IMG/VR virus record: IMGVR_UViG_3300035564_000075
Span: 20,631 to 84,630 of that record
From: a virus
Length of the DNA: 64,000 bases
Reading direction: 5' to 3' (one strand)
Program-made: the position numbers and the translations under genes
Notes under the pieces: generated by a model
What the model was told of the DNA's origin: nothing
The model's input: the letters and a program-made list of their open reading frames with translations, nothing else
The model's database searches: none
In this document: in pieces, positions 1 through 64,000 of the stretch
Layout: each line of letters starts with the position of its first letter
Position numbering within the stretch: the stretch's first letter is position 1

Positions 1-1
1 A

Positions 2-3000
2 GCCCCATTACTTCAGGCAGAAGTAAGTGAAGGAGAAGAGACTAAGTTTGCCGGTTCTAGCTCTATGCAGATGCTTGCACAGAGAATTTGGACATCCTTC
101 GAGCGCGCCTCAGGACAAGTTGGTGCCACTCCACATTCTGTATTCTGGAGTTCCGTAGTAAGGGGAAACGAGGAAGTTCAGCCTGCTACTGCACTTGGTT
201 GGCATGCCAATGAGTTGGCACAGAACATCACACGTGGTCAGATACGCTTCAATGTCAATGCAATGGGCAAACCTCTATATCCTAGTGATGTAGAGCAAGT
301 CCAGAGAGACCTGATGTCTCAAATCAGGTATGGCAAGAATCAGATTATGGGTCCTGGCAACCAGCATGATCAGGGCGTTGGTGCAACCTTTGGTGAACTG
401 GGACGTGGTGGATATGTGCAGAAGGGCGGGTTCCTAATTCCTATCACACAGATAACCAGAACTACTGCAGAGGGAACTGAATGGTTCCTACCAGGAACTG
501 CAGAAAGTGCCGCAAAGTCTCTTCGTAGAATTGGTACATTGCCTCCAGAAGCACTTCCTTATACTAAGGGAGTGGGTCCAAATAACGTCTATCAGCAAAT
601 GCAAGCAACCCCTGCAACCGGACAGGGAGCAGGCTATGCGCTATTGAATATGATCCATCCTGGTGAAACTCAGGCACGTACTGCGCCTGTAGGCAACCTT
701 TGGGTATCTGGTGTTAGTGGTATCCCTGGTGGTGGACTAGAGCCTTCTAATGCATGGAGACCATCTGCATGGGGAAACACCACGGTTGAGGATCTCGATC
801 TTCCTATTAGGAATATTGGAGAGGCCACTGCTGAAAACTTCCCGTTCAAGTTCCGCAATGTAGTAGGAAAGAACTATGAACCTGGGGAAGGTTCTCCTAT
901 CGTTGGTACATACAATGTTGGCGGAAGTGAAAGGAACCTAACTCTACGTCCAGTAGAGAGTGCTCCACTATCTCCTTTGTCACAAGTTGTGCTTGTTCCA
1001 TCATGGAAGAATCCAGTAACTGGTGAATTCCTTGCAACCAAGAAGAGGGGTGCGGTAGCAGTATCTGATGCAGAGGTACTGGCTGTATCTCAAAGATCTG
1101 GTTTGCCAGCACAGAGAGTAGAGGGTTATACCTCTCTGGCGTTGTCTGTTACCAGTCTATACAGAACTGCACAGAAAACTGGTGGTACTATCAAGGCACT
1201 TGGCGTTCCTACTGGCATGGAACAGTATGTCCATGTAGGTGGACAGAAGGTACCGATCGATTTGGTTACTGGTGAACTGAAGTCATCTCTTGCCATCACG
1301 CAGGACTTTATGGCTTCTCGTTCTCGTTCTCAGGTACTGATGATGCTTGAGGATTACACCAAGAGAACCAGTGTTTCCGGTGGTCAAGAATTGGTAGAGT
1401 ACTACAAGAAAGAGTTTATGTCTGGTAAGAGACCTGCTACTATGGAGGAACTTGCCTCTCAACTTAGCATTTATGGCGAAGGACAGACTGAAGAGATCAG
1501 CAGACTGCAGAGATGGAAGTCATCTCTGACTGACATGAATACTGTCTTCAACATGAGCGAACTAAGCAAGGAAGAGTTGAGGATTCATGGTACAACCAAT
1601 GCATCTAATCTTTCTACCTACATAGACCAAAGAATTTCTACTGTTCGTGACTCTGCATTCTCTGGTAATGGTATGCAACTTGGTAGTGAGATCTTCAAGA
1701 ATACAGTTCTTGCAGAGAGTGATGCAGAGAGAGCTATGAAGCGCTATGGCGGCTTCTTGACACCAGAGGGTAACGAGATAGTCCATGGTGCCATGCATCC
1801 AGAGTCTATCAAGTGGGCAATCCAGGCTGCAATGGCAACTGGAATGACACAATCACAGGCAACAAAAGATGTCAAGAGAAGGTTCACGTTTCAAGATCCT
1901 TCTGGCAATCCTATAACACTTCAGCAAGCTATCAAGCTTGGCGAGAGTGGTAAACTTCCTATTGCCTTTGAGCATCCAGAAAGAAGAAGTGTAGTTCTGA
2001 TGGGACAGCCTCTTCCAAGAATGATGGAATGGGCTTCAAGGCAGACAAGAATTGGTTATGAGACTGGTACATATCTGTCTTCTATGTTTCCAAAATTCAT
2101 GTCAGGTATTGGTGCGAACACACGTGAATCTCACAAAATGAGAGGCATGGAAGGACCCGAGCGTGAAGTAGATGCTTATGTAAAGTGGTCACTCACTCTT
2201 GCAAAGCAGAATGAGCAGTATCCTGATATTACTAAGCTAGGAAAGGGAAGGGAATATACAGGAAAGGAAGAGACTGCTGCGGCTATGACCGTTGCAGAAG
2301 ACTTGCTTGTAAAATCTGCTTCAGATCTTGCCGAAACTAGAAACAATCCCGATGCAACTCCAGAGATGATCAATCAAATGGAGGATGCATATCAATATCG
2401 CAAGTCCAACTTCATGGAAATAAGACAGAAGCTGGATATGCCGCCTGAAATGCCGCTTATGCCAGAGAAGTATCAGGAAGTAAGCGAATCCAATATGAGT
2501 AATATTGGTTCCTGGCTATCTTCCCCAGAGGGACAGCAGGCAAGTGACGAAACCAAGCTAGACTTCATTCGCTCTACTATTGGAGAGGGAGAGGGACCCC
2601 TATTCTATGGTCATATCAAGGATGGCAAACTCGTTTCTGGCCCTGGACATCTAATTCCACGCCCTGAACTTATCAAGGAACTGCAGTACAACGACAAGAT
2701 CACTGGAGAGTCAATTGGTAACATCTCTGCTCTCTATACTGGAATCTTTTCTGGTAAGTCTGGACCCGAGAGACTATTCAACATCCTAAAGGATCGTCTA
2801 GGCGCAAAGAGCGAGGCTTACAAGAATGCATGGGGCTTCAAGACTCCATCTGGTTGGGGTGGTAGATTTGGAAACCTAGAGGCTCTTGCACCAGATGAAA
2901 TCTATCTGCCTCCAAGTGAGCGCAAGAGAATGCTTCGTCAGATGGGATTCAGGGGACAGAAGCTATCCAAGGCCATGCTGCAACTTGAGAAGATGGGTGA

Positions 3001-6000
3001 TGTACAGGGAATCGGATTCCGTATTCCTGTAGGTTCACGCGGCCAGCAGATGATGGCAATGAGACTTGTTACAGAAAGGACTCTGCGCGAGAGACTTGGC
3101 AGTGCTGTAAATCGTGGTGCGTTACTTGGACAATTGAAGCAGACTACTGGTATGTCCTTTGTCAGCAAGCAGTTCGCTGCCGTTGGTAAGGGTGACTTCG
3201 ATGCAGACTTTATGATGTCTTTGTTCGGTTTGGCTAGGGACAAGGATGATAATCTCGTCAAGACCGATACCACCGAACTGGGTGCAATTCAGATAAAGAC
3301 CAGTGAGGATGCTGTAGGGCTTCTTCGTAAGATGGGATTGAATGTAGAGGAAGACATTCCAAAGGAGTCTCTGGATACTATCAAGGAAGTTCTTGATAAA
3401 CCAGGATTCCACTCTGCACAAGAGGTTATGGAAGCCTTCTTCAAGCTAGGCGTTTCAGAGACTGGTCGTGGCACTACCTACAACATCCAGCGTATCTTCA
3501 CGCCTTTCATGCAGATGGCAGGCTTCAAGACAAAGCAAGTTGATGCAGTTACCTCTGCAATGCAGAAGATCTACAGTGCCGCATTGGACAACTGGAATGT
3601 AAAGAACAAGCGTGAGCTATTGGGCGACACGCTTACTTCCGCTATCTCTACTGCAGAGATCCGTATGGGAGATAGTGGTCCATATCTGCACCTGGGAACG
3701 CGTATTCCTAAGAAGGGTTCTCCTGGAAACATTGGTTACAACTTTGCGCCCGAGCAACTTGTTCAGGGTGGCGTAAAGAATCTCATGCTGGAACTTGCAC
3801 GCAGAGCCAACACTCCTCTTGAGGTTGTTGGAAAGAATGGCGAAATTACCAAGGAATATCAGTGGACTGCAGAATCTGTAGCACAGCTATTCACTGGTCC
3901 TGGCAAGAGCTCTAAGGCGCTAAAGGCAAAACTAGAAGCTGCTGGACTTGGCAACTTCTATGGTCCTCTTGCTGAAGAGATCAACTCTAAGTTCGAGGGT
4001 GCAAAAGATCACGAAGATACCATAAGAATCAGCAATGAATTTATGATGACACCGATCGTGGGCTCTACTCTTACTTCTGCATTGGTACGTGCTAATGGAG
4101 ATCCAGATGCAGAGTATGCTGCTGCTGAATTCTTCCGTAAGTCAGGTTACTCTGGCAAGCTGATCAAGGCTTCTGCAACTCTTGCTCGTATTCAATTGGG
4201 CAAGGCAGATGTCTCTGCCGATGAGATCTTCGATGCTCTAAAGGTAATGCCAAAGGGTGTTGATAGAGAGTCACTTGTTCAGGTTGCCATTCAGCGTGGT
4301 ATTAGAGTGCCAAAGTATCAGGGCAAGGAAGGCGCTCCAGATCCTAAGAGACAGGTGGAAGCTGCATTTGAGAGAGCAGTTCCACAACAGGGTGTCCTAG
4401 CCACTGGTGCTGCTGCCAGAAGAGGCAGGGGCGGAATGAGTCCCGTAGAGCGTGCAGTAGTTGAGAGTGCTACTCAAATTGCTCCTGGTGTTGGTAGAAG
4501 GGCGGGACTTATCCCAGATCCTGATGCCATTCTGGAGAGGAATATAGACGATGTATCAATGGGAGAGGCTGACAGACTATTGGGTGCTGCTGTATCAAGT
4601 GCTCCTAGAGTTCTGTCTGCTTTGGGCGGCAAAGATACTGGACTATATAGCAGAATCCAGGCCGCTGTATCTGCTGCTACAGGTGTTGGCGTTGGTGATC
4701 TTGGTTCAAGATTCGGCAATCAACTAGCCGAGCAGATTGGTGGTGCTTCTTCTACTCCCGAGAATCTTGAGAAGTTCGTGCGCGCATTGGGCGCAGGTGA
4801 CTTCGACAAGATCAAGGAAGTTCAGAAGGGTGTATCTGCATCCAGAATTGGTGCCTATGTTGCTCCTAGAGCATCAGCTAAGATGAACATGGCTGCTGTA
4901 ACTGCACTGAACGCCAGTGGTCAGGCTGCACAGATTGCAGGCATTGGTGATATGAATGCAGTTGAAAGAGAAGTGGGTAAGCAAGCGCAGGAAGTAACAA
5001 TATCCCCTGAAGCGCAGAAGGCTGCAAAGCTAGAGACACTGTACAATAACTGGATTGCCATGACTGATAAGCATGGCAAGATTATGGAGAAGTACCAACC
5101 CGCCTTTGATAAGATGGTACATGATTTTGGAGAAGTTGGTAAAGACTTCGAAAAAATGAGCAAGGGCGAAAAGAGGGGCGTGGTTGGTGGCTTCGCTGCA
5201 CAGCGTGAGGAAGATGCCAAGTCTGAACAAGCTGCTGCAAGACAGGCTGCTCAGGGAAGAATCGCTGCTGGTGGCGGAACTGGTACACCAGAAGATATAG
5301 CCCTTGCTGCTAGTGGTGGTGACGAGGGCGGTAGTACTCCTGGAAGAAGAATCGCTTCAACCTTCCGCAAGCTATTAGGCGGTTGGGGCCTAATGTACAT
5401 GAAGGATATTGCTGGCTACGTGACTGGTGGTGTTGGTTGGGGACAGGGCGAAGCAGAGCAGTATCGTGGTGCACAGGCTGGCGTGATTGGCAAGCAAGTT
5501 GGAATGACTTCTCCATACCAGTCATACGCACAACGTACTGCCACCATGATGGGTCTTGCGGGAAGTGATGTAAACGCAAAGCAATATCTGGATAGAATAC
5601 AGGCACAGAACCAAGCAATTCAGCTTGGCTTTGGTGGTCTATCTGCTGGTGTGGCTGGTGCGGCTGGTTACTCATTCATTGCGCAAAGTGGTGCACTTGG
5701 AGCAGGTCTTGCATCAGAAGCAAGTATTGGTGCAGTTGCTCCTATACTTGGATTGGCAATCGGTGCTGGTGCAGTTGCTGCCAATGTTATTGGTAGGGCA
5801 TCCGATACACAAGGTACTGGTTATGGTCTTTCTAAGGCAACTTCCTTTGGTAGCGCACTTGCTAACATAGGATCGATTGCCGCAAACAAGATACAGGACA
5901 AAACTCAAAAGGCTCAAAGTAATCAATCAGCAATTGATTACACAATAGCAAGAGACATTGTTACCAGTGGTGGAAGGGTGGCGCAGTTTGCTGGTGGTTC

Positions 6001-8383
6001 ACCAGATGCTGTAAAGGCTGCTTCTCTTGCTACAATATTCTCTGAGCAATATGGACTTGATGCACAGAGTGCTGCACAGGTGGCCGCATTCTATGTTCAA
6101 AATCCTAATATGACGATGAACGCTACTTCTGTAAAAGCACTTGCTGCTAATTATAGCTATGGCGGAAATATGGAGGCCATATCAGGTGGTGCCGTTGTAA
6201 ATTCCGGTTTCAGTGGTAAGCAAGCACAAGATATAGCGCAGAGGGGTATGCAGACACTGGCCGGTGGACAAAAGATATTCAACGGTGTAACATCCTATGA
6301 TGTTGCAACGGGCAAGCCTATATCTGGTGACAGGTATTCAACGCCAACCGTGTATAAGCAACTAGAGCAAGAGGCAATTGCTGGTGGACAGAAGTTCCTT
6401 GGTCAGGTTCCTGGTGGTCAGTATCTGCAATATGGTGCACAGGGAGCTACACCAGCCAATGGAATGAATATCGTTGCACAGAACCAATATGCACAACAAG
6501 CATTTGGTCTAACTCCATATCAGCAACAGGCTATGATGACATCTGGTACTTTTACTGATCAGTTGAGAAACTATGGCTGGAAGGGTTCACAGCTTGACGT
6601 AAAAGATATGATGGCTGCAGGACAGATCACACAGGCGCAGTCTTATAGGTATGCTCTACAGGCACAGTATGGATCACAACTTCTTGGTGGTATGGCTTCT
6701 GGAAATCCACTAACATGGTCATCCGTAGCCAGGGCCTCTGGACAGGCTGGCATACCATCTTATGGTGGCTTGCAGACTACATGGGGACAGAATGTATCAA
6801 GTCAGTATCTTGGATTCACTGACATCAATCCTACAACGGGTGCCCCTACTGGACAGGCATGGGGAACCAGTTCTCTTGCCATGTATGGTACTCCTGCTCC
6901 AGCAGTAGCGCAACAGATTTGGAATAGGTTGCCACAACCAAACGAAAGAGGGATTGGTGTAAATGCTGGACAAGGATTTACTTTAGGACAGGCACAAGCT
7001 GCTTATGGTAAGTATGGTGGTGGCGCAATCAACGCCATGACGAACGGCTTCAATGTCAATGGTACTACTTACTATGGACAGCAAGGATTGCAGGGTTTCC
7101 AGAATCAGCAATCTTATGACTTCTCTATGGCTTCTGCTGGCTTGGCAATGACAGGCGCAAAGGCAAGTTTGGCATTTGCAACTGGTATTGGTATCAACAA
7201 GTACAACAATATCAATCCTCAGACCGGACAGTACTTCAACATAGGCGCACAGAGCTATGGCTTCGATGCTGGTAAGTATGGATCATACCAATCAGTAGGT
7301 GGTGGTATGTGGGGCATTGAGGATGCACAGCGCTATCTTGGATATGCACAGCAACAGGCTAGCTTTGGCTTCCAGCAGAAAGGAATGAATTTGCAGGCTA
7401 CGCAGTTTGGACAGACGATGGGATTGCAGTGGCAAGGCATGCAACTAAGTAGACAACAGGGTACAGAGGAATATCAGTTCCAGTCTGGTCTAGCTGCACA
7501 TCAGTTTGGTTTTGGACAGACGATGTTCAGAGAGCAGGCAAGATTTACTTCTGGCCGTGAGCGTCGCCTGGAAGAGATGCAGAACAAGGAAAATGTTACC
7601 GTCTATGGAATGGAAAAGAATCAGAGAGACAAGGAATTCGCATTCCAGAAAGAGAGATGGAAGCTAGAAGAGCAACAGCACAAGTTGCAGATCCAGCAGT
7701 TTGCAGAGACTAAGAAACTACAGCAAGAAGAGTTGGATGCCAACCGCAAGTTCTGGGAAGAAGGCAAGAAGCTCTCCGAGGCGGCTGTACAACTACAGCG
7801 TGCTGAGTTCATTGAGAACAACAAACTACAGCAACAGTCTGCTGCACTTCAGGCTGCACAAGCACAAGCAACCAAGCAGATGGCCGATGTTATGATTCCA
7901 TACACCAAGTATAGTGGTGATGTAAGTGGTATGCTGGACAGCATGAACGCAACTACCCTTCCAGACATGATAGCCTATTTGACAAATGTAAACTCTGGAA
8001 TGATAACCTTCATCTCAAATCTAGCTACAGTTCAGGCATTACTAGGTGGTGGCTGGCAAGGACCTCTTCCTGGAGAAGGACAGCATGCTACTGGTGGTTC
8101 TCTTGGCCCTGGTGTTTCTTCCGTTGGTGAGGCTGGTTGGGAGTTCGCCGTTGGTAATCAGATTATCCCACATGCAACATCCGTAGGACTATATAATGCT
8201 GGTATGCGTCCTGGCATGAGTTTTGCACAGGGCACCAATAAGATCAACGAGTATATGGATAGGGCAATGCTTCCATTCAGTGGAGGCGGTGGTTCTAAGC
8301 CGATGCAAGTCAATGTATACGTTGGTAATGAACTGTTGCAGTCCTTTATTATTGACGCAGTTAGCAAGGATCTAAACAACTAA
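2..8383 (+). CDS. Giant virion protein: RNA-polymerase-like N-terminal half and tape-measure C-terminal half (5' end outside window)
   Basis: The frame is open to the window edge and the Met at 65 has no SD, so the gene is 5'-truncated (at least 2793 aa). Residues below count from that Met. Around 369-401 a K/G-rich segment running into VPIDLV resembles the RNAP beta-subunit lysine barrel. At 985-1053 an FRIPVGSRGQQ segment leads to GDFDADFMM, resembling the beta' RxPxxxR...NADFDGDQM catalytic barrel, with Ala for Gly. The roughly 670-residue spacing fits a fused beta-beta' chain. Residues about 1830-1900 are Gly/Ala-rich and hydrophobic, 2450-2620 is a long Gln/Glu/Lys coiled coil, and the end carries a GEAGWEFAVGN motif like tape-measure C termini. 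Tail genes follow. Tape-measure identity is fairly safe; polymerase activity is inferred from motifs only. Confidence 0.8.
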   Translation, partial: APLLQAEVSEGEETKFAGSSSMQMLAQRIWTSFERASGQVGATPHSVFWSSVVRGNEEVQPATALGWHANELAQNITRGQIRFNVNAMGKPLYPSDVEQVQRDLMSQIRYGKNQIMGPGNQHDQGVGATFGELGRGGYVQKGGFLIPITQITRTTAEGTEWFLPGTAESAAKSLRRIGTLPPEALPYTKGVGPNNVYQQMQATPATGQGAGYALLNMIHPGETQARTAPVGNLWVSGVSGIPGGGLEPSNAWRPSAWGNTTVEDLDLPIRNIGEATAENFPFKFRNVVGKNYEPGEGSPIVGTYNVGGSERNLTLRPVESAPLSPLSQVVLVPSWKNPVTGEFLATKKRGAVAVSDAEVLAVSQRSGLPAQRVEGYTSLALSVTSLYRTAQKTGGTIKALGVPTGMEQYVHVGGQKVPIDLVTGELKSSLAITQDFMASRSRSQVLMMLEDYTKRTSVSGGQELVEYYKKEFMSGKRPATMEELASQLSIYGEGQTEEISRLQRWKSSLTDMNTVFNMSELSKEELRIHGTTNASNLSTYIDQRISTVRDSAFSGNGMQLGSEIFKNTVLAESDAERAMKRYGGFLTPEGNEIVHGAMHPESIKWAIQAAMATGMTQSQATKDVKRRFTFQDPSGNPITLQQAIKLGESGKLPIAFEHPERRSVVLMGQPLPRMMEWASRQTRIGYETGTYLSSMFPKFMSGIGANTRESHKMRGMEGPEREVDAYVKWSLTLAKQNEQYPDITKLGKGREYTGKEETAAAMTVAEDLLVKSASDLAETRNNPDATPEMINQMEDAYQYRKSNFMEIRQKLDMPPEMPLMPEKYQEVSESNMSNIGSWLSSPEGQQASDETKLDFIRSTIGEGEGPLFYGHIKDGKLVSGPGHLIPRPELIKELQYNDKITGESIGNISALYTGIFSGKSGPERLFNILKDRLGAKSEAYKNAWGFKTPSGWGGRFGNLEALAPDEIYLPPSERKRMLRQMGFRGQKLSKAMLQLEKMGDVQGIGFRIPVGSRGQQMMAMRLVTERTLRERLGSAVNRGALLGQLKQTTGMSFVSKQFAAVGKGDFDADFMMSLFGLARDKDDNLVKTDTTELGAIQIKTSEDAVGLLRKMGLNVEEDIPKESLDTIKEVLDKPGFHSAQEVMEAFFKLGVSETGRGTTYNIQRIFTPFMQMAGFKTKQVDAVTSAMQKIYSAALDNWNVKNKRELLGDTLTSAISTAEIRMGDSGPYLHLGTRIPKKGSPGNIGYNFAPEQLVQGGVKNLMLELARRANTPLEVVGKNGEITKEYQWTAESVAQLFTGPGKSSKALKAKLEAAGLGNFYGPLAEEINSKFEGAKDHEDTIRISNEFMMTPIVGSTLTSALVRANGDPDAEYAAAEFFRKSGYSGKLIKASATLARIQLGKADVSADEIFDALKVMPKGVDRESLVQVAIQRGIRVPKYQGKEGAPDPKRQVEAAFERAVPQQGVLATGAAARRGRGGMSPVERAVVESATQIAPGVGRRAGLIPDPDAILERNIDDVSMGEADRLLGAAVSSAPRVLSALGGKDTGLYSRIQAAVSAATGVGVGDLGSRFGNQLAEQIGGASSTPENLEKFVRALGAGDFDKIKEVQKGVSASRIGAYVAPRASAKMNMAAVTALNASGQAAQIAGIGDMNAVEREVGKQAQEVTISPEAQKAAKLETLYNNWIAMTDKHGKIMEKYQPAFDKMVHDFGEVGKDFEKMSKGEKRGVVGGFAAQREEDAKSEQAAARQAAQGRIAAGGGTGTPEDIALAASGGDEGGSTPGRRIASTFRKLLGGWGLMYMKDIAGYVTGGVGWGQGEAEQYRGAQAGVIGKQVGMTSPYQSYAQRTATMMGLAGSDVNAKQYLDRIQAQNQAIQLGFGGLSAGVAGAAGYSFIAQSGALGAGLASEASIGAVAPILGLAIGAGAVAANVIGRASDTQGTGYGLSKATSFGSALANIGSIAANKIQDKTQKAQSNQSAIDYTIARDIVTSGGRVAQFAGGSPDAVKAASLATIFSEQYGLDAQSAAQVAAFYVQNPNMTMNATSVKALAANYSYGGNMEAISGGAVVNSGFSGKQAQDIAQRGMQTLAGGQKIFNGVTSYDVATGKPISGDRYSTPTVYKQLEQEAIAGGQKFLGQVPGGQYLQYGAQGATPANGMNIVAQNQYAQQAFGLTPYQQQAMMTSGTFTDQLRNYGWKGSQLDVKDMMAAGQITQAQSYRYALQAQYGSQLLGGMASGNPLTWSSVARASGQAGIPSYGGLQTTWGQNVSSQYLGFTDINPTTGAPTGQAWGTSSLAMYGTPAPAVAQQIWNRLPQPNERGIGVNAGQGFTLGQAQAAYGKYGGGAINAMTNGFNVNGTTYYGQQGLQGFQNQQSYDFSMASAGLAMTGAKASLAFATGIGINKYNNINPQTGQYFNIGAQSYGFDAGKYGSYQSVGGGMWGIEDAQRYLGYAQQQASFGFQQKGMNLQATQFGQTMGLQWQGMQLSRQQGTEEYQFQSGLAAHQFGFGQTMFREQARFTSGRERRLEEMQNKENVTVYGMEKNQRDKEFAFQKERWKLEEQQHKLQIQQFAETKKLQQEELDANRKFWEEGKKLSEAAVQLQRAEFIENNKLQQQSAALQAAQAQATKQMADVMIPYTKYSGDVSGMLDSMNATTLPDMIAYLTNVNSGMITFISNLATVQALLGGGWQGPLPGEGQHATGGSLGPGVSSVGEAGWEFAVGNQIIPHATSVGLYNAGMRPGMSFAQGTNKINEYMDRAMLPFSGGGGSKPMQVNVYVGNELLQSFIIDAVSKDLNN
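801..813. repeat. 13-bp palindrome copy (perfect)
   Basis: TTCCTATTAGGAA inside the giant virion gene, coding PIRN. Confidence 0.9.
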
Positions 8384-8832
8384 TGACAACATACAGTTAC
8401 TTCACTCTTACTACAATGAACCGTGGTGCATCTGGTCCAACTACTACCAAGAAATTCAGGGTAGTAGATGGTGGCTATGCTCCCTATCTTGAGAAAGCAG
8501 AGAACATGGATGTTACGGTAGAGGGCAAGCTGGATATTTCACAAGGTGCCGTTCATAAAGCCTACGATTTCATTGTCAAGGTTTATCAGGAAGATCCAAG
8601 TGGTGATTCCAGCTATGCAACCTATGCCGACTTAGAGACATTTTTCAGGTATAATAAACCATTGGGCTCTCCTTCAAACATGTTCTACATGACTGACCAC
8701 TATGGTGAACATAGCTATGTCAAGTTTGGTGGGCAATTGAAACAACAACCCGCTACTGTGTTTCTTGAAGGAAAGAATGCAATTTACTTCATTCAAATTT
8801 CTCTGAAAGTACTGGATCAGGTTGACATATGA
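8383..8832 (+). CDS. Small tail protein, unknown
   Basis: 149 aa. The start overlaps the giant gene's stop as TAATG, with AAGGA upstream, and its own end overlaps the next start by 4 bases, so it is translationally coupled. The soluble, beta-rich sequence has no motif I recognise. Its place directly after a tape-measure gene and before long tail proteins suggests a distal-tail or tail-tip connector, which is positional inference only. Confidence 0.75.
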   Translation: MTTYSYFTLTTMNRGASGPTTTKKFRVVDGGYAPYLEKAENMDVTVEGKLDISQGAVHKAYDFIVKVYQEDPSGDSSYATYADLETFFRYNKPLGSPSNMFYMTDHYGEHSYVKFGGQLKQQPATVFLEGKNAIYFIQISLKVLDQVDI

Positions 8833-11800
8833 GAACAGTTTCTGATGCAATCACCAATGTAATCACCAAAGAAACGATGTACAAGGTGTTGCCTAGAATC
8901 ACTGCTTACAAATCACGTGTATATTTTGAGAATGCAGACCTAGACGACCACGCTCCTTCGTTGCCTTTACACTCTGGACAGATAGTTCTTCCAGAGGCTG
9001 TTACCCTATCTGCTACAGCCCACAAAGCCATAACAGTTGTTGTCAACACTGGAGTTATCAAGTTTCTGATTGAGGGAGACTCTTCTCCACTCACTCCACT
9101 TATTAGCAGTTCTCCGATCGTTGCAGATTACTTGAGCAGACCTGCATGGTATGGCAATAAGCTATATTACAGCAATGGCAGTGGCTGGCTTGAAACCACC
9201 ATTGATACAGATAAGGTAGTCGCAAGGAACACTGCATGCGCAAGTGCACCTTCTGTATGGTTGGATGGTGGTGTTGCCGCTGTACACATGGTAGGAGATG
9301 GACAGGCCATCTATGTGTATATCGAAGATGGAAGAGTCAACTTTGGCTATATTGATTCTAACAAGGATTACCACGATTGCCCAGGACACATCTTCGATCC
9401 AGTATGTGTTTTGGATGCAACCGTAGATGCTGGACTAATACATTATTCTACTGCCGCAAAAGTAGGTAACAAGATCTTTGCATACTTCAGCAGGTACGAT
9501 GGTGCCGTGGTGGGTGTTTACTATCAGACTGAAGACGGTATCAATGGAAGCTGGTCAGACTTCTTCGTTGCAATTCCAGAGGATCTAAGCGCATTCGACC
9601 TAACAAATGCTATAAGCGTCGATGGCAATGTTTTCCTAATAGGAAGATTCTATAGGAAGGATCAGTTTTCTGCCGATGCAGTATACACCTTGCTTCTACA
9701 ATCTCCAGATGGCATGACCTTCAATATGGATAGAAGGTCTCTTGTCACTACCATTGACGATCGCTTTGAAGTATTCTATGATAGCACTACCAAAGAAGTG
9801 GGATTCATTGCCAAGAACAAGTCATATCGTTCAACTGCTCCATTCTGGATGATAGGTGAAGATGCAGAAAGCATAACCATTGACATGGATTCTGTGTCTG
9901 GTTCTGTTACTTCTGGTTGGGCTGTGAAGCTGAAGTCTGGAGAAGAGGAATACTTTGCTAATGAATTGGTAGCAGAGGGAAACTTTGCCGATCTATACCT
10001 TGGTGTCGAGACAGGTGTTGCTGGAGATGAAGACGATCCTGGCTTTGAGTTTGTACACTATCACCAATGCGTTATAGAAAGTGTAGAGAAAGGTTGGGCC
10101 GATGGTGTTAGGGAGATGCAGATAAAATTACTACCTGCGGCTCTCTGGCAAACACAGTCTATGACACATCCCTTCTATATGGAATGGCAGGGCAAGCAGT
10201 ATTTGCAAGCCAAGATCCTGACCCTAGACAATTTGTATGCTGCCAGCGATAGTAATGGACAGCTATGGTCGCTATCACAGGACTTCTGGCAGGCAAGCAA
10301 TCCAAAGGCTTATGCGGTACAGACACATGCTGGACAACAAACAACTGATACATGGGCCGATGATCTCGTAGATTCTGCACTTGCTGTATCTTATCCCGAG
10401 TTCGGTTCTTCTGCAACCTACCAGATGAATATCTATGGCTGGTCTAGGGCTGGTATCCCTTCTTGCAACCCCAATGAGGCCGATTCTACCCCTACTTCCA
10501 CCCCTAATGATAAGTTCTATGGATTATTGCTGGTAGAAGACTTGGATGGTGTTGAACATACGATCGTAACAACGGATGGAGAACTTGCATCTAACCCAGG
10601 CTTCCCTATTGGAGACACATCACACACAAATCCTCCTCAGACATGGTTTGGTGCTGGCGTTAGGGCTGGTTCCTATCCTGTTTCTTATAACCTGAGCCGT
10701 TCAACGCATAGCATCTTGCCAGGATGGAAGATAAAGAAACTAGGAGTAAGGGTTGTCTCAGATCCTGCCAATGCCACGCACAGCACCACCTATTATCTTG
10801 AACGTGTGGATATGCCAAGGATTACCGTTGCATACTCTACAACGAGTAGTGTTGGTTTCGATGCGGTTACAGTTCCTAATACTGTATTCACCACGCAGAA
10901 AGGTGTTGCACAGATCCTGTTCTCTGTATCGCCTTACTCTACTTGGAACTTCGAGTTGAGTGGTAGGTTTACCTACATAGGACCATACTCTTATGTCGGC
11001 TTGATAGGACTGGCTACCGACAAAGACAACTTTGTAGTTGGATATGTGAGATCTGGCTATCTTGGACTTGCCAGAGTCAACCAAGGAATCCGCACTACCA
11101 TTCAGGAAGTGCCTCTTGCAGAACTGATAGAAGCAACCCATGTGGACGGAAGCAATCTCATCCACGATGGATTGACAGTTGATGTTCGCTTCTGGCACAA
11201 AGATGGCAACTTTGGTGTTGAGTACAAACTGCCAAGCACAGTTGATTGGCCTCTAAGGGGTAGTCAGCTTACTCATACATGGGAAACCGCAGATGGCGTT
11301 ATTGCCTATGAAGTTCCAGTTCCTACGCTAGAAGAAACTGGCATGAGTACAGATAGCACTGGTTCTTATGTCTACCATGTAGGAATCTATGCGATCATCG
11401 ATCCACCTAAGTTCCGTACAACCGGATTCCGTTCATCTGGTAGTATTGCACCTACGAAGCCATGCGATATAGATCCTTTCTCTGGATATTCTCAGCTATA
11501 CAGGTTTCCACACACAGGTAAGGTATCCTGCGATGATATAGTTTACAACTTTAGCTCAAAAGATGTCTCACTTTCGGGCGTAAGTGGATCATCTGGTGGC
11601 TATGGCAAGAATCCATACGACTACGATCCCGATACCCTAACAGGACAGTACCTGCCAAAGGCCAGGGGTCCTTATCTCATCTACAATATCCAGGACTGGG
11701 CTTGCTGCAACAAGGATCTTGTTGGTGGCTATCACTTTACTGGTACGCATGCTATTGAGTTCTCTGACTTCGCATGGCTATCCTATGATCCAGGATCTTA

Positions 11801-12266
11801 CATGATGTCATCTGCACAGGTGTACAGATATAGGACTCTGGCAACCTCAGATGGCATAGCGTGGGAAGCTGGTGCCGCATTCTGGATGCCATGGATCACC
11901 ACCAATAACAAGAAAGTGATGCAGATGGAAAGAATAAGAGTCTACACAGAGGGCGATGTCGTCATCAATCAGGATGTTGGCTCTGGAGATGTGAAGAAGG
12001 TGTGGTTGACAGATGCGCTCAAGGGTTTGTCTCTCGAAACTGCCAGAGATGATGAAGTCACACACGATGAAGGTACATTTGTCTATCTGCACAGTGGAGA
12101 CAAGGTTATCATCACAAACTTCATGGGTGTTAGCGGAGATCCGGACAATACCGTAGAAGGACTTCTTGCCAAACTATGTATTATCTCAGGTACACAGGCA
12201 TCCTTCCCTGGAGACACAACGCCTGCAAACATTACCCTTGCAAGTGGTGAAGAGGTAACAGTATGA
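8829..12266 (+). CDS. Large tail/baseplate protein
   Basis: 1145 aa, starting in an ATGA overlap. The sequence is rich in aromatic, Gly and Ser/Thr residues with short beta-strand patterns, typical of virion adhesion or baseplate proteins; I see no membrane segment or catalytic signature. Its position behind the tape measure fits a tail-associated protein that may contact the host surface. The coding sequence contains one perfect copy of the 13-bp palindrome at 9633. Confidence 0.75.
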   Translation: MRTVSDAITNVITKETMYKVLPRITAYKSRVYFENADLDDHAPSLPLHSGQIVLPEAVTLSATAHKAITVVVNTGVIKFLIEGDSSPLTPLISSSPIVADYLSRPAWYGNKLYYSNGSGWLETTIDTDKVVARNTACASAPSVWLDGGVAAVHMVGDGQAIYVYIEDGRVNFGYIDSNKDYHDCPGHIFDPVCVLDATVDAGLIHYSTAAKVGNKIFAYFSRYDGAVVGVYYQTEDGINGSWSDFFVAIPEDLSAFDLTNAISVDGNVFLIGRFYRKDQFSADAVYTLLLQSPDGMTFNMDRRSLVTTIDDRFEVFYDSTTKEVGFIAKNKSYRSTAPFWMIGEDAESITIDMDSVSGSVTSGWAVKLKSGEEEYFANELVAEGNFADLYLGVETGVAGDEDDPGFEFVHYHQCVIESVEKGWADGVREMQIKLLPAALWQTQSMTHPFYMEWQGKQYLQAKILTLDNLYAASDSNGQLWSLSQDFWQASNPKAYAVQTHAGQQTTDTWADDLVDSALAVSYPEFGSSATYQMNIYGWSRAGIPSCNPNEADSTPTSTPNDKFYGLLLVEDLDGVEHTIVTTDGELASNPGFPIGDTSHTNPPQTWFGAGVRAGSYPVSYNLSRSTHSILPGWKIKKLGVRVVSDPANATHSTTYYLERVDMPRITVAYSTTSSVGFDAVTVPNTVFTTQKGVAQILFSVSPYSTWNFELSGRFTYIGPYSYVGLIGLATDKDNFVVGYVRSGYLGLARVNQGIRTTIQEVPLAELIEATHVDGSNLIHDGLTVDVRFWHKDGNFGVEYKLPSTVDWPLRGSQLTHTWETADGVIAYEVPVPTLEETGMSTDSTGSYVYHVGIYAIIDPPKFRTTGFRSSGSIAPTKPCDIDPFSGYSQLYRFPHTGKVSCDDIVYNFSSKDVSLSGVSGSSGGYGKNPYDYDPDTLTGQYLPKARGPYLIYNIQDWACCNKDLVGGYHFTGTHAIEFSDFAWLSYDPGSYMMSSAQVYRYRTLATSDGIAWEAGAAFWMPWITTNNKKVMQMERIRVYTEGDVVINQDVGSGDVKKVWLTDALKGLSLETARDDEVTHDEGTFVYLHSGDKVIITNFMGVSGDPDNTVEGLLAKLCIISGTQASFPGDTTPANITLASGEEVTV
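9633..9645. repeat. 13-bp palindrome copy (perfect)
   Basis: TTCCTAATAGGAA in the 8829-12266 gene, coding FLIG. Confidence 0.9.
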
Positions 12267-13234
12267 CCACAAAAAAGGGCGCTGTCTCACTAAGATTTAC
12301 ATATACACCCAGTGATAGTGCTTATCTTCTGGTAAAGACATCCATCATTGGCATACCTGCCTATGAGCTAGATAGTTTTGGCTATCATCTTCTTGACATC
12401 AAGATTGTATCTGATTCAGATGGAAATGACAGGTATTTTTGGATCTCTACACTGCTGAATAGCACACCAGTTGATACAAGCGTTTTCCTGTTCTACAATA
12501 TTCCAACTGCTCAACCGATCGATGTATGGATATATCTATTTGACACCAATGTATCTGTCTACTTCAATGGCAATTGGGTTTATTCTTATGTGATGGCCTT
12601 CTCTGACTATCTATCCTACACACCTACTATTTCAATCAAGGCGGTAGGTGGCAGTATTGCGCTATCCAACATTCGCAGAGAGGAAATACCTGATCAACGT
12701 GATGCAGTGTATGTTGACTACGAATCAACTGGAGACAATGCCATCCAGTCTATCTATCAGCAACGTCCAGTTCTAACATCTCCTGATGTGGAGAATATTA
12801 TGAACTTTACCTATGGCGCTACATTGGATGAAGTGCCTTCGAACTTTGTAAGGCAATACAGCTTGGGAGAAGTAGTGCCAAGTGACCTGTCATCTGATGG
12901 ACTGGTGTACTACTATGACGTTGCTATCTCAGTTTCTGCAGAAGTTGCCAAGGAAGTTGGCTTTATCACCAGACTATACCGCTTGTCTGAATTGAATAGT
13001 GGTGGACAAGAGGCAACCAATAGGATTCAGAAGATTGCATTGGGACACAGACATCCTGTACAACTGGTTCAGCGACTAGATCCAAGGTTGCAACTGTTCG
13101 ATCGCATCATAATAGACCTTGTTGTATCTGGAACTGAAACACACATCACTGATGATATAATTGTTGAAGATATTGACATAAGTACTGTCAATGGAAAATA
13201 CGCCTCAACGATTACAGGAAGAAGGACTACATAA
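12263..13234 (+). CDS. Tail/baseplate protein
   Basis: 323 aa, coupled to its upstream neighbour by an ATGA overlap and to the next gene by TAATG. Beta-rich N-terminal half with aromatic-rich strands (FNGNWVYSYV) and a more mixed C-terminal third. No recognised family. The gene order (tape measure, small protein, two beta-rich proteins, fibre) fits a long-tailed phage baseplate module. Confidence 0.7.
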   Translation: MTTKKGAVSLRFTYTPSDSAYLLVKTSIIGIPAYELDSFGYHLLDIKIVSDSDGNDRYFWISTLLNSTPVDTSVFLFYNIPTAQPIDVWIYLFDTNVSVYFNGNWVYSYVMAFSDYLSYTPTISIKAVGGSIALSNIRREEIPDQRDAVYVDYESTGDNAIQSIYQQRPVLTSPDVENIMNFTYGATLDEVPSNFVRQYSLGEVVPSDLSSDGLVYYYDVAISVSAEVAKEVGFITRLYRLSELNSGGQEATNRIQKIALGHRHPVQLVQRLDPRLQLFDRIIIDLVVSGTETHITDDIIVEDIDISTVNGKYASTITGRRTT

Positions 13235-16200
13235 TGTCAAAACTTGCTGGAAAGATGGTGAAGTTCGGAAAGCAGAAGCAGATCCCCGCAAAGATTATCG
13301 ATGTGCTGGGACCGCTTTGTTCTGTCAAGCTATCTGGTAATGGAGAGAAGCTGACAGGGCTCTCCTATGTTGGACCTACACCAGTCAAGGGACAGAAAGT
13401 TATTGTAAACTACCAGACAGGCACTCCATTTGTGCAGACTGGTAGCACATATGCTGCTGCCGAATATTCAGCACCTGCTACACCATCACCTTCAACATAT
13501 GCAGATGGCACCGATCGTTCTGTCTTTGGTTCAGTACATCTTGATAAGAACGGTATGGGTGTATGGAATGATGACATTCCAACTGGACAGATCTCTACAG
13601 ATGGAGACTCCTTCTTTGGCTCTAACCTGGACTATGCAGACAACACATCTCTTTCTATCTTCACCAATGCACAGTCTTACAATGGTGAGTCAATGGGTGC
13701 TGGCGACCTCCTAGTAGGAAGCAACTCATCTGGTTTCGCTAACGTATTCTGGGATGCATCTGCAAAACAATTGAAGTTCCGTGGTGGCACTACGGTTCAG
13801 GCATATGTTGCCACCGATGGTACGATCGTAGCTGGTGGTGGAAACGTAGTATTGAGCACCACTGGTATCTCTGCATCTGCAGGAACTATTGGTGGCTGGA
13901 CACTTGGTGCTAACTCTCTCTCTGCAACTGGTGCAGTGATCAGTGCGGCAGTACCATCTATCGCTCTAGGTGGTGCAGGCTATCGTACTGGAACGGGATT
14001 CTGGGTAGGAAAGGATGTAGATTCTGTCTTCAAGTTCTTTATTGGAGATTCTGTCATTGCACATAAGCAGTATATGTACTTTGATGGAGTAAACCTTGTC
14101 ATTACTGGTACATACTCTGGAGAAATGGACATCTCTGGAGTTACTTCAAACACGTTTACTATCAACAGTGATCTTACTGATGCAACTGCTCAACTTATCT
14201 TTGGCAGAACAACAGGCGGAAACGCTTCTATCGGTTATGATGGAAATGTCCTTACATCCGATAAGACTATCAATATTGCTACCCTAAACGAGGGCGTTTA
14301 TTATACCCTACAATTGGGCTCAAGCGATGGGACCTATGTTGTTTCCTATGCTGATGATGCTCTCAATAATCTTTGGGTAGGTGGTAACGTAACAACCGTC
14401 TACGGAGATTCAGAACTAAGCCTTCAGAGTGCTGCACAGATCACTCTGTATGGTACATCGGTTTATGCTGGAGAGGGAACACCCTTCAACCTATGGGATG
14501 ATATTATCGTAGGTGATTATGTGTTTTTTGTGGATGTATCTCAGGGAAATGTTGGCTTCAACACTGAACCAGATCCACAGTTTGTAGTTGATATTGGCGG
14601 TAATGCAAGAGTGCAAGGATACCTATCTGCAAAGATGGCTATGACCGTCAAGGATGTCTTGATGATCTGCCACTTCGATGGTCATGAACCATATGCGATC
14701 GATTTCAGTGGAGATCCTGGTGGTCATCGTGGACAAGTTGCTACCGTAGTTGGTGGAGTGCAGTATCGCCCTGGCAAGTTCTACAAAGCTGTGCAATTGG
14801 CTGAAGCAACTACCAATCTGGTACCAAATCCTAACTTGGGAACTAATACAACTGGTTGGCAATGGCAGGTCAATGCACAGGGTAGTGGTTATGGTCGTAT
14901 CACCAATGAGCAGGTACTATATGGAAATACCTGCGGTAAGGCTGTTTGCTCTGGAACTGGTAGTCGTGCAGTAGGAACTAACGGATACTGGACAAGACCC
15001 GCTGGTGCAGACGTCACTATATCAATCTATGTAAAGCCTCTCACCCACCCAATTCTATATACTATGGTAGCCTTCTCTGATAACTGGGCACAAAATCAGG
15101 GAAGCTCACCTGTAACTGTACCTGTTGGTGAATGGACAAGACTTACTCTTTCTATTTCCAATGCTACGTTGAATACTTGGCATAATGGTGGACTGGATCT
15201 GACCTTCTTCCTGATCGACAATAATGATGGAGTAGCTGAAACATGGCTCTTTGGTGCCGCGCAGATGGAAGCTGGCATGCACGCTACTCCATATCAGCCT
15301 TCAGACCTACTTGAAACTAACCATCGTGATGCCAGTCATCTACAGTACTCTCCTGAAGGCAATATCAATCTGGATGCTGGTTCTTTCGGCATGACCTATT
15401 ACAACTTTGGATACCTAAATGACTATCCTTTGGGCTTGTATGTTGTTATCGATAGCAACAACTATATCGCACAGTATTTCAATGCAGTTTCTGGTGGAAC
15501 TCCCTATGTCTACGTCAATTCTGGAGGATCTGGAGTCGTTGCAGGAGAATATGCCCCTCTAAGTATTGGTTGGCACCAACTTATCGCTACTTGGAAAACT
15601 GGAGAGCTATTACTCTATATAGATGGAGAATTGGTTAGCAATGCAGTTTACACGCGTCCTGTTGGTACTCCATCTATCATGTACCTTGGTTATGGAAATG
15701 CCAATGTCTTAATAGACGACTTCTTTACCGTTGATCGTGTCATGGAACCCGATGAGATTCGTGCAGTATATGACAGCGATGCACCTATCTTTGCAGAAAC
15801 TTCTGTATCTGCTTGGCGTAGTTCTCGCCACTATGTCTGGATGGATGATGAGGGCCTTTGGGCTCAACATCCAGATGGATCAAATGTATTTGCCATTTCA
15901 ACCTCAGATGGTAAAAGCTACTCTGGCGGAACAATGGATTGGGGCGATCTACTAATTGGTACTGAAGTATCCGGTATATACTGGGACTACTCTGAAGCCA
16001 AAATACAGATGTGGGAAGCTCAGCTTTCGCTATCCGGAGAAACGGGTAGCATTTCAATCGGTGACGATCCTCCTGTGTCCTGTGTTGATGGTACAGGTTT
16101 GTGGATAGACAAAGATGGTATCTATGGTCTAAGCAAGACAGGTGCAGTAACAACCCTTGAAGCTAAATTTGACGCTATAACTGGCAAGATCATGGCTGGT

Positions 16201-17334
16201 AGCGGAGTGGTGGTCATGGATAGCAATGGTATAACCATAACACCCGCAATATCCGAGAATGCCTATACCAATGGTTATAAGTTTATAAACACACTTGATT
16301 ATCTGGAGGGATTGTTCTCTTATTCTGCCAGCGACTTGGGCGTAACATGGACATATCTTACTCTTGAGAATTCCTCTCCGTATAGCGATTCGACTTACAC
16401 TTATACAGACGTAGTTGCAGCAGGTGATGCAGCAGGTATTGTTGTTATTGAGGCAAATGATACTGCTGGAGACACACCTGCTAGACTTCCTGGAGCAGGC
16501 ATTGCTAAGATAGTCTTGGTAGGAGATAGAGATAGCGATGGATCATACATTGATTTTCAAATCAGTGTTGCCAATGTGCCAGGAGACTCTATAGCCACAA
16601 TATTTCCAACAGGACCCGTATTCAATGGTGGTAAAATTGGCACAATTGACTTTACGGTTAGCACCCTTAATTATGATGCCATCTTTGTAGATTCCAGTGC
16701 CAATAGTATTGAAATCATGCACAATGCGGCAGGATATATTGGTTTCTTTGCAAAAGATCCAGTAGTCCAGCCTATTGCCACTACCGATCTTGGTACAGTC
16801 CTCTCTGACCTGGGTTTGCGTGCGGCTGGTACGGCATACCCCATTACCACATCTGGTGCCATCAGCATGACCGGATCTACGATCGCACTTTCCAAGATTA
16901 CTACCTATAACACGATTGCTACCGCAAATAATGGTGTCGCTTCTGAAATATACTCAAATACTTGGACTAGTCAAACTGCGGCAATTGGCGCTACTACACT
17001 ATATGCAGTACCTGCCAGTGGTGGTGGTTATTATCGAGTTACGTGGTTTGCTACCGTTACTACTGCCTCTTCTGGTGGTACTCCATCAAGCACTCTAGGT
17101 GGATCAACCGGATTCCAATTGAAATACACCGTAGGTGGAGTAGTCAAAACTACAACTCCTGTAGCAGTTACTTCGATGACCTCTACCACGAACAACACTG
17201 CCACTGCCGCTGTGTCTGGTGTTCAAGCATGTTACTGTGATGCCAGCACCAACCTGCAATTCCTATTCGGATATACTTCTGCTGGTACATCTCCAATGCA
17301 GTATCGGATCAGCGTCATTGTAGAAAAACTGTAA
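13234..17334 (+). CDS. Tail fibre / receptor-binding protein with LamG-like domain
   Basis: 1366 aa. The N-terminal 80 residues form a small domain followed by a Pro/Ser linker. Residues about 100-330 and 880-1000 share a repeated fibre-type module (GDLLxG, FWD or YWD, GTGxWxxKD). Residues about 690-860 look like a concanavalin/LamG fold with the pattern GWHQLIATWKTGELLLYIDG, as in carbohydrate-binding modules of phage fibres. The C terminus is Ser/Thr/Gly-rich with beta repeats. The likely role is host surface recognition. Starts in a TAATG overlap. The palindrome copy at 13708 lies in this gene. Confidence 0.8.
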   Translation: MSKLAGKMVKFGKQKQIPAKIIDVLGPLCSVKLSGNGEKLTGLSYVGPTPVKGQKVIVNYQTGTPFVQTGSTYAAAEYSAPATPSPSTYADGTDRSVFGSVHLDKNGMGVWNDDIPTGQISTDGDSFFGSNLDYADNTSLSIFTNAQSYNGESMGAGDLLVGSNSSGFANVFWDASAKQLKFRGGTTVQAYVATDGTIVAGGGNVVLSTTGISASAGTIGGWTLGANSLSATGAVISAAVPSIALGGAGYRTGTGFWVGKDVDSVFKFFIGDSVIAHKQYMYFDGVNLVITGTYSGEMDISGVTSNTFTINSDLTDATAQLIFGRTTGGNASIGYDGNVLTSDKTINIATLNEGVYYTLQLGSSDGTYVVSYADDALNNLWVGGNVTTVYGDSELSLQSAAQITLYGTSVYAGEGTPFNLWDDIIVGDYVFFVDVSQGNVGFNTEPDPQFVVDIGGNARVQGYLSAKMAMTVKDVLMICHFDGHEPYAIDFSGDPGGHRGQVATVVGGVQYRPGKFYKAVQLAEATTNLVPNPNLGTNTTGWQWQVNAQGSGYGRITNEQVLYGNTCGKAVCSGTGSRAVGTNGYWTRPAGADVTISIYVKPLTHPILYTMVAFSDNWAQNQGSSPVTVPVGEWTRLTLSISNATLNTWHNGGLDLTFFLIDNNDGVAETWLFGAAQMEAGMHATPYQPSDLLETNHRDASHLQYSPEGNINLDAGSFGMTYYNFGYLNDYPLGLYVVIDSNNYIAQYFNAVSGGTPYVYVNSGGSGVVAGEYAPLSIGWHQLIATWKTGELLLYIDGELVSNAVYTRPVGTPSIMYLGYGNANVLIDDFFTVDRVMEPDEIRAVYDSDAPIFAETSVSAWRSSRHYVWMDDEGLWAQHPDGSNVFAISTSDGKSYSGGTMDWGDLLIGTEVSGIYWDYSEAKIQMWEAQLSLSGETGSISIGDDPPVSCVDGTGLWIDKDGIYGLSKTGAVTTLEAKFDAITGKIMAGSGVVVMDSNGITITPAISENAYTNGYKFINTLDYLEGLFSYSASDLGVTWTYLTLENSSPYSDSTYTYTDVVAAGDAAGIVVIEANDTAGDTPARLPGAGIAKIVLVGDRDSDGSYIDFQISVANVPGDSIATIFPTGPVFNGGKIGTIDFTVSTLNYDAIFVDSSANSIEIMHNAAGYIGFFAKDPVVQPIATTDLGTVLSDLGLRAAGTAYPITTSGAISMTGSTIALSKITTYNTIATANNGVASEIYSNTWTSQTAAIGATTLYAVPASGGGYYRVTWFATVTTASSGGTPSSTLGGSTGFQLKYTVGGVVKTTTPVAVTSMTSTTNNTATAAVSGVQACYCDASTNLQFLFGYTSAGTSPMQYRISVIVEKL
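13708..13720. repeat. 13-bp palindrome copy (12/13)
   Basis: CTCCTAGTAGGAA in the fibre gene, coding LLVG. Confidence 0.8.
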
Positions 17335-17347
17335 TCAGTGTTATAAT
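17318..17347 (+). promoter_or_regulatory. Sigma70-type promoter for the lysis-region genes
   Basis: TTGTAG at 17318-17323, 18-base spacer, perfect TATAAT at 17342-17347 preceded by TG (extended -10). It overlaps the end of the fibre gene and lies 17 bases upstream of the next start, so it probably gives the endolysin group independent transcription. Confidence 0.65.
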
Positions 17348-17364
17348 ATCAACGAGGAGCTAAT

Positions 17365-17763
17365 ATGAAGAATCTCTCAATCTCAATTCCAACACGTTTT
17401 GGCATCGATGGTACTGTTTGGCAGGTTGTGCAGACCAATATTGACTGGAATCGTCGCACAGCGCACGTGGTTGTGTATGGTTGGGCTACCGAAGATACTA
17501 CTGCAAAGCCTATCGATCAACGTGTCTTTTCTTATGGTCCGAAGGACTTCCCGTTTGATGACTATGCAGCCATTATTGACACTTGCAATGCTCTTATCAT
17601 GGCAGAGGCACCAGTAACAGCAAAGCCATCTGAATTCGCAAAGGCAGTTGTTACTGATGCGGTTGTGCCAGAAAAGCCAGTAAAGGCAATTCCCCCAGGT
17701 GGAGAATCTTTTGTATCAGTTGCAGCAGCAGAAGCCATGAAGAAATCTAAGCCTGCTAAATAG
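17365..17763 (+). CDS. Small phage protein, unknown
   Basis: 132 aa, SD GAGGAG 5 bases before ATG. The N-terminal 80 residues look like a compact beta domain (VWQVVQTNIDWNRRTAHVVV); the last 50 are an Ala/Pro/Lys-rich low-complexity tail. First gene after the 17.3-kb promoter, upstream of the endolysin. Function unknown. Confidence 0.75.
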   Translation: MKNLSISIPTRFGIDGTVWQVVQTNIDWNRRTAHVVVYGWATEDTTAKPIDQRVFSYGPKDFPFDDYAAIIDTCNALIMAEAPVTAKPSEFAKAVVTDAVVPEKPVKAIPPGGESFVSVAAAEAMKKSKPAK

Positions 17764-17772
17764 GAGAAACAT

Positions 17773-18855
17773 ATGCTAATCAACGATCCCGTACTTGGAT
17801 TTGACGTATCATTGTGGACCCCCGTTATCAAGACGAACGAACTTGAGGACGGTGGTGTGAAAACCGTAGTAGTTGGCATCTATTCTGCCATTGATTCTAC
17901 CGGAAAGAAGGTTCTAGATCCTACCAGTAGAGCACAACTTACAGCAGTTGCTAAGAGTTCCATGGTTCTTCAGGCATATTATTGGGATGACATCACCCTT
18001 ACTGGTGAATCTCAGATGGCATGGCTACAATCTACCCTAAAGGCAGAAGGATTCCCTATTCGCTGGATGTGGTTGGATGATGAGCAGTGGTGGACAAACT
18101 GGGGTTCCTGGATGCTTGCAAAGCAGAACCAGATCCCATGGAGTTCTGTACCCTATGGCTCTTCTTTCAATATCTCCGGTCACTTTGGCAATACTGCAAG
18201 TATACTGTACAAGCTGACCAACCAGATGGGGGTGTATACCAATAATGGCTTTGTCTCATCTTGGGCCTCAGGCATGAATTCATGGCTATCTCTCTATCCA
18301 TCATGGATTCCATACTATGCACACCAGCCTAGTCAGGCAACGATCCTTACTTGGCAACAGGTAAAGGATCAATGGATGCCTACCTATGACCCTGGAAGGG
18401 CACCAGGACAGATCGCCAGCTTTGTCTATGGACACCAGTTCACTGGTGACGTTATGCTTCTCCCAGGTGCCTATGGCAAGTATGGCGCATACTCTCCAGC
18501 AGATGTGAATGTATTCTCTGCGGCATTCCTGAACAAGATCCGCAACAATCCAGCACTCTTTACTGGTGGTGTTACCCCTCCTCCAGTTGTAGTACCTCCA
18601 GTTGTAGTGACTCCAACCATTCCTTCGGTCAAGTACCATACCGTTTACCCAGTGAATGTGCGTGATTCCTTCTTGCAAAGCAGCACATTACTTGGTATAA
18701 TGGAGACAAATACTCATATTCTGGTTGACAAGGATGGTGGCACTGCACCCAATGTGTATCATCACTTCCTTGGTAAGAACCAGGACCCACAGGGAAGTGT
18801 CAAGTTCCCGAATGGTGGTTATGTGTATGCACAGTACTGCCATATAGATTCCTAA
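17773..18855 (+). CDS. Endolysin, GH25-like catalytic domain plus SH3-like C-terminal domain
   Basis: 360 aa, SD AGGAG. The N terminus GFDVSLW (Asp11) and the acidic motif WLDDEQWW (residues 100-107) match the catalytic strands of GH25-type muramidases, which cleave peptidoglycan between MurNAc and GlcNAc. Further Trp/Tyr-rich barrel segments follow to about residue 255. A Pro/Val linker then leads to a C-terminal SH3b-like domain (YPVNVRDS...VYAQYCHI). No signal peptide is visible, so release would need a holin. Its stop lies inside a copy of the 13-bp palindrome. Confidence 0.8.
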   Translation: MLINDPVLGFDVSLWTPVIKTNELEDGGVKTVVVGIYSAIDSTGKKVLDPTSRAQLTAVAKSSMVLQAYYWDDITLTGESQMAWLQSTLKAEGFPIRWMWLDDEQWWTNWGSWMLAKQNQIPWSSVPYGSSFNISGHFGNTASILYKLTNQMGVYTNNGFVSSWASGMNSWLSLYPSWIPYYAHQPSQATILTWQQVKDQWMPTYDPGRAPGQIASFVYGHQFTGDVMLLPGAYGKYGAYSPADVNVFSAAFLNKIRNNPALFTGGVTPPPVVVPPVVVTPTIPSVKYHTVYPVNVRDSFLQSSTLLGIMETNTHILVDKDGGTAPNVYHHFLGKNQDPQGSVKFPNGGYVYAQYCHIDS

Positions 18856-18861
18856 TAGGAG
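18849..18861. repeat. 13-bp palindrome copy (12/13)
   Basis: TTCCTAATAGGAG. It covers the endolysin stop codon and supplies the AGGAG SD of the gene at 18869, so a hairpin here would occlude that SD. Confidence 0.8.
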
Positions 18862-18868
18862 AATACAA

Positions 18869-19318
18869 ATGAAACTCAGAATTTTCGATGCCGCTGCTCT
18901 GTTCACTGCACTTTCTTCCTTTGCTATTGAGAACAAAGTTCCTTTCTGGATGGCACATACACTGAATAGAAACCTAAAAGCACTGGCATCCAATGTCGAT
19001 CTAAAGTCATACGAAGAAGGCCGCATCAAGCTAATTCAGGAAACATTTGGTACTCCAGATGCCAGCGGAAACCTTAGTGTTCCACCTGGAAAAAAGCAAG
19101 CCTTTCAGGAAAAGCTGAAACCAGTCGGAGATAAAGAAGTTGAGTTCGATCTTGAGACAATTCCGATTAGGAATGTACCACCTAGCATAAATATCTCAAT
19201 GGCAGAGTACCTTGCACTTGAGAAGATCTTCACAGAGGATGTTGCTCCCACAACTACTCCGATCGTGCCTAAGAAGCGCCATACGCCAGCAAAGAAACCA
19301 GTTGCAAAGGGAGAATAG
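18869..19318 (+). CDS. Conserved-type phage protein, possibly DUF1617-like
   Basis: 149 aa, SD AGGAG within a palindrome copy. The pattern of N-terminal helices, SYEEGRIKLIQ, a DASGN turn, then F..KL...EVEFDLETIP resembles small phage proteins of the DUF1617 type that sit near tail or lysis genes; this is tentative. A Pro/Lys-rich tail ends the protein. Confidence 0.7.
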   Translation: MKLRIFDAAALFTALSSFAIENKVPFWMAHTLNRNLKALASNVDLKSYEEGRIKLIQETFGTPDASGNLSVPPGKKQAFQEKLKPVGDKEVEFDLETIPIRNVPPSINISMAEYLALEKIFTEDVAPTTTPIVPKKRHTPAKKPVAKGE

Positions 19319-19320
19319 CT

Positions 19321-20430
19321 GTGCGTCTTCATATTATAGGTATGCCACATTCGATAACTACAGAGGCATTCCAGACCTGCGCTTTCACGCAAAAGGTCTG
19401 GAAGTTCTGTAAGATGATGCCCAAGTATGGTTGGGAAATCGTGCACTATGGGGTAGAGGGTGCAGATGTTCCTACTAGGAAAATAGACTTGGCGACTAGA
19501 GCAGAATGGGATGCGGCCTATGGAGATAGAGATCCCTCAGAATTCTATAATAAATCTCCGAACGATTTTGTGGTAGAATTCAATAGGCGCGCAGTAGAAA
19601 GTGTAATGCAGAACTCTGCAGAAGATGATGCAATCTTGTTCCCTTATGGACAACAGGCCATAGCGGAAAGACTGACCAACAGAAGGTTGCAGGTAGAGTC
19701 TGGAATAGGCTATGAGGCTGTATTTGCACGCTACAAGATATTTGAGAGTCGTGCATGGGCAAACAGGATCTATGGAGAACTTGGAGTAGAGGATGTACCT
19801 CACTTCGATGGTATAATACCTAACTACTTCGATCCAGAGAAGTTGCCGCTGGTCACAAAGAAGGATGACTACTTCCTATATATGGGGCGTTTGATACCGA
19901 GAAAGGGAGTGGCGATAGCAGCAGAAGTGTGCAGGATTCTCGGTAAAAAACTGGTTGTAGCTGGACAGGGCTCTTTGAGAACTGCACATATAACAGATGC
20001 TAACGTGGAGTTCCTAGGACCAGTAAATGATCCCATACAGAAAGCAGAACTTATAGGTCGTGCGGCAGCAGTATTCTGCCCAACGCAATACTTCGAACCT
20101 TTTGGTGGTGTTGCGGTTGAAGCTATGATGACTGGTACTCCGGTAATATCATCCGATCATGGTGCCTTTCCCGAGACAATCGTACAGGGAATTACCGGAT
20201 GGAGATGCCAAGTATATGATGATTACATTCAGGCCGCACAAAGATTAGATGTCTTCGACCCAATGAGAATTCATCGCTATGCAGTAAACAATTTCTCCAT
20301 GGATCGTATATCAAAACTATATGACCTTTACTTCAGGCGATTGCAACTTGCAAACCAACCTGATGGATGGCTCAAACCAAATGAAGCTAATACTGAAGAA
20401 GCATATTGGCATGAGACCATACCAGCTTAG
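19321..20430 (+). CDS. Glycosyltransferase, GT-B fold (GT4-like)
   Basis: 369 aa, GTG start with SD GGGAG. The C-terminal Rossmann half is clear: YMGRLIPRKG at the sugar-nucleotide-binding domain start, VVAGQGS, EFLGPV, then the EPFGGVAVEAMMTGTPVIS E-x7-E nucleotide-sugar motif. It probably transfers a sugar from an NDP-sugar donor. As a phage gene next to lysis genes it could modify host surface glycans, virion proteins or DNA; the target is unknown. One palindrome copy lies at 19469. Confidence 0.85.
   Translation: MRLHIIGMPHSITTEAFQTCAFTQKVWKFCKMMPKYGWEIVHYGVEGADVPTRKIDLATRAEWDAAYGDRDPSEFYNKSPNDFVVEFNRRAVESVMQNSAEDDAILFPYGQQAIAERLTNRRLQVESGIGYEAVFARYKIFESRAWANRIYGELGVEDVPHFDGIIPNYFDPEKLPLVTKKDDYFLYMGRLIPRKGVAIAAEVCRILGKKLVVAGQGSLRTAHITDANVEFLGPVNDPIQKAELIGRAAAVFCPTQYFEPFGGVAVEAMMTGTPVISSDHGAFPETIVQGITGWRCQVYDDYIQAAQRLDVFDPMRIHRYAVNNFSMDRISKLYDLYFRRLQLANQPDGWLKPNEANTEEAYWHETIPA
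19469..19481. repeat. 13-bp palindrome copy
   Basis: TTCCTACTAGGAA in the glycosyltransferase gene, coding PTRK. Confidence 0.85.
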
Positions 20431-20446
20431 ATCCAGGAGATAATTT

Positions 20447-20926
20447 ATGGCACCAGCTAAAATTCTAAATAACGCGCTTGAGAAGGCGCAATCAGAAATC
20501 AACCCTTATGTTGCAGCAACCCTTGCCACCATCACAGAACGTCTAAATGAAAGTACCAAGGCTCTTGAGCACGTAAGTCTAACCGTCTTTGGAAATGGAA
20601 AGACAGGTATCAAGGATATAACAGAACAGAATACCAGGGACATCGATCAGATCATCAAGACTCTTCAGCAGATGAACGAACAACGTTCAGAAGAGCTAAA
20701 GGTACGCCAGCACGAGGCCGACTTGCGTGAGCAAGAGAGGCTTACCAGAGAAGATGAAAGGGCGGATCGTCAAAAGGACATTCGTAACTGGTGGATTGGT
20801 GTAGGAATAGCTATTGTGACAGGTTTATTTACTATCATTGCAACAGTAGTTGGGAACATAGACGTTACAAAGTTGATTGATGCAACTCATCACATCGCAA
20901 CACTGACTCCAACAATAATTCACTAA
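20447..20926 (+). CDS. Coiled-coil protein with C-terminal membrane segment
   Basis: 159 aa, SD GGAG. Residues about 60-115 are charged and helical (Glu/Arg/Gln heptads); residues about 121-145 (WWIGVGIAIVTGLFTIIATV) are one membrane span with a short tail. The topology suits a membrane-anchored accessory lysis protein (holin- or spanin-like), supported only by context. Last rightward gene before the terminator. Confidence 0.75.
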   Translation: MAPAKILNNALEKAQSEINPYVAATLATITERLNESTKALEHVSLTVFGNGKTGIKDITEQNTRDIDQIIKTLQQMNEQRSEELKVRQHEADLREQERLTREDERADRQKDIRNWWIGVGIAIVTGLFTIIATVVGNIDVTKLIDATHHIATLTPTIIH

Positions 20927-20932
20927 AAAAGA

Positions 20933-20956
20933 AGCCCCACGATTTCTCGTGGGGCT
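20933..20956. terminator. Bidirectional terminator between convergent blocks
   Basis: Perfect 10-bp stem AGCCCCACGA/TCGTGGGGCT with a TTTC loop. An A-tract precedes it on the + strand, giving a T-run for leftward transcription. It separates the ends of the genes at 20926 and 20972. Confidence 0.9.
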
Positions 20957-20971
20957 CTTCATTACAGTAGG

Positions 20972-21352
20972 TTATTGGTTTCTAGGATCGTCCAGATTGG
21001 TATTCAGCTTACGGTAGCCAGTACCGACGCTTACTGCACCAATTGCAGTGATCAGTTCAATAAGCATATCCTGCGTGATTGGGAAGTTTGGTGCATAAGC
21101 ATGCACGAATACAAATGCCAAGCTCACTAGCAAGATATAGAACCTAGGCGCAGATAGAATGTCTATATAGGACGGAACATTGCCCACGGATGCGCTTGCG
21201 ATAAAGGCAATCAATGCCACAACTGCGGCAATGACATCACCCTGGCTGAATGGCAACACCGGAAAGAATGCTTTGATTCCAATGAATACCATTGCCAGCG
21301 CAAGTGCAATGACACGTGGGGAAGTAAGGATAGCGTACAATTTTTGGTTCAT
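20972..21352 (-). CDS. Four-span membrane protein with internal duplication (holin candidate)
   Basis: 126 aa with about four hydrophobic spans. The two halves align: SPRVIALALAMVF...FFPVLPFSQGDVIA and APRFYILLVSLAF...YAPNFPITQDMLIE, so it arose by duplication of a two-span unit. Size and topology fit a holin-like protein, but it is transcribed opposite to the endolysin. SD AGGAG sits inside a palindrome copy, behind the strongest promoter in the window. Confidence 0.75.
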   Translation of the reverse strand: MNQKLYAILTSPRVIALALAMVFIGIKAFFPVLPFSQGDVIAAVVALIAFIASASVGNVPSYIDILSAPRFYILLVSLAFVFVHAYAPNFPITQDMLIELITAIGAVSVGTGYRKLNTNLDDPRNQ

Positions 21353-21358
21353 AAGAGT

Positions 21359-21371
21359 CTCCTAATAGGAA
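21359..21371. repeat. 13-bp palindrome copy (12/13)
   Basis: CTCCTAATAGGAA on +. It lies in the leader of the membrane protein gene and contains its SD. Confidence 0.8.
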
Positions 21372-21393
21372 TGTTGGAACATCGCGATACTAT

Positions 21394-21423
21394 ATTATAC
21401 TACCTTTCTAGCAGGTGTGTCAA
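21394..21423 (-). promoter_or_regulatory. Consensus sigma70 promoter
   Basis: TTGACA (21418-21423) and TATAAT (21394-21399), both perfect, 18-base spacer. Predicted start about 21387, giving a 35-base leader holding the palindrome and SD of the gene ending at 20972. Confidence 0.85.
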
Positions 21424-21652
21424 AGTGCTCCATGCACTGGACGCAGATTGCAGCAATCTTCCGGATATTCTCCAGTGCTTCCGTGTCGCTATTGGTATTG
21501 GTCCAACGCTCAACGGCTCGGTTGAAGTAAGATTGAATCATAATCATGTACTCACCAACGACATGATTCCTATAATCTGTGCGAGAGGGCGGTAAATGAT
21601 CCTGGTAGTCTCTCTCTCCATCAATCAGTTTATAAACCTCAGTTCGTTCCAT
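21395..21652 (-). CDS. Small helical protein
   Basis: 85 aa, SD AGGAG. Pattern GERDYQD...EYMIMIQSYFNRA...RKIAAICVQCMEHF, an all-helical type I have seen in phage genomes beside nucleotide-metabolism genes. Its neighbour looks like DUF1599. Exact function unknown. Confidence 0.8.
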   Translation of the reverse strand: MERTEVYKLIDGERDYQDHLPPSRTDYRNHVVGEYMIMIQSYFNRAVERWTNTNSDTEALENIRKIAAICVQCMEHFDTPARKVV

Positions 21653-21968
21653 TTTTGCTCTCCTGCGGCTCGTTCAGAGCCGCTCTCAATATGATTAGGT
21701 AGTTGATGGCATCGAGGATGGTATCCTCAATAGTCTCATCTTTTACGTGCACTTCACCAGACTGTATAATCTTTCCAATACGCGCAATCTTGTCTGCCAA
21801 TCTTGTCAATATGCCTACCTCCATAGGAATGCCGAGTTGTTCTACCAATCTGAAGTTGCGTAGTGCATCTTCATCAGCACCATAGTCGGCGTTCTTTGCT
21901 TTGATAATTTCCAGTGCCTTGCTAGTCATAATCCCATGTATCTGAAATAGTTGTTCTGGCTTTATCAT
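21639..21968 (-). CDS. DUF1599 / nucleotide-modification-associated domain 1-like protein
   Basis: 109 aa. The central pattern KNADYG...NFRLVEQLG...GILTRLADKIARI...EDTILDAINYLIIL matches the all-alpha DUF1599 (Nmad1) family often linked to phage nucleotide or DNA-base metabolism. No enzymatic activity can be claimed. Overlaps the next gene by 14 bases. Confidence 0.75.
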   Translation of the reverse strand: MIKPEQLFQIHGIMTSKALEIIKAKNADYGADEDALRNFRLVEQLGIPMEVGILTRLADKIARIGKIIQSGEVHVKDETIEDTILDAINYLIILRAALNEPQESKNGTN

Positions 21969-21970
21969 AT

Positions 21971-22171
21971 CTAATCTCCTACATCCAGCATGGATGCAAA
22001 ATATATCTTGGCTTCGAACCCCAGTCGCCCTAGGGTTTCCGACAGTTCAATTGCCTTTTTCAGATCAAAACGAACTGCCTGTTTGATATTGCTTGTCAAT
22101 TCGGGAGTGTTGTCCTGGATCTCAAGAAGAAACCCAGGACCACTCTCGATAAAGTAAGTAGGAATCTCCAC
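21971..22171 (-). CDS. Small unknown protein, GTG start
   Basis: 66 aa. The longer upstream frame lies inside the exonuclease gene; a GTG at 22171 overlaps that gene's TAG (TAGTG) and has GAGGA 4 bases ahead, so coupled reinitiation is the best start. Mixed alpha/beta, no motif. Confidence 0.6.
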   Translation of the reverse strand: MEIPTYFIESGPGFLLEIQDNTPELTSNIKQAVRFDLKKAIELSETLGRLGFEAKIYFASMLDVGD

Positions 22172-23109
22172 TAGTTCCTCAACAGTACTTCCTTCTTCTC
22201 TTTCTCTAGGTTGCCAACACGTGCTCTGGTGTAGGCACCACAATTACCACAATGGTATGAATCGAAACGGTTTGCAGGAGTGTAATAGTATCCATCGGCA
22301 GTGACGTTTGCAGAACCACAGTTATTGCACACTGGAATAATCTCATCAGTGTACAGTCCAAGGTTCGGATGACCTTTCATCCATGGTCGTATGGTCAGAT
22401 AGATCTCTTCCAGCAACGTGACATCATACTTATTGTACTTCAGCATTTCATCTAGTGCAGCTTTGTCACCATTGTCACAGCGTTTCCAAAGATCAAAGTC
22501 GGTTTTGATTTTATGGTCACTCAATAGCATCATGGCAAGGAATTCCTGCTTGTTGCTATCGAAGCCAAAGAGTTTCTTGGCAGTGTCCAGCGTATCTATT
22601 ACCTGCGATGGCTTAGGTGGATTGAAGCCATGCACTAGGAAGCGTGAGTTCATCTTCTTGATGTCAAAGCCATTGATATTGTGCCCAATGACTATATCGG
22701 AACCATTCATAATCTCCCAAAGACTCTGTGATATTCTGCCATCATCTCTTTCGATGGCTTCTTCTGGAGTCATTATATCGCTCTTCATCTTGGAACTAAA
22801 CAGTGTTTTGGCAGACCATGAGAGCATGGCAGTGGGCTCAATGATCTGTCCCACGCTCATGTTTATGTCCCATGGAGTCCAGACATAGCCAATGATGGGC
22901 AATGTTTCAATGTCCAGCAAGGTGATTATGGGGAACCTGCGTTCATCTACAAACTTATCTTGGTGTTTAGCATACTCTCTTCTAAATGCACTTCGTAGTT
23001 CTTCTGGTGTCATGCCGTACTTCTGTGCTAGCTCAGGCCAGAACGGTCTTCCGTCCTGTAGAGCCATCTGCTTTCGTGCTAGGCAATCCTTGAAGATGTT
23101 TGAATTCAT
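22171..23109 (-). CDS. DnaQ/RNase H-like 3'-5' exonuclease with C-terminal zinc ribbon
   Basis: 312 aa from the ATG at 23109 (SD GGAG); the longer frame overlaps its neighbour. LDIETLP (Asp66, Glu68), SDIVIGHNINGFDI (residues 137-150) and KYNKYDVTLLEEIY (Asp229) match Exo I, II and III of DEDD exonucleases. A CxxCG...CGNCG pair near residues 265-295 forms a zinc ribbon. It could be a separate proofreading or repair nuclease; no DNA polymerase is recognised in the window. Confidence 0.8.
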   Translation of the reverse strand: MNSNIFKDCLARKQMALQDGRPFWPELAQKYGMTPEELRSAFRREYAKHQDKFVDERRFPIITLLDIETLPIIGYVWTPWDINMSVGQIIEPTAMLSWSAKTLFSSKMKSDIMTPEEAIERDDGRISQSLWEIMNGSDIVIGHNINGFDIKKMNSRFLVHGFNPPKPSQVIDTLDTAKKLFGFDSNKQEFLAMMLLSDHKIKTDFDLWKRCDNGDKAALDEMLKYNKYDVTLLEEIYLTIRPWMKGHPNLGLYTDEIIPVCNNCGSANVTADGYYYTPANRFDSYHCGNCGAYTRARVGNLEKEKKEVLLRN

Positions 23110-23117
23110 GTTTTCTC

Positions 23118-23507
23118 CTAACCAGCTTGTATGTTTAGTAGATAAGCAAAACGGGGATCGTGTACGATAGGATCTTCGTACCACGTGCCCCATACCAAGA
23201 TAGCTGGTTTGCTTGGTAGATGCTCAATAATCTCTAGCTGTGATATACTCTGCAATCTGATTATGTCTTCATCTACCGACTTGTGCAGGGCGCTAGCTAT
23301 CTCTTGGAACTCTTCATATGTACCAGTAACAACAAACAGCATGTCCCTATGCATCCATAGGTTGCCAGGGACCCAACTGAACATACTACCATCCTTCTTA
23401 TTCAGGTCAGCGACCAGTGATTCCCATGCATCACACTTGGGATCTGCACAGTGCCTTACTTGCCTGTCAAACACTGAATAGACCAGTCTCCAGTCATGTT
23501 CATGCAT
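23118..23507 (-). CDS. Unknown protein
   Basis: 129 aa from the ATG at 23507, which overlaps the upstream stop; the TTG nine bases earlier is less likely. N-terminal HCADPKCDAWES could hold a metal with His/Cys. No recognised family. Sits between UDG-like and exonuclease genes in a probable DNA-repair group. Confidence 0.7.
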   Translation of the reverse strand: MHEHDWRLVYSVFDRQVRHCADPKCDAWESLVADLNKKDGSMFSWVPGNLWMHRDMLFVVTGTYEEFQEIASALHKSVDEDIIRLQSISQLEIIEHLPSKPAILVWGTWYEDPIVHDPRFAYLLNIQAG

Positions 23508-23892
23508 ACTCTGCAAGCCTCTCTCTTATTGCCTTGGTATCAGCCTTAGACAATGTTCTCGAAGCTGGATGCGGTGCAGCTATGTATGGATATGGTATTT
23601 GATCTAGCCCCGATTGTGCTACCTTGCCACACGCAAGCACCACACTGGGCTTGTGACTGACGATTTCCTTCAGCATAAACACTGGTTCTGGTGGAAACTT
23701 GTCATTGGGATGTGTGCCTACCTGAGTAGTAGATTCTGTAATGTAGACCTCTGCACCATCTGGTATCATTTCCTTCAGTCGTCTACCAGTTACAGAGCGC
23801 CACAACAGTCTCTCCCACACTCTCCTGTTGGTTATCCTATACGGATCTATCCCATTAGGAATGTAGGCATTTTGTAGGAAGATAAGTATCAT
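23500..23892 (-). CDS. UDG-superfamily-like protein
   Basis: 130 aa, shorter than typical uracil-DNA glycosylases. The middle has VVLACGKVA, the strand ending in GxxA seen in UDG folds, and residues 105-112 give AAPHPASR, matching the C-terminal HP(S/A) motif. The usual catalytic GxDPG near the N terminus is absent (QNAYIPNG instead), so activity is doubtful. The neighbouring radical-SAM gene supports a DNA-repair setting. Confidence 0.6.
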   Translation of the reverse strand: MILIFLQNAYIPNGIDPYRITNRRVWERLLWRSVTGRRLKEMIPDGAEVYITESTTQVGTHPNDKFPPEPVFMLKEIVSHKPSVVLACGKVAQSGLDQIPYPYIAAPHPASRTLSKADTKAIRERLAEYA

Positions 23893-24692
23893 CGTTCCAT
23901 CTCTTTTCGTAATGCATCCTTGATATAGAAAAGCTTTGTATCTCCCCTTGCCTGTTTACCATCATCAGGATTCATTATACGGCTGTAACCAAGACCCTCA
24001 AGTTTCTTGATTGCATCATTGCCAAATTTTTTCCAGTCTATGGTTCTTTCTATATCAGGATTGTGATTCAGTTTTCCTACCTTGAAATGATCTACCCATG
24101 GTGCTGTCAGTTCTATCATGTAGAGTGTCTGATTAGGGTCTATGACTGGTTCCATAGATACCCATGTAGGAATACCCTTGTCATGGAATGCTTTGAGTGT
24201 GTCAAAGCGTTCTTGTGGAGAGGCGGCATTGGGTTCCCAACGTTGCGAATCCTTATCAGTAGCGAATACCAGTGTGATTGCATAGGCATCTTTGGGTCCA
24301 AACATATCCAGATCCTTTAGTGCTCTCTTGCCGCCCTTACTTAGGATGGCTACAGAGAAGCCATGCTCATGCAATATCCTGATTGTATCATGTGTGTACT
24401 GGTAAGCATCTTCTAGTGCCTGATAGGGATCGGTGGTGAAGCATAGATGCACCTGTCCTGTCTTACCAACGCTTTGCAAATAGGCAGCTTCTTTCTCCAG
24501 CTTGCCTAGGAAGTCAAAGTTGCGCGGTCCGGCATGGGAGAATGCAGTCTTCCTATCTGGTTGTCCCCTCATTACTACATCGGGTCCAAAACAGTATAGG
24601 CAACCATGCAAACAACCACGGTAGATATTACATGCTAGTGCAGCATATTCTCTTGCAGCCCCCCTGGGCTCATACAGCAACGTCGTTTCCAT
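23889..24692 (-). CDS. Radical SAM protein, spore-photoproduct-lyase-like
   Basis: 267 aa, SD AAGGAG. NIYRGCLHGCLYC gives Cys27-x3-Cys31-x2-Cys34, the radical SAM 4Fe-4S motif, then a TIM-barrel pattern with CFTTDPYQ, SVAILSKGG and VSMEPVID. This arrangement matches the SPL-like family common in phages, some members of which repair UV thymine adducts; the substrate here is unknown. Overlaps the UDG-like gene by 4 bases. Confidence 0.8.
   Translation of the reverse strand: METTLLYEPRGAAREYAALACNIYRGCLHGCLYCFGPDVVMRGQPDRKTAFSHAGPRNFDFLGKLEKEAAYLQSVGKTGQVHLCFTTDPYQALEDAYQYTHDTIRILHEHGFSVAILSKGGKRALKDLDMFGPKDAYAITLVFATDKDSQRWEPNAASPQERFDTLKAFHDKGIPTWVSMEPVIDPNQTLYMIELTAPWVDHFKVGKLNHNPDIERTIDWKKFGNDAIKKLEGLGYSRIMNPDDGKQARGDTKLFYIKDALRKEMER
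23974..24001 (-). promoter_or_regulatory. Possible internal promoter
   Basis: TATAAT (reverse of 23974-23979) with TTGAGG at 23996-24001, 16-base spacer, inside the radical-SAM gene and upstream of the UDG-like gene. The -35 is partial; could be chance. Confidence 0.35.
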
Positions 24693-24870
24693 CTTGTACT
24701 CCTTGAATTCTAGGTTGGCGGTAAATTACTTCCCACAACCATTCATGCTTCTTTCCATTCAACTGCAGACCATATTTCTCTTTGATATAGTTATCTATAC
24801 CTTCTGCTGTTGTTGATTCTGGAAACCATATAGATGGCATTTCTGCGTGTGTGGTGATCTTTATACGCAT
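24670..24870 (-). CDS. Small unknown protein
   Basis: 66 aa from the ATG at 24870 (SD GAGG); the longer frame runs into the neighbour. Ends 23 bases inside the radical-SAM gene. Trp-rich C-terminal half, no motif known. Confidence 0.65.
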   Translation of the reverse strand: MRIKITTHAEMPSIWFPESTTAEGIDNYIKEKYGLQLNGKKHEWLWEVIYRQPRIQGVQDGNDVAV

Positions 24871-24871
24871 A

Positions 24872-25222
24872 TTACCTCGGGAAGGTCTGTAGGGCGCTCC
24901 AGTGGTCGTTCTGCAGCGGATACCAGTCATCTGTGAAGAACATGGTCATAATTATCTCTACTGCACCCTCTCTGGTCAAGTTGACAGCACGATCGATGTC
25001 AGTCTTGCCATCCTGTAAAGCCTTCTGTCTACACTTCAGAATGAAACCATCAGCAATGACATCCATTGTAGCTCTTGTTTCTGGCGTTAGCGTATTATAG
25101 GTATCCATAATCGCCTTTCGCCTCGCTTGCTGATACAGGCTGGAGCTATACTCCATTTCAAGGATTGCATTGTGCGCATGAGTGAATGTCTTGCCACGGT
25201 GAGCAGCATCTTTAGATCCCAT
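24872..25222 (-). CDS. Unknown helical protein
   Basis: 116 aa, SD GGAG. Largely helical with an acidic, Trp-containing C terminus. Lies just downstream of the 25.24-kb hairpin, so its expression depends on read-through or a promoter I did not find. Confidence 0.7.
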   Translation of the reverse strand: MGSKDAAHRGKTFTHAHNAILEMEYSSSLYQQARRKAIMDTYNTLTPETRATMDVIADGFILKCRQKALQDGKTDIDRAVNLTREGAVEIIMTMFFTDDWYPLQNDHWSALQTFPR

Positions 25223-25237
25223 TTTGTCTCCATAGTA

Positions 25238-25261
25238 GGGGCTGGCCTTTCGACCAGCCCC
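25238..25261 (-). terminator. GC-rich hairpin (attenuator or terminator)
   Basis: 8-bp stem GGGGCTGG/CCAGCCCC with an 8-base loop, between the stop at 25270 and the next start at 25222. No T-run follows leftward; a short one follows rightward. Probably partial termination or 3' end protection. Confidence 0.6.
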
Positions 25262-25269
25262 ATTTTGAA

Positions 25270-26043
25270 TTAGCTTGCACCATCAACAATGTGATACCAG
25301 CCACGGATAAATTTCTTCACTTCCTCATGGTTTTCGAGCATGTACTTGGGAGCAAACTCATCGCCCATGGCGGTCTTGATTTGCTCGGGAGTAAACTCAC
25401 CCTCCAGTTCCTTGACAAGGCGCATCTTACCTTCATGCAAAGAAGGATCTGTAGCAGGTGCCTTAGCTTGAGCAGGCTTCTGTGTAGCTTCTGCTTTCTT
25501 AGCAGGCTCTGCCTTAGTAGCAGGTACAACGGCGGGACCCTCATCGGTTACTTCCTCTCCAGGAGTAGGTTCGTAACCTGCCAGTTGCATAATCCAAGAG
25601 AAACCCAGTCGGAATGCTTTGCCAGTAGCTCGGGTGATTGCCATGGAACGCACTGCATAATCGGCAGCACTTGCCCAATGACTTTCCTTGCGAGTGCAGA
25701 TAGCAGATGAACCACCTATCTTCATGCCATCGCTTGCGCGAATAAGATCCACATAGGCTTCCCAACCACCCTCTATGGGGAGTACACGGTTCTCTACTGG
25801 CAAGATGCCCAACATAGCACCCAGTGTATTCCAGCCTTCCACGAATACATACTTCTTTTCCTTGATTTGCTTGAACAGCTTCTTGGTGTCAATGATCTTA
25901 CCCAACTCGGTTGCTATTGCACTAGCACGTGCTACAATCTCCTGCGGCTTGGTAGGAATAGCACCCAACATAACATCATCATGTACCAAAACAATCTCAC
26001 CCTCAACGTGCTCAACAGGGGTACCAGTCTCAGCAATACTCAT
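25270..26043 (-). CDS. Possible single-strand annealing / recombination protein
   Basis: 257 aa, SD AAAGGAG. Residues about 60-165 contain YVFVEGWNTLGAMLGI...CTRKESHW...YAVRSMAITRATGKAFR and LAGYEPTP, a conserved-looking core resembling phage proteins found near recombination genes. An Ala/Lys/Pro linker (170-200) leads to a C-terminal helical domain. The layout of conserved core, low-complexity linker and small tail resembles annealing proteins (RecT/ERF/Rad52-like), but I cannot name the family. Confidence 0.6.
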   Translation of the reverse strand: MSIAETGTPVEHVEGEIVLVHDDVMLGAIPTKPQEIVARASAIATELGKIIDTKKLFKQIKEKKYVFVEGWNTLGAMLGILPVENRVLPIEGGWEAYVDLIRASDGMKIGGSSAICTRKESHWASAADYAVRSMAITRATGKAFRLGFSWIMQLAGYEPTPGEEVTDEGPAVVPATKAEPAKKAEATQKPAQAKAPATDPSLHEGKMRLVKELEGEFTPEQIKTAMGDEFAPKYMLENHEEVKKFIRGWYHIVDGAS

Positions 26044-26044
26044 T

Positions 26045-26467
26045 TTATATCTCCTTTAGGCCAAGGGCCTCGAATCTCTGAAGTGCTTCTTTGCCAACTG
26101 TAGGCCAGATAGCAGACATCCTTTGCAACCAATTGTGTACAGGTTCATACCTTTCCCATCCGACTAAATATGTTGCGGCTTGCCTAAAGGCTTCATCCCC
26201 ACCAATGCCACCAGTATGTTTGCATGTCAGTGTATTGTGATGCCTTATCACGCAATTATATCTGGAGTTTATCAAGTCACCATCACGTAGCCCTCTTACA
26301 TGCCCCTTACTGATAAGAGCTTCATGCATATCTGCATCAGCCATAAGAACTGGCATTCCACAGAATGGACACAGTGGTGCAAATGCACGCACTTCTGGTT
26401 TATAGACAGAGCGAGTGCCGTATATGTCACTCTTTAAGAGTTGTCGAGAGTTCACGGATAAGCCCAT
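26045..26467 (-). CDS. HNH-like protein with zinc motif
   Basis: 140 aa from the ATG at 26467 (SD AAGGAGG); a longer frame would begin upstream of the predicted transcript start. CPFCG near the N terminus, then HEALISKG, INSRYNCVIRHHNTL and CKHTGG follow the His-Asn-His spacing of HNH endonucleases. Could be a homing-type or structural nuclease. Own promoter upstream. Confidence 0.65.
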   Translation of the reverse strand: MGLSVNSRQLLKSDIYGTRSVYKPEVRAFAPLCPFCGMPVLMADADMHEALISKGHVRGLRDGDLINSRYNCVIRHHNTLTCKHTGGIGGDEAFRQAATYLVGWERYEPVHNWLQRMSAIWPTVGKEALQRFEALGLKEI

Positions 26468-26753
26468 CAGACTTGCCTCCTTGGATCTGGTCAATTATCA
26501 CACTAACCTGCTTTTTTGTCAACTGTTTTGAGCTACCAATATCCTTGCCAGATAGCACTCTCAGGATACCTATTCTCAGATAACGCATAGTCTTGGTCTT
26601 GTTCTTCGCAAGCACCAGCATAGGAGCAAGCGCATCACCAATAAGCATGTTCATCAAGAGAAGCTGTTTGTCAGACGGTTCTTGGAATCTGTCATCTCCT
26701 GCTGATAGCCTTCGTATAGCTTCAATCAGTTGCTGAAGTCTCAGGGATCTCAT
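26427..26753 (-). CDS. Unknown helical protein
   Basis: 108 aa, SD AAGGAG. Basic, Leu-rich helices, no motif. Overlaps the regulator-like gene upstream by 32 bases and the HNH-like gene downstream by 41; the next gene's promoter lies inside its 3' end. Confidence 0.7.
   Translation of the reverse strand: MRSLRLQQLIEAIRRLSAGDDRFQEPSDKQLLLMNMLIGDALAPMLVLAKNKTKTMRYLRIGILRVLSGKDIGSSKQLTKKQVSVIIDQIQGGKSDGLIRELSTTLKE
26494..26522 (-). promoter_or_regulatory. Sigma70 promoter for the HNH-like gene
   Basis: TTGACA (26517-26522), 17-base spacer, GATAAT (26494-26499). Predicted start near 26487, 20 bases before the SD-supported ATG at 26467. Confidence 0.75.
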
Positions 26754-26991
26754 AGTCTAGACTCCTTAGTTTGTCTAATCCCTTCTCGGTAAGTCTCCAA
26801 TAACCCTTCTTGTTCTTGGTTATTGGCTCAATAAAACCTTTATTACGCACCAGCACCAGACCTTGCTGGACAGTACCGATAGACTTCCCCAGTCTATCAG
26901 CCATCTGTCTGTAGCTAAGTCCCTCATATAGAGACCACATTAGCTCTTCATCACGCCTTGCATCCTCCTTGATCCTGATTTGAACGGTCAT
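26722..26991 (-). CDS. Winged-helix/HTH regulator-like protein
   Basis: 89 aa, SD AGGAG. LSYRQMADRLGKSIGTVQQGLVLVRNKG is a helix-turn-helix, followed by a wing-like GYWRLTEKGLDKL, as in small MarR/PadR-like DNA-binding proteins. It likely binds DNA as a dimer; targets unknown. First of a coupled pair with the gene at 26753. Confidence 0.75.
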   Translation of the reverse strand: MTVQIRIKEDARRDEELMWSLYEGLSYRQMADRLGKSIGTVQQGLVLVRNKGFIEPITKNKKGYWRLTEKGLDKLRSLDYEIPETSATD

Positions 26992-26999
26992 AGTTTCTC

Positions 27000-27356
27000 C
27001 TACTGCACCTTGCCTCTTCCGAGTAAGGCCAGTTGTTGGATTCTAGTTTCATGGTTGATTACACCTTGCACACGCAGTTCTTCGATCGTGTGCGCCCAGA
27101 CAACTTCTCCAGGCAATACCGATAGCGCAGCACTATACTCGGGGCTATCCAGAGCACCCACTACGCCATACATAGTGAAGAGATTGACACCATTTACCAG
27201 AGTGCGCATCATAACCCAACTGATTTCACTATCTTTAGGAAAGTTTGTTTCTGGCATATGTAGCATTTTACCTGCTTTCTGATGAATCTGCAAGCCCCAG
27301 TCTATGAGCCTGCTGGATATGTTCACAAGTTTCATACCAATAAAAGTCTTGAACAT
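27000..27356 (-). CDS. Unknown protein
   Basis: 118 aa, SD AAGGA; start overlaps the upstream stop as TAATG. Amphipathic helices, moderately hydrophobic (VNLFTMYGVVGAL), no clear membrane span. No family recognised. Confidence 0.7.
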   Translation of the reverse strand: MFKTFIGMKLVNISSRLIDWGLQIHQKAGKMLHMPETNFPKDSEISWVMMRTLVNGVNLFTMYGVVGALDSPEYSAALSVLPGEVVWAHTIEELRVQGVINHETRIQQLALLGRGKVQ

Positions 27357-27925
27357 TATCTGTCCTTGGGAAGGTGCCTAAGCTGTCCCATCGATCGGGC
27401 AATAGCTATCTTTGATTTGAAGAACTCCGTTAGGTTTTCCTCTACGTGTAAGGCTGTTGCAAGTATACCAGCACCATTCACTCTATTGAACTTGAAGTCA
27501 GGATTTACTTGTTTCGCATCTGGATGCTGTGTAGCATTGTAAAGCTGGAATATCTTGGCACGTAGGAATACTTCAGCAGGATCGTTTCTGGTGGAATCTT
27601 CCATCGTGAACATTGGATACACCTGCTGTACATACTGGAACACAGCGCCCATAGGATGGGTTGCAAAGCCAATGGCAGTAATGATTGCCGCCCTTGCATC
27701 ATCCAGATTGTCAGTAGCAGTAAAGGCAAAGGATGCTTTGATTGCACCCTGTGTACCCTTGGGGCGTATCATCCACTTACATGCAAAATTAGGTGGTTGA
27801 GAAAGTTCTACGTGAATCTCAATCTTGTCATACTCCAGCTTGATAAAATCAAGACAGTCCTTTACAACCTGCTCTATCTTATCTTCATAGGGTTTCAAGT
27901 CAATAATCGTTTCACCGTCACTCAT
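27356..27925 (-). CDS. Unknown protein
   Basis: 189 aa. Alpha/beta, with an acidic N terminus and a long helical middle. No recognised motif. Followed within one base by the next coding region, so part of the replication-side operon. Confidence 0.75.
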   Translation of the reverse strand: MSDGETIIDLKPYEDKIEQVVKDCLDFIKLEYDKIEIHVELSQPPNFACKWMIRPKGTQGAIKASFAFTATDNLDDARAAIITAIGFATHPMGAVFQYVQQVYPMFTMEDSTRNDPAEVFLRAKIFQLYNATQHPDAKQVNPDFKFNRVNGAGILATALHVEENLTEFFKSKIAIARSMGQLRHLPKDR

Positions 27926-27926
27926 A

Positions 27927-28319
27927 TTAGCCTCGCTTCATCTTCTTTGTTTGTACTAGATAAATAATCGCTTGTTCAAGTAGTTCAATATCATCATGGA
28001 AATTTCCCAGTCCAACATTGCAGTTGTGACAAAGCAAGCCCCTAATGATTCCATCCTCATGGTTATGATCTACAAATAGATGTTCTCTAGATTCAATTTG
28101 ATGCTCTCCACATATTGCACACCTTCCTTCTTGTTCTTCAAAAAGTCTGTTATATTCTTCTGAAGAAATTCCATATGTACCTTTAAGATACCTTTCTCTA
28201 TTTCTGTCTGGGGTACGAGATTTATTGTTCCATCTCTTGAATCTATCTTTGTTCTCCTTATAATATCTTCTTGCATTTACTCTTCTCTTTGCAAGAACTT
28301 CTTCATGTGTTTGCCTCAT
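27927..28319 (-). CDS. Recombination endonuclease VII-like HNH nuclease
   Basis: 130 aa. CAICG (Cys67, Cys70), LFVDHNHEDG (residues 81-90), RGLLCHNCN (Cys97, Cys100) and NVGLGNF are the zinc and His-Me-finger signature of T4 endonuclease VII relatives, which resolve branched DNA before packaging. A basic N-terminal helix of about 45 residues precedes it. Confidence 0.88.
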   Translation of the reverse strand: MRQTHEEVLAKRRVNARRYYKENKDRFKRWNNKSRTPDRNRERYLKGTYGISSEEYNRLFEEQEGRCAICGEHQIESREHLFVDHNHEDGIIRGLLCHNCNVGLGNFHDDIELLEQAIIYLVQTKKMKRG

Positions 28320-28327
28320 AATAACTC

Positions 28328-29227
28328 CTATTGACGCAATTCAGGTTGAGTATTTCTAATTGCTTCGTCTTCTTTAGAGGTTCCAATTAAGCTCAGATCC
28401 AGGATAGGCATGTCTTTGATAAGGGAATGCGCACCATTGAATGCAAGGGTGATTGTCTGTCCACCTACCCATACACGACCAGGAAGAATGTGAATGTCGA
28501 TAGAGCCTTCCACTTCTTCCTTACGAACATGGTCTACTGTAGGTACAATTTCCAATGCACCATCGCAATCTTTATATACAGTTCTACTGCCATGCGCCTT
28601 ACCCTGCTCGTTCATCTGGTAAACCACGATGAATGTGCGCTTCTTACCGGCATTGGCAGCAGCGTTTCTGCCAGCAATAAACTTTCTGGAGATAGACTCC
28701 AGCCTTGTAGATTCATTGATTTGCCTAGAGTTATCAGTCATCAGTTGCAAGTAATCGATGATGGTAAATCTGGCATCGTCTTCATTGGCCTTGGCAATTA
28801 TCTGGTCAGCAGTGTTTACCGCATCTTCAATCCAAAGGTCAGTACTGCGTAGCATCTTCTGGCTTTGTTCCAAGTCCTTGAATTGTGGTTCATATAGTGA
28901 CAAGTCTCTAATCATTGTGCGGTCTGCCAGCTTAGTACCATGCACCAATGCTCTGGTGCCCATGCTAGCCTTGATTTCTTCCAGTTGGAAGTAATCAGTT
29001 CTGCCATGGGTACCCAGTACCATAGCCAAGTGCATAGCAAAGGTGGTCTTAGCAGACTTGTGGGGTCCACCTATTACATAATAGGCATTGTCCAGTATGC
29101 CACCAATGCGACGATCGAGGTCCCGAAGGTTGGTCTTGATAGGACGATATTCTTCAGGGTGCTCCATCTGCCTCTTCCAGAGTTCTATATTCTGTGCAGC
29201 GATTTCGTCTATTCGTTGGATAGTCAT
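28328..29227 (-). CDS. DnaB-like replicative helicase (RecA-fold domain)
   Basis: 299 aa. Walker A GGPHKSAKTT (residues 53-62), Walker B FTIIDYLQLM, and a QMNEQGK segment as in motif H3 with a later basic DNA-binding part. It lacks the N-terminal primase-interaction domain of cellular DnaB, like several short phage helicases. Unwinds the fork with ATP. It overlaps the loader gene by 4 bases, so the two are coupled. Confidence 0.88.
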   Translation of the reverse strand: MTIQRIDEIAAQNIELWKRQMEHPEEYRPIKTNLRDLDRRIGGILDNAYYVIGGPHKSAKTTFAMHLAMVLGTHGRTDYFQLEEIKASMGTRALVHGTKLADRTMIRDLSLYEPQFKDLEQSQKMLRSTDLWIEDAVNTADQIIAKANEDDARFTIIDYLQLMTDNSRQINESTRLESISRKFIAGRNAAANAGKKRTFIVVYQMNEQGKAHGSRTVYKDCDGALEIVPTVDHVRKEEVEGSIDIHILPGRVWVGGQTITLAFNGAHSLIKDMPILDLSLIGTSKEDEAIRNTQPELRQ

Positions 29228-30018
29228 ACGTTTAGAGTCCTTTGTGCATCAGGTAGGCGATAGTCAGCACCGTCAACCATAAAGCGTCGGCAGATTGTAC
29301 GATCACCAATTCGGCTTGCAATTCTTCTTATTGCAATGTCGGGGCTATTGAATACCCCAACATCATTACTGGTAATCACAGTAGGGAATTCGGCGCTATT
29401 GAGATAGCGATTGTCTATTACAGCAGCCAATGCATCTGTACTCATACTGGATTGATGTTCCAACCCCCAGTCATCCAGTAGTAAGATAGGCACCTTGGAC
29501 ACGAATTCCACATACTCTTCATAGCTACCGTCTTTCAAGCCACCAAACACTCTGGATTGAAAGTCAGCAACAGATACATAGAAGGCCATCTTAGGCATAG
29601 CAGTTTTGATAGAGCGCAAGATATGTGTCTTGCCAGTACCATTACCACCGAACATAGAGATCCATGTATTAGGTTGCTTCATCCATCTTTCAATGAAGTC
29701 CAACATCTTGGCAAACTCCAACCATTGTGCATCATAGATCTTCTGCCTAGATGGAGTCTTAGATGTGAGTGGTCCGAGATCCTTTAGATAGGCAGGCTTC
29801 AGTGGATATTCATACTGCTTGAAAGATTCTTCTTGCCTATCCATCCATTGTAGAGTAGAGCACAGGCAGTACATTCCATTCTCCAGAATCTTCCAACCCT
29901 GGCAAATAGGACATACATCTTCGGTAGAAGTGTAATCCAGTTCTATGCCTTTGTATTTCTCTGGAGATGCCAATCTTTGTAGCACCCAGTAGTTATAGGA
30001 TAGCATGCGAGATGGCAT
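29224..30018 (-). CDS. DnaC/DnaI-like helicase loader ATPase
   Basis: 264 aa. N-terminal zinc ribbon (Cys36, Cys39, Cys51, Cys53), then an AAA+ core: Walker A GGNGTGKT (124-131), Walker B ILLLDDWG, sensor-1 TSND, and an Arg-rich finger segment IRRIASRI. It would load the adjacent helicase onto single-stranded DNA. Confidence 0.88.
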   Translation of the reverse strand: MPSRMLSYNYWVLQRLASPEKYKGIELDYTSTEDVCPICQGWKILENGMYCLCSTLQWMDRQEESFKQYEYPLKPAYLKDLGPLTSKTPSRQKIYDAQWLEFAKMLDFIERWMKQPNTWISMFGGNGTGKTHILRSIKTAMPKMAFYVSVADFQSRVFGGLKDGSYEEYVEFVSKVPILLLDDWGLEHQSSMSTDALAAVIDNRYLNSAEFPTVITSNDVGVFNSPDIAIRRIASRIGDRTICRRFMVDGADYRLPDAQRTLNV

Positions 30019-30437
30019 TACTCCTCCGATTCGAATATCTTTTTGAAGTCCATATCAGGTATAGAATTTCTGCGTTCTTCCAGCCATTGCTTGCGCATCC
30101 TGGCAGTAGTATCAATCCTTTTATCGTTGTCCTCAATGAAATGCATCAGGCTTGCAAACCTTACATCTATCTGTCTTGCATTCTTCTTGATGGCCCAATC
30201 AATGCAGAACTGAATCCATCGCTTGAATAAATAGGACTCTTCAGTTGCGCCTATTGCTTTCTGTTCCAGCCTATCCCATTCTTCAAACTCTGAACCAACT
30301 TTGCGCTGTCCTGCAAAGAACTTCTTACCGCAGGCCATAAGACCTTGTTTCGCCAAGTCGGATTTCGGGATAGACCAAGATGGGCGCTTACCCCCAATAA
30401 CAAACTCTTCATCTGGATCGTAAGAGCCAATTCCCAT
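30018..30437 (-). CDS. Unknown protein next to helicase loader
   Basis: 139 aa, SD AAAGGAG, own consensus-like promoter. Basic-acidic helical protein. Position just before the loader suggests a replication-initiation partner (DnaD/DnaT role), without sequence proof. Overlaps the 3' end of the upstream gene by 187 bases. Confidence 0.75.
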   Translation of the reverse strand: MGIGSYDPDEEFVIGGKRPSWSIPKSDLAKQGLMACGKKFFAGQRKVGSEFEEWDRLEQKAIGATEESYLFKRWIQFCIDWAIKKNARQIDVRFASLMHFIEDNDKRIDTTARMRKQWLEERRNSIPDMDFKKIFESEE

Positions 30438-30913
30438 AGGGTTCTCCTTTCTCTAAACTCTTCAAGAGTATAACGCAACTTCAACCCCCTGTCAATGTTT
30501 CTAAGCATAGACTTTATCGCTCTATCAGATGGACGTAGGTCACGCAGTATACCACCTTCATATGGTTCGGGATCTTCCTGCGTGAGCATGACATCGTAGC
30601 TCATCTGGTCTTTAGGAATGTGCCAACGATAGTGTCTCTTTCCTACTAGGAAAGTCATAGAGATTAGGTAGTTGGTGGAGTAGATTCCACTCCAGCCACA
30701 TCTATCACAACCTTCGCCATCGCAACTCCAGCACTCATTCGTCTGCACGTGCTCTACCACATACTTGGAGTAGCCATGCTGGTAGAGATAGCGCATTAGT
30801 TGCTCTTTCAGATCATAGACTTCTTCTTTATCAGGCAGGAAACCAGTACGAACTATGTTGTTCAGCACGAACATGTCTTGTGCCATTGAAGCAAGGGTGA
30901 GTGGTATTCTCAT
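30251..30913 (-). CDS. Protein with DnaJ-type zinc motif
   Basis: 220 aa. CWSCDGEGCDRCGWSG (about residues 62-77) is a CxxCxGxGxCxxCxxxG zinc knuckle. The C-terminal 60 residues lie over the next gene in another frame; the functional protein may be shorter or a frameshift may exist. Starts in an ATGA overlap. Confidence 0.7.
   Translation of the reverse strand: MRIPLTLASMAQDMFVLNNIVRTGFLPDKEEVYDLKEQLMRYLYQHGYSKYVVEHVQTNECWSCDGEGCDRCGWSGIYSTNYLISMTFLVGKRHYRWHIPKDQMSYDVMLTQEDPEPYEGGILRDLRPSDRAIKSMLRNIDRGLKLRYTLEEFRERRTLWELALTIQMKSLLLGVSAHLGLSRNPTWRNKVLWPAVRSSLQDSAKLVQSLKNGIGWNRKQ
30467..30495 (-). promoter_or_regulatory. Sigma70 promoter upstream of 30437 gene
   Basis: TTGACA (30490-30495), 17-base spacer, TATACT (30467-30472). 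Lies inside the upstream gene; starts transcription into the loader/helicase pair. Confidence 0.75.
30640..30652. repeat. 13-bp palindrome copy
   Basis: TTCCTACTAGGAA within the zinc-motif gene, read as Phe-Leu-Val-Gly. Confidence 0.85.
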
Positions 30914-31065
30914 AGTCCTGGCTGGAAAGAGATTGAAAATTCTCTATTCCCTTTGCCGTACTCATCACAGTTCCAGGTTACAAGCCACCAACCCAACCAG
31001 ATAGAACAGATATGGGAACACAGATCAACTTGCCAGATCAATGGATACTTCCAGAATTTCTTCAT
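30910..31065 (-). CDS. Small Trp/Cys-rich protein
   Basis: 51 aa. Starts at the ATG at 31065 in an ATGA overlap with its upstream neighbour and ends in one with the next gene. Middle SIWLGWWLVTW is hydrophobic and may be a membrane or core helix. The overlaps at both ends support it as real. Confidence 0.65.
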   Translation of the reverse strand: MKKFWKYPLIWQVDLCSHICSIWLGWWLVTWNCDEYGKGNREFSISFQPGL

Positions 31066-31340
31066 GGTTCCAATCCTAATAGCTTCTGTTGTTTCTGTAC
31101 AAACTCTGCCAGTCTTACCATGAATATCTTTGCCTTTGCTTCTTCCCCTTCAGGAAATGGGAACTCAAGAGATACATACGGCCATGTTCTTGAGCCACCA
31201 AACGCTTCAGGACCACTGCCATTATACTTATTCGATATTACTATCTGTATGGCATTTCCAAATACAGCTTTGCCACATATCCCACGACGAATCAGTTCCT
31301 CTTCGCCTCTGAGATGGTCTAATGTCCACTTCTTATCCAT
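31062..31340 (-). CDS. Unknown protein
   Basis: 92 aa. Alpha/beta pattern with EFPFPEGEEAKAKIFMVRLAEFV; no family recognised. Coupled to the following small gene by ATGA. Confidence 0.7.
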   Translation of the reverse strand: MDKKWTLDHLRGEEELIRRGICGKAVFGNAIQIVISNKYNGSGPEAFGGSRTWPYVSLEFPFPEGEEAKAKIFMVRLAEFVQKQQKLLGLEP

Positions 31341-31341
31341 A

Positions 31342-31668
31342 TCAGCAATCCATTGGATCGAAGTCTACGCATTTATCACAACCACCATCACATGGATCGG
31401 GAGGTCTACATTCTTCTGGCTTGATATAACCATTGTCCCTTGCCCATTTATCCAGCGCTTCACGTGGTGCAAGTTCTTCTACGGGAGGATTGCATACTGG
31501 GCAACATTCTACATGACATGGATTGTCACAGTCGCATGCAACGTTATCTATAAAAGGTAATCCCTTCTTCTCTCTAGCATGGTTCGGACAAGTTTTATCG
31601 TGGAAGAAGTGTATTTCATCTGAATCAGTTTCAATGCGCTTGTGGCAAATAACACATTTGGTATACAC
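31342..31668 (-). CDS. Cys-rich zinc-binding-type protein
   Basis: 108 aa with 16 Cys residues in pairs (CVICHKR, CDCDNPC, CCPVC, CDGGCDKC). Several zinc knuckles are likely; may bind nucleic acid or protein. No named family. Confidence 0.7.
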   Translation of the reverse strand: MYTKCVICHKRIETDSDEIHFFHDKTCPNHAREKKGLPFIDNVACDCDNPCHVECCPVCNPPVEELAPREALDKWARDNGYIKPEECRPPDPCDGGCDKCVDFDPMDC

Positions 31669-31669
31669 C

Positions 31670-31876
31670 TTAGACTCCTAACCCAGTATCGATGTAGTAT
31701 AGTATGCCAGTCCATCCATGCTCCCCCTCATCGACTGACATATCATAAGCCTTGATGCCAAAAGTAGACAGGCGTGAAGCTTCATGTCGTAGGCGCGTCA
31801 TGGCTTCATACTGATCTTTGCCAGAGACTTCTTTAGATTTCTCGTTCACATTCTTTGGAACTCTTGTTGTGTCCAT
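31670..31876 (-). CDS. Small unknown protein
   Basis: 68 aa, SD AAGGAG, first gene after a strong promoter. Hydrophilic N terminus, beta-like C terminus. Unknown. Confidence 0.7.
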   Translation of the reverse strand: MDTTRVPKNVNEKSKEVSGKDQYEAMTRLRHEASRLSTFGIKAYDMSVDEGEHGWTGILYYIDTGLGV

Positions 31877-31896
31877 ATTAGCTCCTTGGGGTATTT

Positions 31897-31925
31897 AGTA
31901 TACACCTATTCCTTTTCACTGTCAA
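31897..31925 (-). promoter_or_regulatory. Sigma70 promoter
   Basis: TTGACA (31920-31925), 17-base spacer, TATACT (31897-31902). Overlaps the 3' end of the HAD gene; drives 31876 leftward. Confidence 0.8.
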
Positions 31926-32472
31926 TCCATATCTGTTGTCGTAACCATTCTGTTGCACCGCTGAATCCTACCACTCTGGTTCCGGTTGTGGGATTAGTCC
32001 ATGTTGCTCTATTCCATGGCTGGTCAAAGATAAGGCCAAAGCCTGGAAAGCTGGATATATTGTGCAGGCCATCATCTATCAGTATGTCAGCACGAATCAG
32101 GCTCTTGTCACTTGCCTCTACATAATCGTACTTCGGCTTTTCTATACCAGCAAAGAAGTCATTCCGCATAAGCCATTCATACTTGGCACCAGCTTCTTTA
32201 TAGACACTGGTAACAAACACAACACGGTATCCAGAGGCACGCGCAAAGTCAACGAACTTCTTTGCGCCAATCTCTGGCAATACATGATCGTATAGACTGG
32301 GAATCAGGTACTCAAATATACATGTACCACATTCAGGTTTCATAAACTTCTCGATGTTCCAGGAAGTAATGTCCTCTGTTTTCAGATGATCACCATAGTC
32401 CAGATTGTATAATGCAAGCCATCTATCTATTGTCTTTGCCACTGTACCGTCAACATCCATCGCTATAATCAT
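31906..32472 (-). CDS. HAD-family 5'(3')-deoxyribonucleotidase-like phosphatase
   Basis: 188 aa from the ATG at 32472 (SD AGGAG). MDVDGTVA gives the HAD nucleophile and acid Asp6/Asp8; VVFVTS is motif II; ADILIDDGLHN is motif IV. This matches phage and bacterial 5'(3')-nucleotidases that dephosphorylate nucleotides, here perhaps tuning the nucleotide pool. Confidence 0.8.
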   Translation of the reverse strand: MIIAMDVDGTVAKTIDRWLALYNLDYGDHLKTEDITSWNIEKFMKPECGTCIFEYLIPSLYDHVLPEIGAKKFVDFARASGYRVVFVTSVYKEAGAKYEWLMRNDFFAGIEKPKYDYVEASDKSLIRADILIDDGLHNISSFPGFGLIFDQPWNRATWTNPTTGTRVVGFSGATEWLRQQIWIDSEKE

Positions 32473-32482
32473 TATGTATCTC

Positions 32483-33526
32483 CTATTGGTATTCGCTCCA
32501 GAGAATCTTGCCACTCCATCTGGGTAGCTTGAACATTTCTACAATCCATTTCCTGTCTTTGTGCTCTTTGATAATGTAATCATCTATCTTCTCGGGCAGC
32601 TTGATGATGCGCAAATCCCTTTGTGCAAATACAGATACGACGCGGTTGATAGCATACTTCTTGCCATCCTCGAATGCGTCTGGATCTGGGATATACAGGA
32701 TGTGCTTTGCGGTAATGCCACCAAGAAGGTCTAGGCTTGGAGTCATTGGCAGGCCATACACCTGAATGTTCACGTTAGAGGCGGTAATGAAAGTCACCAT
32801 GGCTTTCTTATCACCTTCTGCCAGGATAGCCCAATCGCCTTTGTTCAAGAGTTTACGGTTGGCAATGAACACACCTTCGCCAGTACCACGATACTCTTGA
32901 CGATAGCGAATGCCATCCTCTCCAGGTTGCATAAGACGGTGCTTGATATTGATTACCTTGCCATCTAGGTCACAGATAGGAAAAGTCAGAGTGTTACTCT
33001 TGAAGCTAACATACTGCTCATTGCCATTCTGTCTCCAGAATACATGTCCTAGGCTTGCGCCTAGACGCCAATATGTAAACCATTCTTCCGCCTTTTCTAC
33101 TGGCATTCCCAGAGATTCAGCCCAGACTTTCTTGGCACCACTATGCCACATGAGATACTTGTGATAGTCCTCCCACTTCTTTTCAGTGCGTACCACGTTC
33201 CTTGCGCGCTGAACAGCCTTGGCATGCTCTGCAATGGCTCTAAGCCTTTCAGCTTCCAGCTTTGCAACAAGAGCAGGATCTGGCTTGGACTCCTTTGCAG
33301 GAGTCCATTTCCAGCCGCAATGTCTGCACCAAGCTAATGGTTTGCCTGTCTTGCGTGACTTCGGCCATAGCCGTAGTCGATCAGGCCACTCACCATTCTG
33401 ATGAACCACACCACCACATTGAGGACAAGAGCCTGCCCACTCGAAGCCATGTACAACTTCATGTGCCCAGTGAACTTGGTCAGCAATTCCTTCAAATTCG
33501 ATAGGTAGCAATGCACGTTGTCGCAT
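32483..33526 (-). CDS. DNA primase with zinc ribbon and TOPRIM domain
   Basis: 347 aa, SD AGAAGGA. N-terminal zinc ribbon (Cys34, Cys37, Cys67, Cys70), a linker helix region, then a TOPRIM fold: AILAEGDKKAMVTF holds the catalytic Glu and LYIPDPDAFEDG the DxD. No helicase domain is attached; the separate helicase is 3 kb downstream. It makes RNA primers for the fork. Confidence 0.85.
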   Translation of the reverse strand: MRQRALLPIEFEGIADQVHWAHEVVHGFEWAGSCPQCGGVVHQNGEWPDRLRLWPKSRKTGKPLAWCRHCGWKWTPAKESKPDPALVAKLEAERLRAIAEHAKAVQRARNVVRTEKKWEDYHKYLMWHSGAKKVWAESLGMPVEKAEEWFTYWRLGASLGHVFWRQNGNEQYVSFKSNTLTFPICDLDGKVINIKHRLMQPGEDGIRYRQEYRGTGEGVFIANRKLLNKGDWAILAEGDKKAMVTFITASNVNIQVYGLPMTPSLDLLGGITAKHILYIPDPDAFEDGKKYAINRVVSVFAQRDLRIIKLPEKIDDYIIKEHKDRKWIVEMFKLPRWSGKILWSEYQ

Positions 33527-33642
33527 TTTTCCTTCTTTCCTAATAGGAGTTTTCGATACTCTTCATCTTCTTGCATCCAGTGAGCCCAACGCCATTGAGT
33601 CTGTTCGGGAGACTCTTCATAACCATCATAGATGGGTTCCAT
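33334..33642 (-). CDS. Small ORF overlapping the primase start
   Basis: 102 aa, SD AAGGAAGAG and TAATG coupling at the start support its first 40 residues (acidic, Trp-rich). The remaining 193 bases overlap the primase zinc ribbon in another frame. Either a true long overlap or an indel has displaced its stop. Confidence 0.5.
   Translation of the reverse strand: MEPIYDGYEESPEQTQWRWAHWMQEDEEYRKLLLGKKEKCDNVHCYLSNLKELLTKFTGHMKLYMASSGQALVLNVVVWFIRMVSGLIDYGYGRSHARQANH
33537..33549. repeat. 13-bp palindrome copy (12/13)
   Basis: TTCCTAATAGGAG on +, just upstream of the primase SD. Confidence 0.8.
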
Positions 33643-33932
33643 TACTCTTCCTTATACCCTTCTAGGTCTGTCAACCTAAGAACCTCATGTAACAATCTAG
33701 TAAACTCTTCAGACTTATAACGTGATTCCTTTGCACCACCGTCGATTGCATTCAAGTGCTTGCCAGTAGTAGGACCCCAGATATTCTCTCTGACATGCAA
33801 CTTGCCAGCATATCTAAATGCCACAATGGTCTTGTAGGAATAGTACAGGGTTATCCCCTTATCTCCCCAGTCTTCCTGTCGTGCATTGGCATTATCTGAA
33901 CGGTAGTAGTAACATACAGTCGGGAGATTCAT
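33642..33932 (-). CDS. Unknown protein
   Basis: 96 aa from the ATG at 33932 (SD GAGG, ATGA overlap); the longer frame lies in the neighbour. Beta-rich N terminus with YYYRSD, a GKHLNAIDGG turn, helical end. Unknown. Confidence 0.7.
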   Translation of the reverse strand: MNLPTVCYYYRSDNANARQEDWGDKGITLYYSYKTIVAFRYAGKLHVRENIWGPTTGKHLNAIDGGAKESRYKSEEFTRLLHEVLRLTDLEGYKEE

Positions 33933-34129
33933 TTTTGTTCCTCTACGAATATAGTACCATCGTTGAGCCAAACGTAATGTTCATGGTTTGCATCGCATCT
34001 CCAGTAGCCACAGAACCACTTCTCGGGTCCCATGGGCAAAAGCCCATGATCACAGTCTGGACATAGTTTACCATCAAGATACCTACCTGTCAATGGACGC
34101 TGGAAGGTTAGTTCTTTCTTTTGCTTCAT
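33929..34129 (-). CDS. Small zinc-ribbon protein
   Basis: 66 aa from the ATG at 34129 (SD AGGAGG). CPDCDHGLL and CGYWRCDANH form a four-ligand zinc ribbon. Contains the promoter at 34065. Confidence 0.7.
   Translation of the reverse strand: MKQKKELTFQRPLTGRYLDGKLCPDCDHGLLPMGPEKWFCGYWRCDANHEHYVWLNDGTIFVEEQK
34065..34093 (-). promoter_or_regulatory. Probable sigma70 promoter
   Basis: TTGACA (34088-34093), 17-base spacer, TAAACT (34065-34070), inside the zinc-ribbon gene, upstream of 33932. Confidence 0.6.
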
Positions 34130-34550
34130 CAATGTCCTCCTGCGTAATAAGGATTTCGTCTGCCAGAAAACACGATTGTCCTTTACCATCTGGATGTTTT
34201 GGACGAACATGACCACGCACTTTACAATGGACAACATATCTATTCTCGGTAATCCTGAACATGCGACTGAAGAATGCTTCCGCATCTTCTCTGGTATATA
34301 GAAAGTGCCATCCTGATTGATACTCTTGTCCATGACTGCCATCAGTAACCATCTTTATGTCAGCCTTGTTCCATGTTCCTAATAGGAAACTGCGACTACC
34401 ATCAGTACCATGAAACAAGGATCTCACGTAGCCATACTTGATTTCTACAATCCTATAGCCATCACGTTCTGCATTCCATGGCATCATGGGCACAGTGAAA
34501 TGAGTCTTGTGAATCTTATTCTCATCCCAGGGTTGCGGTTTATCATCCAC
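34083..34550 (-). CDS. Unknown protein
   Basis: 155 aa. Contains FLYTREDAEAFFSRMF and a basic HCKVRGHVRPKHPDGKG stretch; the layout loosely recalls the GPLCVF-type paralogues at 41-43 kb. Palindrome copy at 34376 read as FLLG. Confidence 0.7.
   Translation of the reverse strand: MDDKPQPWDENKIHKTHFTVPMMPWNAERDGYRIVEIKYGYVRSLFHGTDGSRSFLLGTWNKADIKMVTDGSHGQEYQSGWHFLYTREDAEAFFSRMFRITENRYVVHCKVRGHVRPKHPDGKGQSCFLADEILITQEDIDEAKERTNLPASIDR
34376..34388. repeat. 13-bp palindrome copy (perfect)
   Basis: TTCCTAATAGGAA inside the coding sequence of the 34083-34550 gene. Confidence 0.9.
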
Positions 34551-34770
34551 GTGTCACCTTATATCCAGCAGATTCAAGATACTTTTTCATCTCTTCAATT
34601 GCCACTACCCGATCATTGATTACTATGCCAGCACGCTCTATGACAGTTCCCCTTTTGCCAAGGGCGTCAAAGAACACACTGTTCGATCCCCAAATCCTTA
34701 TACCAGTGATTTCCCAGTCACCATTTCTTCCAGTTGCCAATCCAATAGTTTTTCTAGGTAAGGTTGTCAT
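34543..34770 (-). CDS. Small unknown protein
   Basis: 75 aa from the ATG at 34770, in an ATGA overlap with the upstream gene. Mixed alpha/beta with a basic C-terminal helix. No motif. Confidence 0.65.
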   Translation of the reverse strand: MTTLPRKTIGLATGRNGDWEITGIRIWGSNSVFFDALGKRGTVIERAGIVINDRVVAIEEMKKYLESAGYKVTRG

Positions 34771-35054
34771 TGCAAACCCCAATCTATTATGTCATTCTCC
34801 ATAACAGAATCCAGTGCAGGACTAAGCCACCAGTTGCACAGATCTTCCAGATGTTGAGAATGTGCACTGAAGGTTATATCATAACCACCAGTTTTACAAT
34901 GTACAATCTTCAGCTTGGAACGCGGATCATACATATCATAACCATCAAGTTGATCATCGCCAGCACCACACGATAGAATTACTCCATCCCTAAGTTCACC
35001 CATTAGGTCTTCAGTCAATGCTGGTGCATGGAATTTCAAGAATACTCTCTTCAT
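34767..35054 (-). CDS. Small unknown protein
   Basis: 95 aa, SD AGGAG. Acidic with a GAGDDQLDGYDMYD loop. ATGA-coupled at both ends. No family recognised. Confidence 0.7.
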   Translation of the reverse strand: MKRVFLKFHAPALTEDLMGELRDGVILSCGAGDDQLDGYDMYDPRSKLKIVHCKTGGYDITFSAHSQHLEDLCNWWLSPALDSVMENDIIDWGLQ

Positions 35055-35539
35055 TCTTGTTCTCCTTTCTTAGCTTTCTGCTGGTTGATAGGCAGTATAT
35101 CAGGATCTGGCTTGCCAAGGAATTCAGCACCTATGGGTCTTGCCATCAGCACCTGCAAGAATGACTGTGCAAACAGTTCGTCCCAGTGAGTGTATACTAT
35201 GCCCTGCAATTCATTGACATCTGCAATCTTCTGGTTCTTATCCAGATTGAATACTGCACTACGCATGAACATGAACAAGCTGGCAAACTCATAGACACTA
35301 CCACCCTGTAGAGTATTGGGTTTCAGGTCGTTAGCACCACTGACTTTATCTTCACCAGCAGCAACTAGACTCTTCCATACCTGCGGAATGAGAATGCCAA
35401 AGGCATCCTCGATTGACGCATCAGACTTGCTCAATATGTGGGAGGCTACTATCCTCAATCCCTCCGCCATCGATGGGACTAGGTAGTATCCTTTCGCCAA
35501 CAGATATAGATGTCTCAGTGGATTTAGTGTTTCGGACAC
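35051..35539 (-). CDS. Unknown helical protein, GTG start
   Basis: 162 aa, GTG with SD GGGAG. Helical, moderately hydrophobic (EFASLFMFMRSAVF). Its first 119 bases overlap the upstream ORF in another frame. Confidence 0.7.
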   Translation of the reverse strand: MSETLNPLRHLYLLAKGYYLVPSMAEGLRIVASHILSKSDASIEDAFGILIPQVWKSLVAAGEDKVSGANDLKPNTLQGGSVYEFASLFMFMRSAVFNLDKNQKIADVNELQGIVYTHWDELFAQSFLQVLMARPIGAEFLGKPDPDILPINQQKAKKGEQE

Positions 35540-35708
35540 GGTATATCTCCCTTATAACTTCCATTCTGCGTAACACCCAAGGCTTACAGGTGGCACACAG
35601 TTTATCTGCATGCTCTTTCTTTTGAGGGAAAGGAATCTGCAGAAGGTGAGTGCGAATCTTTGCACCTAACTGTTCATTCTCTACAATCAGTTCACTAAGT
35701 TTGCTCAT
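35421..35708 (-). CDS. Small protein with CxxC
   Basis: 95 aa. KLCATCKPW and a helical N terminus. No strong SD; the last 40 residues overlap the next gene and may be shortened in reality. Confidence 0.55.
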   Translation of the reverse strand: MSKLSELIVENEQLGAKIRTHLLQIPFPQKKEHADKLCATCKPWVLRRMEVIREIYRVRNTKSTETSISVGERILPSPIDGGGIEDSSLPHIEQV

Positions 35709-35710
35709 AG

Positions 35711-36076
35711 CTAATCTTCATCCCAATCTTCGTCATCGTCATCTTCATCAATATCACAGCCACAACGCCAATCATCATCGTCCTCTTCCGGATCATCATC
35801 ATCACCAAAGAGAGCTTTCTCTTCATCTTCATCCTGGTCGTCTTCGTCATCCAGGCGTTCCCACTGTAACAATCCCACTGCAACTGCATCAGTCATTACA
35901 GATGGGTCCTTGTGAAGATTCCAGAATGTCTCTACTGCCTCTTCCCAGATTTCTCCCTCGGTATATTCATCCTCACTAGTATCAGGAAGATGGATATGGA
36001 CAGTTTCCTCATCCCAAATCTTATGATCGCCAGCGTGACACACAGCCAAATCGACCTTGTAAAATCGCTCAGTCAT
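35711..36076 (-). CDS. Very acidic protein
   Basis: 121 aa; the last 45 residues are almost all Asp/Glu with WRCGCD embedded. Could mimic DNA or bind cations or a basic partner. SD GGAGGA lies within a perfect palindrome. Confidence 0.7.
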   Translation of the reverse strand: MTERFYKVDLAVCHAGDHKIWDEETVHIHLPDTSEDEYTEGEIWEEAVETFWNLHKDPSVMTDAVAVGLLQWERLDDEDDQDEDEEKALFGDDDDPEEDDDDWRCGCDIDEDDDDEDWDED

Positions 36077-36272
36077 GTTTTTCCTCCGGAGGATATTTCT
36101 CTATGCGTTCCCAATACTTGTCTTCGGGGACATCTAATTCAAAGTTCTCGTCTATACTTTTCAGTTCATAGATTGTTTTGCACTCATCACATTGCCATAC
36201 AGAACCTTCCCCAACAAGGTCAATTGAAGGGGGCTGACATTTGTGTGGCAGTGGTACTCGTTTCAGGAACAT
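36069..36272 (-). CDS. Small zinc-type protein
   Basis: 68 aa from the ATG at 36272 (SD AGAGG). HKC and CDECK motifs suggest zinc binding; acidic C terminus. Overlaps the nuclease-like gene by 53 bases. Confidence 0.6.
   Translation of the reverse strand: MFLKRVPLPHKCQPPSIDLVGEGSVWQCDECKTIYELKSIDENFELDVPEDKYWERIEKYPPEEKHD
36082..36093. promoter_or_regulatory. SD-containing palindrome
   Basis: TCCTCCGGAGGA, perfect 12 bp, contains the SD of the acidic-protein gene starting at 36076; can hide it in a hairpin. Confidence 0.5.
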
Positions 36273-36783
36273 CTTGTGCCTCTTTCTCAATAAGGGATAG
36301 AAGTGAATGGGCTTCTGGCAGTTTCCATCCACCAGTAATACGAATCAGTTCCCATGGATGATAGTCGTCTGTCAAGCGCTGGATTCCCACTGATTTCTTA
36401 CCAGCCAGTCCAGCAAGTACCTCTAAGGATTTCCAAGTGGCCCAATCAATCAACCATACCTGTCTCTTCATAGTACCCACGGTACCCACGGCAAGATAGC
36501 CTTTCCCCTTGGCTTCCTGCCATGCATTGAGCCATTTCCTCTGCACATCCTTTATCTCTGCGAAGGCAAGAGACTTCTCACGATTGAGATTCACTGCCTT
36601 AGCTTCAATAACAGAACCAGCATGCAGAGGATTCAGATTGATTAGATCCGGCCTGCCTTGTTCGAAGTTCACCACAGGCTTATGACAGTACTGACAAATC
36701 ATGGCATCCCGAGCGTGGATGGGCCATAGCCCATAACGCTTGAGCATTTGGTAGACTTCTCTACGAATATCACTTTCTTCCAT
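36220..36783 (-). CDS. PD-(D/E)xK nuclease / Holliday-junction-resolvase-like
   Basis: 187 aa from the ATG at 36783 (SD GGAG). CQYCHKP zinc knuckle, then GRPDLINL (Asp46) and SVIEAKAVN (Glu60-Ala-Lys62) match the metal-binding core of PD-(D/E)xK enzymes, followed by QRKWLNAW as in VRR-NUC or resolvase-type members. Probably cuts branched or flap DNA. Confidence 0.75.
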   Translation of the reverse strand: MEESDIRREVYQMLKRYGLWPIHARDAMICQYCHKPVVNFEQGRPDLINLNPLHAGSVIEAKAVNLNREKSLAFAEIKDVQRKWLNAWQEAKGKGYLAVGTVGTMKRQVWLIDWATWKSLEVLAGLAGKKSVGIQRLTDDYHPWELIRITGGWKLPEAHSLLSLIEKEAQDVPETSTTATQMSAPFN

Positions 36784-37111
36784 TTTCAAACTCCTTCCAA
36801 TATCTTTCTACAGTTTGTTTGTGGTCATAGTCGCTTATAAACACGGATGCCATGCCATATTTATAAGTTCTTTCCAAAAGCAACTTCATCGATGGAGTTG
36901 GATGAGGAGAACCCACAAATGGCACTATGGTTTCTTCCTTATAGTCATCCAGAACCCAACCATTATCAGCCGCTACCAATCTGGGATCAGGATCGAAATG
37001 ATTTAGAGCATATTGTGATGCCTTCCATGCAGTTTTCCAATCAGGTGCATCTACATCTACCCAATGCGTTGCACGATAAACTCGTACAGGAAACAAACGA
37101 TAGATAGGCAT
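36770..37111 (-). CDS. Unknown protein
   Basis: 113 aa, SD GAGGAG. N-terminal RLFPVRVYRATHWVDVDAPD is beta-rich; helical C terminus. Unknown. Confidence 0.7.
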   Translation of the reverse strand: MPIYRLFPVRVYRATHWVDVDAPDWKTAWKASQYALNHFDPDPRLVAADNGWVLDDYKEETIVPFVGSPHPTPSMKLLLERTYKYGMASVFISDYDHKQTVERYWKEFENGRK

Positions 37112-37446
37112 TACAGTATCTCCTCTATCTCATGCTTTTTGAGATACTCCATCGTCTTGACCTTCCAGTTATCCACTTCAGTCCAGTGCGGTAAAGTTCC
37201 ACCAATACCAGGATCTAGAATCAGAACCCGCACAACTTCGGGGGAAGTCTTCCAATAGGTGGAGTGTATACCAAAAGGCTTTTTCGCGTGATGAAGCTGT
37301 ACACGGTTGCCATCATTACTTACCCATATCTTGAGTGTTTCAGCAGTATAAACAGGCAAGGAAAGAGTATTCATCCATACACCGTTCTGCTCTTCGATAT
37401 AGTGCTCGATCGTCTGGATTACGTCAACACGTGGTTTCTTATCCAT
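37111..37446 (-). CDS. Unknown protein
   Basis: 111 aa from the ATG at 37446 (SD GGAGGAG). Mixed alpha/beta, no known motif. Its ATG lies inside the end of the upstream gene. Confidence 0.7.
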   Translation of the reverse strand: MDKKPRVDVIQTIEHYIEEQNGVWMNTLSLPVYTAETLKIWVSNDGNRVQLHHAKKPFGIHSTYWKTSPEVVRVLILDPGIGGTLPHWTEVDNWKVKTMEYLKKHEIEEIL

Positions 37447-37663
37447 TGTGCTCCTCCACAAACTCTAACCAGCTTTCATGCCAGTTCCAGTTATGAGTAA
37501 AGGCTTCAACATAGTGACTGATATACCAACCAGAGTATCCTTCCAATGGTTCTACTTCAATCTCTCTGCCTATCAGCTTTGCCATGTCTTCAGTGAAGTC
37601 GTCATCAAGACCATCAATATCTGCAGTAGTGCCAATCGGTATGTTCTTGACTATGGCTTTCAT
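37439..37663 (-). CDS. Small acidic protein
   Basis: 74 aa, SD AAAGG. Trp-rich C-terminal half (WYISHYVEAFTHNWNWHESW). Unknown. Confidence 0.7.
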   Translation of the reverse strand: MKAIVKNIPIGTTADIDGLDDDFTEDMAKLIGREIEVEPLEGYSGWYISHYVEAFTHNWNWHESWLEFVEEHNG

Positions 37664-37959
37664 TATTGACCTTTCAGAAAGTCGTTGACATCTGCAATGG
37701 TTGCTTTATCACGCATCTGAATCAACTTGGCTTTGAGAAGAATAATAGTCTCTTCAACACCATCCTCTTGTTTCTTCGCCTCACCCATCATTCGTTCTGT
37801 TGTTGTCTTGAATGAATCCTTATCTTCAGAAGGACCAGACAATACTGCCATCATTACTGAACCAAGCAATGCATCAGAAGTAAACTTGGTCTTATAAGCA
37901 TCCAGAGCAAGCATCAAAGTATCAATATCAGAATTGGTTAGTGGACTTGTCGTTGACAT
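37663..37959 (-). CDS. Helical protein
   Basis: 98 aa, SD AAGGAG. All-helical, with Lys/Glu-rich amphipathic segments. Directly before the coiled-coil gene's end; unknown function. Confidence 0.75.
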   Translation of the reverse strand: MSTTSPLTNSDIDTLMLALDAYKTKFTSDALLGSVMMAVLSGPSEDKDSFKTTTERMMGEAKKQEDGVEETIILLKAKLIQMRDKATIADVNDFLKGQ

Positions 37960-37960
37960 C

Positions 37961-39046
37961 TTATATCTCCTTTACAAAAGGACTCTTCTTAGTGGCTTGT
38001 TCAATTTCTGCAATCATGGCTATCGGATCACTGATACTAAATTGCACCATGTTGGTCAAGGCACTTTGAATTGCACGTTCCAGAGTCTGTGGTACTATCA
38101 TTACAAAGATGTTACCACCTGGGATGGCAGTCATTTGCCCATCATAGATTGTAAACTCGGGTTGTTTTGTCAGAACAGTTCTAACTGTCTTGTCAGCAGG
38201 ATTGCTACTCCATGGCTTGACGGTTTCATCAGGAATTACTGCAAGGATAGCCGCAAAAGTGTCATTGAATTTCTTTTGTGCCTTCTCCTTCTCCCCTGGT
38301 ATCTGATCCTGAAGTTTATCAATTTGATCAACTAAGTCGTCATACTTCTCGGCTACAGTCTCGTAGTCGGGAGTGTCATGCATTCCCATGCCATCAAGTT
38401 TGTCCAGCTTGTCGTTCAGTCCGTCCCGTTCCACCCTTTTCTCCTTCAGTTGCTTGTCTAGACCAGTTGTAGTTGCAACCAGTTCATCAGCAGCATGGCG
38501 AATAAAGGGAATTGCGGCTCTTGTCCTAGACCAGTTATCTTCGATGGCAAGCACATCTTCAACACTCCATCCAACTGCTTTCATTTGGGTAAGCATCGGG
38601 AAGAAGTCTTCCAGCAAGAATTTGATGTCATTGAGTTCCCCGCCTCTATCACGAATTCCAGCATCTACCAGAAATTCGATGACAGTCTCATATTCACCAA
38701 AATGATAGGCACCAGTCTGTTTGACTTTCCACGCTAGAAACGCAAAAGCACGATCGAAGGCTTCACTCTTCTTTCTAGCATGAATCACGGCAGACATCAG
38801 AGACTTTGCCATCTCACGTGTGCGAACAAGCATTTCTGAAGGATCTGGAATTGGACGACCAGCAATTTCTGCTTCCTTTACGGCTTTCAGGTGCTCACTC
38901 CAGAATACAGCAGAGTACAAGTCTTTTGCAATATCTTTCTCCATGCCAGGATAGTCCTCGGTCATCCAGCGTGGTACATCCTTGATAGGCGGCTCTGGAA
39001 TCTCCCACTGCTCCATATCTGCGGTCATTGTGCTTAGATCAAACAT
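37961..39046 (-). CDS. Coiled-coil protein, unknown
   Basis: 361 aa, SD AAGGAG. Residues about 185-265 form a long coiled coil with heptad Leu/Lys/Asp runs; flanking globular helical parts carry many Trp residues. It follows the ParB-like gene and a 59-aa ORF, so a link to partition or replication is possible but unproven. Confidence 0.75.
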   Translation of the reverse strand: MFDLSTMTADMEQWEIPEPPIKDVPRWMTEDYPGMEKDIAKDLYSAVFWSEHLKAVKEAEIAGRPIPDPSEMLVRTREMAKSLMSAVIHARKKSEAFDRAFAFLAWKVKQTGAYHFGEYETVIEFLVDAGIRDRGGELNDIKFLLEDFFPMLTQMKAVGWSVEDVLAIEDNWSRTRAAIPFIRHAADELVATTTGLDKQLKEKRVERDGLNDKLDKLDGMGMHDTPDYETVAEKYDDLVDQIDKLQDQIPGEKEKAQKKFNDTFAAILAVIPDETVKPWSSNPADKTVRTVLTKQPEFTIYDGQMTAIPGGNIFVMIVPQTLERAIQSALTNMVQFSISDPIAMIAEIEQATKKSPFVKEI

Positions 39047-39055
39047 ATTGTCTCC

Positions 39056-39235
39056 TTATAAGTCCAGTTCATCCAGAACATGCAAATCATGTTCCATGGG
39101 AACTGATACCTCATCACCGTCTGGAGTATATCCCACAATCTCACCGTTGTCAATATGATCAACAGTGAATGGAACATTTCCATCAGACTCAATAACTATG
39201 TCACCTTCATTGGGCAATGCGCCATCCAAGTTCAT
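39056..39235 (-). CDS. Small acidic protein (59 aa)
   Basis: ATG at 39235 overlaps the ParB-like stop (TAATG), with SD AGGAGG; stop followed by the next gene's SD. Asp/Glu-rich beta protein (GDIVIESDGN, GEIVGYTPDGDEV). Fills the gap between two larger genes. Confidence 0.75.
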   Translation of the reverse strand: MNLDGALPNEGDIVIESDGNVPFTVDHIDNGEIVGYTPDGDEVSVPMEHDLHVLDELDL

Positions 39236-40017
39236 TATTCCTCCTGTGCAAGAAGTTTGTCAATATGAGCCTTGCCTCTCATAACAGCTTGTTCTGGATC
39301 GCTCGTTATTAGAATCTCACGAATTTCCATTAAATCATCTCGTGTGAAGATCCTGCGTGGATTGCCAGGACCCGAGAATGACATAGTTACAGCAGTTGCT
39401 TCTGCCTGTGTCAAGCGATGATGTGCCATAACCATGTCCATGGTCAGTTTCTTCTTGGGGCTCTGCTCCATCTCGATCTTGCATTCTGCCTGAACTGGCG
39501 TAGATAGCTTGCCAACCTCTTTGGCAACATTTACAACCATATTGCCCTGTTGGATAGCAACAAGTGCCCAGTCCGGAACTCTGGCAAAGTCCATATCCAG
39601 CTTTTTCACGTAAGTAACGGAAGTGCCAATAAGTTTCGAAATTACTGTGTAATTCTTTCCCGCTAATAGCAGCTTTTTCACAGCTTGATAGTCAGAGACA
39701 GGATTTGCACTGGATTGAGCATTTTCAACCAGTGTGATCCAACCACCATCCTCTTCATCACCCTTGAGAATGCGAACATCAATATTTCCACTGGAACGAC
39801 CATCTTCTTTCAATTGTCGCACTGCTAGCAATCTCCGTCTGCCAGCTTCCAGATGAAATATCCCAAGATCATCCATCCTGACTATAATTGGGTTCAGTTG
39901 CCGAATTGCCATAGTGTCAACAAAGCCCTTATCAGGTTTTTGCCGATTTATATCACTATTTTTGGGCAAGCGGTTATCATCACAATCCCATACTTGGTCG
40001 TCAACCCATGTAAGCAT
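39235..40017 (-). CDS. ParB/Srx-fold nuclease/CTPase-like protein
   Basis: 260 aa. EAGRRRLLAVRQL (58-69) is the GxRR box of ParB-N domains and TLVENAQSSAN (95-105) the ENxxR-type box, with Ser where Arg is usual. NYTVISKLIGTSVTYVKKL is the HTH of the central DNA-binding domain. No ParA gene is seen nearby. It may spread on DNA, act as a regulator, or recognise the dispersed palindrome; the last is speculation. Confidence 0.8.
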   Translation of the reverse strand: MLTWVDDQVWDCDDNRLPKNSDINRQKPDKGFVDTMAIRQLNPIIVRMDDLGIFHLEAGRRRLLAVRQLKEDGRSSGNIDVRILKGDEEDGGWITLVENAQSSANPVSDYQAVKKLLLAGKNYTVISKLIGTSVTYVKKLDMDFARVPDWALVAIQQGNMVVNVAKEVGKLSTPVQAECKIEMEQSPKKKLTMDMVMAHHRLTQAEATAVTMSFSGPGNPRRIFTRDDLMEIREILITSDPEQAVMRGKAHIDKLLAQEE

Positions 40018-40018
40018 A

Positions 40019-40252
40019 TTAGCCTCCTCTTACGCTATTTTTGAACTCGGATAGCATTTCACCAACCATATTCAGCACACCAGATAATGCTTCTGCTTCT
40101 TCTGCCGAAAACTCATATGAAACTTTAGATTTGCTTCCATCTGCAAAAGCAAGTTCCAGAGTCATATCTGGAGAGGCAAGCAAGTCAAGTTGTTTTTTCA
40201 GCAAGCCAACATCAACGCCATCTATACATAACCGTTGCAGCTTATTTGCCAC
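40019..40252 (-). CDS. Small protein, GTG start
   Basis: 77 aa, GTG with SD AGGGAG. Beta then helical C terminus (AEEAEALSGVLNMVGEML). Unknown. Confidence 0.65.
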   Translation of the reverse strand: MANKLQRLCIDGVDVGLLKKQLDLLASPDMTLELAFADGSKSKVSYEFSAEEAEALSGVLNMVGEMLSEFKNSVRGG

Positions 40253-40262
40253 TTTTGTCTCC

Positions 40263-41057
40263 CTATAGGCTAACAATCTTTACAACTTGCAAACGTTCAT
40301 CCAGTGATTTGAGTGCATCCAGTGCAGCTTTCTCAGTATGCATCTCTTTATCTTCATAAACACGCCAATAAGCCATTCTGCCAATTGGCAGTTTGAAGAA
40401 TGCAGCAGGATAGAATTCGGTACCATCCAGAACCTTTGCACCAGTGTAGGTAAAGGATGGCATAGTTCTCTTTACTGCATCTGTATCCTTGCCAAGAGGT
40501 TCACCATCAACCAGTGCATCATAGAGAATGCGATGGCAAGTGATACCAAAGTCAACATGATTGTCATTATGGTCTGGAATGTCTCTAGGACACTTCCTGG
40601 CACCTACATTACGCCAATATGGAGTAGGATCTACAATGCCAGCACGAGCATGTACTGCATAGTAGTTACTCTCTGGTGTAAGCAGATTGAATTGCAATGT
40701 GCGTTGCACAAGCTGGTGGAATCCCAGTTTCATCACTTCTTCCAGCCAGTCCATAGGATTAGGATAGTTCTCTGCACCAATCCAATCCCACATATCATAA
40801 ACTTGCTTTCCTTCCTTGTTGAAAACAGGAAATATGTCCGTCTTAATAGTTTCAAGATTCAGTGCATGTGTATATCTTGGCCGAAGATCCATACCCTGTC
40901 GTGATATATCAAAATTGTCAGTAAGTGGAATGGTGGGACAAATTGCAAATGCCCATACTGGCATTCCCGCAACTTCACCCTTTTCGTCTACATCAACTAC
41001 GATATAGGCTTTTCCAGGTTGTGGCATTCCACAACCACGTGGCAGGATTCTATTCAC
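40263..41057 (-). CDS. Unknown protein, GTG start
   Basis: 264 aa, GTG at 41057 with SD AAAGGA, inside the end of the upstream paralogue gene. Trp/Pro-rich globular protein with Cys at ARKCPRDIP. No family recognised. Confidence 0.7.
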   Translation of the reverse strand: MNRILPRGCGMPQPGKAYIVVDVDEKGEVAGMPVWAFAICPTIPLTDNFDISRQGMDLRPRYTHALNLETIKTDIFPVFNKEGKQVYDMWDWIGAENYPNPMDWLEEVMKLGFHQLVQRTLQFNLLTPESNYYAVHARAGIVDPTPYWRNVGARKCPRDIPDHNDNHVDFGITCHRILYDALVDGEPLGKDTDAVKRTMPSFTYTGAKVLDGTEFYPAAFFKLPIGRMAYWRVYEDKEMHTEKAALDALKSLDERLQVVKIVSL

Positions 41058-41427
41058 GTTGCTTCCTTTCTCTTTTGAAGGGAATCTTCTCAATCAATTT
41101 CACTTTCTTGGCAAGATGAGTTCCTTTTGGAAGTTCTGCTAGAAGCTTGGAGTATGAACGTGGCGTCCATATCTTCACTCCATCACTGGGTACATACTCA
41201 CACATGTATATTGCAACATGGTAAGTTCTGCCCACATAATCCCTCTTGAGAAATACCCTAGCAGCCTCTTTAGACGAGAACACACAAAGAGGACCAAAAT
41301 TATACATTGGCACCGTCCATCTATTGATATGGTATTTATGCAGGCCAATCATTGTGTATGAGGTTTTACTTCCATTCACTTCACTGACAACCTTATATCC
41401 ATATTTAGTCTTTTCTTTTGTGCTCAT
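41050..41427 (-). CDS. GYKVV/GPLCVF paralogue 1
   Basis: 125 aa, SD AGGAAG. Shares with its neighbours an N-terminal GYKVV, central FGPLCVFSS, CEYVPS after a beta segment, and C-terminal LAKKVKLIE. Soluble alpha/beta fold of unknown role. One of four family members within 1.8 kb. Confidence 0.75.
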   Translation of the reverse strand: MSTKEKTKYGYKVVSEVNGSKTSYTMIGLHKYHINRWTVPMYNFGPLCVFSSKEAARVFLKRDYVGRTYHVAIYMCEYVPSDGVKIWTPRSYSKLLAELPKGTHLAKKVKLIEKIPFKRERKQRE

Positions 41428-41811
41428 TTACCACTTCCTTACTAGCTCAATGAGTTTTACTTTCTTGGCAAGTTTCGTTGTATACGGCAAAAGAAGCATT
41501 GGCATAGTAGTTGGGTATGGATAGTTTGCCTTTGATGGCGTCCATACAGCTAACTCCGGAGATGGCACATACTCACACAGGTATAGTTCTCCTTCGCCAA
41601 ACTTGAAGCTATCTGCTTGGTTTATCATAAACAGATAGGCTTCTGAAGAATCACTAAAAACGCATAGAGGTCCACATTTTCGTCTGGGATATACCCATTC
41701 ATTTACCTTGTATTCAACAATGCTTCTGGGATACCTACCATAGATAATGATAGACATTCTCTTGTCACCCACAACTCTTACTACCTTGTAACCCTGCAAA
41801 GTCTTAGCCAC
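41428..41811 (-). CDS. GYKVV/GPLCVF paralogue 2, GTG start
   Basis: 127 aa, GTG overlapping the upstream stop. Contains QGYKVVRV, CGPLCVFSD, CEYVPSPELAVW and LAKKVKLIE. Closest to paralogue 1. Confidence 0.75.
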   Translation of the reverse strand: MAKTLQGYKVVRVVGDKRMSIIIYGRYPRSIVEYKVNEWVYPRRKCGPLCVFSDSSEAYLFMINQADSFKFGEGELYLCEYVPSPELAVWTPSKANYPYPTTMPMLLLPYTTKLAKKVKLIELVRKW

Positions 41812-42181
41812 GAACGCTCAACCTTTCTGGTGTCCCATATATCTTGACACATTCTGCTGTTTTGGTGCCAATGGGTAACATTCCCTTTGAAAACGTAGTA
41901 TCACCATCCCATAAACTGGAATCGCAAGATGGTACATACTCACATTCGAAAACATACATATTTGTTCTCTCGGGATTATATCCAACTTGTTCATACTTCC
42001 AGAATTCATACAGTTCATAAAGACTTTCGAATACACACAATGGTCCAAAAGTTGATCCATGAGTGACAAACTCGTCCGGACGGTACACAACTTCTGCGCC
42101 TTTGCCTATATTCTCCAGCATAGAATAGTATTGTCCATTCCAATAACGTACTATCTTATAACCCTTTTGTGTCTGGGACAT
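41804..42181 (-). CDS. GYKVV/GPLCVF paralogue 3
   Basis: 125 aa, SD AAGGAAAG. GYKIVRYWNG, FGPLCVFES, FECEYVPSCDSSLW, TAECVKIYG. More diverged toward the C terminus than paralogues 1 and 2. Confidence 0.75.
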   Translation of the reverse strand: MSQTQKGYKIVRYWNGQYYSMLENIGKGAEVVYRPDEFVTHGSTFGPLCVFESLYELYEFWKYEQVGYNPERTNMYVFECEYVPSCDSSLWDGDTTFSKGMLPIGTKTAECVKIYGTPERLSVRG

Positions 42182-42389
42182 TCTCTATCTTTCCTTCCTC
42201 TGCAAGATATTGAATCTGAAACTTGATTTCATCAATCAAAGCAACATCACCAAGTGCATCCTTTACAGCTTCTGCGATAGTATTGAGATCTTTTTTGGAC
42301 ATGCGCTTATATCCGTAATCAACAACATCGGCAAAGTCTACTGTGAACGTAACCGTCATCTTCTTAGAACTTTGTGCTTGTTTGCTCAT
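42156..42389 (-). CDS. Small acidic protein
   Basis: 77 aa, SD GAGG. Lys-rich N terminus, then alpha/beta with DALGDVALIDEIKFQIQYLAEE. Interrupts the paralogue array. Confidence 0.7.
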   Translation of the reverse strand: MSKQAQSSKKMTVTFTVDFADVVDYGYKRMSKKDLNTIAEAVKDALGDVALIDEIKFQIQYLAEEGKIENVPDTKGL

Positions 42390-42390
42390 A

Positions 42391-42807
42391 CTACCTCATC
42401 ATAGTTATTCTAGCTTCCATTGTGTCCATTCTTTTGTAAAGTTGTGTGATAATCACCACTTTAGCAAGATAGGTGCCATAGGGTAGAATATTCTTTGGCG
42501 TTCTATCATATCCAATTGAAATTCCATCATCAGCAACATAAATAGCTCTTGCATAAGATGGAATAAATCTACACGTATAGATTTCTCCAATCTTATCACC
42601 ATGACTTGTTGACTTTAATTCTCCTAGTAGGAAGTCAAATGCTCTCTTATAGTTGCCAAACACACATATAGGGCCGCAATTCTTCTGTGGAAGAGTGGGT
42701 TCCCACAACTTATACTCAAGCATTCCCTGAGGTCTGTCTTCTATAAAAGACACCCTCTTATCTCCTTTGACAAGAACAACCTTGTAGCCAAACTTGTAAT
42801 CGTTCAT
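42391..42807 (-). CDS. GYKVV/GPLCVF paralogue 4
   Basis: 138 aa, SD AAAGGAAAG. GYKVVLVKGDKR, CGPICVFGN, then CRFIPS replaces CEYVPS. Palindrome copy at 42621 read as FLLG. Confidence 0.75.
   Translation of the reverse strand: MNDYKFGYKVVLVKGDKRVSFIEDRPQGMLEYKLWEPTLPQKNCGPICVFGNYKRAFDFLLGELKSTSHGDKIGEIYTCRFIPSYARAIYVADDGISIGYDRTPKNILPYGTYLAKVVIITQLYKRMDTMEARITMMR
42621..42633. repeat. 13-bp palindrome copy (12/13)
   Basis: CTCCTAGTAGGAA inside paralogue 4. Confidence 0.8.
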
Positions 42808-43346
42808 TCTTTCCTTTCTGGCTTATAACCTGTGGTGTCCAACCATGTCTTGTCTATCATCATGCTAGCAATATGCTTGGAATAGACAGGTACATTCAAT
42901 ATCTCTGCAGCCACTGCTATGGCAACATCATGGTTGAAAAACCAACTGTCGGTAACTGCATCAGTATTACGTTGCACAATCCCGATTATCTTGGCACCCC
43001 ACGATCGTAGAACAAAGGTATGTCGCAGATCGTGCCAACGCCCAGGCTTGGTATTTCCTTCAGGACCATACCAGATGTCTACTGTACCATAGAGATTGAG
43101 TAGGCAGTATACAGCTTGTGGATGGTCATCATACTCCTTTAGAGCCTCAAAGTTGGGCGAGGAATATAAACCGCAGGTGCAATCCTTACCGATCGTACCA
43201 GTGAAACCAGGATTGCATTTCTCACACTCTGCAATCATCCTACGGTCAGCAGACCAGAGAAACTCTTGTCTACCATATCTCACTACTGGTGAACTGAATG
43301 CTTTCTTGTCAAGATCCAGCACCAGGATCTTCATGCTTAGTAACAT
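42804..43346 (-). CDS. Unknown protein with Cys cluster
   Basis: 180 aa from the ATG at 43346 (SD GGAG). N-terminal MKILVLDLDKK strand, CEKCNPGFTGTIGKDCTCGLY metal-type cluster, then YGTVDIWYGPEG. Unknown function. Confidence 0.7.
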   Translation of the reverse strand: MLLSMKILVLDLDKKAFSSPVVRYGRQEFLWSADRRMIAECEKCNPGFTGTIGKDCTCGLYSSPNFEALKEYDDHPQAVYCLLNLYGTVDIWYGPEGNTKPGRWHDLRHTFVLRSWGAKIIGIVQRNTDAVTDSWFFNHDVAIAVAAEILNVPVYSKHIASMMIDKTWLDTTGYKPERKE

Positions 43347-43347
43347 A

Positions 43348-43554
43348 TTACTCCATTTCCCAACGGAAACTGGTATTGCACTCACTACAAGTTACCCAGT
43401 CTCCCGCATGATGTTCATCCTCCACATTGCCACACTTAGGACATTCCCAAGAACAACAAACACTATACAACATTACAATCCTTTTGCTCTTCTTAGGAAC
43501 TATAGGAGCAGGAGGAGGAGCTTCAGTTGTGCTACCCTCATTAGAAGCAGTCAT
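43348..43554 (-). CDS. Small zinc-ribbon protein
   Basis: 68 aa, SD AAAGGA. Pro-rich and basic N-terminal half; CPKCGNVEDEHHAGDWVTCSEC zinc ribbon (split here as CPKCG and CSEC). Likely nucleic-acid or protein binding. Confidence 0.7.
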   Translation of the reverse strand: MTASNEGSTTEAPPPAPIVPKKSKRIVMLYSVCCSWECPKCGNVEDEHHAGDWVTCSECNTSFRWEME

Positions 43555-43555
43555 A

Positions 43556-43828
43556 TTAGCATCCTTTCATGGCATCTTGCAACACTTTTACCACGTGATC
43601 TTCGCCTTCGTCTTCTTCATCCCAACGACCGTCCAGAGTAGTGACAGCTTCATCCATTGCTTCTTTATATTTTCTTAGTTTGCTAACAAGAGTCCAAACT
43701 GTGTTTGCTATCATGTTTTTATGGGTATGATTCATGTTTACAAGATCCAGTCCAAGATACTCAATTACATCACCAGTATCACTAAATTTATGATCAGTAA
43801 TGTCATTATTGTCATCGAATATGTTCAT
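43556..43828 (-). CDS. Small acidic helical protein
   Basis: 90 aa, SD GAGGAG. Asp-rich ends and a central helix. Unknown. Confidence 0.7.
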   Translation of the reverse strand: MNIFDDNNDITDHKFSDTGDVIEYLGLDLVNMNHTHKNMIANTVWTLVSKLRKYKEAMDEAVTTLDGRWDEEDEGEDHVVKVLQDAMKGC

Positions 43829-43974
43829 TGTGCTCTCCTCTTAGGCTCTGGCAAAGATTCTCGCTTGATAGCAGGAACCTCTTCTGGAGTCTTCCTAGTA
43901 GGAATTGTATACTGAATTCGCACAGGATCTTCCTTAGGCAATTCAATTGTTTCCTTACGTTTGCTTCTTCTCAT
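43825..43974 (-). CDS. Basic 49-aa protein
   Basis: ATGA overlaps at both ends. MRRSKRKETIELPKEDP start, Lys/Arg/Pro-rich throughout; probably disordered and possibly nucleic-acid binding. Holds the palindrome at 43892 as PTRK. Confidence 0.65.
   Translation of the reverse strand: MRRSKRKETIELPKEDPVRIQYTIPTRKTPEEVPAIKRESLPEPKRRAQ
43892..43904. repeat. 13-bp palindrome copy
   Basis: TTCCTAGTAGGAA inside the 49-aa gene. Confidence 0.85.
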
Positions 43975-44273
43975 TTTGTCCTATGGCACCACTCACTATG
44001 CATACCATCCAGCCATCCACAATACTCACACTTGGATAGTTCTTTAGAACGGTATCCTACCAACACACCTGGGCCACAACCAAGATTAGCACTGGCATCA
44101 ACCCAAGGACCAAACTTGCTATTGATCATGTCTGCAATACCACGCGCACGATTCTTGAATCTTGTCTCGATAGAGAAAGTTCCACTGGATAGAACGTAAT
44201 CAGGCAATCGAATTTTGTGCCATGAGTAAGTATTTACATAGTCAACAATCTCTTTGGGAGTAGGTTTCTTCAT
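43971..44273 (-). CDS. Unknown protein with CEYCG motif
   Basis: 100 aa. Ends in CEYCGWLDGMHSEWCHRTK, a Cys/His zinc-type cluster; basic helical N terminus. Unknown. Confidence 0.7.
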   Translation of the reverse strand: MKKPTPKEIVDYVNTYSWHKIRLPDYVLSSGTFSIETRFKNRARGIADMINSKFGPWVDASANLGCGPGVLVGYRSKELSKCEYCGWLDGMHSEWCHRTK

Positions 44274-44276
44274 ACA

Positions 44277-44444
44277 TCACCCACTACAGACATCAGTTTC
44301 TATCTCAAGAGTATCAGTCCCTGAATTGTACAGAATGTCTTCAACTTCTCCTTCTGCACCATAGCAACCAATCACAACTATTTCTATATCTCCATATTCC
44401 TCTAGCATATGTCGCAATCTTTTTGCCATCTCTGATAATGTCAT
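44277..44444 (-). CDS. Small protein, 55 aa
   Basis: ATG at 44444 in an ATGA overlap, SD AAAGGAG. LSEMAKRLRHMLEEYGDIEIVV is a pattern I have seen in small phage proteins: helix then strand. Acidic C terminus. Function unknown. Confidence 0.7.
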   Translation of the reverse strand: MTLSEMAKRLRHMLEEYGDIEIVVIGCYGAEGEVEDILYNSGTDTLEIETDVCSG

Positions 44445-44629
44445 AGTTTTTCTCCTTTCAACTCTATGATTTGTTCTTGTGCACGATCGTAGAGATCTTT
44501 CATCATATCATACTTTCGCTGATAGGAACTCAATCTTGCCAGAGCAATATTCAAGGCATCTCTTATATTGCCCTTGCCAACCTTGACAATCCAATCATCA
44601 ATCTCCTGTGATACGGTTTTTGATGTCAT
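44441..44629 (-). CDS. Small helical protein
   Basis: 62 aa, all helical with a C-terminal coiled coil. Overlaps both neighbours. No motif. Confidence 0.65.
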   Translation of the reverse strand: MTSKTVSQEIDDWIVKVGKGNIRDALNIALARLSSYQRKYDMMKDLYDRAQEQIIELKGEKL

Positions 44630-44813
44630 CTGGAATACCTACCCATGGAGTTTTCTTTGCCACTGGGAAACGTATAAAGACGTCCTCGTAGCAAGCAGTG
44701 CAACGGGATGAACGTGTTGTGCGCTCAACTTTATTGACCGTACCGCAAATAGGACAGGTGAAGTCCCACAATTCAGGATCATCAGAGGGATTGTTTATGC
44801 TGGCGGATTCCAT
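44598..44813 (-). CDS. Small zinc-ribbon protein
   Basis: 71 aa from the ATG at 44813 (SD AAGGAG), chosen over the GTG six bases upstream. CPICG and CTAC give a four-Cys ribbon. Confidence 0.7.
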   Translation of the reverse strand: MESASINNPSDDPELWDFTCPICGTVNKVERTTRSSRCTACYEDVFIRFPVAKKTPWVGIPDDIKNRITGD

Positions 44814-45024
44814 AGCCACTCCTTATGGTTGCTGGATGAACTGGAATTTCAAGCCAATATCTATCTTGAAGTGTTCTTATATCGAAAACCTGTCTCAAAC
44901 CACGCCACCAGATATAAACTTTATATCCATACCAGTAGCGTGCTTTTACCCAACCACCATCCCATTCCAGTAAAAAGTCATGCTCCTTATCTGGTTCTTG
45001 TTCTGAAATAAGTTTCCATTCCAT
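44782..45024 (-). CDS. Small Trp-rich protein
   Basis: 80 aa from the ATG at 45024 (AGG upstream; the previous stop is 2 bases away). MEWKLISEQEPDKEHDFLLEW resembles the small WKLISExxPPxxxxxLLxW phage-protein pattern (DUF551-like), tentative. Confidence 0.65.
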   Translation of the reverse strand: MEWKLISEQEPDKEHDFLLEWDGGWVKARYWYGYKVYIWWRGLRQVFDIRTLQDRYWLEIPVHPATIRSGYGIRQHKQSL

Positions 45025-45025
45025 A

Positions 45026-45385
45026 TTATGCCTGCTTGAACGCAAAACCAGCCATATGATCAGCTTCTGCCATCTCTTTGATTGATAGAAGATACTCTTT
45101 CAATCCAGGAGCATTCTGTAGTTCTCCAGAGAATTTCACTTCAACCAGAAGTGCTTGCTGATGTTCTTTGTAAGTGAGTATTTTAGTGCCATGCCTACGG
45201 TTGTTATGCACACAGATGTCGCAATAGCAACCCTTGCTCTCTGCTTCCTCAATTCTTGGGCCATCTAAATATATACCTTCTCCATCAAGATGGCAAGGTT
45301 TGATCATATAGGGGTGAGGCACACCAATTGTATCAATCACTGCATACATTTCAGTTTTAGGGTACTTCTTCAGCTTCTCATCCAT
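45026..45385 (-). CDS. Unknown protein
   Basis: 119 aa from the ATG at 45385 (SD GAGGAG). GCYCDICVHN metal-type motif and a helical C terminus. Unknown. Confidence 0.7.
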   Translation of the reverse strand: MDEKLKKYPKTEMYAVIDTIGVPHPYMIKPCHLDGEGIYLDGPRIEEAESKGCYCDICVHNNRRHGTKILTYKEHQQALLVEVKFSGELQNAPGLKEYLLSIKEMAEADHMAGFAFKQA

Positions 45386-45389
45386 GTTA

Positions 45390-45737
45390 TCACTCCTCTG
45401 TCTTGGTGAATTTGATTTCACCAGTACGGACAAACAAAGTGCGATCAATCGATATTCTCATTGGAGTACCAGTCAATTTGAAAAATTCATCCCATTCATC
45501 TATAAAATCAAACAGTTTCTTCATATATCTTTTAGTGTATGGTTTTTCTCCATCAAGTAAACCGCCATTCTCATCAGCAAAGAAGGCAGTTCCCATCCCC
45601 ATAACAAACTCTTCCATATTTAGATGCTTTCTTAGTATATGACGAGCCATGTCCTCAACTATTTCCAGGGCAAGTTCGTCAGCTTCGTTGTACTTTTTCT
45701 CTAGAATCAGGGTCTTTCGATAAATATCCTTGTCCAT
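45390..45737 (-). CDS. Unknown protein, first gene left of divergent promoter
   Basis: 115 aa, SD AAGGAG. Helical N terminus, FVMGMGTAFFADENGG middle. It is the first leftward gene after the shared palindromic promoter. Confidence 0.75.
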   Translation of the reverse strand: MDKDIYRKTLILEKKYNEADELALEIVEDMARHILRKHLNMEEFVMGMGTAFFADENGGLLDGEKPYTKRYMKKLFDFIDEWDEFFKLTGTPMRISIDRTLFVRTGEIKFTKTEE

Positions 45738-45753
45738 GATGCTCCTTTTTCTG

Positions 45754-45769
45754 GGGTATAATTATACCC
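45754..45769. promoter_or_regulatory. Palindromic divergent promoter/operator
   Basis: GGGTATAATTATACCC is a perfect 16-bp palindrome whose two strands each carry TATAAT. Rightward, initiation would fall at the ATG at 45770; leftward, about 20 bases before the start at 45737. No good -35 is visible, so an activator or non-host polymerase may be needed. Confidence 0.65.
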
Positions 45770-46252
45770 ATGGACACAGAACTAATCAAAATAAGTCTCA
45801 TGCAAGTATACTACACTATGGCTATTGAAGGAATGTCCAAGAGAGAAGCCTGCGAAAAGCTAGGTATCAATTGGTCAACCTTCATGTATTGGCAATCAGA
45901 GCACCCTGAAGTATACAGAGAATTCTCCGATCGACAAACAGAACTTCTGAAGATAAATGCTGTACAACTGCAAACAGCACATCAGGAAGTTCTAAATAAA
46001 CTAGTCGCACAAGCCAGTGTAGTTACCAATCTATCTGACATTCTCGCCTTGGAGTCTAGATTGCGTGTACTATCCGCTGAAGCTAAACTAAACTCTGGCG
46101 AGGATAGTGCACAGCAAAAGGCTGCTGCCAACTTCTTGACTGGTATACACCAAGTTCCTGGCATATCCAAGATCACTCGAACAACCGAAACAGTTGAATT
46201 TGGTGCTGACGAGAATACCATAGATGGTGAAGTGAAAGAACTTGACAAGTAA
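45770..46252 (+). CDS. HTH protein, lone rightward gene, probably leaderless
   Basis: 160 aa. GMSKREACEKLGINWSTFMYWQSEHPEVYREF is a homeodomain-like HTH as in small terminase subunits and phage regulators; the rest is helical with an acidic tail. There is no SD, and the ATG directly follows the palindromic -10, implying a leaderless mRNA as for lambda cI from PRM. Either an autoregulated control protein or a terminase small subunit. Confidence 0.8.
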   Translation: MDTELIKISLMQVYYTMAIEGMSKREACEKLGINWSTFMYWQSEHPEVYREFSDRQTELLKINAVQLQTAHQEVLNKLVAQASVVTNLSDILALESRLRVLSAEAKLNSGEDSAQQKAAANFLTGIHQVPGISKITRTTETVEFGADENTIDGEVKELDK

Positions 46253-46516
46253 CTACGGCTTGCCAATTACTTTCTTTTGTGCATCAGAGATCTGGAAATG
46301 CATATCCAGTTGTGTCTTTAGCTCCAAGATGGCACCTTCTGCAGTATCATCATGGCAAGTGACTGAACCAATGTAAGGACCATGCTCATTGCGAAATTCT
46401 GCAGTGGCATCAAATCCTTCGGTATGATCACTTGACTGTAGAATAACCTGAAAGACAGATGGATAGTATTCTTCAGATGCAACAATCTCTCTCATAGTGC
46501 GGGAAATGTCGAACAT
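46253..46516 (-). CDS. Unknown protein
   Basis: 87 aa from the ATG at 46516 (SD AAGGAG). Its end abuts the stop of the convergent HTH gene with no visible terminator between. Beta-rich, unknown. Confidence 0.7.
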   Translation of the reverse strand: MFDISRTMREIVASEEYYPSVFQVILQSSDHTEGFDATAEFRNEHGPYIGSVTCHDDTAEGAILELKTQLDMHFQISDAQKKVIGKP

Positions 46517-46767
46517 TAGGATTCTCCTTCCGGATTGTTTGGATAGTTTATCCAAGTAGCCAATTCAGGAAACACAATATATGGAACATGGGACCTACAA
46601 TATTCTTGAACATCAGATGTATTAGACGAAACGATTATGGTAGACCAATTACAAACAGTGTTCTTTTGTTGTAGAATCACTTCTATGTGTCCACTAGGCA
46701 AACGATAGTGCACAAGTCGGTATTCATCAAGTATACCAGTTCCATGGCAATGCGGGCAAATTGTCAT
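46516..46767 (-). CDS. Small protein with DnaJ-type CxxCxGxG
   Basis: 83 aa, SD AGGAG. CPHCHGTG at the N terminus is half a DnaJ zinc motif; the rest is beta-rich. Confidence 0.7.
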   Translation of the reverse strand: MTICPHCHGTGILDEYRLVHYRLPSGHIEVILQQKNTVCNWSTIIVSSNTSDVQEYCRSHVPYIVFPELATWINYPNNPEGES

Positions 46768-46768
46768 A

Positions 46769-46981
46769 TTAGTCTCCTAGATGAGCTAAGCTTATATCTC
46801 TTTGAATCCTGTCACATTCTTTACTTGGTTCATCTTTACAGTGATGACAGAATCCATATCCGCAGACCATACATCTGGGACCATTATGATCACCATGATC
46901 GTATGCAAATATGTCAATTTCTCCATCTTCATTCCTTATCCAAGTATGTCCATGGGTATTTGTTCTATAATCGTATTGCAT
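46769..46981 (-). CDS. Small Cys/His-rich protein
   Basis: 70 aa, SD AAGGAG. CMVCGYGFCHHCKDEPSKEC gives three Cys pairs plus His residues, a zinc-binding type. Confidence 0.7.
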   Translation of the reverse strand: MQYDYRTNTHGHTWIRNEDGEIDIFAYDHGDHNGPRCMVCGYGFCHHCKDEPSKECDRIQRDISLAHLGD

Positions 46982-46990
46982 TCTAACTCC

Positions 46991-47701
46991 TTATTCGTCA
47001 AAAAGGTTGTCAAGGATATGGCTGGAGAATACTTCAATTTCAGTCATAAAGGCATCAAAGCTATACTCTTTTTCTCCATCCTCCATCAACTTATCGGTCA
47101 GTGTCTTCAAAAATAGTATGTCTATTCCCATCAATTGACCACGCAGATCCCTGAAACTGGTCATCTTGAGATTGTTGATTGATAATGCCAACTTGATAAT
47201 CTCAAGACCAGGAATAGTATACCCCTTTTTGATATATTTGCGTAGTCGGAATAGGGATGAGATTGGATACTTTCCAGCAGTATTGTAATACAGTTCTTTC
47301 CTTGCAATATGCTCAACAAAGTTTTCGTGCAGCACAAAGGTCATACCCTCGAAGTCATATGCACCCATGCAGATTGTATAATCAAATTGATCTATAACCT
47401 GCTGTGCACTACCAGATATAAGACTGGTTGATATAACTTGTACCTTGACACCATCTTTGGTGTATGTCTTAGCAGAATCAGATTTATATGACAATTCGTA
47501 ATCCAATTTCTCTATACCAGCAATGAATGTTTCTTCATCGATAGCTTTTCCAAAGAATACATCATAATCAGATATATACTCATTGGCGAAGATAGCTCGT
47601 ACTGCACCACCGGCTATGATGGCATGATTTGCAATAAGTAAGTCATATATTCCAGCCTTCTTCAGGTCTACCAGGAATAGATACTCTTGTTTACTATACA
47701 T
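46991..47701 (-). CDS. Nucleotidyltransferase-superfamily protein
   Basis: 236 aa, SD AAAGGAA. IIAGGAVRAIFANEYISDYDVFF matches the pol-beta-type GG...DxD core (Asp45, Asp47) of CCA-adding-like and other phage nucleotidyltransferases; a third acid may lie in the following strands. The C-terminal half is helical. The nucleotide acceptor is unknown; tRNA or protein are options. Confidence 0.75.
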   Translation of the reverse strand: MYSKQEYLFLVDLKKAGIYDLLIANHAIIAGGAVRAIFANEYISDYDVFFGKAIDEETFIAGIEKLDYELSYKSDSAKTYTKDGVKVQVISTSLISGSAQQVIDQFDYTICMGAYDFEGMTFVLHENFVEHIARKELYYNTAGKYPISSLFRLRKYIKKGYTIPGLEIIKLALSINNLKMTSFRDLRGQLMGIDILFLKTLTDKLMEDGEKEYSFDAFMTEIEVFSSHILDNLFDE

Positions 47702-47722
47702 AGAGTTCCTTTCTAAAACACA

Positions 47723-47755
47723 ACTCCCCCAATTCCTATTAGGAAAAGGGGGAGT
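47723..47755. terminator. Hairpin with embedded 13-bp palindrome
   Basis: ACTCCCCC/GGGGGAGT 8-bp outer stem, A-rich bulges, and a perfect TTCCTATTAGGAA (47733-47745) as the inner arm. Sits between the gene ending at 47779 and the start at 47701. T-runs are weak on both sides. Confidence 0.7.
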
Positions 47756-47778
47756 CGGTTTATTTATGAAACGATAGT

Positions 47779-48039
47779 TTATAGACCAAGCAGTGTGGTC
47801 AATGCAGTGACAAGATCTTCTGCAGTGTCCAGATCAAGCTGGATTCCACCATCGCGAGTCACATAGGGCTCGGGACCAGAATCAGCAAGTTTCTGCTTAT
47901 CTTCGCATCCAAAGATGCGAACTGTCTCGACACCACTGGCAACATCTGTCTCTAGCTCTACAGTAACTTCTGATAGAGTATGAAACAGACCATTGGTACC
48001 GAACAGTCGTGCCAAAGTAGTTACAGCAACGTCAGTCAT
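47779..48039 (-). CDS. Small unknown protein
   Basis: 86 aa. Beta then helical end. SD GGAGGAAA lies in a palindrome; an extended -10 promoter lies at 48089. Isolated between two regulatory elements, so separately controlled. Confidence 0.75.
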   Translation of the reverse strand: MTDVAVTTLARLFGTNGLFHTLSEVTVELETDVASGVETVRIFGCEDKQKLADSGPEPYVTRDGGIQLDLDTAEDLVTALTTLLGL

Positions 48040-48044
48040 TAGAA

Positions 48045-48059
48045 TTTCCTCCGAGGAAA
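48045..48059. promoter_or_regulatory. SD-containing palindrome
   Basis: TTTCCTCCGAGGAAA, 15-bp odd palindrome carrying the SD of the 48039 gene. Same architecture as TTCCTANTAGGAA but different core. Confidence 0.5.
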
Positions 48060-48088
48060 AAGATTAGGTTGTGCGCACCTAGGAAGAA

Positions 48089-48097
48089 ATTATACCA
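48089..48097 (-). promoter_or_regulatory. Extended -10 promoter
   Basis: TGGTATAAT on the minus strand, just after the stop of the gene ending at 48102; no -35 needed for extended -10 types. Confidence 0.55.
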
Positions 48098-48101
48098 TAG
48101 T

Positions 48102-48548
48102 TTAGAGGGGAATTTCGTACTGCTCCCGCAAGTCTTTCTGCACCTGTTCATAGATCTTCAGGAACATCTCTTTTACCATTCTATCGGTACCCTCAGTCAT
48201 CTCATCAACTGCAAACTTACCAGCACCAAGCCTGATAGTCTGCATAGTGAGTAAAAGCCATGCTTGAGGCTTGAGGAAGAATCCCAGATTGACTACAGCA
48301 TAAATCGCAATCTCATCTTCGCTGTCATCATCTGGTACTGCCAGAAGACCAGCCAGAGGATAATCCTCACCATAGCCCTCATCCTTTTCAATGAGTTCTG
48401 CAATGGTTTCCTCGCGAGTCAATTCAGGGCGGATCTGACCTGTTGCCAGATATACACATGCAATAGCTTCCTTATCCTTGATGGAAATGCTAATAGTATC
48501 GGGATGTGCATTCTTGACATACTCATTGAAATCAAACTTTTCGCTCAT
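48102..48548 (-). CDS. Unknown acidic protein
   Basis: 148 aa. Alternating helices and strands with an EKDEGYGEDY acidic turn. No known family. Confidence 0.75.
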   Translation of the reverse strand: MSEKFDFNEYVKNAHPDTISISIKDKEAIACVYLATGQIRPELTREETIAELIEKDEGYGEDYPLAGLLAVPDDDSEDEIAIYAVVNLGFFLKPQAWLLLTMQTIRLGAGKFAVDEMTEGTDRMVKEMFLKIYEQVQKDLREQYEIPL

Positions 48549-48549
48549 G

Positions 48550-48855
48550 TTATGCTCCTATCTCTTGCAATATGGTCTCGACTTTGTTTTGTGGTATAGA
48601 ATTCCAGACATAGAGATTTTCAGGCGCAAGTAATCTATCAGCAGAATGCATTTTGCCATTCCAGCGCTTGGTGGTAGGATCTATAGCAAAGAAACGAACT
48701 GGTATCAAACCAGCTTTATTTGCAGGTCCAGTAACAATACCATAGTGCATGTCGCTGGCATGACTGACAATCTGCGTGATAAGAGCATGGGGTGGCAGTA
48801 ATACCACCTGCCACCCACGCTCTACTTGCCTAGGATCAACCTTACTTAGACTCAT
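48550..48855 (-). CDS. Unknown protein
   Basis: 101 aa; starts inside the end of the repeat-protein gene (14-base overlap). Beta-rich, unknown. Confidence 0.7.
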   Translation of the reverse strand: MSLSKVDPRQVERGWQVVLLPPHALITQIVSHASDMHYGIVTGPANKAGLIPVRFFAIDPTTKRWNGKMHSADRLLAPENLYVWNSIPQNKVETILQEIGA

Positions 48856-50185
48856 CCAACCATCCTGGTCGATTGACCAAAGTTAGATATTTGGTGAAGA
48901 CTACGGTCAAGCCTTTAGCAAATCCATTCCGATCGCTAGCGACAATCACTGAATCACGATCGTGAAGAGTAAAAGCTTGATCTTGGAAGAACTTATCGTC
49001 CACGGTGAACACAACTGTTGCTTTGTCGCCTGGATTGAATCCTTCCTTGCCTTCAGCAAATGCAATCGTATCGCCATTCTTGAAAGTGTCTACAGGTTTC
49101 CAATCTGTCTGATTAGTCCAGACAAGATTCTTTTCATAACCACGCTCTGGGCCATAAACGATCATCCCCTCTTTTTCTGCCTTGAAGTACTTATCATACT
49201 CAGGTGCACCAGGGAGATATTTGACTTGAGCAATCTCGCCTTCCTGATAATAAGGACCATACTTTTTCATCTGAACCATGTCACCAACCTTGAAAAGGTT
49301 CTTGAAGGGAGGCTTAGCAGGTTCAAGCAAACGGAAACTTTCACGATGTCCCCAATGCCCACTCTCATTTCTTCCATCTGGGCTGTAGATAAGACCAGCA
49401 CTGGCATTTGAGAAATGATATTCATCATACTCCGGATCACCTGGAACGCTTACAACGATGAACTTCTCTGGTGAACCACAGAATGGTTTATCATCTATCT
49501 TCGCAATGACATCACCTTTCTTGAAGGTAGGCACTAATTTCTGCGGCTTAGGTTCTGGTCGAGCAACAAGAACATAATTTTCCATATATTCCCAACCCCT
49601 CTCAACAAGTTCAAAGCCCTTATTAGCATCCCTGAAATCCATTTTGTCATACTCAGGATCACCTGGAACAGACTCTACAGTGTAACGTGTTGGCATACAT
49701 GAACTATCGTTCTTATGCACCACAATGTCACCCTTCCGAAAAATAGGTTCTACAAGAGTGAGAAATGATGCAGGAACCCAGTAAAAACCACGTGAATCAT
49801 CAGTCTTCACAACTGTTACACCCTCTGAGGCAGTGTAAAATCCCTGTTTATCATACTCTTGCATGCCAGGAACTGAATTGATGGTATATTCTTTGCCTTT
49901 TTCCAAACCGAAGAAGTAGTGATTCAGTACAACTTTATCGCCTTTTTTGAACATGGGAGTCTCCTTTTTCTGAACTTTGATGTCGGATGTCTTTTCAGTT
50001 CCAATGCTTGCAAGCACAAAACAATCTTCACGATCGATACTTTTGTGTTCATTGACAACTCGATACCCTAAACCGCCAGCAGTTTCAACCAGCCTGTCTT
50101 CAACTTCGAAAACCTTCCCGATTCGATCTGCATACCAATATGTTTCAAGTTTGGAACCAGTGATTTGCACAAGCGTAGTATCCAT
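48842..50185 (-). CDS. Four-repeat protein (KGDxV...PGxPEYDK modules)
   Basis: 447 aa from the ATG at 50185 (SD AAAGGAG). Four modules of roughly 70-75 residues each begin FKKGDKV-like and carry VPGMQEYDK, VPGDPEYDK, VPGDPEYDE and LPGAPEYDK, ending in a basic beta strand. The KGDxVxxx start recalls SH3/KOW-like barrels. Likely a binding scaffold; ligand unknown. Confidence 0.8.
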   Translation of the reverse strand: MDTTLVQITGSKLETYWYADRIGKVFEVEDRLVETAGGLGYRVVNEHKSIDREDCFVLASIGTEKTSDIKVQKKETPMFKKGDKVVLNHYFFGLEKGKEYTINSVPGMQEYDKQGFYTASEGVTVVKTDDSRGFYWVPASFLTLVEPIFRKGDIVVHKNDSSCMPTRYTVESVPGDPEYDKMDFRDANKGFELVERGWEYMENYVLVARPEPKPQKLVPTFKKGDVIAKIDDKPFCGSPEKFIVVSVPGDPEYDEYHFSNASAGLIYSPDGRNESGHWGHRESFRLLEPAKPPFKNLFKVGDMVQMKKYGPYYQEGEIAQVKYLPGAPEYDKYFKAEKEGMIVYGPERGYEKNLVWTNQTDWKPVDTFKNGDTIAFAEGKEGFNPGDKATVVFTVDDKFFQDQAFTLHDRDSVIVASDRNGFAKGLTVVFTKYLTLVNRPGWLDESK

Positions 50186-50199
50186 ATAGTCTCCTTTGG

Positions 50200-50222
50200 G
50201 AGGGAGGCCCCCTTCCTCCCTC
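50200..50222 (-). terminator. Hairpin after SSB gene
   Basis: Perfect 8-bp stem GAGGGAGG/CCTCCCTC, 7-base loop, between the SSB stop and the repeat-protein start. No T-run; attenuation or 3' stability likely. Confidence 0.55.
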
Positions 50223-50232
50223 AATAGTCTAG

Positions 50233-50712
50233 TTAGAACGGATCTTCACCAGTTCCAGTTGTAGCAGAACCACCACCAGAGTCTTCTTGCGAGTCTCCTA
50301 CTGTTGGCTCATCTTCATCAAATGGGGTAGAATTGACTGCCTTTTCAGGCTTGCCCTCATCTTCATCTTTAGAGTTCAGGAAACGTACTACACCAGCACT
50401 GATTTCGAAAGATGCACGCATTGAACCATCTTGCCCAGTCCATACACGTGGACCACCAGTTGCAGGATCTGCAGTAAGACGACCTTCCACCAGCACTTTC
50501 GAGCCTTTATGCAGATATTGATTGGCAACCTCACCTAATTTGCCCCATGCAGAAACACGGAACCAGACAGTCTCTTTGACAGTTTCACCATTAGCACCAG
50601 TATATTTGCGGTTGGTAGCAACGGTGAAGGATGTCACTGCCTGTCCTGATGGCGTATAGCGCATTTCAGGATCTTTGCCAAGATTACCGACGATCGTAAT
50701 TGATTGGTACAT
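50233..50712 (-). CDS. ssb: Single-stranded DNA-binding protein
   Basis: 159 aa, SD AAAGGAG. N-terminal OB fold (SITIVGNLGKDPEMRYTPSG, FTVATNRKY, WFRVSAWGKLGE, GSKVLVEGRL) to about residue 110; an acidic, disordered tail ends in the DPF tip that recruits replication proteins. Coats ssDNA at the fork. Confidence 0.95.
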   Translation of the reverse strand: MYQSITIVGNLGKDPEMRYTPSGQAVTSFTVATNRKYTGANGETVKETVWFRVSAWGKLGEVANQYLHKGSKVLVEGRLTADPATGGPRVWTGQDGSMRASFEISAGVVRFLNSKDEDEGKPEKAVNSTPFDEDEPTVGDSQEDSGGGSATTGTGEDPF

Positions 50713-50740
50713 AGTTGTTCTCCTTTAGAATGTTGACGGA

Positions 50741-50753
50741 TAGTGTAACACTA
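50741..50753. promoter_or_regulatory. Palindrome over ssb promoter
   Basis: TAGTGTAACACTA, perfect 13-bp odd palindrome overlapping the predicted -10; a repressor-site candidate. Confidence 0.45.
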
Positions 50754-50770
50754 ATCAGGAATTAAAGCAA
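50742..50770 (-). promoter_or_regulatory. Promoter for ssb
   Basis: TTGCTT (50765-50770), 17-base spacer, TACACT (50742-50747) preceded by TG. Within the end of the upstream gene. Confidence 0.5.
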
Positions 50771-51263
50771 GCAGTTCAGCAATCTCACCACCATAGTTCT
50801 GCAATAGCTTGGTCAAGCGCGCAACCAGCTTGGGCTCGGTGGTAGACAGAAGAACCACTTCCTGTACATGACTTTTCATTTCTTCAATGCGAGCAACCTT
50901 CTCTGCAATACCAGGATACAGATCTTCAGAGACTTCTTGCCTGTAGTACTTGTTTACATGATCAAGAAAGTTACTGTACAGGCCACTATCGTAGGAATAG
51001 AAATTCGAATCTTCCTTTCTCAATGCTCCACGCAGAGTACTATTGAATTCCTCTTTGGCCTTATTGAGATCCCTTTCTTGCTGTTCCAATTTCTGGTGTA
51101 GTGCTAAGATGTTTTTCAGTCCATGCCTTGCCTCAAAATGAGAAATAGCTTCCTTCTCGACTTTCTTATTATCGATGGGTTTCTCAAGTTTGGCAATCTG
51201 TGCATCCAGAACGGCAAAGATCTTGCGGGTGAAGAAATCACGGACTTCCTTATTTACGGACAT
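50751..51263 (-). CDS. Helical/coiled-coil protein
   Basis: 170 aa, SD GGAG. Mostly helical; residues 55-80 are a coiled coil. Unknown. Upstream neighbour of ssb. Confidence 0.75.
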   Translation of the reverse strand: MSVNKEVRDFFTRKIFAVLDAQIAKLEKPIDNKKVEKEAISHFEARHGLKNILALHQKLEQQERDLNKAKEEFNSTLRGALRKEDSNFYSYDSGLYSNFLDHVNKYYRQEVSEDLYPGIAEKVARIEEMKSHVQEVVLLSTTEPKLVARLTKLLQNYGGEIAELLALIPD

Positions 51264-51274
51264 AGTTAGTCTCC

Positions 51275-51709
51275 TTATGATATGGGGTAGTTCTCTTGAA
51301 TGAATTTGACACGTTCATCATCGATATTCTTGCGTTGTCTTTCAAGTACCCAGTCAATAGCACTGACGACAGTATCCTTGGTGTCAATATAGCTTCCTGG
51401 CTTGTCGCCAACTACCCAAGTGACAAGTTCGGTATTGACCATCCAGAATGCATAAGAGAAGAAAGTCTGTATCTGCAAGCTGGAATTGCTATCTGGAAGG
51501 ACTAGCAAATATACTGTATCATGTGTGCTGAAATTGGGAGAATTAGCCAGCTCATCTAGTTTCTCACGCAGCAACTCAAGCAATGCATACTTGGGTAGCT
51601 TACGTGGATCTACACTGAGTGGTCCTATGATAGTGCGCTGTTCCGCATCAGGAAGATTCTCCTCATAATCATAGGGTTGATTTGTCATATTCAGTATATT
51701 TATTCTCAT
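51275..51709 (-). CDS. Unknown protein
   Basis: 144 aa, start in an ATGA overlap with SD AAGGA. Alpha/beta; QTFFSYAFWMVNTELVTWVVG central strand-rich part. Unknown. Confidence 0.7.
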   Translation of the reverse strand: MRINILNMTNQPYDYEENLPDAEQRTIIGPLSVDPRKLPKYALLELLREKLDELANSPNFSTHDTVYLLVLPDSNSSLQIQTFFSYAFWMVNTELVTWVVGDKPGSYIDTKDTVVSAIDWVLERQRKNIDDERVKFIQENYPIS

Positions 51710-51924
51710 ATTAGTCCTTCAGTCCAGAAAAATGGCCCAAAATTTATGTCTCCATCTGAGTTCTTGCCAAATGCCCAGTTGAATGGAGTGAACCAAAGTT
51801 CCTTATTTAACCTTGAAAAACTGATGACGATCCACACTACCATATACCAGTGTATTTTATAATCGCCACCGGATTCATTTATTGCCCTATCAAGCACAGT
51901 ATACGGAAAGAAACTGATCTTCAT
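51706..51924 (-). CDS. PFxWxF...GP family member A
   Basis: 72 aa, SD AAGGA. C-terminal motif FTPFNWAFGKNSDGDINFGP with an aromatic end, shared by at least three other small genes here. One amphipathic or membrane-associated helix precedes it. Confidence 0.7.
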   Translation of the reverse strand: MKISFFPYTVLDRAINESGGDYKIHWYMVVWIVISFSRLNKELWFTPFNWAFGKNSDGDINFGPFFWTEGLI

Positions 51925-51925
51925 G

Positions 51926-52138
51926 CTATTCCATCCTTTTCTTCATAAGGCGATAGACTTCATCATAGGTAGCACTTGGGAGATTACTAGCCATAAAACC
52001 TTCCAGTGCTTTGGCATCCTGCTCACATCTTTTTTCAAGTGGTACTTCTACCAAATTACCGCATGAATCAGCTTCAGGAAGCTTTTTCACAAACTTGACT
52101 TTGCTATGATAAACCATTTCATTCAATTTGATCTTCAT
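51926..52138 (-). CDS. Small basic protein
   Basis: 70 aa from the ATG at 52138 (SD GAGG, ATGA overlap). Lys-rich with two Cys; helical C terminus. Unknown. Confidence 0.65.
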   Translation of the reverse strand: MKIKLNEMVYHSKVKFVKKLPEADSCGNLVEVPLEKRCEQDAKALEGFMASNLPSATYDEVYRLMKKRME

Positions 52139-52320
52139 ATACACCTCACTTGTAAGAGCATTCTACTACTGGTGAACGTAAACGTCAAGGGTCCAGGGCC
52201 ATGAGGGAAGAAGTGCATGGGAATATGTCTTTCCTGATGATACCAGCGAAAGACAATGTGAGGGCCAGCAAAACTGCCGACCCTCCATTCTTCCCATTCC
52301 AGCTTTACCTTATGCTTCAC
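52135..52320 (-). CDS. Small protein, GTG start, GP-type end
   Basis: 61 aa, GTG with GGGAAG ahead. HGPGPLTFTF end vaguely like the PFxWxF family but without the full motif. Confidence 0.6.
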   Translation of the reverse strand: MKHKVKLEWEEWRVGSFAGPHIVFRWYHQERHIPMHFFPHGPGPLTFTFTSSRMLLQVRCI

Positions 52321-52568
52321 TTCTTCCCAGACTCGTAATCGTCAAAGTTGAAACAAGAGCCATCGTCTTTATACCAGAAGTATGCATGCCACTTCTCAAA
52401 ATTGCTACGGAATTCATCAAGAACTCCACCAGGAACTGTCTTCATAAGCATTGTAAACATCTTGAAGGCAGCTTTTCTAGCAGGTTCCTTGACAGAATCC
52501 CATATATAACGATTGATATTAGCATGCAATGATCCACCCGAAAAGGGAAATCTCAATGGTTCGCTCAT
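52317..52568 (-). CDS. Unknown protein
   Basis: 83 aa, SD AGGAGG. Aromatic-rich (KWHAYFWYKDDGSCFNFDDYE). ATGA-coupled. Unknown. Confidence 0.7.
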   Translation of the reverse strand: MSEPLRFPFSGGSLHANINRYIWDSVKEPARKAAFKMFTMLMKTVPGGVLDEFRSNFEKWHAYFWYKDDGSCFNFDDYESGKK

Positions 52569-53167
52569 GAGTTTGGTCCTCCTGCTGATACACCCTGCGG
52601 AATTACTCCAATTATCACAGTGCCATCAGCCTTAGATTGGATATGGATTACATTGCCATTGACAATACCCTGCTTGTCCTGATTGATATTGGTAGGGAAG
52701 TTGTTGTTTACCCATTCAAGAGTCTCAATACCAAAGATCCGCAATATGACCTTTCCTACTATCTGTCCTTGGATTTGAGCATCATAGTCACCAACCACAT
52801 TATCAATCACAAATGAGCCATTCTTACATACCCCTGCAACAAGACCATCAGTAAGATTGAAATAGACCCTACAGCCTGGAAGTTGACTATCATACTGTGC
52901 TTCACGAGTAAAGCCATTGCTAAGAAGCACATCATCCCTATCCACTACTGGAATTGGAGTAAGAGTAGGAGCAACCTGAGTTGGCACAGGCGTAGGAACG
53001 CTTACAGGAGGTTCGACAAGTGCAGGAACTGGAGGATCTACAGGCAATGGTTCTTGTGATGCTTGCATCTTTGCCATGGTACCTACTATCAATACCACAA
53101 TCACAAGAAAGTCAAGGATAACAAGATTGACGATGGTCAGTATATTGAGTACTTTCTGTCGGTTCAT
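52565..53167 (-). CDS. Membrane-anchored protein with Pro/Thr/Val linker
   Basis: 200 aa. N-terminal span (ILDFLVIVVLIVGTM), then a linker of PTP/VPT repeats (residues 40-75), then a globular domain with two Cys that may form a disulphide outside the membrane. Could be an envelope or superinfection-exclusion protein; unproven. Confidence 0.7.
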   Translation of the reverse strand: MNRQKVLNILTIVNLVILDFLVIVVLIVGTMAKMQASQEPLPVDPPVPALVEPPVSVPTPVPTQVAPTLTPIPVVDRDDVLLSNGFTREAQYDSQLPGCRVYFNLTDGLVAGVCKNGSFVIDNVVGDYDAQIQGQIVGKVILRIFGIETLEWVNNNFPTNINQDKQGIVNGNVIHIQSKADGTVIIGVIPQGVSAGGPNS

Positions 53168-53694
53168 AGTCCAGTCTCTTTCTTATTTGAACGATTGAAC
53201 TTGCCGGTCAGTTCATGCGCAAGATGAGTAACCCACTCAATACCTTCGATGGAACGGGTCAAGAACACACCCATGCCAGCCGCACCAAGCACATAGATTT
53301 CCAGTCTGCCAAAACGTGGATCGATGATGTACAGGGCGGTCAGCAATGCAGCAGACCACATTCCAGAGCAGTTAGCACAGGTAATCAAATCAGCAAACAC
53401 TTTGACACATGGATGTAATGTAGCCTTCGGTTGAGGATCTTCACCAGCACCCGAGCTATGCGGAACCATGTCTGTCAATGGAGCACGCAGCCACTCAAAG
53501 ATGGCAAGATAGCCAACGGCACGTGCAACCAGGGATGATGCTGGAATCAAAGCCAGCATAACACTCAATTCCAATCCTTTGAATGGCACATCTGGCAAGC
53601 GTGTGGACGCAAAGAACAAGATTGTTTCAAGTACGGTGAGAAAGACGACCAGGGTTACATAGCGGCAAATGTTAGCGGAAGTGTTTTTGTCCAC
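53164..53694 (-). CDS. DUF1360-like membrane protein, GTG start
   Basis: 176 aa, GTG with SD AAGGA. About four spans and a central DLITCANCSGMWSAAL, the CxxCxGxW signature of DUF1360 proteins known from spores and phages. Coupled to the anchored protein downstream. Confidence 0.75.
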   Translation of the reverse strand: MDKNTSANICRYVTLVVFLTVLETILFFASTRLPDVPFKGLELSVMLALIPASSLVARAVGYLAIFEWLRAPLTDMVPHSSGAGEDPQPKATLHPCVKVFADLITCANCSGMWSAALLTALYIIDPRFGRLEIYVLGAAGMGVFLTRSIEGIEWVTHLAHELTGKFNRSNKKETGL

Positions 53695-53708
53695 GGTAGT
53701 TTTCCTTT

Positions 53709-53981
53709 CTAATATCCGGCTGGAATAACTTTGCTATCACCAATCACTTCAAAGTCAGCATCTTTAGCGAAATAGGCCGTAGTGACAGTATGAAAACTGC
53801 CATCTTCTCTTGATTCCAAAGTGGTAGTTACTGCCTTAGTGCTATACCCATCTGGGGTAATCATACGGTCTATTTCAAGGTCAAATGGAGTAACATCCAC
53901 TACCACCAGCAAAGCCCCATAGTGGGGCTTGCACTGGTTCGTCATTTGAATGACATCACCAATCAATGCTTTATGATACAT
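53709..53981 (-). CDS. Unknown protein
   Basis: 90 aa, SD AGGAGG. Beta-rich; YHKALIGDVIQMTNQCKPHYGALLVV recalls short KOW-like pieces. Unknown. Confidence 0.7.
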   Translation of the reverse strand: MYHKALIGDVIQMTNQCKPHYGALLVVVDVTPFDLEIDRMITPDGYSTKAVTTTLESREDGSFHTVTTAYFAKDADFEVIGDSKVIPAGY

Positions 53982-53990
53982 GGTATCCTC

Positions 53991-54275
53991 CTATATACCA
54001 CAACCACAACCGCTATCATCATCCTCTTCTTCATCACCATCTTCAACTTCTTTGAAGGATGGAGAATTCTCAATCTCGAATATTTTCTCGACACTGAGCT
54101 CGACTTCGAAGACAGTACCATCTTCTATATTGTCCCATTCTGCATCCTCAAGCTGTTTCAGCAGACCTTCCTGGGTAGAAGCAATGAACAAACCATCAGC
54201 TTCATCCTTGAGCAGATCGATAAGATCAGATTCTTTTGCATTGCTATCATCAGTGTAAATGAACAGTTTAGCCAT
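53991..54275 (-). CDS. Acidic protein ending in GCGCGI
   Basis: 94 aa from the ATG at 54275 (SD AGGAG). Acidic C terminus EEEDDDSGCGCGI; the same GCGCG occurs in the 54800 gene product. Confidence 0.7.
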   Translation of the reverse strand: MAKLFIYTDDSNAKESDLIDLLKDEADGLFIASTQEGLLKQLEDAEWDNIEDGTVFEVELSVEKIFEIENSPSFKEVEDGDEEEDDDSGCGCGI

Positions 54276-54285
54276 TGTATATCTC

Positions 54286-54480
54286 CTATGAGTGAATGAG
54301 TATTGAGAGAGGACCGACAAAATAAAAGTTCAGGTTCCGCATGGTATTGTCATGTTCGAAAGTCCACCAGAAGGGCTGGATGTCAATATCGATATTCTTG
54401 TGTTGTATTCGCAACAACACAAATTTCCACCACCTGAAATCAGGGTGTTTGACAGGATATGGATTGAATGTTATCTTCAT
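54286..54480 (-). CDS. PFxWxF...GP family member B
   Basis: 64 aa; IDIQPFWWTFEHDN then FVGPLSI at the end. SD AGGA lies in a perfect palindrome copy. Confidence 0.7.
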   Translation of the reverse strand: MKITFNPYPVKHPDFRWWKFVLLRIQHKNIDIDIQPFWWTFEHDNTMRNLNFYFVGPLSILIHS

Positions 54481-54800
54481 TCTATTTTCCTATTAGGAAT
54501 TTCTGAAGCCGCTTGTACCAAAAGTGGCGTTTTTGGACCATCGGGCGTTTCCTTTTGGACAAAATCTTCATCTTTCATGGTTGCGGGATCTTGAACCTTA
54601 ACCCCCTCAGGTACAAGGGGGTCAGGTTCCGATGGAATAGCAGAGATGGTTGCATAGAGTTCATCCCAGTCTTTGATGATCTGTGACTTGGGACTGAAAG
54701 GCACAACCAGCCTATTGATACCACCAATGGAAGTAATCTGGTAGTTCAAATGCTTGGCCTTTAGTAAAGCCTCAACATCTCTACGCTGATAGGTATGCAT
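54477..54800 (-). CDS. Unknown protein
   Basis: 107 aa, TAATG overlap. Basic N terminus, Pro/Asp-rich middle. The palindrome at 54487 codes PNRK at its end. Confidence 0.7.
   Translation of the reverse strand: MHTYQRRDVEALLKAKHLNYQITSIGGINRLVVPFSPKSQIIKDWDELYATISAIPSEPDPLVPEGVKVQDPATMKDEDFVQKETPDGPKTPLLVQAASEIPNRKIE
54487..54499. repeat. 13-bp palindrome copy (perfect)
   Basis: TTCCTATTAGGAA; carries the SD of the 54480 gene and the last codons of its neighbour. Confidence 0.9.
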
Positions 54801-56089
54801 TAGTTCACGATCCTGGCGTCACGAATCTTCTCGGTGATTTCAGCGTTGGTCATTTCAGCCTTCAGTTTGGCAACTGCAATACCAACACGAATATCCCAGA
54901 TGTCACCAGACTGGAGAGTGGTTGAACTCTTGTCACCATTCTTGTAGACCAAAGTGACGATCTTATTCTGCAGATCCACTTCAACGTCGAAGTCATCACC
55001 CATGTGACTGTGCTGTGTATCCTGCGACTTGGGAGCAAATTCTCTCATATGCATTTCAGCATCAGCGGTGGGTTTCTTTGCTTCAACGTTGAAATCCAGC
55101 CAGTCACGATGCCACTCGAAACTTTCTCCATCCAGATTGTACCACTCAGGAAATTCTGATCTTCGTGTAGCTTCGAATATCTGTCCGGCCATCAATTGCA
55201 TTTTACTGGTATAAATATCAGTGTGGCCTTTAGCGTCTTCAGCACGAGTTGACACTGGCATATAACGAACACGGACCCTTGCTTCTTTGGGATAAACAGG
55301 TGCTGGCTCATTATAAAGTGTAAAATCACCTGCCAGGAAGTAATTACCACCACCAGCGTCACGACGCTCGCTAAGCTGAACAACCCGAGGCCATGCACCT
55401 TCAGACTCATCGGTGGGATCAAAACCACAACCACAACCACCAGTATCTTTAGCTGATCTAGCTTCCATGATGGCGGCAACATACATGAATCCTTGCTTTT
55501 TTCCACCATAATCGTTCCATGCAGATTCATCTGCAAGCGCTTGAATAGGATCTTTCTCTCGACCACCACCATTCCAGCTTTTGCGGAAAGGAACGACCTT
55601 CATACCAATTTTTACGTCTTTGATGTCCATGCCTTTGTTCTCCTCTACTTTGATTTCTTTATCAACCGGAACGACTTTTACGGCAAGGAAAGTATTCAGG
55701 GGTCTGTCACTCTTGTCTCTCAAATAGCCGCCATAGTAACCTTTCTGATACTTTCCATAGGTAACATTCACAAGAATTCCAACTTTGCCTATTACCTTTT
55801 CTTTGGCAGTATACCACGCATCACGATCGCCAACATCAACAACTTTGACTAATTGCCCTTCTGAAATATAAGGCTCAAAGTCCTCAAAATTGAAGAAATC
55901 GCCACCATGTAGCTCGGAATCTTGGCATAACAAAGCATAAGAATCACCATATTCTTTTCCTTTCAGGTACAGATATGGATGATCTGTGTCTTTTACACTG
56001 TTCCATGCATTGGAATGCTCAAGACCACTCCATGCAGTTTTCTGAAAAGGTACTACCTTCATACCACGTACAGCATACTGTTGTTCCAT
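54800..56089 (-). CDS. Two-repeat protein (GMKVVPFxK modules)
   Basis: 429 aa, SD AAGGAG. Two related N-terminal modules (RGMKVVPFQKTAW...AWN and IGMKVVPFRKSWN...AWN), each followed by beta-rich parts; GGCGCGFDPTDE in the middle; acidic/basic C-terminal half. Similar in style to the 48842 repeat protein. Unknown ligand. Confidence 0.75.
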   Translation of the reverse strand: MEQQYAVRGMKVVPFQKTAWSGLEHSNAWNSVKDTDHPYLYLKGKEYGDSYALLCQDSELHGGDFFNFEDFEPYISEGQLVKVVDVGDRDAWYTAKEKVIGKVGILVNVTYGKYQKGYYGGYLRDKSDRPLNTFLAVKVVPVDKEIKVEENKGMDIKDVKIGMKVVPFRKSWNGGGREKDPIQALADESAWNDYGGKKQGFMYVAAIMEARSAKDTGGCGCGFDPTDESEGAWPRVVQLSERRDAGGGNYFLAGDFTLYNEPAPVYPKEARVRVRYMPVSTRAEDAKGHTDIYTSKMQLMAGQIFEATRRSEFPEWYNLDGESFEWHRDWLDFNVEAKKPTADAEMHMREFAPKSQDTQHSHMGDDFDVEVDLQNKIVTLVYKNGDKSSTTLQSGDIWDIRVGIAVAKLKAEMTNAEITEKIRDARIVN

Positions 56090-56090
56090 A

Positions 56091-56291
56091 TTATCTCCTT
56101 CCTATTCTGCCTAATGCGGATAGGCCATCGAAAATAACAAAGATGGGCCACAAAACAACAACCATGAAACAAACAATCATTCTGGTGGCTCTGAAATTGT
56201 ACTTGGCATTCCTGTTTATGAACAGGTACAACAATGCAATCAAGATACCAATTCCAACATACACCAGAATCAACGCAGTTGCAAGATCCAT
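56091..56291 (-). CDS. Two-span membrane protein
   Basis: 66 aa from the ATG at 56291 (SD GGAG). MDLATALILVYVGIGILIALLYLF then MIVCFMVVVLWPIFVIF. Strong promoter at 56308. Confidence 0.7.
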   Translation of the reverse strand: MDLATALILVYVGIGILIALLYLFINRNAKYNFRATRMIVCFMVVVLWPIFVIFDGLSALGRIGRR

Positions 56292-56307
56292 ATTGTCTCC
56301 AATTGGC

Positions 56308-56336
56308 AGTATACTATAGAACCATGAATCTGTAAA
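56308..56336 (-). promoter_or_regulatory. Sigma70 promoter for small membrane gene
   Basis: TTTACA (56331-56336), 17-base spacer, TATACT (56308-56313), in the gap before the start at 56291. Confidence 0.7.
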
Positions 56337-56391
56337 GGTTATTGTGACAAGACCCAAGCTATTACCAGAAGAACGATTATCATCTAATGCC

Positions 56392-56535
56392 TCACAGCAT
56401 GAATATAAGCACAATTATCCATAATGGGATAGCAAGCCACCAATATAAGCTATTCACCATTATAGCAAATAGTGAAGCTGTAAGTGCTGCCACAAAAACA
56501 CTGCCAAACAGCTTGAACTCAAGTCTGTTGTTCAT
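56392..56535 (-). CDS. 47-aa membrane protein
   Basis: MNNRLEFKLF, then two short spans to residue 47. No strong SD before its ATG. One of the run of tiny membrane proteins. Confidence 0.55.
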   Translation of the reverse strand: MNNRLEFKLFGSVFVAALTASLFAIMVNSLYWWLAIPLWIIVLIFML

Positions 56536-56536
56536 A

Positions 56537-56740
56537 TTATCTGTTATCCCAGTAGATTACCCATGGACCGATGCAAAGCGTGTGATCAAACATCCCTTTG
56601 CCAAGATCTGTAAATGCCCATGATAATGGATAGAAAGCAACGCCTGCTTTGTTTCCCAGATAGCTAAACAAGGGACCCCTGTTAGCTACAGCTTTTGGAG
56701 ACCATTCAAAAGACTTGCTTGGACGACCATAACATCCCAT
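56537..56740 (-). CDS. PFxWxF...GP family member C
   Basis: 67 aa, SD AGGAGG. FYPLSWAFTDLGKGMFDH and CIGPWVIYWDN, a clear family match. Confidence 0.7.
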   Translation of the reverse strand: MGCYGRPSKSFEWSPKAVANRGPLFSYLGNKAGVAFYPLSWAFTDLGKGMFDHTLCIGPWVIYWDNR

Positions 56741-56749
56741 AGTATCCTC

Positions 56750-56932
56750 CTATATGCAGAACAGATTGAGTGTCATGCCAATTACCATGACTGCCAAGGC
56801 TACAATCCCAAGTATGATCATGTAGAAGGTAAGAACCTTCAATATCCCTCTTTTGGTCATCAGGTTGGTATAGATGTTGAGTAGCACAAATATAACCGCA
56901 AACAATACAGCAAAGAAGTGATTTGCGTCCAC
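56750..56932 (-). CDS. Small membrane protein, GTG start
   Basis: 60 aa from the GTG at 56932 (SD GGGAGA). Two spans. The longer frame would run through its neighbour. Confidence 0.6.
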   Translation of the reverse strand: MDANHFFAVLFAVIFVLLNIYTNLMTKRGILKVLTFYMIILGIVALAVMVIGMTLNLFCI

Positions 56933-56942
56933 ATTATTCTCC

Positions 56943-57092
56943 CTAGCAATGCTGAATTCGTAACTTGCTATTACACAAACTAAAGGGCGGAGGCGGGGTT
57001 GGATAAGTACCACCATTACTGATTCGACTGGGTATATTCACCACTACCGCAAACACAAATACCATCAGAAGATTCAACAGTTTGTTTTTCAT
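56943..57092 (-). CDS. 49-aa signal-peptide-like protein
   Basis: SD AGGAG. MKNKLLNLLMVFVFAVVV leader, then a Pro run and two Cys. Secreted or membrane peptide. Confidence 0.6.
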   Translation of the reverse strand: MKNKLLNLLMVFVFAVVVNIPSRISNGGTYPTPPPPFSLCNSKLRIQHC

Positions 57093-57102
57093 ATTATCTC
57101 TC

Positions 57103-57288
57103 CTAATACCAGACAATTGGCCCAAAGTGATGCACTATATTAGTCTGACCGAACTCCCAATTGAAAGGGGTAATTCGGAAACCGGAGAACTGATATGTAT
57201 TATGTATGCCAAACAACACAAATATTCCAACTCTCCATAACAATCTAAACAGTTCCAATTCTGTATACTTTCCCAGTCTGATTCGCAT
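57103..57288 (-). CDS. PFxWxF...GP family member D
   Basis: 61 aa from the ATG at 57288 (SD AAGGAG). FRITPFNWEFGQTNIVHHFG then PIVWY; nearly the same motif as member A. Confidence 0.7.
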   Translation of the reverse strand: MRIRLGKYTELELFRLLWRVGIFVLFGIHNTYQFSGFRITPFNWEFGQTNIVHHFGPIVWY

Positions 57289-57296
57289 GTCTCTCC

Positions 57297-57380
57297 TTAT
57301 AACCAGAATGATAGGATTGCAATCCCCACACACACAATTCCTATTAGGATCATCAGGTAATAACGTAGTTTTTTGTTCAT
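57297..57380 (-). CDS. 27-aa membrane peptide
   Basis: One span (LMILIGIVCVGIAILSFWL) after MNKKLRYY. Starts in the upstream stop (ATGA). No SD. Contains the palindrome at 57338. Confidence 0.4.
   Translation of the reverse strand: MNKKLRYYLMILIGIVCVGIAILSFWL
57338..57350. repeat. 13-bp palindrome copy (12/13)
   Basis: TTCCTATTAGGAT within the 27-aa ORF. Confidence 0.8.
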
Positions 57381-57535
57381 ATTATTTCAGTTAGTGCTGA
57401 TATACCCATGCATAGGAACATCACAAATGCAAGATCTATCCAATCAGTGATGATTCCACCCAGTGCAGCACAAACCATCAACACAAAGAATATAGCTATA
57501 AACGCACGCGATAGTACTCTCTTTAGCAGTTCCAT
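57377..57535 (-). CDS. 52-aa membrane protein
   Basis: SD AGGAG. MELLKRVLSRAFIAIFFVLM, two spans. ATGA-coupled to the 27-aa ORF. Confidence 0.6.
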   Translation of the reverse strand: MELLKRVLSRAFIAIFFVLMVCAALGGIITDWIDLAFVMFLCMGISALTEII

Positions 57536-57545
57536 GGTTTATCTC

Positions 57546-57671
57546 CTATTTATCAAAACCATCTCTCTCAACTCTACGATCAGCACGATTGAACAACCAC
57601 CAATACCCCAACATGATTATGATAGGAGCAAAACAACAACAATCAGTCAGTATCTTCGCTGAGAGTGACAT
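57546..57671 (-). CDS. 41-aa Cys/Trp-containing peptide
   Basis: CCCFAPIIIMLGYWWLF core span, charged tail. Weak SD (GGAAAG). Confidence 0.5.
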   Translation of the reverse strand: MSLSAKILTDCCCFAPIIIMLGYWWLFNRADRRVERDGFDK

Positions 57672-57673
57672 GG

Positions 57674-57835
57674 CTAGAACTTTCCATTGTAGCAAATGCG
57701 TGGAGATGTCTCATTACAGCAGTACATCATGCCATGATACCTACGACAGTAAAGACCACTGTTAGTAGGATTGCCACCTATCCCACCTATGATGAATATA
57801 CTCAATACAGCAACCATGAACAGTCTAAGTTTCAT
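57674..57835 (-). CDS. 53-aa secreted Cys-rich peptide
   Basis: SD AAGGAG. Signal-type N terminus (LRLFMVAVLSIFIIGGIGG), then NPTNSGLYCRRYHGMMYCC and a final Cys pair: four or more Cys that could form disulphides outside the cell. Possibly envelope-directed. Confidence 0.6.
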   Translation of the reverse strand: MKLRLFMVAVLSIFIIGGIGGNPTNSGLYCRRYHGMMYCCNETSPRICYNGKF

Positions 57836-57846
57836 ATCATCTCTCC

Positions 57847-58158
57847 TTATTCCACTCTAATCCAGCCTGTGTTCGTCAAGGCATCATTCCAGATGCTTCT
57901 AGGCGTCATAAACAGATTCCTGAATGAGTGAAACCTGGGAACACTGTCCCTATCAGACATATAGGTAATCCCATTGGGATGCAATGCAGTAATCATCCAT
58001 GTATCTGGTAAACCATCAAACCTAATCATACTATTCTCCCTAAGCATGATAGTCTTAGCCTTACCAGTTACCTTTATCTCTCTGGGAATACCATGATCCA
58101 GATCTGCCTCTATCAGTATATGACTAATTCCCATGAACTGTCCTATATCTGTCAGCAT
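57847..58158 (-). CDS. Unknown protein
   Basis: 103 aa, SD GGAG. Mixed alpha/beta, ends GWIRVE. Unknown. Confidence 0.7.
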   Translation of the reverse strand: MLTDIGQFMGISHILIEADLDHGIPREIKVTGKAKTIMLRENSMIRFDGLPDTWMITALHPNGITYMSDRDSVPRFHSFRNLFMTPRSIWNDALTNTGWIRVE

Positions 58159-58171
58159 GTTCCTTATCTCC

Positions 58172-58276
58172 CTAGTGCAATAAATACCTCAATACCATCC
58201 CTAATACTATATAAGGAACCATCCTACATATAGACCTGAACGTAACAATCAATACTCTTCTCATATCTATCCTCAT
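58172..58276 (-). CDS. 34-aa basic peptide
   Basis: SD AAGGAG inside a palindrome (58285-58295, TCCTTATAGGA). Basic N terminus, hydrophobic C terminus. Confidence 0.5.
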   Translation of the reverse strand: MRIDMRRVLIVTFRSICRMVPYIVLGMVLRYLLH

Positions 58277-58284
58277 ACTACATC

Positions 58285-58295
58285 TCCTTATAGGA
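58285..58295. promoter_or_regulatory. SD-containing near-copy of palindrome
   Basis: TCCTTATAGGA differs by one base from TCCTAATAGGA; includes the SD of the 34-aa gene. Confidence 0.45.
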
Positions 58296-58354
58296 ATATA
58301 TACTTTCCTATCCACTATACCCTATAACAATGGCTAGGGGTGTATATGGGACTA

Positions 58355-58558
58355 CTAGCTCTTTCGCTTCACTCTCCAGTACAGTGCTATGATGCCCAGA
58401 TCCACTTGTAATGGCATACCGAAGAATGGTAGTTTGGCAGCAGTACCATCTGCAAACTTGATTGCGCTTGTGATCCACTCTTCTGGGTCCTTACGGATGC
58501 GTATTACGAAGCGCTTGAAGGCAAACAGCCAACTGAAGGGCAGATTCTGGAATACCAT
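58355..58558 (-). CDS. Small protein
   Basis: 67 aa from the ATG at 58558 (SD AGGAG in a palindrome). Hydrophobic patches, basic end. Starts after the best-placed promoter/operator pair. Confidence 0.7.
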   Translation of the reverse strand: MVFQNLPFSWLFAFKRFVIRIRKDPEEWITSAIKFADGTAAKLPFFGMPLQVDLGIIALYWRVKRKS

Positions 58559-58565
58559 GCGAATT

Positions 58566-58578
58566 CTCCTAATAGGAA
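58566..58578. repeat. 13-bp palindrome copy (12/13) at promoter
   Basis: CTCCTAATAGGAA; abuts the -10 (TATAATTCCTATTAGGAG on minus), spans the predicted start site, carries the SD, and includes the TAG of the upstream gene. Confidence 0.85.
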
Positions 58579-58739
58579 TTATACACCACGTGCACAATCT
58601 TGACAATGGCTACAGTACCCTTGCGACGCATAGCTGCATCCAATGCCTGTTCAGCAGTAACATGCGGCTTGATGTGCAGCAAGCGTATGATCCAGAAGGG
58701 AATGACCAGATAGCGATCGGGGATCAGTTTCGGTGCCAT
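58569..58739 (-). CDS. 56-aa protein
   Basis: ATG at 58739, SD GGAG. MAPKLIPDRYLVIPFW start, helical AEQALDAAMRRKG, beta end. Its 3' end holds the next promoter and its TAG falls in the palindrome. Confidence 0.6.
   Translation of the reverse strand: MAPKLIPDRYLVIPFWIIRLLHIKPHVTAEQALDAAMRRKGTVAIVKIVHVVYNSY
58578..58606 (-). promoter_or_regulatory. Sigma70 promoter next to palindrome
   Basis: TTGTCA (58601-58606), 17-base spacer, TATAAT (58578-58583). Confidence 0.8.
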
Positions 58740-58755
58740 AGCATGCTCCTATAAA

Positions 58756-58800
58756 AGCGTAGAGGGGAAGTGCAGTGATTTTGCACAACCCCTCCACGCT
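58756..58800 (-). terminator. Long stem terminator
   Basis: Stem of about 19 bp with few mismatches (AGCGT-GAGGGG-GTGCA arm), followed leftward by TTTTAT. Ends the operon of the gene stopping at 58876. Confidence 0.75.
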
Positions 58801-58816
58801 CTAAGGCTAAGAATAT

Positions 58817-58860
58817 CATGGAGAACCTGTAGCCACTGGCAAGTGGACAGGTCCCCCATG
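58817..58860. ncRNA. Structured hairpin element, possible RNA
   Basis: Three stacked perfect helices CATGG/CCATG, ACCTGT/ACAGGT, CCACT/AGTGG with symmetrical small bulges and a GGCA loop. Lies 16 bases after the stop at 58876. Could be a processing signal or small RNA. Confidence 0.4.
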
Positions 58861-58875
58861 ACGCTCAACTACATT

Positions 58876-59994
58876 CTAGTGAATATCAACCGACATACGG
58901 CGGCGGTTCAGATATTCCACCAGATCAGTGAGGTTGCCCTCAGCAATGAACAGATCAGGGCCAGCGAACGGGATCTGCCCAATCCAGCGGGTCAGGTGCT
59001 TGCCGATATTGGCAGCGAGATCGATCATGCCACCATCGTGGTTCAGCACCAGAGTGCCCTCGGCCTTGGCAGGAGCAACTTCAGCGGCTGTGCGCACACC
59101 ATTGGTGGCTGTAACGACAGTCTTGGCAGGTGCCTGACCTTGCTCATTCAGGGAGGCGCGGAAGCGCGCTTCCTGTTTGTAGACCTGGGCGCTGATAGTG
59201 TGGGAGCGTGCGTCAGCATATGCTTCCTTGACGGTCTTCAGGAACTGACCGATGTACCATGCAGCCACAAAGCCGAACTGATAGCTCCACTTGAACAGGA
59301 TGGGAGTACCATTGGCTTCACTGTCCAGTAGATCACGGACAGCAGCAGACCGCATGATCTGGCGACGCATATGTGTTACTTCATCGCCCTCAGTCTTCTC
59401 AGCAGGCAGATTGACCAGACGTTTGGAGATCTTCAGTTGCCCACCCACAAATCCCATGCGGAACCAGCAGGTCTTGGCTGAGGCGATTTCCAGTTCATTG
59501 GTAGCGCCTTCGATGGCAGCAGCCTTGGCATTCTCAAAGCCCACGATATTGCCAGCAAACTTGCCAGTATAGAGCGCATTGACAGTACCGATGTTCTCGG
59601 TATCACCAACACGTGAGGCGAGTTCGTCAAAGGAGGTCTTGAGTTGGAACAGACCATCCTGGTCAGACACGGCCAGGAAGTCAGCCTTGGTGCGCCAATC
59701 GCACAGGATGTTCAGAGCAGCCTTGATCTTCCCAGGTTCGCTGATGATGCGTGCTTTCTTGCCTTCTGCAAGATTCACACCCATCTGGTTGGACCAGAGA
59801 GTGAGATTGCGAACATGCAGAATTGGATCAGCAACGACCAACTTGAACCCTGCGGGGATCAATTCGCTGGCATGCACACGCAGTGTTTCTTCAGCAGGCG
59901 CTTCGGTCTCGGGAACGAGAGGGGTAGCGGGAGCAGAAACAGGGGCGGCTTCGATAGTTACAACGTCAACGGACACGAGCTTATTATCGGACAT
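58876..59994 (-). CDS. Unknown protein, GC-richer segment
   Basis: 372 aa from the ATG at 59994 (SD AAAGGA). Ala/Pro/Glu-rich N-terminal 45 residues, then a globular domain with Trp/Cys; no known family. Composition and careful codon use suggest high expression. Confidence 0.75.
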   Translation of the reverse strand: MSDNKLVSVDVVTIEAAPVSAPATPLVPETEAPAEETLRVHASELIPAGFKLVVADPILHVRNLTLWSNQMGVNLAEGKKARIISEPGKIKAALNILCDWRTKADFLAVSDQDGLFQLKTSFDELASRVGDTENIGTVNALYTGKFAGNIVGFENAKAAAIEGATNELEIASAKTCWFRMGFVGGQLKISKRLVNLPAEKTEGDEVTHMRRQIMRSAAVRDLLDSEANGTPILFKWSYQFGFVAAWYIGQFLKTVKEAYADARSHTISAQVYKQEARFRASLNEQGQAPAKTVVTATNGVRTAAEVAPAKAEGTLVLNHDGGMIDLAANIGKHLTRWIGQIPFAGPDLFIAEGNLTDLVEYLNRRRMSVDIH

Positions 59995-60071
59995 AGGTTG
60001 GGTTCCTTTCTGGGAACTGATTGAGGGTTGGTTATGATCGTTCAGGTCAGCAACTAATCCTGCGACTTTGG

Positions 60072-60569
60072 TCACGCAACACCATCCATGGACAATCCAA
60101 TCTGCCCCGCGAGTGCAGCAGCATCGCTTTGGGCCTTCTTCAATTCCGCAGTCAGATCATCACCCTTCTTGATCATGGCTTTGGCTTCAGCTATGAGTTC
60201 CTTGTTCTGCAGGATTGCTTCAGCCTTGTAATACAACTCAACGGCCTTGGCAACCTGAGCACCATAGCTGGACAACGCATGGAAATTGGCACTGCCACCA
60301 GACAGCTTGGCAAGTTCCGGACCCAATTCAAGAGACACCTTGCGTGCATTGCGATACAGCACCACTTTGGGATCTTTCATAACGATGCTGCGTTCGCGTG
60401 CAAGTTCACGCTCAAGGTTCTTGAGTTCGAACACCTTCTCGGTGCTCTTGAGTGCTACCATATCAACCTTGCCTGCGAGGATGTCCTCATCGATCAGGGC
60501 ATCACCTTGTTTGACATGGCTGGTATCGTGCTGGGCCCAAGTGCGTTTCTTGCCGGATTTCTTAGTCAT
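60072..60569 (-). CDS. Helical Lys/Ala-rich protein
   Basis: 165 aa, SD AAAGGA. Basic N terminus (MTKKSGKKRTWAQHD), long helices (LERELARERS), Ala-rich C terminus. Possibly DNA-associated or structural. Confidence 0.7.
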   Translation of the reverse strand: MTKKSGKKRTWAQHDTSHVKQGDALIDEDILAGKVDMVALKSTEKVFELKNLERELARERSIVMKDPKVVLYRNARKVSLELGPELAKLSGGSANFHALSSYGAQVAKAVELYYKAEAILQNKELIAEAKAMIKKGDDLTAELKKAQSDAAALAGQIGLSMDGVA

Positions 60570-60685
60570 AGCATATTCCTTTCATAGCGTACAGAACAGC
60601 AGAACAGTTACCGTGGCGTACCACACTTACATACGGCAATTCCCCATAGTTATTCAGTTGTTTGCCCCCATTGCTTATTTCCCCC

Positions 60686-60979
60686 TTATTGGTGAACAAG
60701 GAAGGCCGCACGAGAAGTCATCTGGATCTCATGCGTTGGGCCACGTAGCGCCCACAGTAACCGCAACAGCACAAACACGCGGTTTGGATATGATCCGCCA
60801 TATTCAGAAACGATCGCCGTAGCAATGCGATCACGAGTCTCCAAGGAATAGCCGCGACGAACCATAGCGTTGATCACGGCAAGAGACAGATGGACATTGA
60901 ATGTTTCCTTGAGAACCCACAATTGGAAACGGATCTTGTACATCATGCGCTTCATCTCACTCATCAGATTCATTGCCAT
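60686..60979 (-). CDS. Small basic helical protein
   Basis: 97 aa; the ATG at 60973 is equally possible. Basic helices (MKRMMYKIRF). Overlaps the upstream gene. Confidence 0.65.
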   Translation of the reverse strand: MAMNLMSEMKRMMYKIRFQLWVLKETFNVHLSLAVINAMVRRGYSLETRDRIATAIVSEYGGSYPNRVFVLLRLLWALRGPTHEIQMTSRAAFLVHQ

Positions 60980-61166
60980 TTCCTTTCTTCACAAACGATG
61001 AGACCACGGCATCCAGTCCAGCTTCATGGAGACGCTGGCGGTATTGTGGGTCAATCCGATGTGCACGCTGCTTGATCTCATGCTGTCGCTTCGTGCGCTT
61101 CTCGGCTTGTAGGAGGCTGGAATCTACCTCCACGTCTTCGTTCAGCAACCACTTCATACCACGCAT
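60957..61166 (-). CDS. Small basic protein
   Basis: 69 aa from the ATG at 61166 (SD AAAGGAG). Lys/Arg/Gln-rich helix, likely nucleic-acid binding. Confidence 0.65.
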   Translation of the reverse strand: MRGMKWLLNEDVEVDSSLLQAEKRTKRQHEIKQRAHRIDPQYRQRLHEAGLDAVVSSFVKKGNGNESDE

Positions 61167-61210
61167 TTCGTACTCCTTTCTTCTATGCATGTGAACTCAT
61201 GCATATGCCT

Positions 61211-61240
61211 GCTCATCAGGCTACCCCCAACCTGATGAGC
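61211..61240. terminator. Perfect 10-bp hairpin
   Basis: GCTCATCAGG/CCTGATGAGC, 10-base loop, between the start at 61166 and the stop at 61276. No T-run. Confidence 0.55.
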
Positions 61241-61259
61241 AAGCGCTATGCAATTGTTC

Positions 61260-61272
61260 TTCCTAATAGGAA
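61260..61272. repeat. 13-bp palindrome copy (perfect)
   Basis: TTCCTAATAGGAA, intergenic, 4 bases past the stop at 61276. Confidence 0.9.
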
Positions 61273-61275
61273 GAG

Positions 61276-61500
61276 TTACCAGGAACCGTATTCGTCAGAA
61301 GCCTGCATCCGACGCTCAGTAGCGGTCATCTGCTGCTTCCGAGAACCAACCTGCCGTTGATTCGGACCCTCGGGCAGTTGGTTGGGCTCGCCATCCATGA
61401 AGGACATCACTGCACCAGTGAAGTCAACGAAGATGGATTTCTTGCCTGCATTGATGGTGTTCTTGGAACCGTTCTTGGGGGTATTCTTATGACCAAACAT
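61276..61500 (-). CDS. Small basic protein
   Basis: 74 aa from the ATG at 61500 (SD AAAGGAG). MFGHKNTPKNGSKNT start, Gln/Arg-rich end; disordered type. Confidence 0.65.
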   Translation of the reverse strand: MFGHKNTPKNGSKNTINAGKKSIFVDFTGAVMSFMDGEPNQLPEGPNQRQVGSRKQQMTATERRMQASDEYGSW

Positions 61501-61595
61501 GATATGCTCCTTTCTAAGAGCAACTAACTGAATGATGCGCAGGATTGCGCCTATATATAAGAGCCTAAATGCAAAAGGCCCTTTGCGCCAGTCTT

Positions 61596-61967
61596 TTACT
61601 TGGCGTGTAAACCCTGGAAGGTTTTTTTCACAATCCAGAACATATGCCAATATGCTCTGAATATCTTGCCCCTTAGTCTGGATGCCCATTGCCAGGGGTT
61701 AGGCATTAGATCATCCCATGTGTACAGATATGTATCTGCATGGCCCACATGAGATATAGATACAGTTGCATATGGTGTATCCATATAGCCACCACTATAG
61801 CCTGATACAATATGCAAATGCCCAATTGTAAGATCATAGTCATAGCTATCGCCTTGATTTCTTTCAGTATAGGTGCCAAAGCGAGAGATAACTTTAATTA
61901 TAGGGCGGATCAGGCCACAGAGCCAATCTATGATACGGTTATGCAGAATAATAAACTTGATGTTCAT
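61596..61967 (-). CDS. Unknown protein
   Basis: 123 aa from the ATG at 61967. Hydrophobic first 35 residues, then beta-rich (YDYDLTIGHLHIVSGYSGGY) and basic end. Weak SD. Confidence 0.6.
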   Translation of the reverse strand: MNIKFIILHNRIIDWLCGLIRPIIKVISRFGTYTERNQGDSYDYDLTIGHLHIVSGYSGGYMDTPYATVSISHVGHADTYLYTWDDLMPNPWQWASRLRGKIFRAYWHMFWIVKKTFQGLHAK

Positions 61968-61972
61968 AGCAA

Positions 61973-62194
61973 TCACCGTACATAGTAATCGAATGTGTGC
62001 TGCCACACCACAATACGCCTGTGCAAGATCCAGGTGATGATAGCCATGTGCGTGTGCCAGCCATCCTTCCCAAAGCAGCGTGATGCATGCAGAGCACCAC
62101 GGTTGTATGCATGCACAATGCCATCGCCATTGTCACGCATAGGGAAGACGTACTTGCGGAAGATCAAGATCATCAGGTACAACATGTTACACAT
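61973..62194 (-). CDS. 73-aa membrane-type protein
   Basis: ATG at 62194, SD AGGAG in a palindrome. MCNMLYLMILIFRKYVF start, His/Trp-rich rest. Confidence 0.6.
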   Translation of the reverse strand: MCNMLYLMILIFRKYVFPMRDNGDGIVHAYNRGALHASRCFGKDGWHTHMAIITWILHRRIVVWQHTFDYYVR

Positions 62195-62201
62195 CCTATT
62201 C

Positions 62202-62215
62202 TCCTGCGTGCAGGA
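62202..62215. promoter_or_regulatory. SD-containing palindrome
   Basis: TCCTGCGTGCAGGA on +: 6-bp arms around GT; contains the SD of the gene starting at 62194. Confidence 0.45.
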
Positions 62216-62289
62216 ATTAGCTGCATCTGAGCAGGCGTTAGCATGCATGACTATTGCCCCCATGCATGCATGCTATGCCAAATCAGATA

Positions 62290-62403
62290 CTACCTAACTG
62301 CCATAGTGATTAGGCTAGGCAAGGCCATACATGCAAGCATGCCTACTGCTATCACTACTGCGAATACGATCCAACCTACAGGAGAGCACAGTCTCTTATT
62401 CAT
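62290..62403 (-). CDS. 37-aa membrane peptide
   Basis: MNKRLCSPVGWIVFAVVIAV then MLACMALPSLI; a single long span. No clear SD; starts at the upstream stop. Confidence 0.5.
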   Translation of the reverse strand: MNKRLCSPVGWIVFAVVIAVGMLACMALPSLITMAVR

Positions 62404-62404
62404 G

Positions 62405-62632
62405 TTATTTGCAATAGGATAACCACTCAGCAACGAAGTTATCCCATGCCTGTCCAATGCTCTCAGTCTGTACATTGTGCGCTACATCCTGCGCACCATT
62501 GGAGATCTGCGTAGCTGCATTTGCAATATCCCCAGTACCAATGCCCTGGTGTGGTGATGAGAAGTTACCCACCGCTATGACCACTGCGATGATCACCAAA
62601 ACCATAAAGCCAAAGAACAACTTCTTACCCAT
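62405..62632 (-). CDS. Small membrane-anchored protein
   Basis: 75 aa, SD AAGGAGG. MGKKLFFGFMVLVIIAVVIAV anchor and hydrophilic rest with GAQDVAHNVQ. First gene of the leftward block. Confidence 0.7.
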   Translation of the reverse strand: MGKKLFFGFMVLVIIAVVIAVGNFSSPHQGIGTGDIANAATQISNGAQDVAHNVQTESIGQAWDNFVAEWLSYCK

Positions 62633-62984
62633 TTTTGCCTCCTTCAGGCACAGAAAATTATACTGATCATCGGGACCAGCACCGTCAGAAATGCCCCCCT
62701 ATGTTCATTTTTTCTCTTTCACTCCCCCCACTAATAGTTGGAAACGCCCGTAGGGGAAAATTGGGGGGGTATTCATATAGTGGAAAAAGGAGGGGGTTCT
62801 GTCTCTATGGGTAAGGGTTGCTCTCTACGTTTCTACACTTCTACACTTGGTAGATCGTCACTTATTATCGTTTAGTGCCGAATTACGAAATAGCTTTCAC
62901 TCTTATTCACACTTTCAGCATTTGTTGAAAGTAGCAGTATTGGTGAAAGTGTGGTAAAATAGGGGCAAATAGAGGAGATGCGAT
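62633..62984. promoter_or_regulatory. Divergent control region
   Basis: 352 bases without an ORF. Left part: a minus-strand TATAAT (62657-62662) near the SD of the 62632 gene, without a good -35. Middle: G/C runs and repeats of TCTACACTT. Right part: CTTTCAC (62894), inverted repeat CACACTTTCA/TGAAAGTGTG (62908-62917/62944-62953) and an inner TGAAAGT, then extended -10 TGGTAAAAT (62952-62960) driving 62985. Probably operators for an early switch, possibly also an origin. Confidence 0.6.
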
Positions 62985-63221
62985 ATGGCTGATATAGTAG
63001 TAACTAATTCTCTTGAACTGAACATGGATGATGTGGAGTCTATTACCACTGTCAAGGCATCTGAAGCCATTATGAGGAATGGTCTTGAGTTTGGAACGAT
63101 AACTCACGAGTACAAGAAAATTGACATGCACTCGGGAAGAGTTATTATGGTCACAGACAAGAAGGATATTGAGGAGTTGAACTCTGCTCTATTGAGTAGG
63201 TTCTATTCTGGAATAAGATAG
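62985..63221 (+). CDS. Small unknown protein
   Basis: 78 aa, SD AGAGGAG. Acidic alpha/beta. First gene of the rightward right-hand block. Confidence 0.75.
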   Translation: MADIVVTNSLELNMDDVESITTVKASEAIMRNGLEFGTITHEYKKIDMHSGRVIMVTDKKDIEELNSALLSRFYSGIR

Positions 63222-63231
63222 GAGATTGGGT

Positions 63232-63423
63232 ATGGCAGAAGTATACAATAAACCACCACTTGGAATTGTGCCTGAGTTTGTTTGGAGAAAGAGTAGGGCA
63301 CGTGATCTTCTTGGTGCCATTGATAGATATGTCTATGACAATAAATATATCGACTTGCTAAGATCCTGGGAAAAGGAACTTTCCGAACATCTTGAATGGT
63401 TGATTACACATGATCGAGTATAG
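63232..63423 (+). CDS. Small unknown protein
   Basis: 63 aa from the ATG at 63232 (SD GGAG). Basic helical middle (VWRKSRARDLLGAIDRYV). Overlaps the next gene by 14 bases. Confidence 0.7.
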   Translation: MAEVYNKPPLGIVPEFVWRKSRARDLLGAIDRYVYDNKYIDLLRSWEKELSEHLEWLITHDRV

Positions 63424-63799
63424 AGAACAAAAATCCTGGAGAGGATTAGTCTCCAGGATCAAGGTCAAGCATGGTAAGATTTATGTAGATGCATACCTGT
63501 GGGCTTCACAGGATGCGCTGCAAGAGAACGTGTTGACAGACAACGAGTATCTGGTAGCATGCTATCTGCCAATTCCTATTAGGAATTGTGACGAAGGTAC
63601 TTTTGGTGAATTCAATTTTTGTCTTGATGAATTGGGATTCAAAACTGTTGCGCATGAACTTACTCATTTTATCATAGACCTAAAGAGAATGCAATGCTTC
63701 GAGGATGAGGATACTGCAGAATTCGTAGGAGAATTGGCAGAGAGATTGACTCAGGAATTTCTTTCCAAGACCTTGACAGATCCAGAAGAATATGTATAA
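63410..63799 (+). CDS. Zincin-like putative metalloprotease
   Basis: 129 aa. TVAHELTHFIID (HELTH at 82-86) is the HExxH zinc motif; Glu residues in EDTAEFVGEL may give the third ligand. Small, without propeptide or signal. Palindrome copy at 63573 codes IPIRN. Function not known; could process a phage or host protein. Confidence 0.7.
   Translation: MIEYREQKSWRGLVSRIKVKHGKIYVDAYLWASQDALQENVLTDNEYLVACYLPIPIRNCDEGTFGEFNFCLDELGFKTVAHELTHFIIDLKRMQCFEDEDTAEFVGELAERLTQEFLSKTLTDPEEYV
63573..63585. repeat. 13-bp palindrome copy (perfect, extends to 19 bp)
   Basis: CAATTCCTATTAGGAATTG (63570-63588), the longest copy, inside the zincin-like gene. Confidence 0.9.
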
Positions 63800-63800
63800 T
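63773..63800 (+). promoter_or_regulatory. Consensus promoter for tRNA
   Basis: TTGACA (63773-63778), 16-base spacer, TATAAT (63795-63800). Start near 63807, six bases before the tRNA. Confidence 0.8.
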
Positions 63801-63812
63801 AGGGTTACACAT

Positions 63813-63889
63813 GGAGTTTGTAGCTCAGTGGCCTAGAGCGCCTGTCTGTGGAACAGGGATCGTGAGTCCGAATCTCCCCAATCTCCCCA
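63813..63889 (+). tRNA. tRNA-His (GTG)
   Basis: Cloverleaf with extra G at -1 paired to C73, encoded CCA, D stem GCTC/GAGC, anticodon stem CCTGT/ACAGG with loop CTGTGGA. One mismatch each in acceptor (T-T) and T stem (T-C), and TCCGAAT instead of TTCGAAT in the T loop. Confidence 0.85.
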
Positions 63890-64000
63890 TGAAAAATCGT
63901 GATATAATTGTAGTGGTTATGAGCCTGCTCTACTTGCACTTTAACAACTGAAATGCCAACTAGCCTTTGAAGCACATTTGGATGTGCGCCCGTTCCGTAA

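Follow-up and report, generated by a model that had tools for sequence, protein, structure and literature searches.

The locus described here lies in a 64,000-nucleotide stretch of viral DNA (the window; positions 20631-84630 in a virus record of 84,630 bases), in which two back-to-back genes are separated by only 32 bp between their start codons (Table 1). This gap holds a perfect 16-bp palindrome whose 3' edge abuts the ATG at 45770, the start of the rightward gene P0001. The original prediction had noted the palindrome and a pair of divergent -10 boxes within it, and both were confirmed: TATAAT is present on each strand, and the two boxes overlap.

Table 1. Features of the divergent locus, with positions in the window.
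Feature	Position	Strand	Comment
Leftward gene, 115 aa	45390..45737	-	codon score 37.9 bits; weak match to phrog_15407 (function unknown)
Shine-Dalgarno AAGGAG of the leftward gene	45742..45747	-	4 nt from ATG 45737
Perfect 16-bp palindrome GGGTATAATTATACCC	45754..45769		shared core of the divergent -10 elements
Rightward -10 TATAAT	45757..45762	+	7 nt before ATG 45770
Leftward -10 TATAAT	45761..45766	-	2-bp overlap with the rightward -10
P0001, 160 aa, TerS-like HTH protein	45770..46252	+	codon score 27.4 bits; no usable Shine-Dalgarno
Leftward -35 TTGATT	45784..45789	-	17 bp from the -10; within the rightward coding sequence
Weak terminator-like hairpin	46292..46309	+	40 nt past the P0001 stop, in the 3'-terminal part of the adjacent leftward gene

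This is the sole perfect palindrome of at least 16 bp in the entire record. TATAATTATA occurs once in the window, and a search of the window allowing up to 3 mismatches returned no further copies of the palindrome. Given the base composition, 1.4 palindromes of 16 bp are expected by chance in the whole record, and about 72% of simulated records contain at least one; the expected number centred within the 32-bp gap is 5e-4. The size of the palindrome is unremarkable genome-wide, but its placement in the gap is very unlikely. At the RNA level, a hairpin at the start was no more stable than those of shuffled sequences (z=-0.78), and no Rfam families were found between 40 and 50 kb. The first 8 bases, CATGGACA, are identical in both divergent genes (45731-45738 and 45769-45776) and form an outer inverted repeat, off-centre relative to the palindrome and paired in the RNA fold, which is probably due to chance.

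P0001 stands out by its orientation. Using a codon score trained on the phage's own long ORFs, with P0001 excluded and a threshold of 12, it is the sole plus-strand ORF above threshold between 20972 and 62632, and by codon usage the earlier observation of a single rightward gene in a leftward stretch of 41 kb stands. Two rightward ORFs in the training set (31012 and 60021) are probably spurious, and both score below threshold. P0001 occupies exactly the room left by its leftward neighbours; it ends at 46252, and the next leftward gene ends at 46253. The terminator-like hairpin beyond its stop is a weak candidate, since 17 such sites were found and 13 are expected in shuffles. Elsewhere in the window, replication genes occupy 22171-30018 (a DNA polymerase exonuclease subunit, phrog_403; a DnaB-like helicase; a DnaC-like loader), a ParB-like partition protein is encoded at 39235-40017 in the leftward block, and a nucleotidyltransferase-like protein at 46991-47701 has relatives in several phage families without an assigned function (phrog_18122, E=1e-40).

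That the product of the 45770 gene is an HTH protein, as first proposed, is supported by its sequence. In a single-sequence model, the HTH spans approximately residues 18-58 and is followed by long helices of low confidence and a disordered tail; residues 1-50 are modelled with a pLDDT of 87-95 per block. The top PHROG match is phrog_4102, a terminase small subunit (TerS) family (E=0.0012), and the weaker matches, phrog_309 and phrog_1482, are also TerS, while the Pfam domains HTH_28, HTH_23 and PF13022 all score below their cut-offs. Across the record, P0001 alone matches phrog_4102 and PF13022. Aligned by hhalign to ten phage TerS proteins, it gives a probability of 91% over residues 16-49, compared with 0.4% for the ORF before the terminase large subunit (TerL), 2% for a Crp-type HTH and 0.2% for the phage's ParB-like protein; a genuine divergent TerS reaches 98% over 98 columns. 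The alignment is confined to residues 16-49 and does not extend to the oligomerisation/C-terminal region. By these profile comparisons, the N-terminal HTH of P0001 is closer to terminase small subunits than the tested controls are, and the remainder of the protein has no such match. In a structure search with the single-sequence model, nothing reached E<=0.001; TerS proteins lead the viral matches (E=0.04 and 0.1) and 2ao9 (phBC6A51) ranks seventh among the PDB matches, which is suggestive only.

The likeness to phage TerS (phrog_4102, phrog_309 and the phBC6A51-type homeodomain PF13022, PDB 2ao9) consists of an N-terminal HTH followed by W...HPE and of the long helices predicted after it. In contrast to those proteins, P0001 matches in the HTH only, which makes its identification as TerS moderate, and it is solitary, inverted within a leftward block and not adjacent to TerL: in record coordinates, TerL is at 11296-12996, the portal at 13111-14865 and P0001 at 66400-66882, approximately 53 kb from TerL. 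A TerS gene usually, although not universally, lies beside that of the large subunit. The 96-aa ORF before TerL was considered as the true TerS and rejected, as it has no TerS similarity. The original prediction had named a terminase small subunit with its large subunit elsewhere as the outcome that would count against it, and this is nearly what we find: the HTH is TerS-like and TerL lies elsewhere, but the match covers the HTH alone. Among viral contigs, GTDB genomes and phage and plasmid records, we found nothing closer to P0001 than the weak TerS match; a match in MT838097, to a Crp-type regulator, was set aside as chance. Relatives of the neighbouring genes were sought to compare the conservation of the gap, and none were found. 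The only close relative of the phage found is a 4.6-kb viral contig, IMGVR_UViG_3300050030_000039, with 81-83% identical TerL and portal, a fragment that stops short of the P0001 region.

On the leftward side, the elements read as an ordinary sigma70-type promoter with a standard ribosome site. TTGATT-17-TATAAT agrees at 10/12 positions with the sigma70-type consensus, which may not be that of the host, and similar or better promoters precede other leftward genes (21423, 30495, 31925 and 39153). Promoters in the window that agree at 12/12 positions include two: TTGACA-18-TATAAT (21394-21423) reads leftward before gene 20972-21352, the last of the leftward block, adjoining the rightward block at its convergent end, and TTGACA-16-TATAAT (63773-63800) directly precedes a tRNA-His gene (63814-63889).

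The rightward side is different, because it has a -10 only. The best -35 hexamer at a spacing of 14-20 nt agrees at 3/6 positions, the TGn of an extended -10 is absent, and no rightward sigma70-like promoter scoring 9/12 was found from 44001 to the ATG at 45770. What is unusual is the position of the box. Of the 2908 ATGs in the window, 3 (~0.1%) are preceded at 6-8 nt by an exact TATAAT; two of these are intragenic, leaving 45770 as the sole gene start; when the distance is widened to 5-9 nt, P0001 is alone among the 65 genes tested. Counting any candidate start codon early in the ORF, 63/65 genes have a Shine-Dalgarno of at least 4 nt, and 52 have one at the first start codon listed. P0001 counts among the 63 only through a TAAG at an internal ATG; its own ATG has TAA only. 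Starting internally would truncate the HTH domain, since residues 3-20 form its first helix (pLDDT 87-89 in the single-sequence model), and this modelled helix favours the start at 45770. The exact TATAAT at leaderless spacing and the missing Shine-Dalgarno make a leaderless mRNA the best reading, and the P0001 transcript probably starts at the AUG itself, as had been proposed. It is established that lambda cI mRNA is leaderless and that 70S ribosomes initiate at 5'-terminal AUGs (PMC4965119).

Taken together, we consider it reasonably likely that the site is a compact bidirectional promoter for the host sigma70-type RNA polymerase, with a leaderless gene for a TerS-like HTH protein as its rightward arm. 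RNA polymerase would read one symmetric -10 core either way, occupying it in a single orientation at any moment. For the leftward arm, the -35 lies at the optimal distance of 17 bp, and the transcript would carry a leader with a Shine-Dalgarno for the gene at 45737 and would probably serve further genes downstream. In the other direction, the mRNA would start at the AUG or within one base of it and give the terminase-small-subunit-like protein, which may act in packaging. As only a -10 serves this arm, its output is expected to be lower or to require assistance.

A -10 lacking both a -35 and TGn may even be inactive, and this is the basis of a competing explanation that we consider rather unlikely: only the leftward promoter would function, the rightward -10 would be a by-product of the TATAATTATA symmetry, and P0001 would depend on another promoter, such as a late phage one with an unrecognised sequence. 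The 1.4 perfect palindromes expected per record fit this explanation, as does the fact that packaging proteins are usually expressed late. However, a longer leader would leave P0001 without a ribosome site, though nearly all genes here have one; the stretch from 44001 offers no rightward sigma70-like promoter in its place; and a TATAAT at this distance precedes only ~0.1% of ATGs.

The original prediction went further and suggested a self-controlled switch, which our data do not bear out: the halves are unequal, with a -35 leftward only, just one operator-like site is present, and we found no integrase or HTH_3 repressor. Since the symmetry exceeds the 10 bp of the overlapping TATAAT pair by 3 bp on each side, simple autorepression is conceivable. 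P0001 or another dimeric protein would bind GGGTATA/TATACCC, cover both -10s and repress both genes. The extra symmetry has a chance of ~1.6% (p=0.252 per pair) and the HTH of P0001 is modelled confidently, but the HTH resembles that of a packaging protein and, unlike the operators of multi-operator switches, the site stands alone in the window at up to 3 mismatches. In addition, the exact palindrome is present in 7 other viral contigs and followed by ATG in none (0/7); lacking this ATG and any common context, we attribute these occurrences to chance. All considered, an operator role for the palindrome seems improbable. It is tempting to speculate that the early region expresses a TerS-like protein from a leaderless mRNA and that this protein binds the palindrome of its own promoter, linking packaging to the shut-off of the leftward unit, an idea that we regard as very improbable.

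The comparison with lambda deserves mention here, because cI resembles P0001 as an HTH gene with no Shine-Dalgarno and a -10 close enough for the mRNA to begin at the AUG. A bistable lysis-lysogeny switch of the lambda type, in which P0001 would be a repressor activating its own promoter, would account for the divergent layout, for an HTH gene that is probably leaderless and for the lack of a good -35 in the rightward promoter, which lambda PRM shares. In contrast to lambda, however, the P0001 locus has one palindrome copy in the window and not several operators, no partner repressor or lysogeny genes were found, and the protein resembles TerS and not CI. Integrase, serine recombinase/resolvase and HTH_3 domains (PF00589, PF00239 and PF01381) gave no match in the record, which may be incomplete. 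Such a switch is extremely improbable.

The proposed bidirectional promoter, by its sequence, fits a known class. Symmetric -10 elements drive divergent transcription of 19% of E. coli RNAs, with 18 bp as the commonest distance between start sites and a T at -18 (PMC12825309; PMC10268837). Here, the nearest-A starts would be 45770 (+) and 45752 (-), 18 bp apart and with a T at -18 on both strands, a fit that requires long discriminators, since strict standard spacing from both -10s predicts starts 15 bp apart. The tested E. coli promoters had so little basal output that the directions competed only when one was strongly activated (PMC12825309), so mutual exclusion of the two directions should not be assumed. 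If confirmed, this would add to the symmetric bidirectional promoters a natural phage case of unusual clarity, with a full TATAAT on each strand, and its one leadered and one leaderless arm would allow the competition of RNA polymerase between orientations to be probed. If not, an uncharacterised phage would simply have a promoter of ordinary anatomy. As summarised in PMC12825309 and PMC10268837, the symmetric bacterial promoters (Warman et al. 2021, cited in the former) have a common -10 read on both strands, divergent starts 7-25 bp apart and flanking elements, such as a -35, that set direction. The phage site likewise has a -10 readable on both strands, predicted starts 15-18 bp apart and a -35 on the leftward side only, and it differs from that general description in carrying the full consensus TATAAT on each strand and in having one transcript that is predicted to be leaderless.
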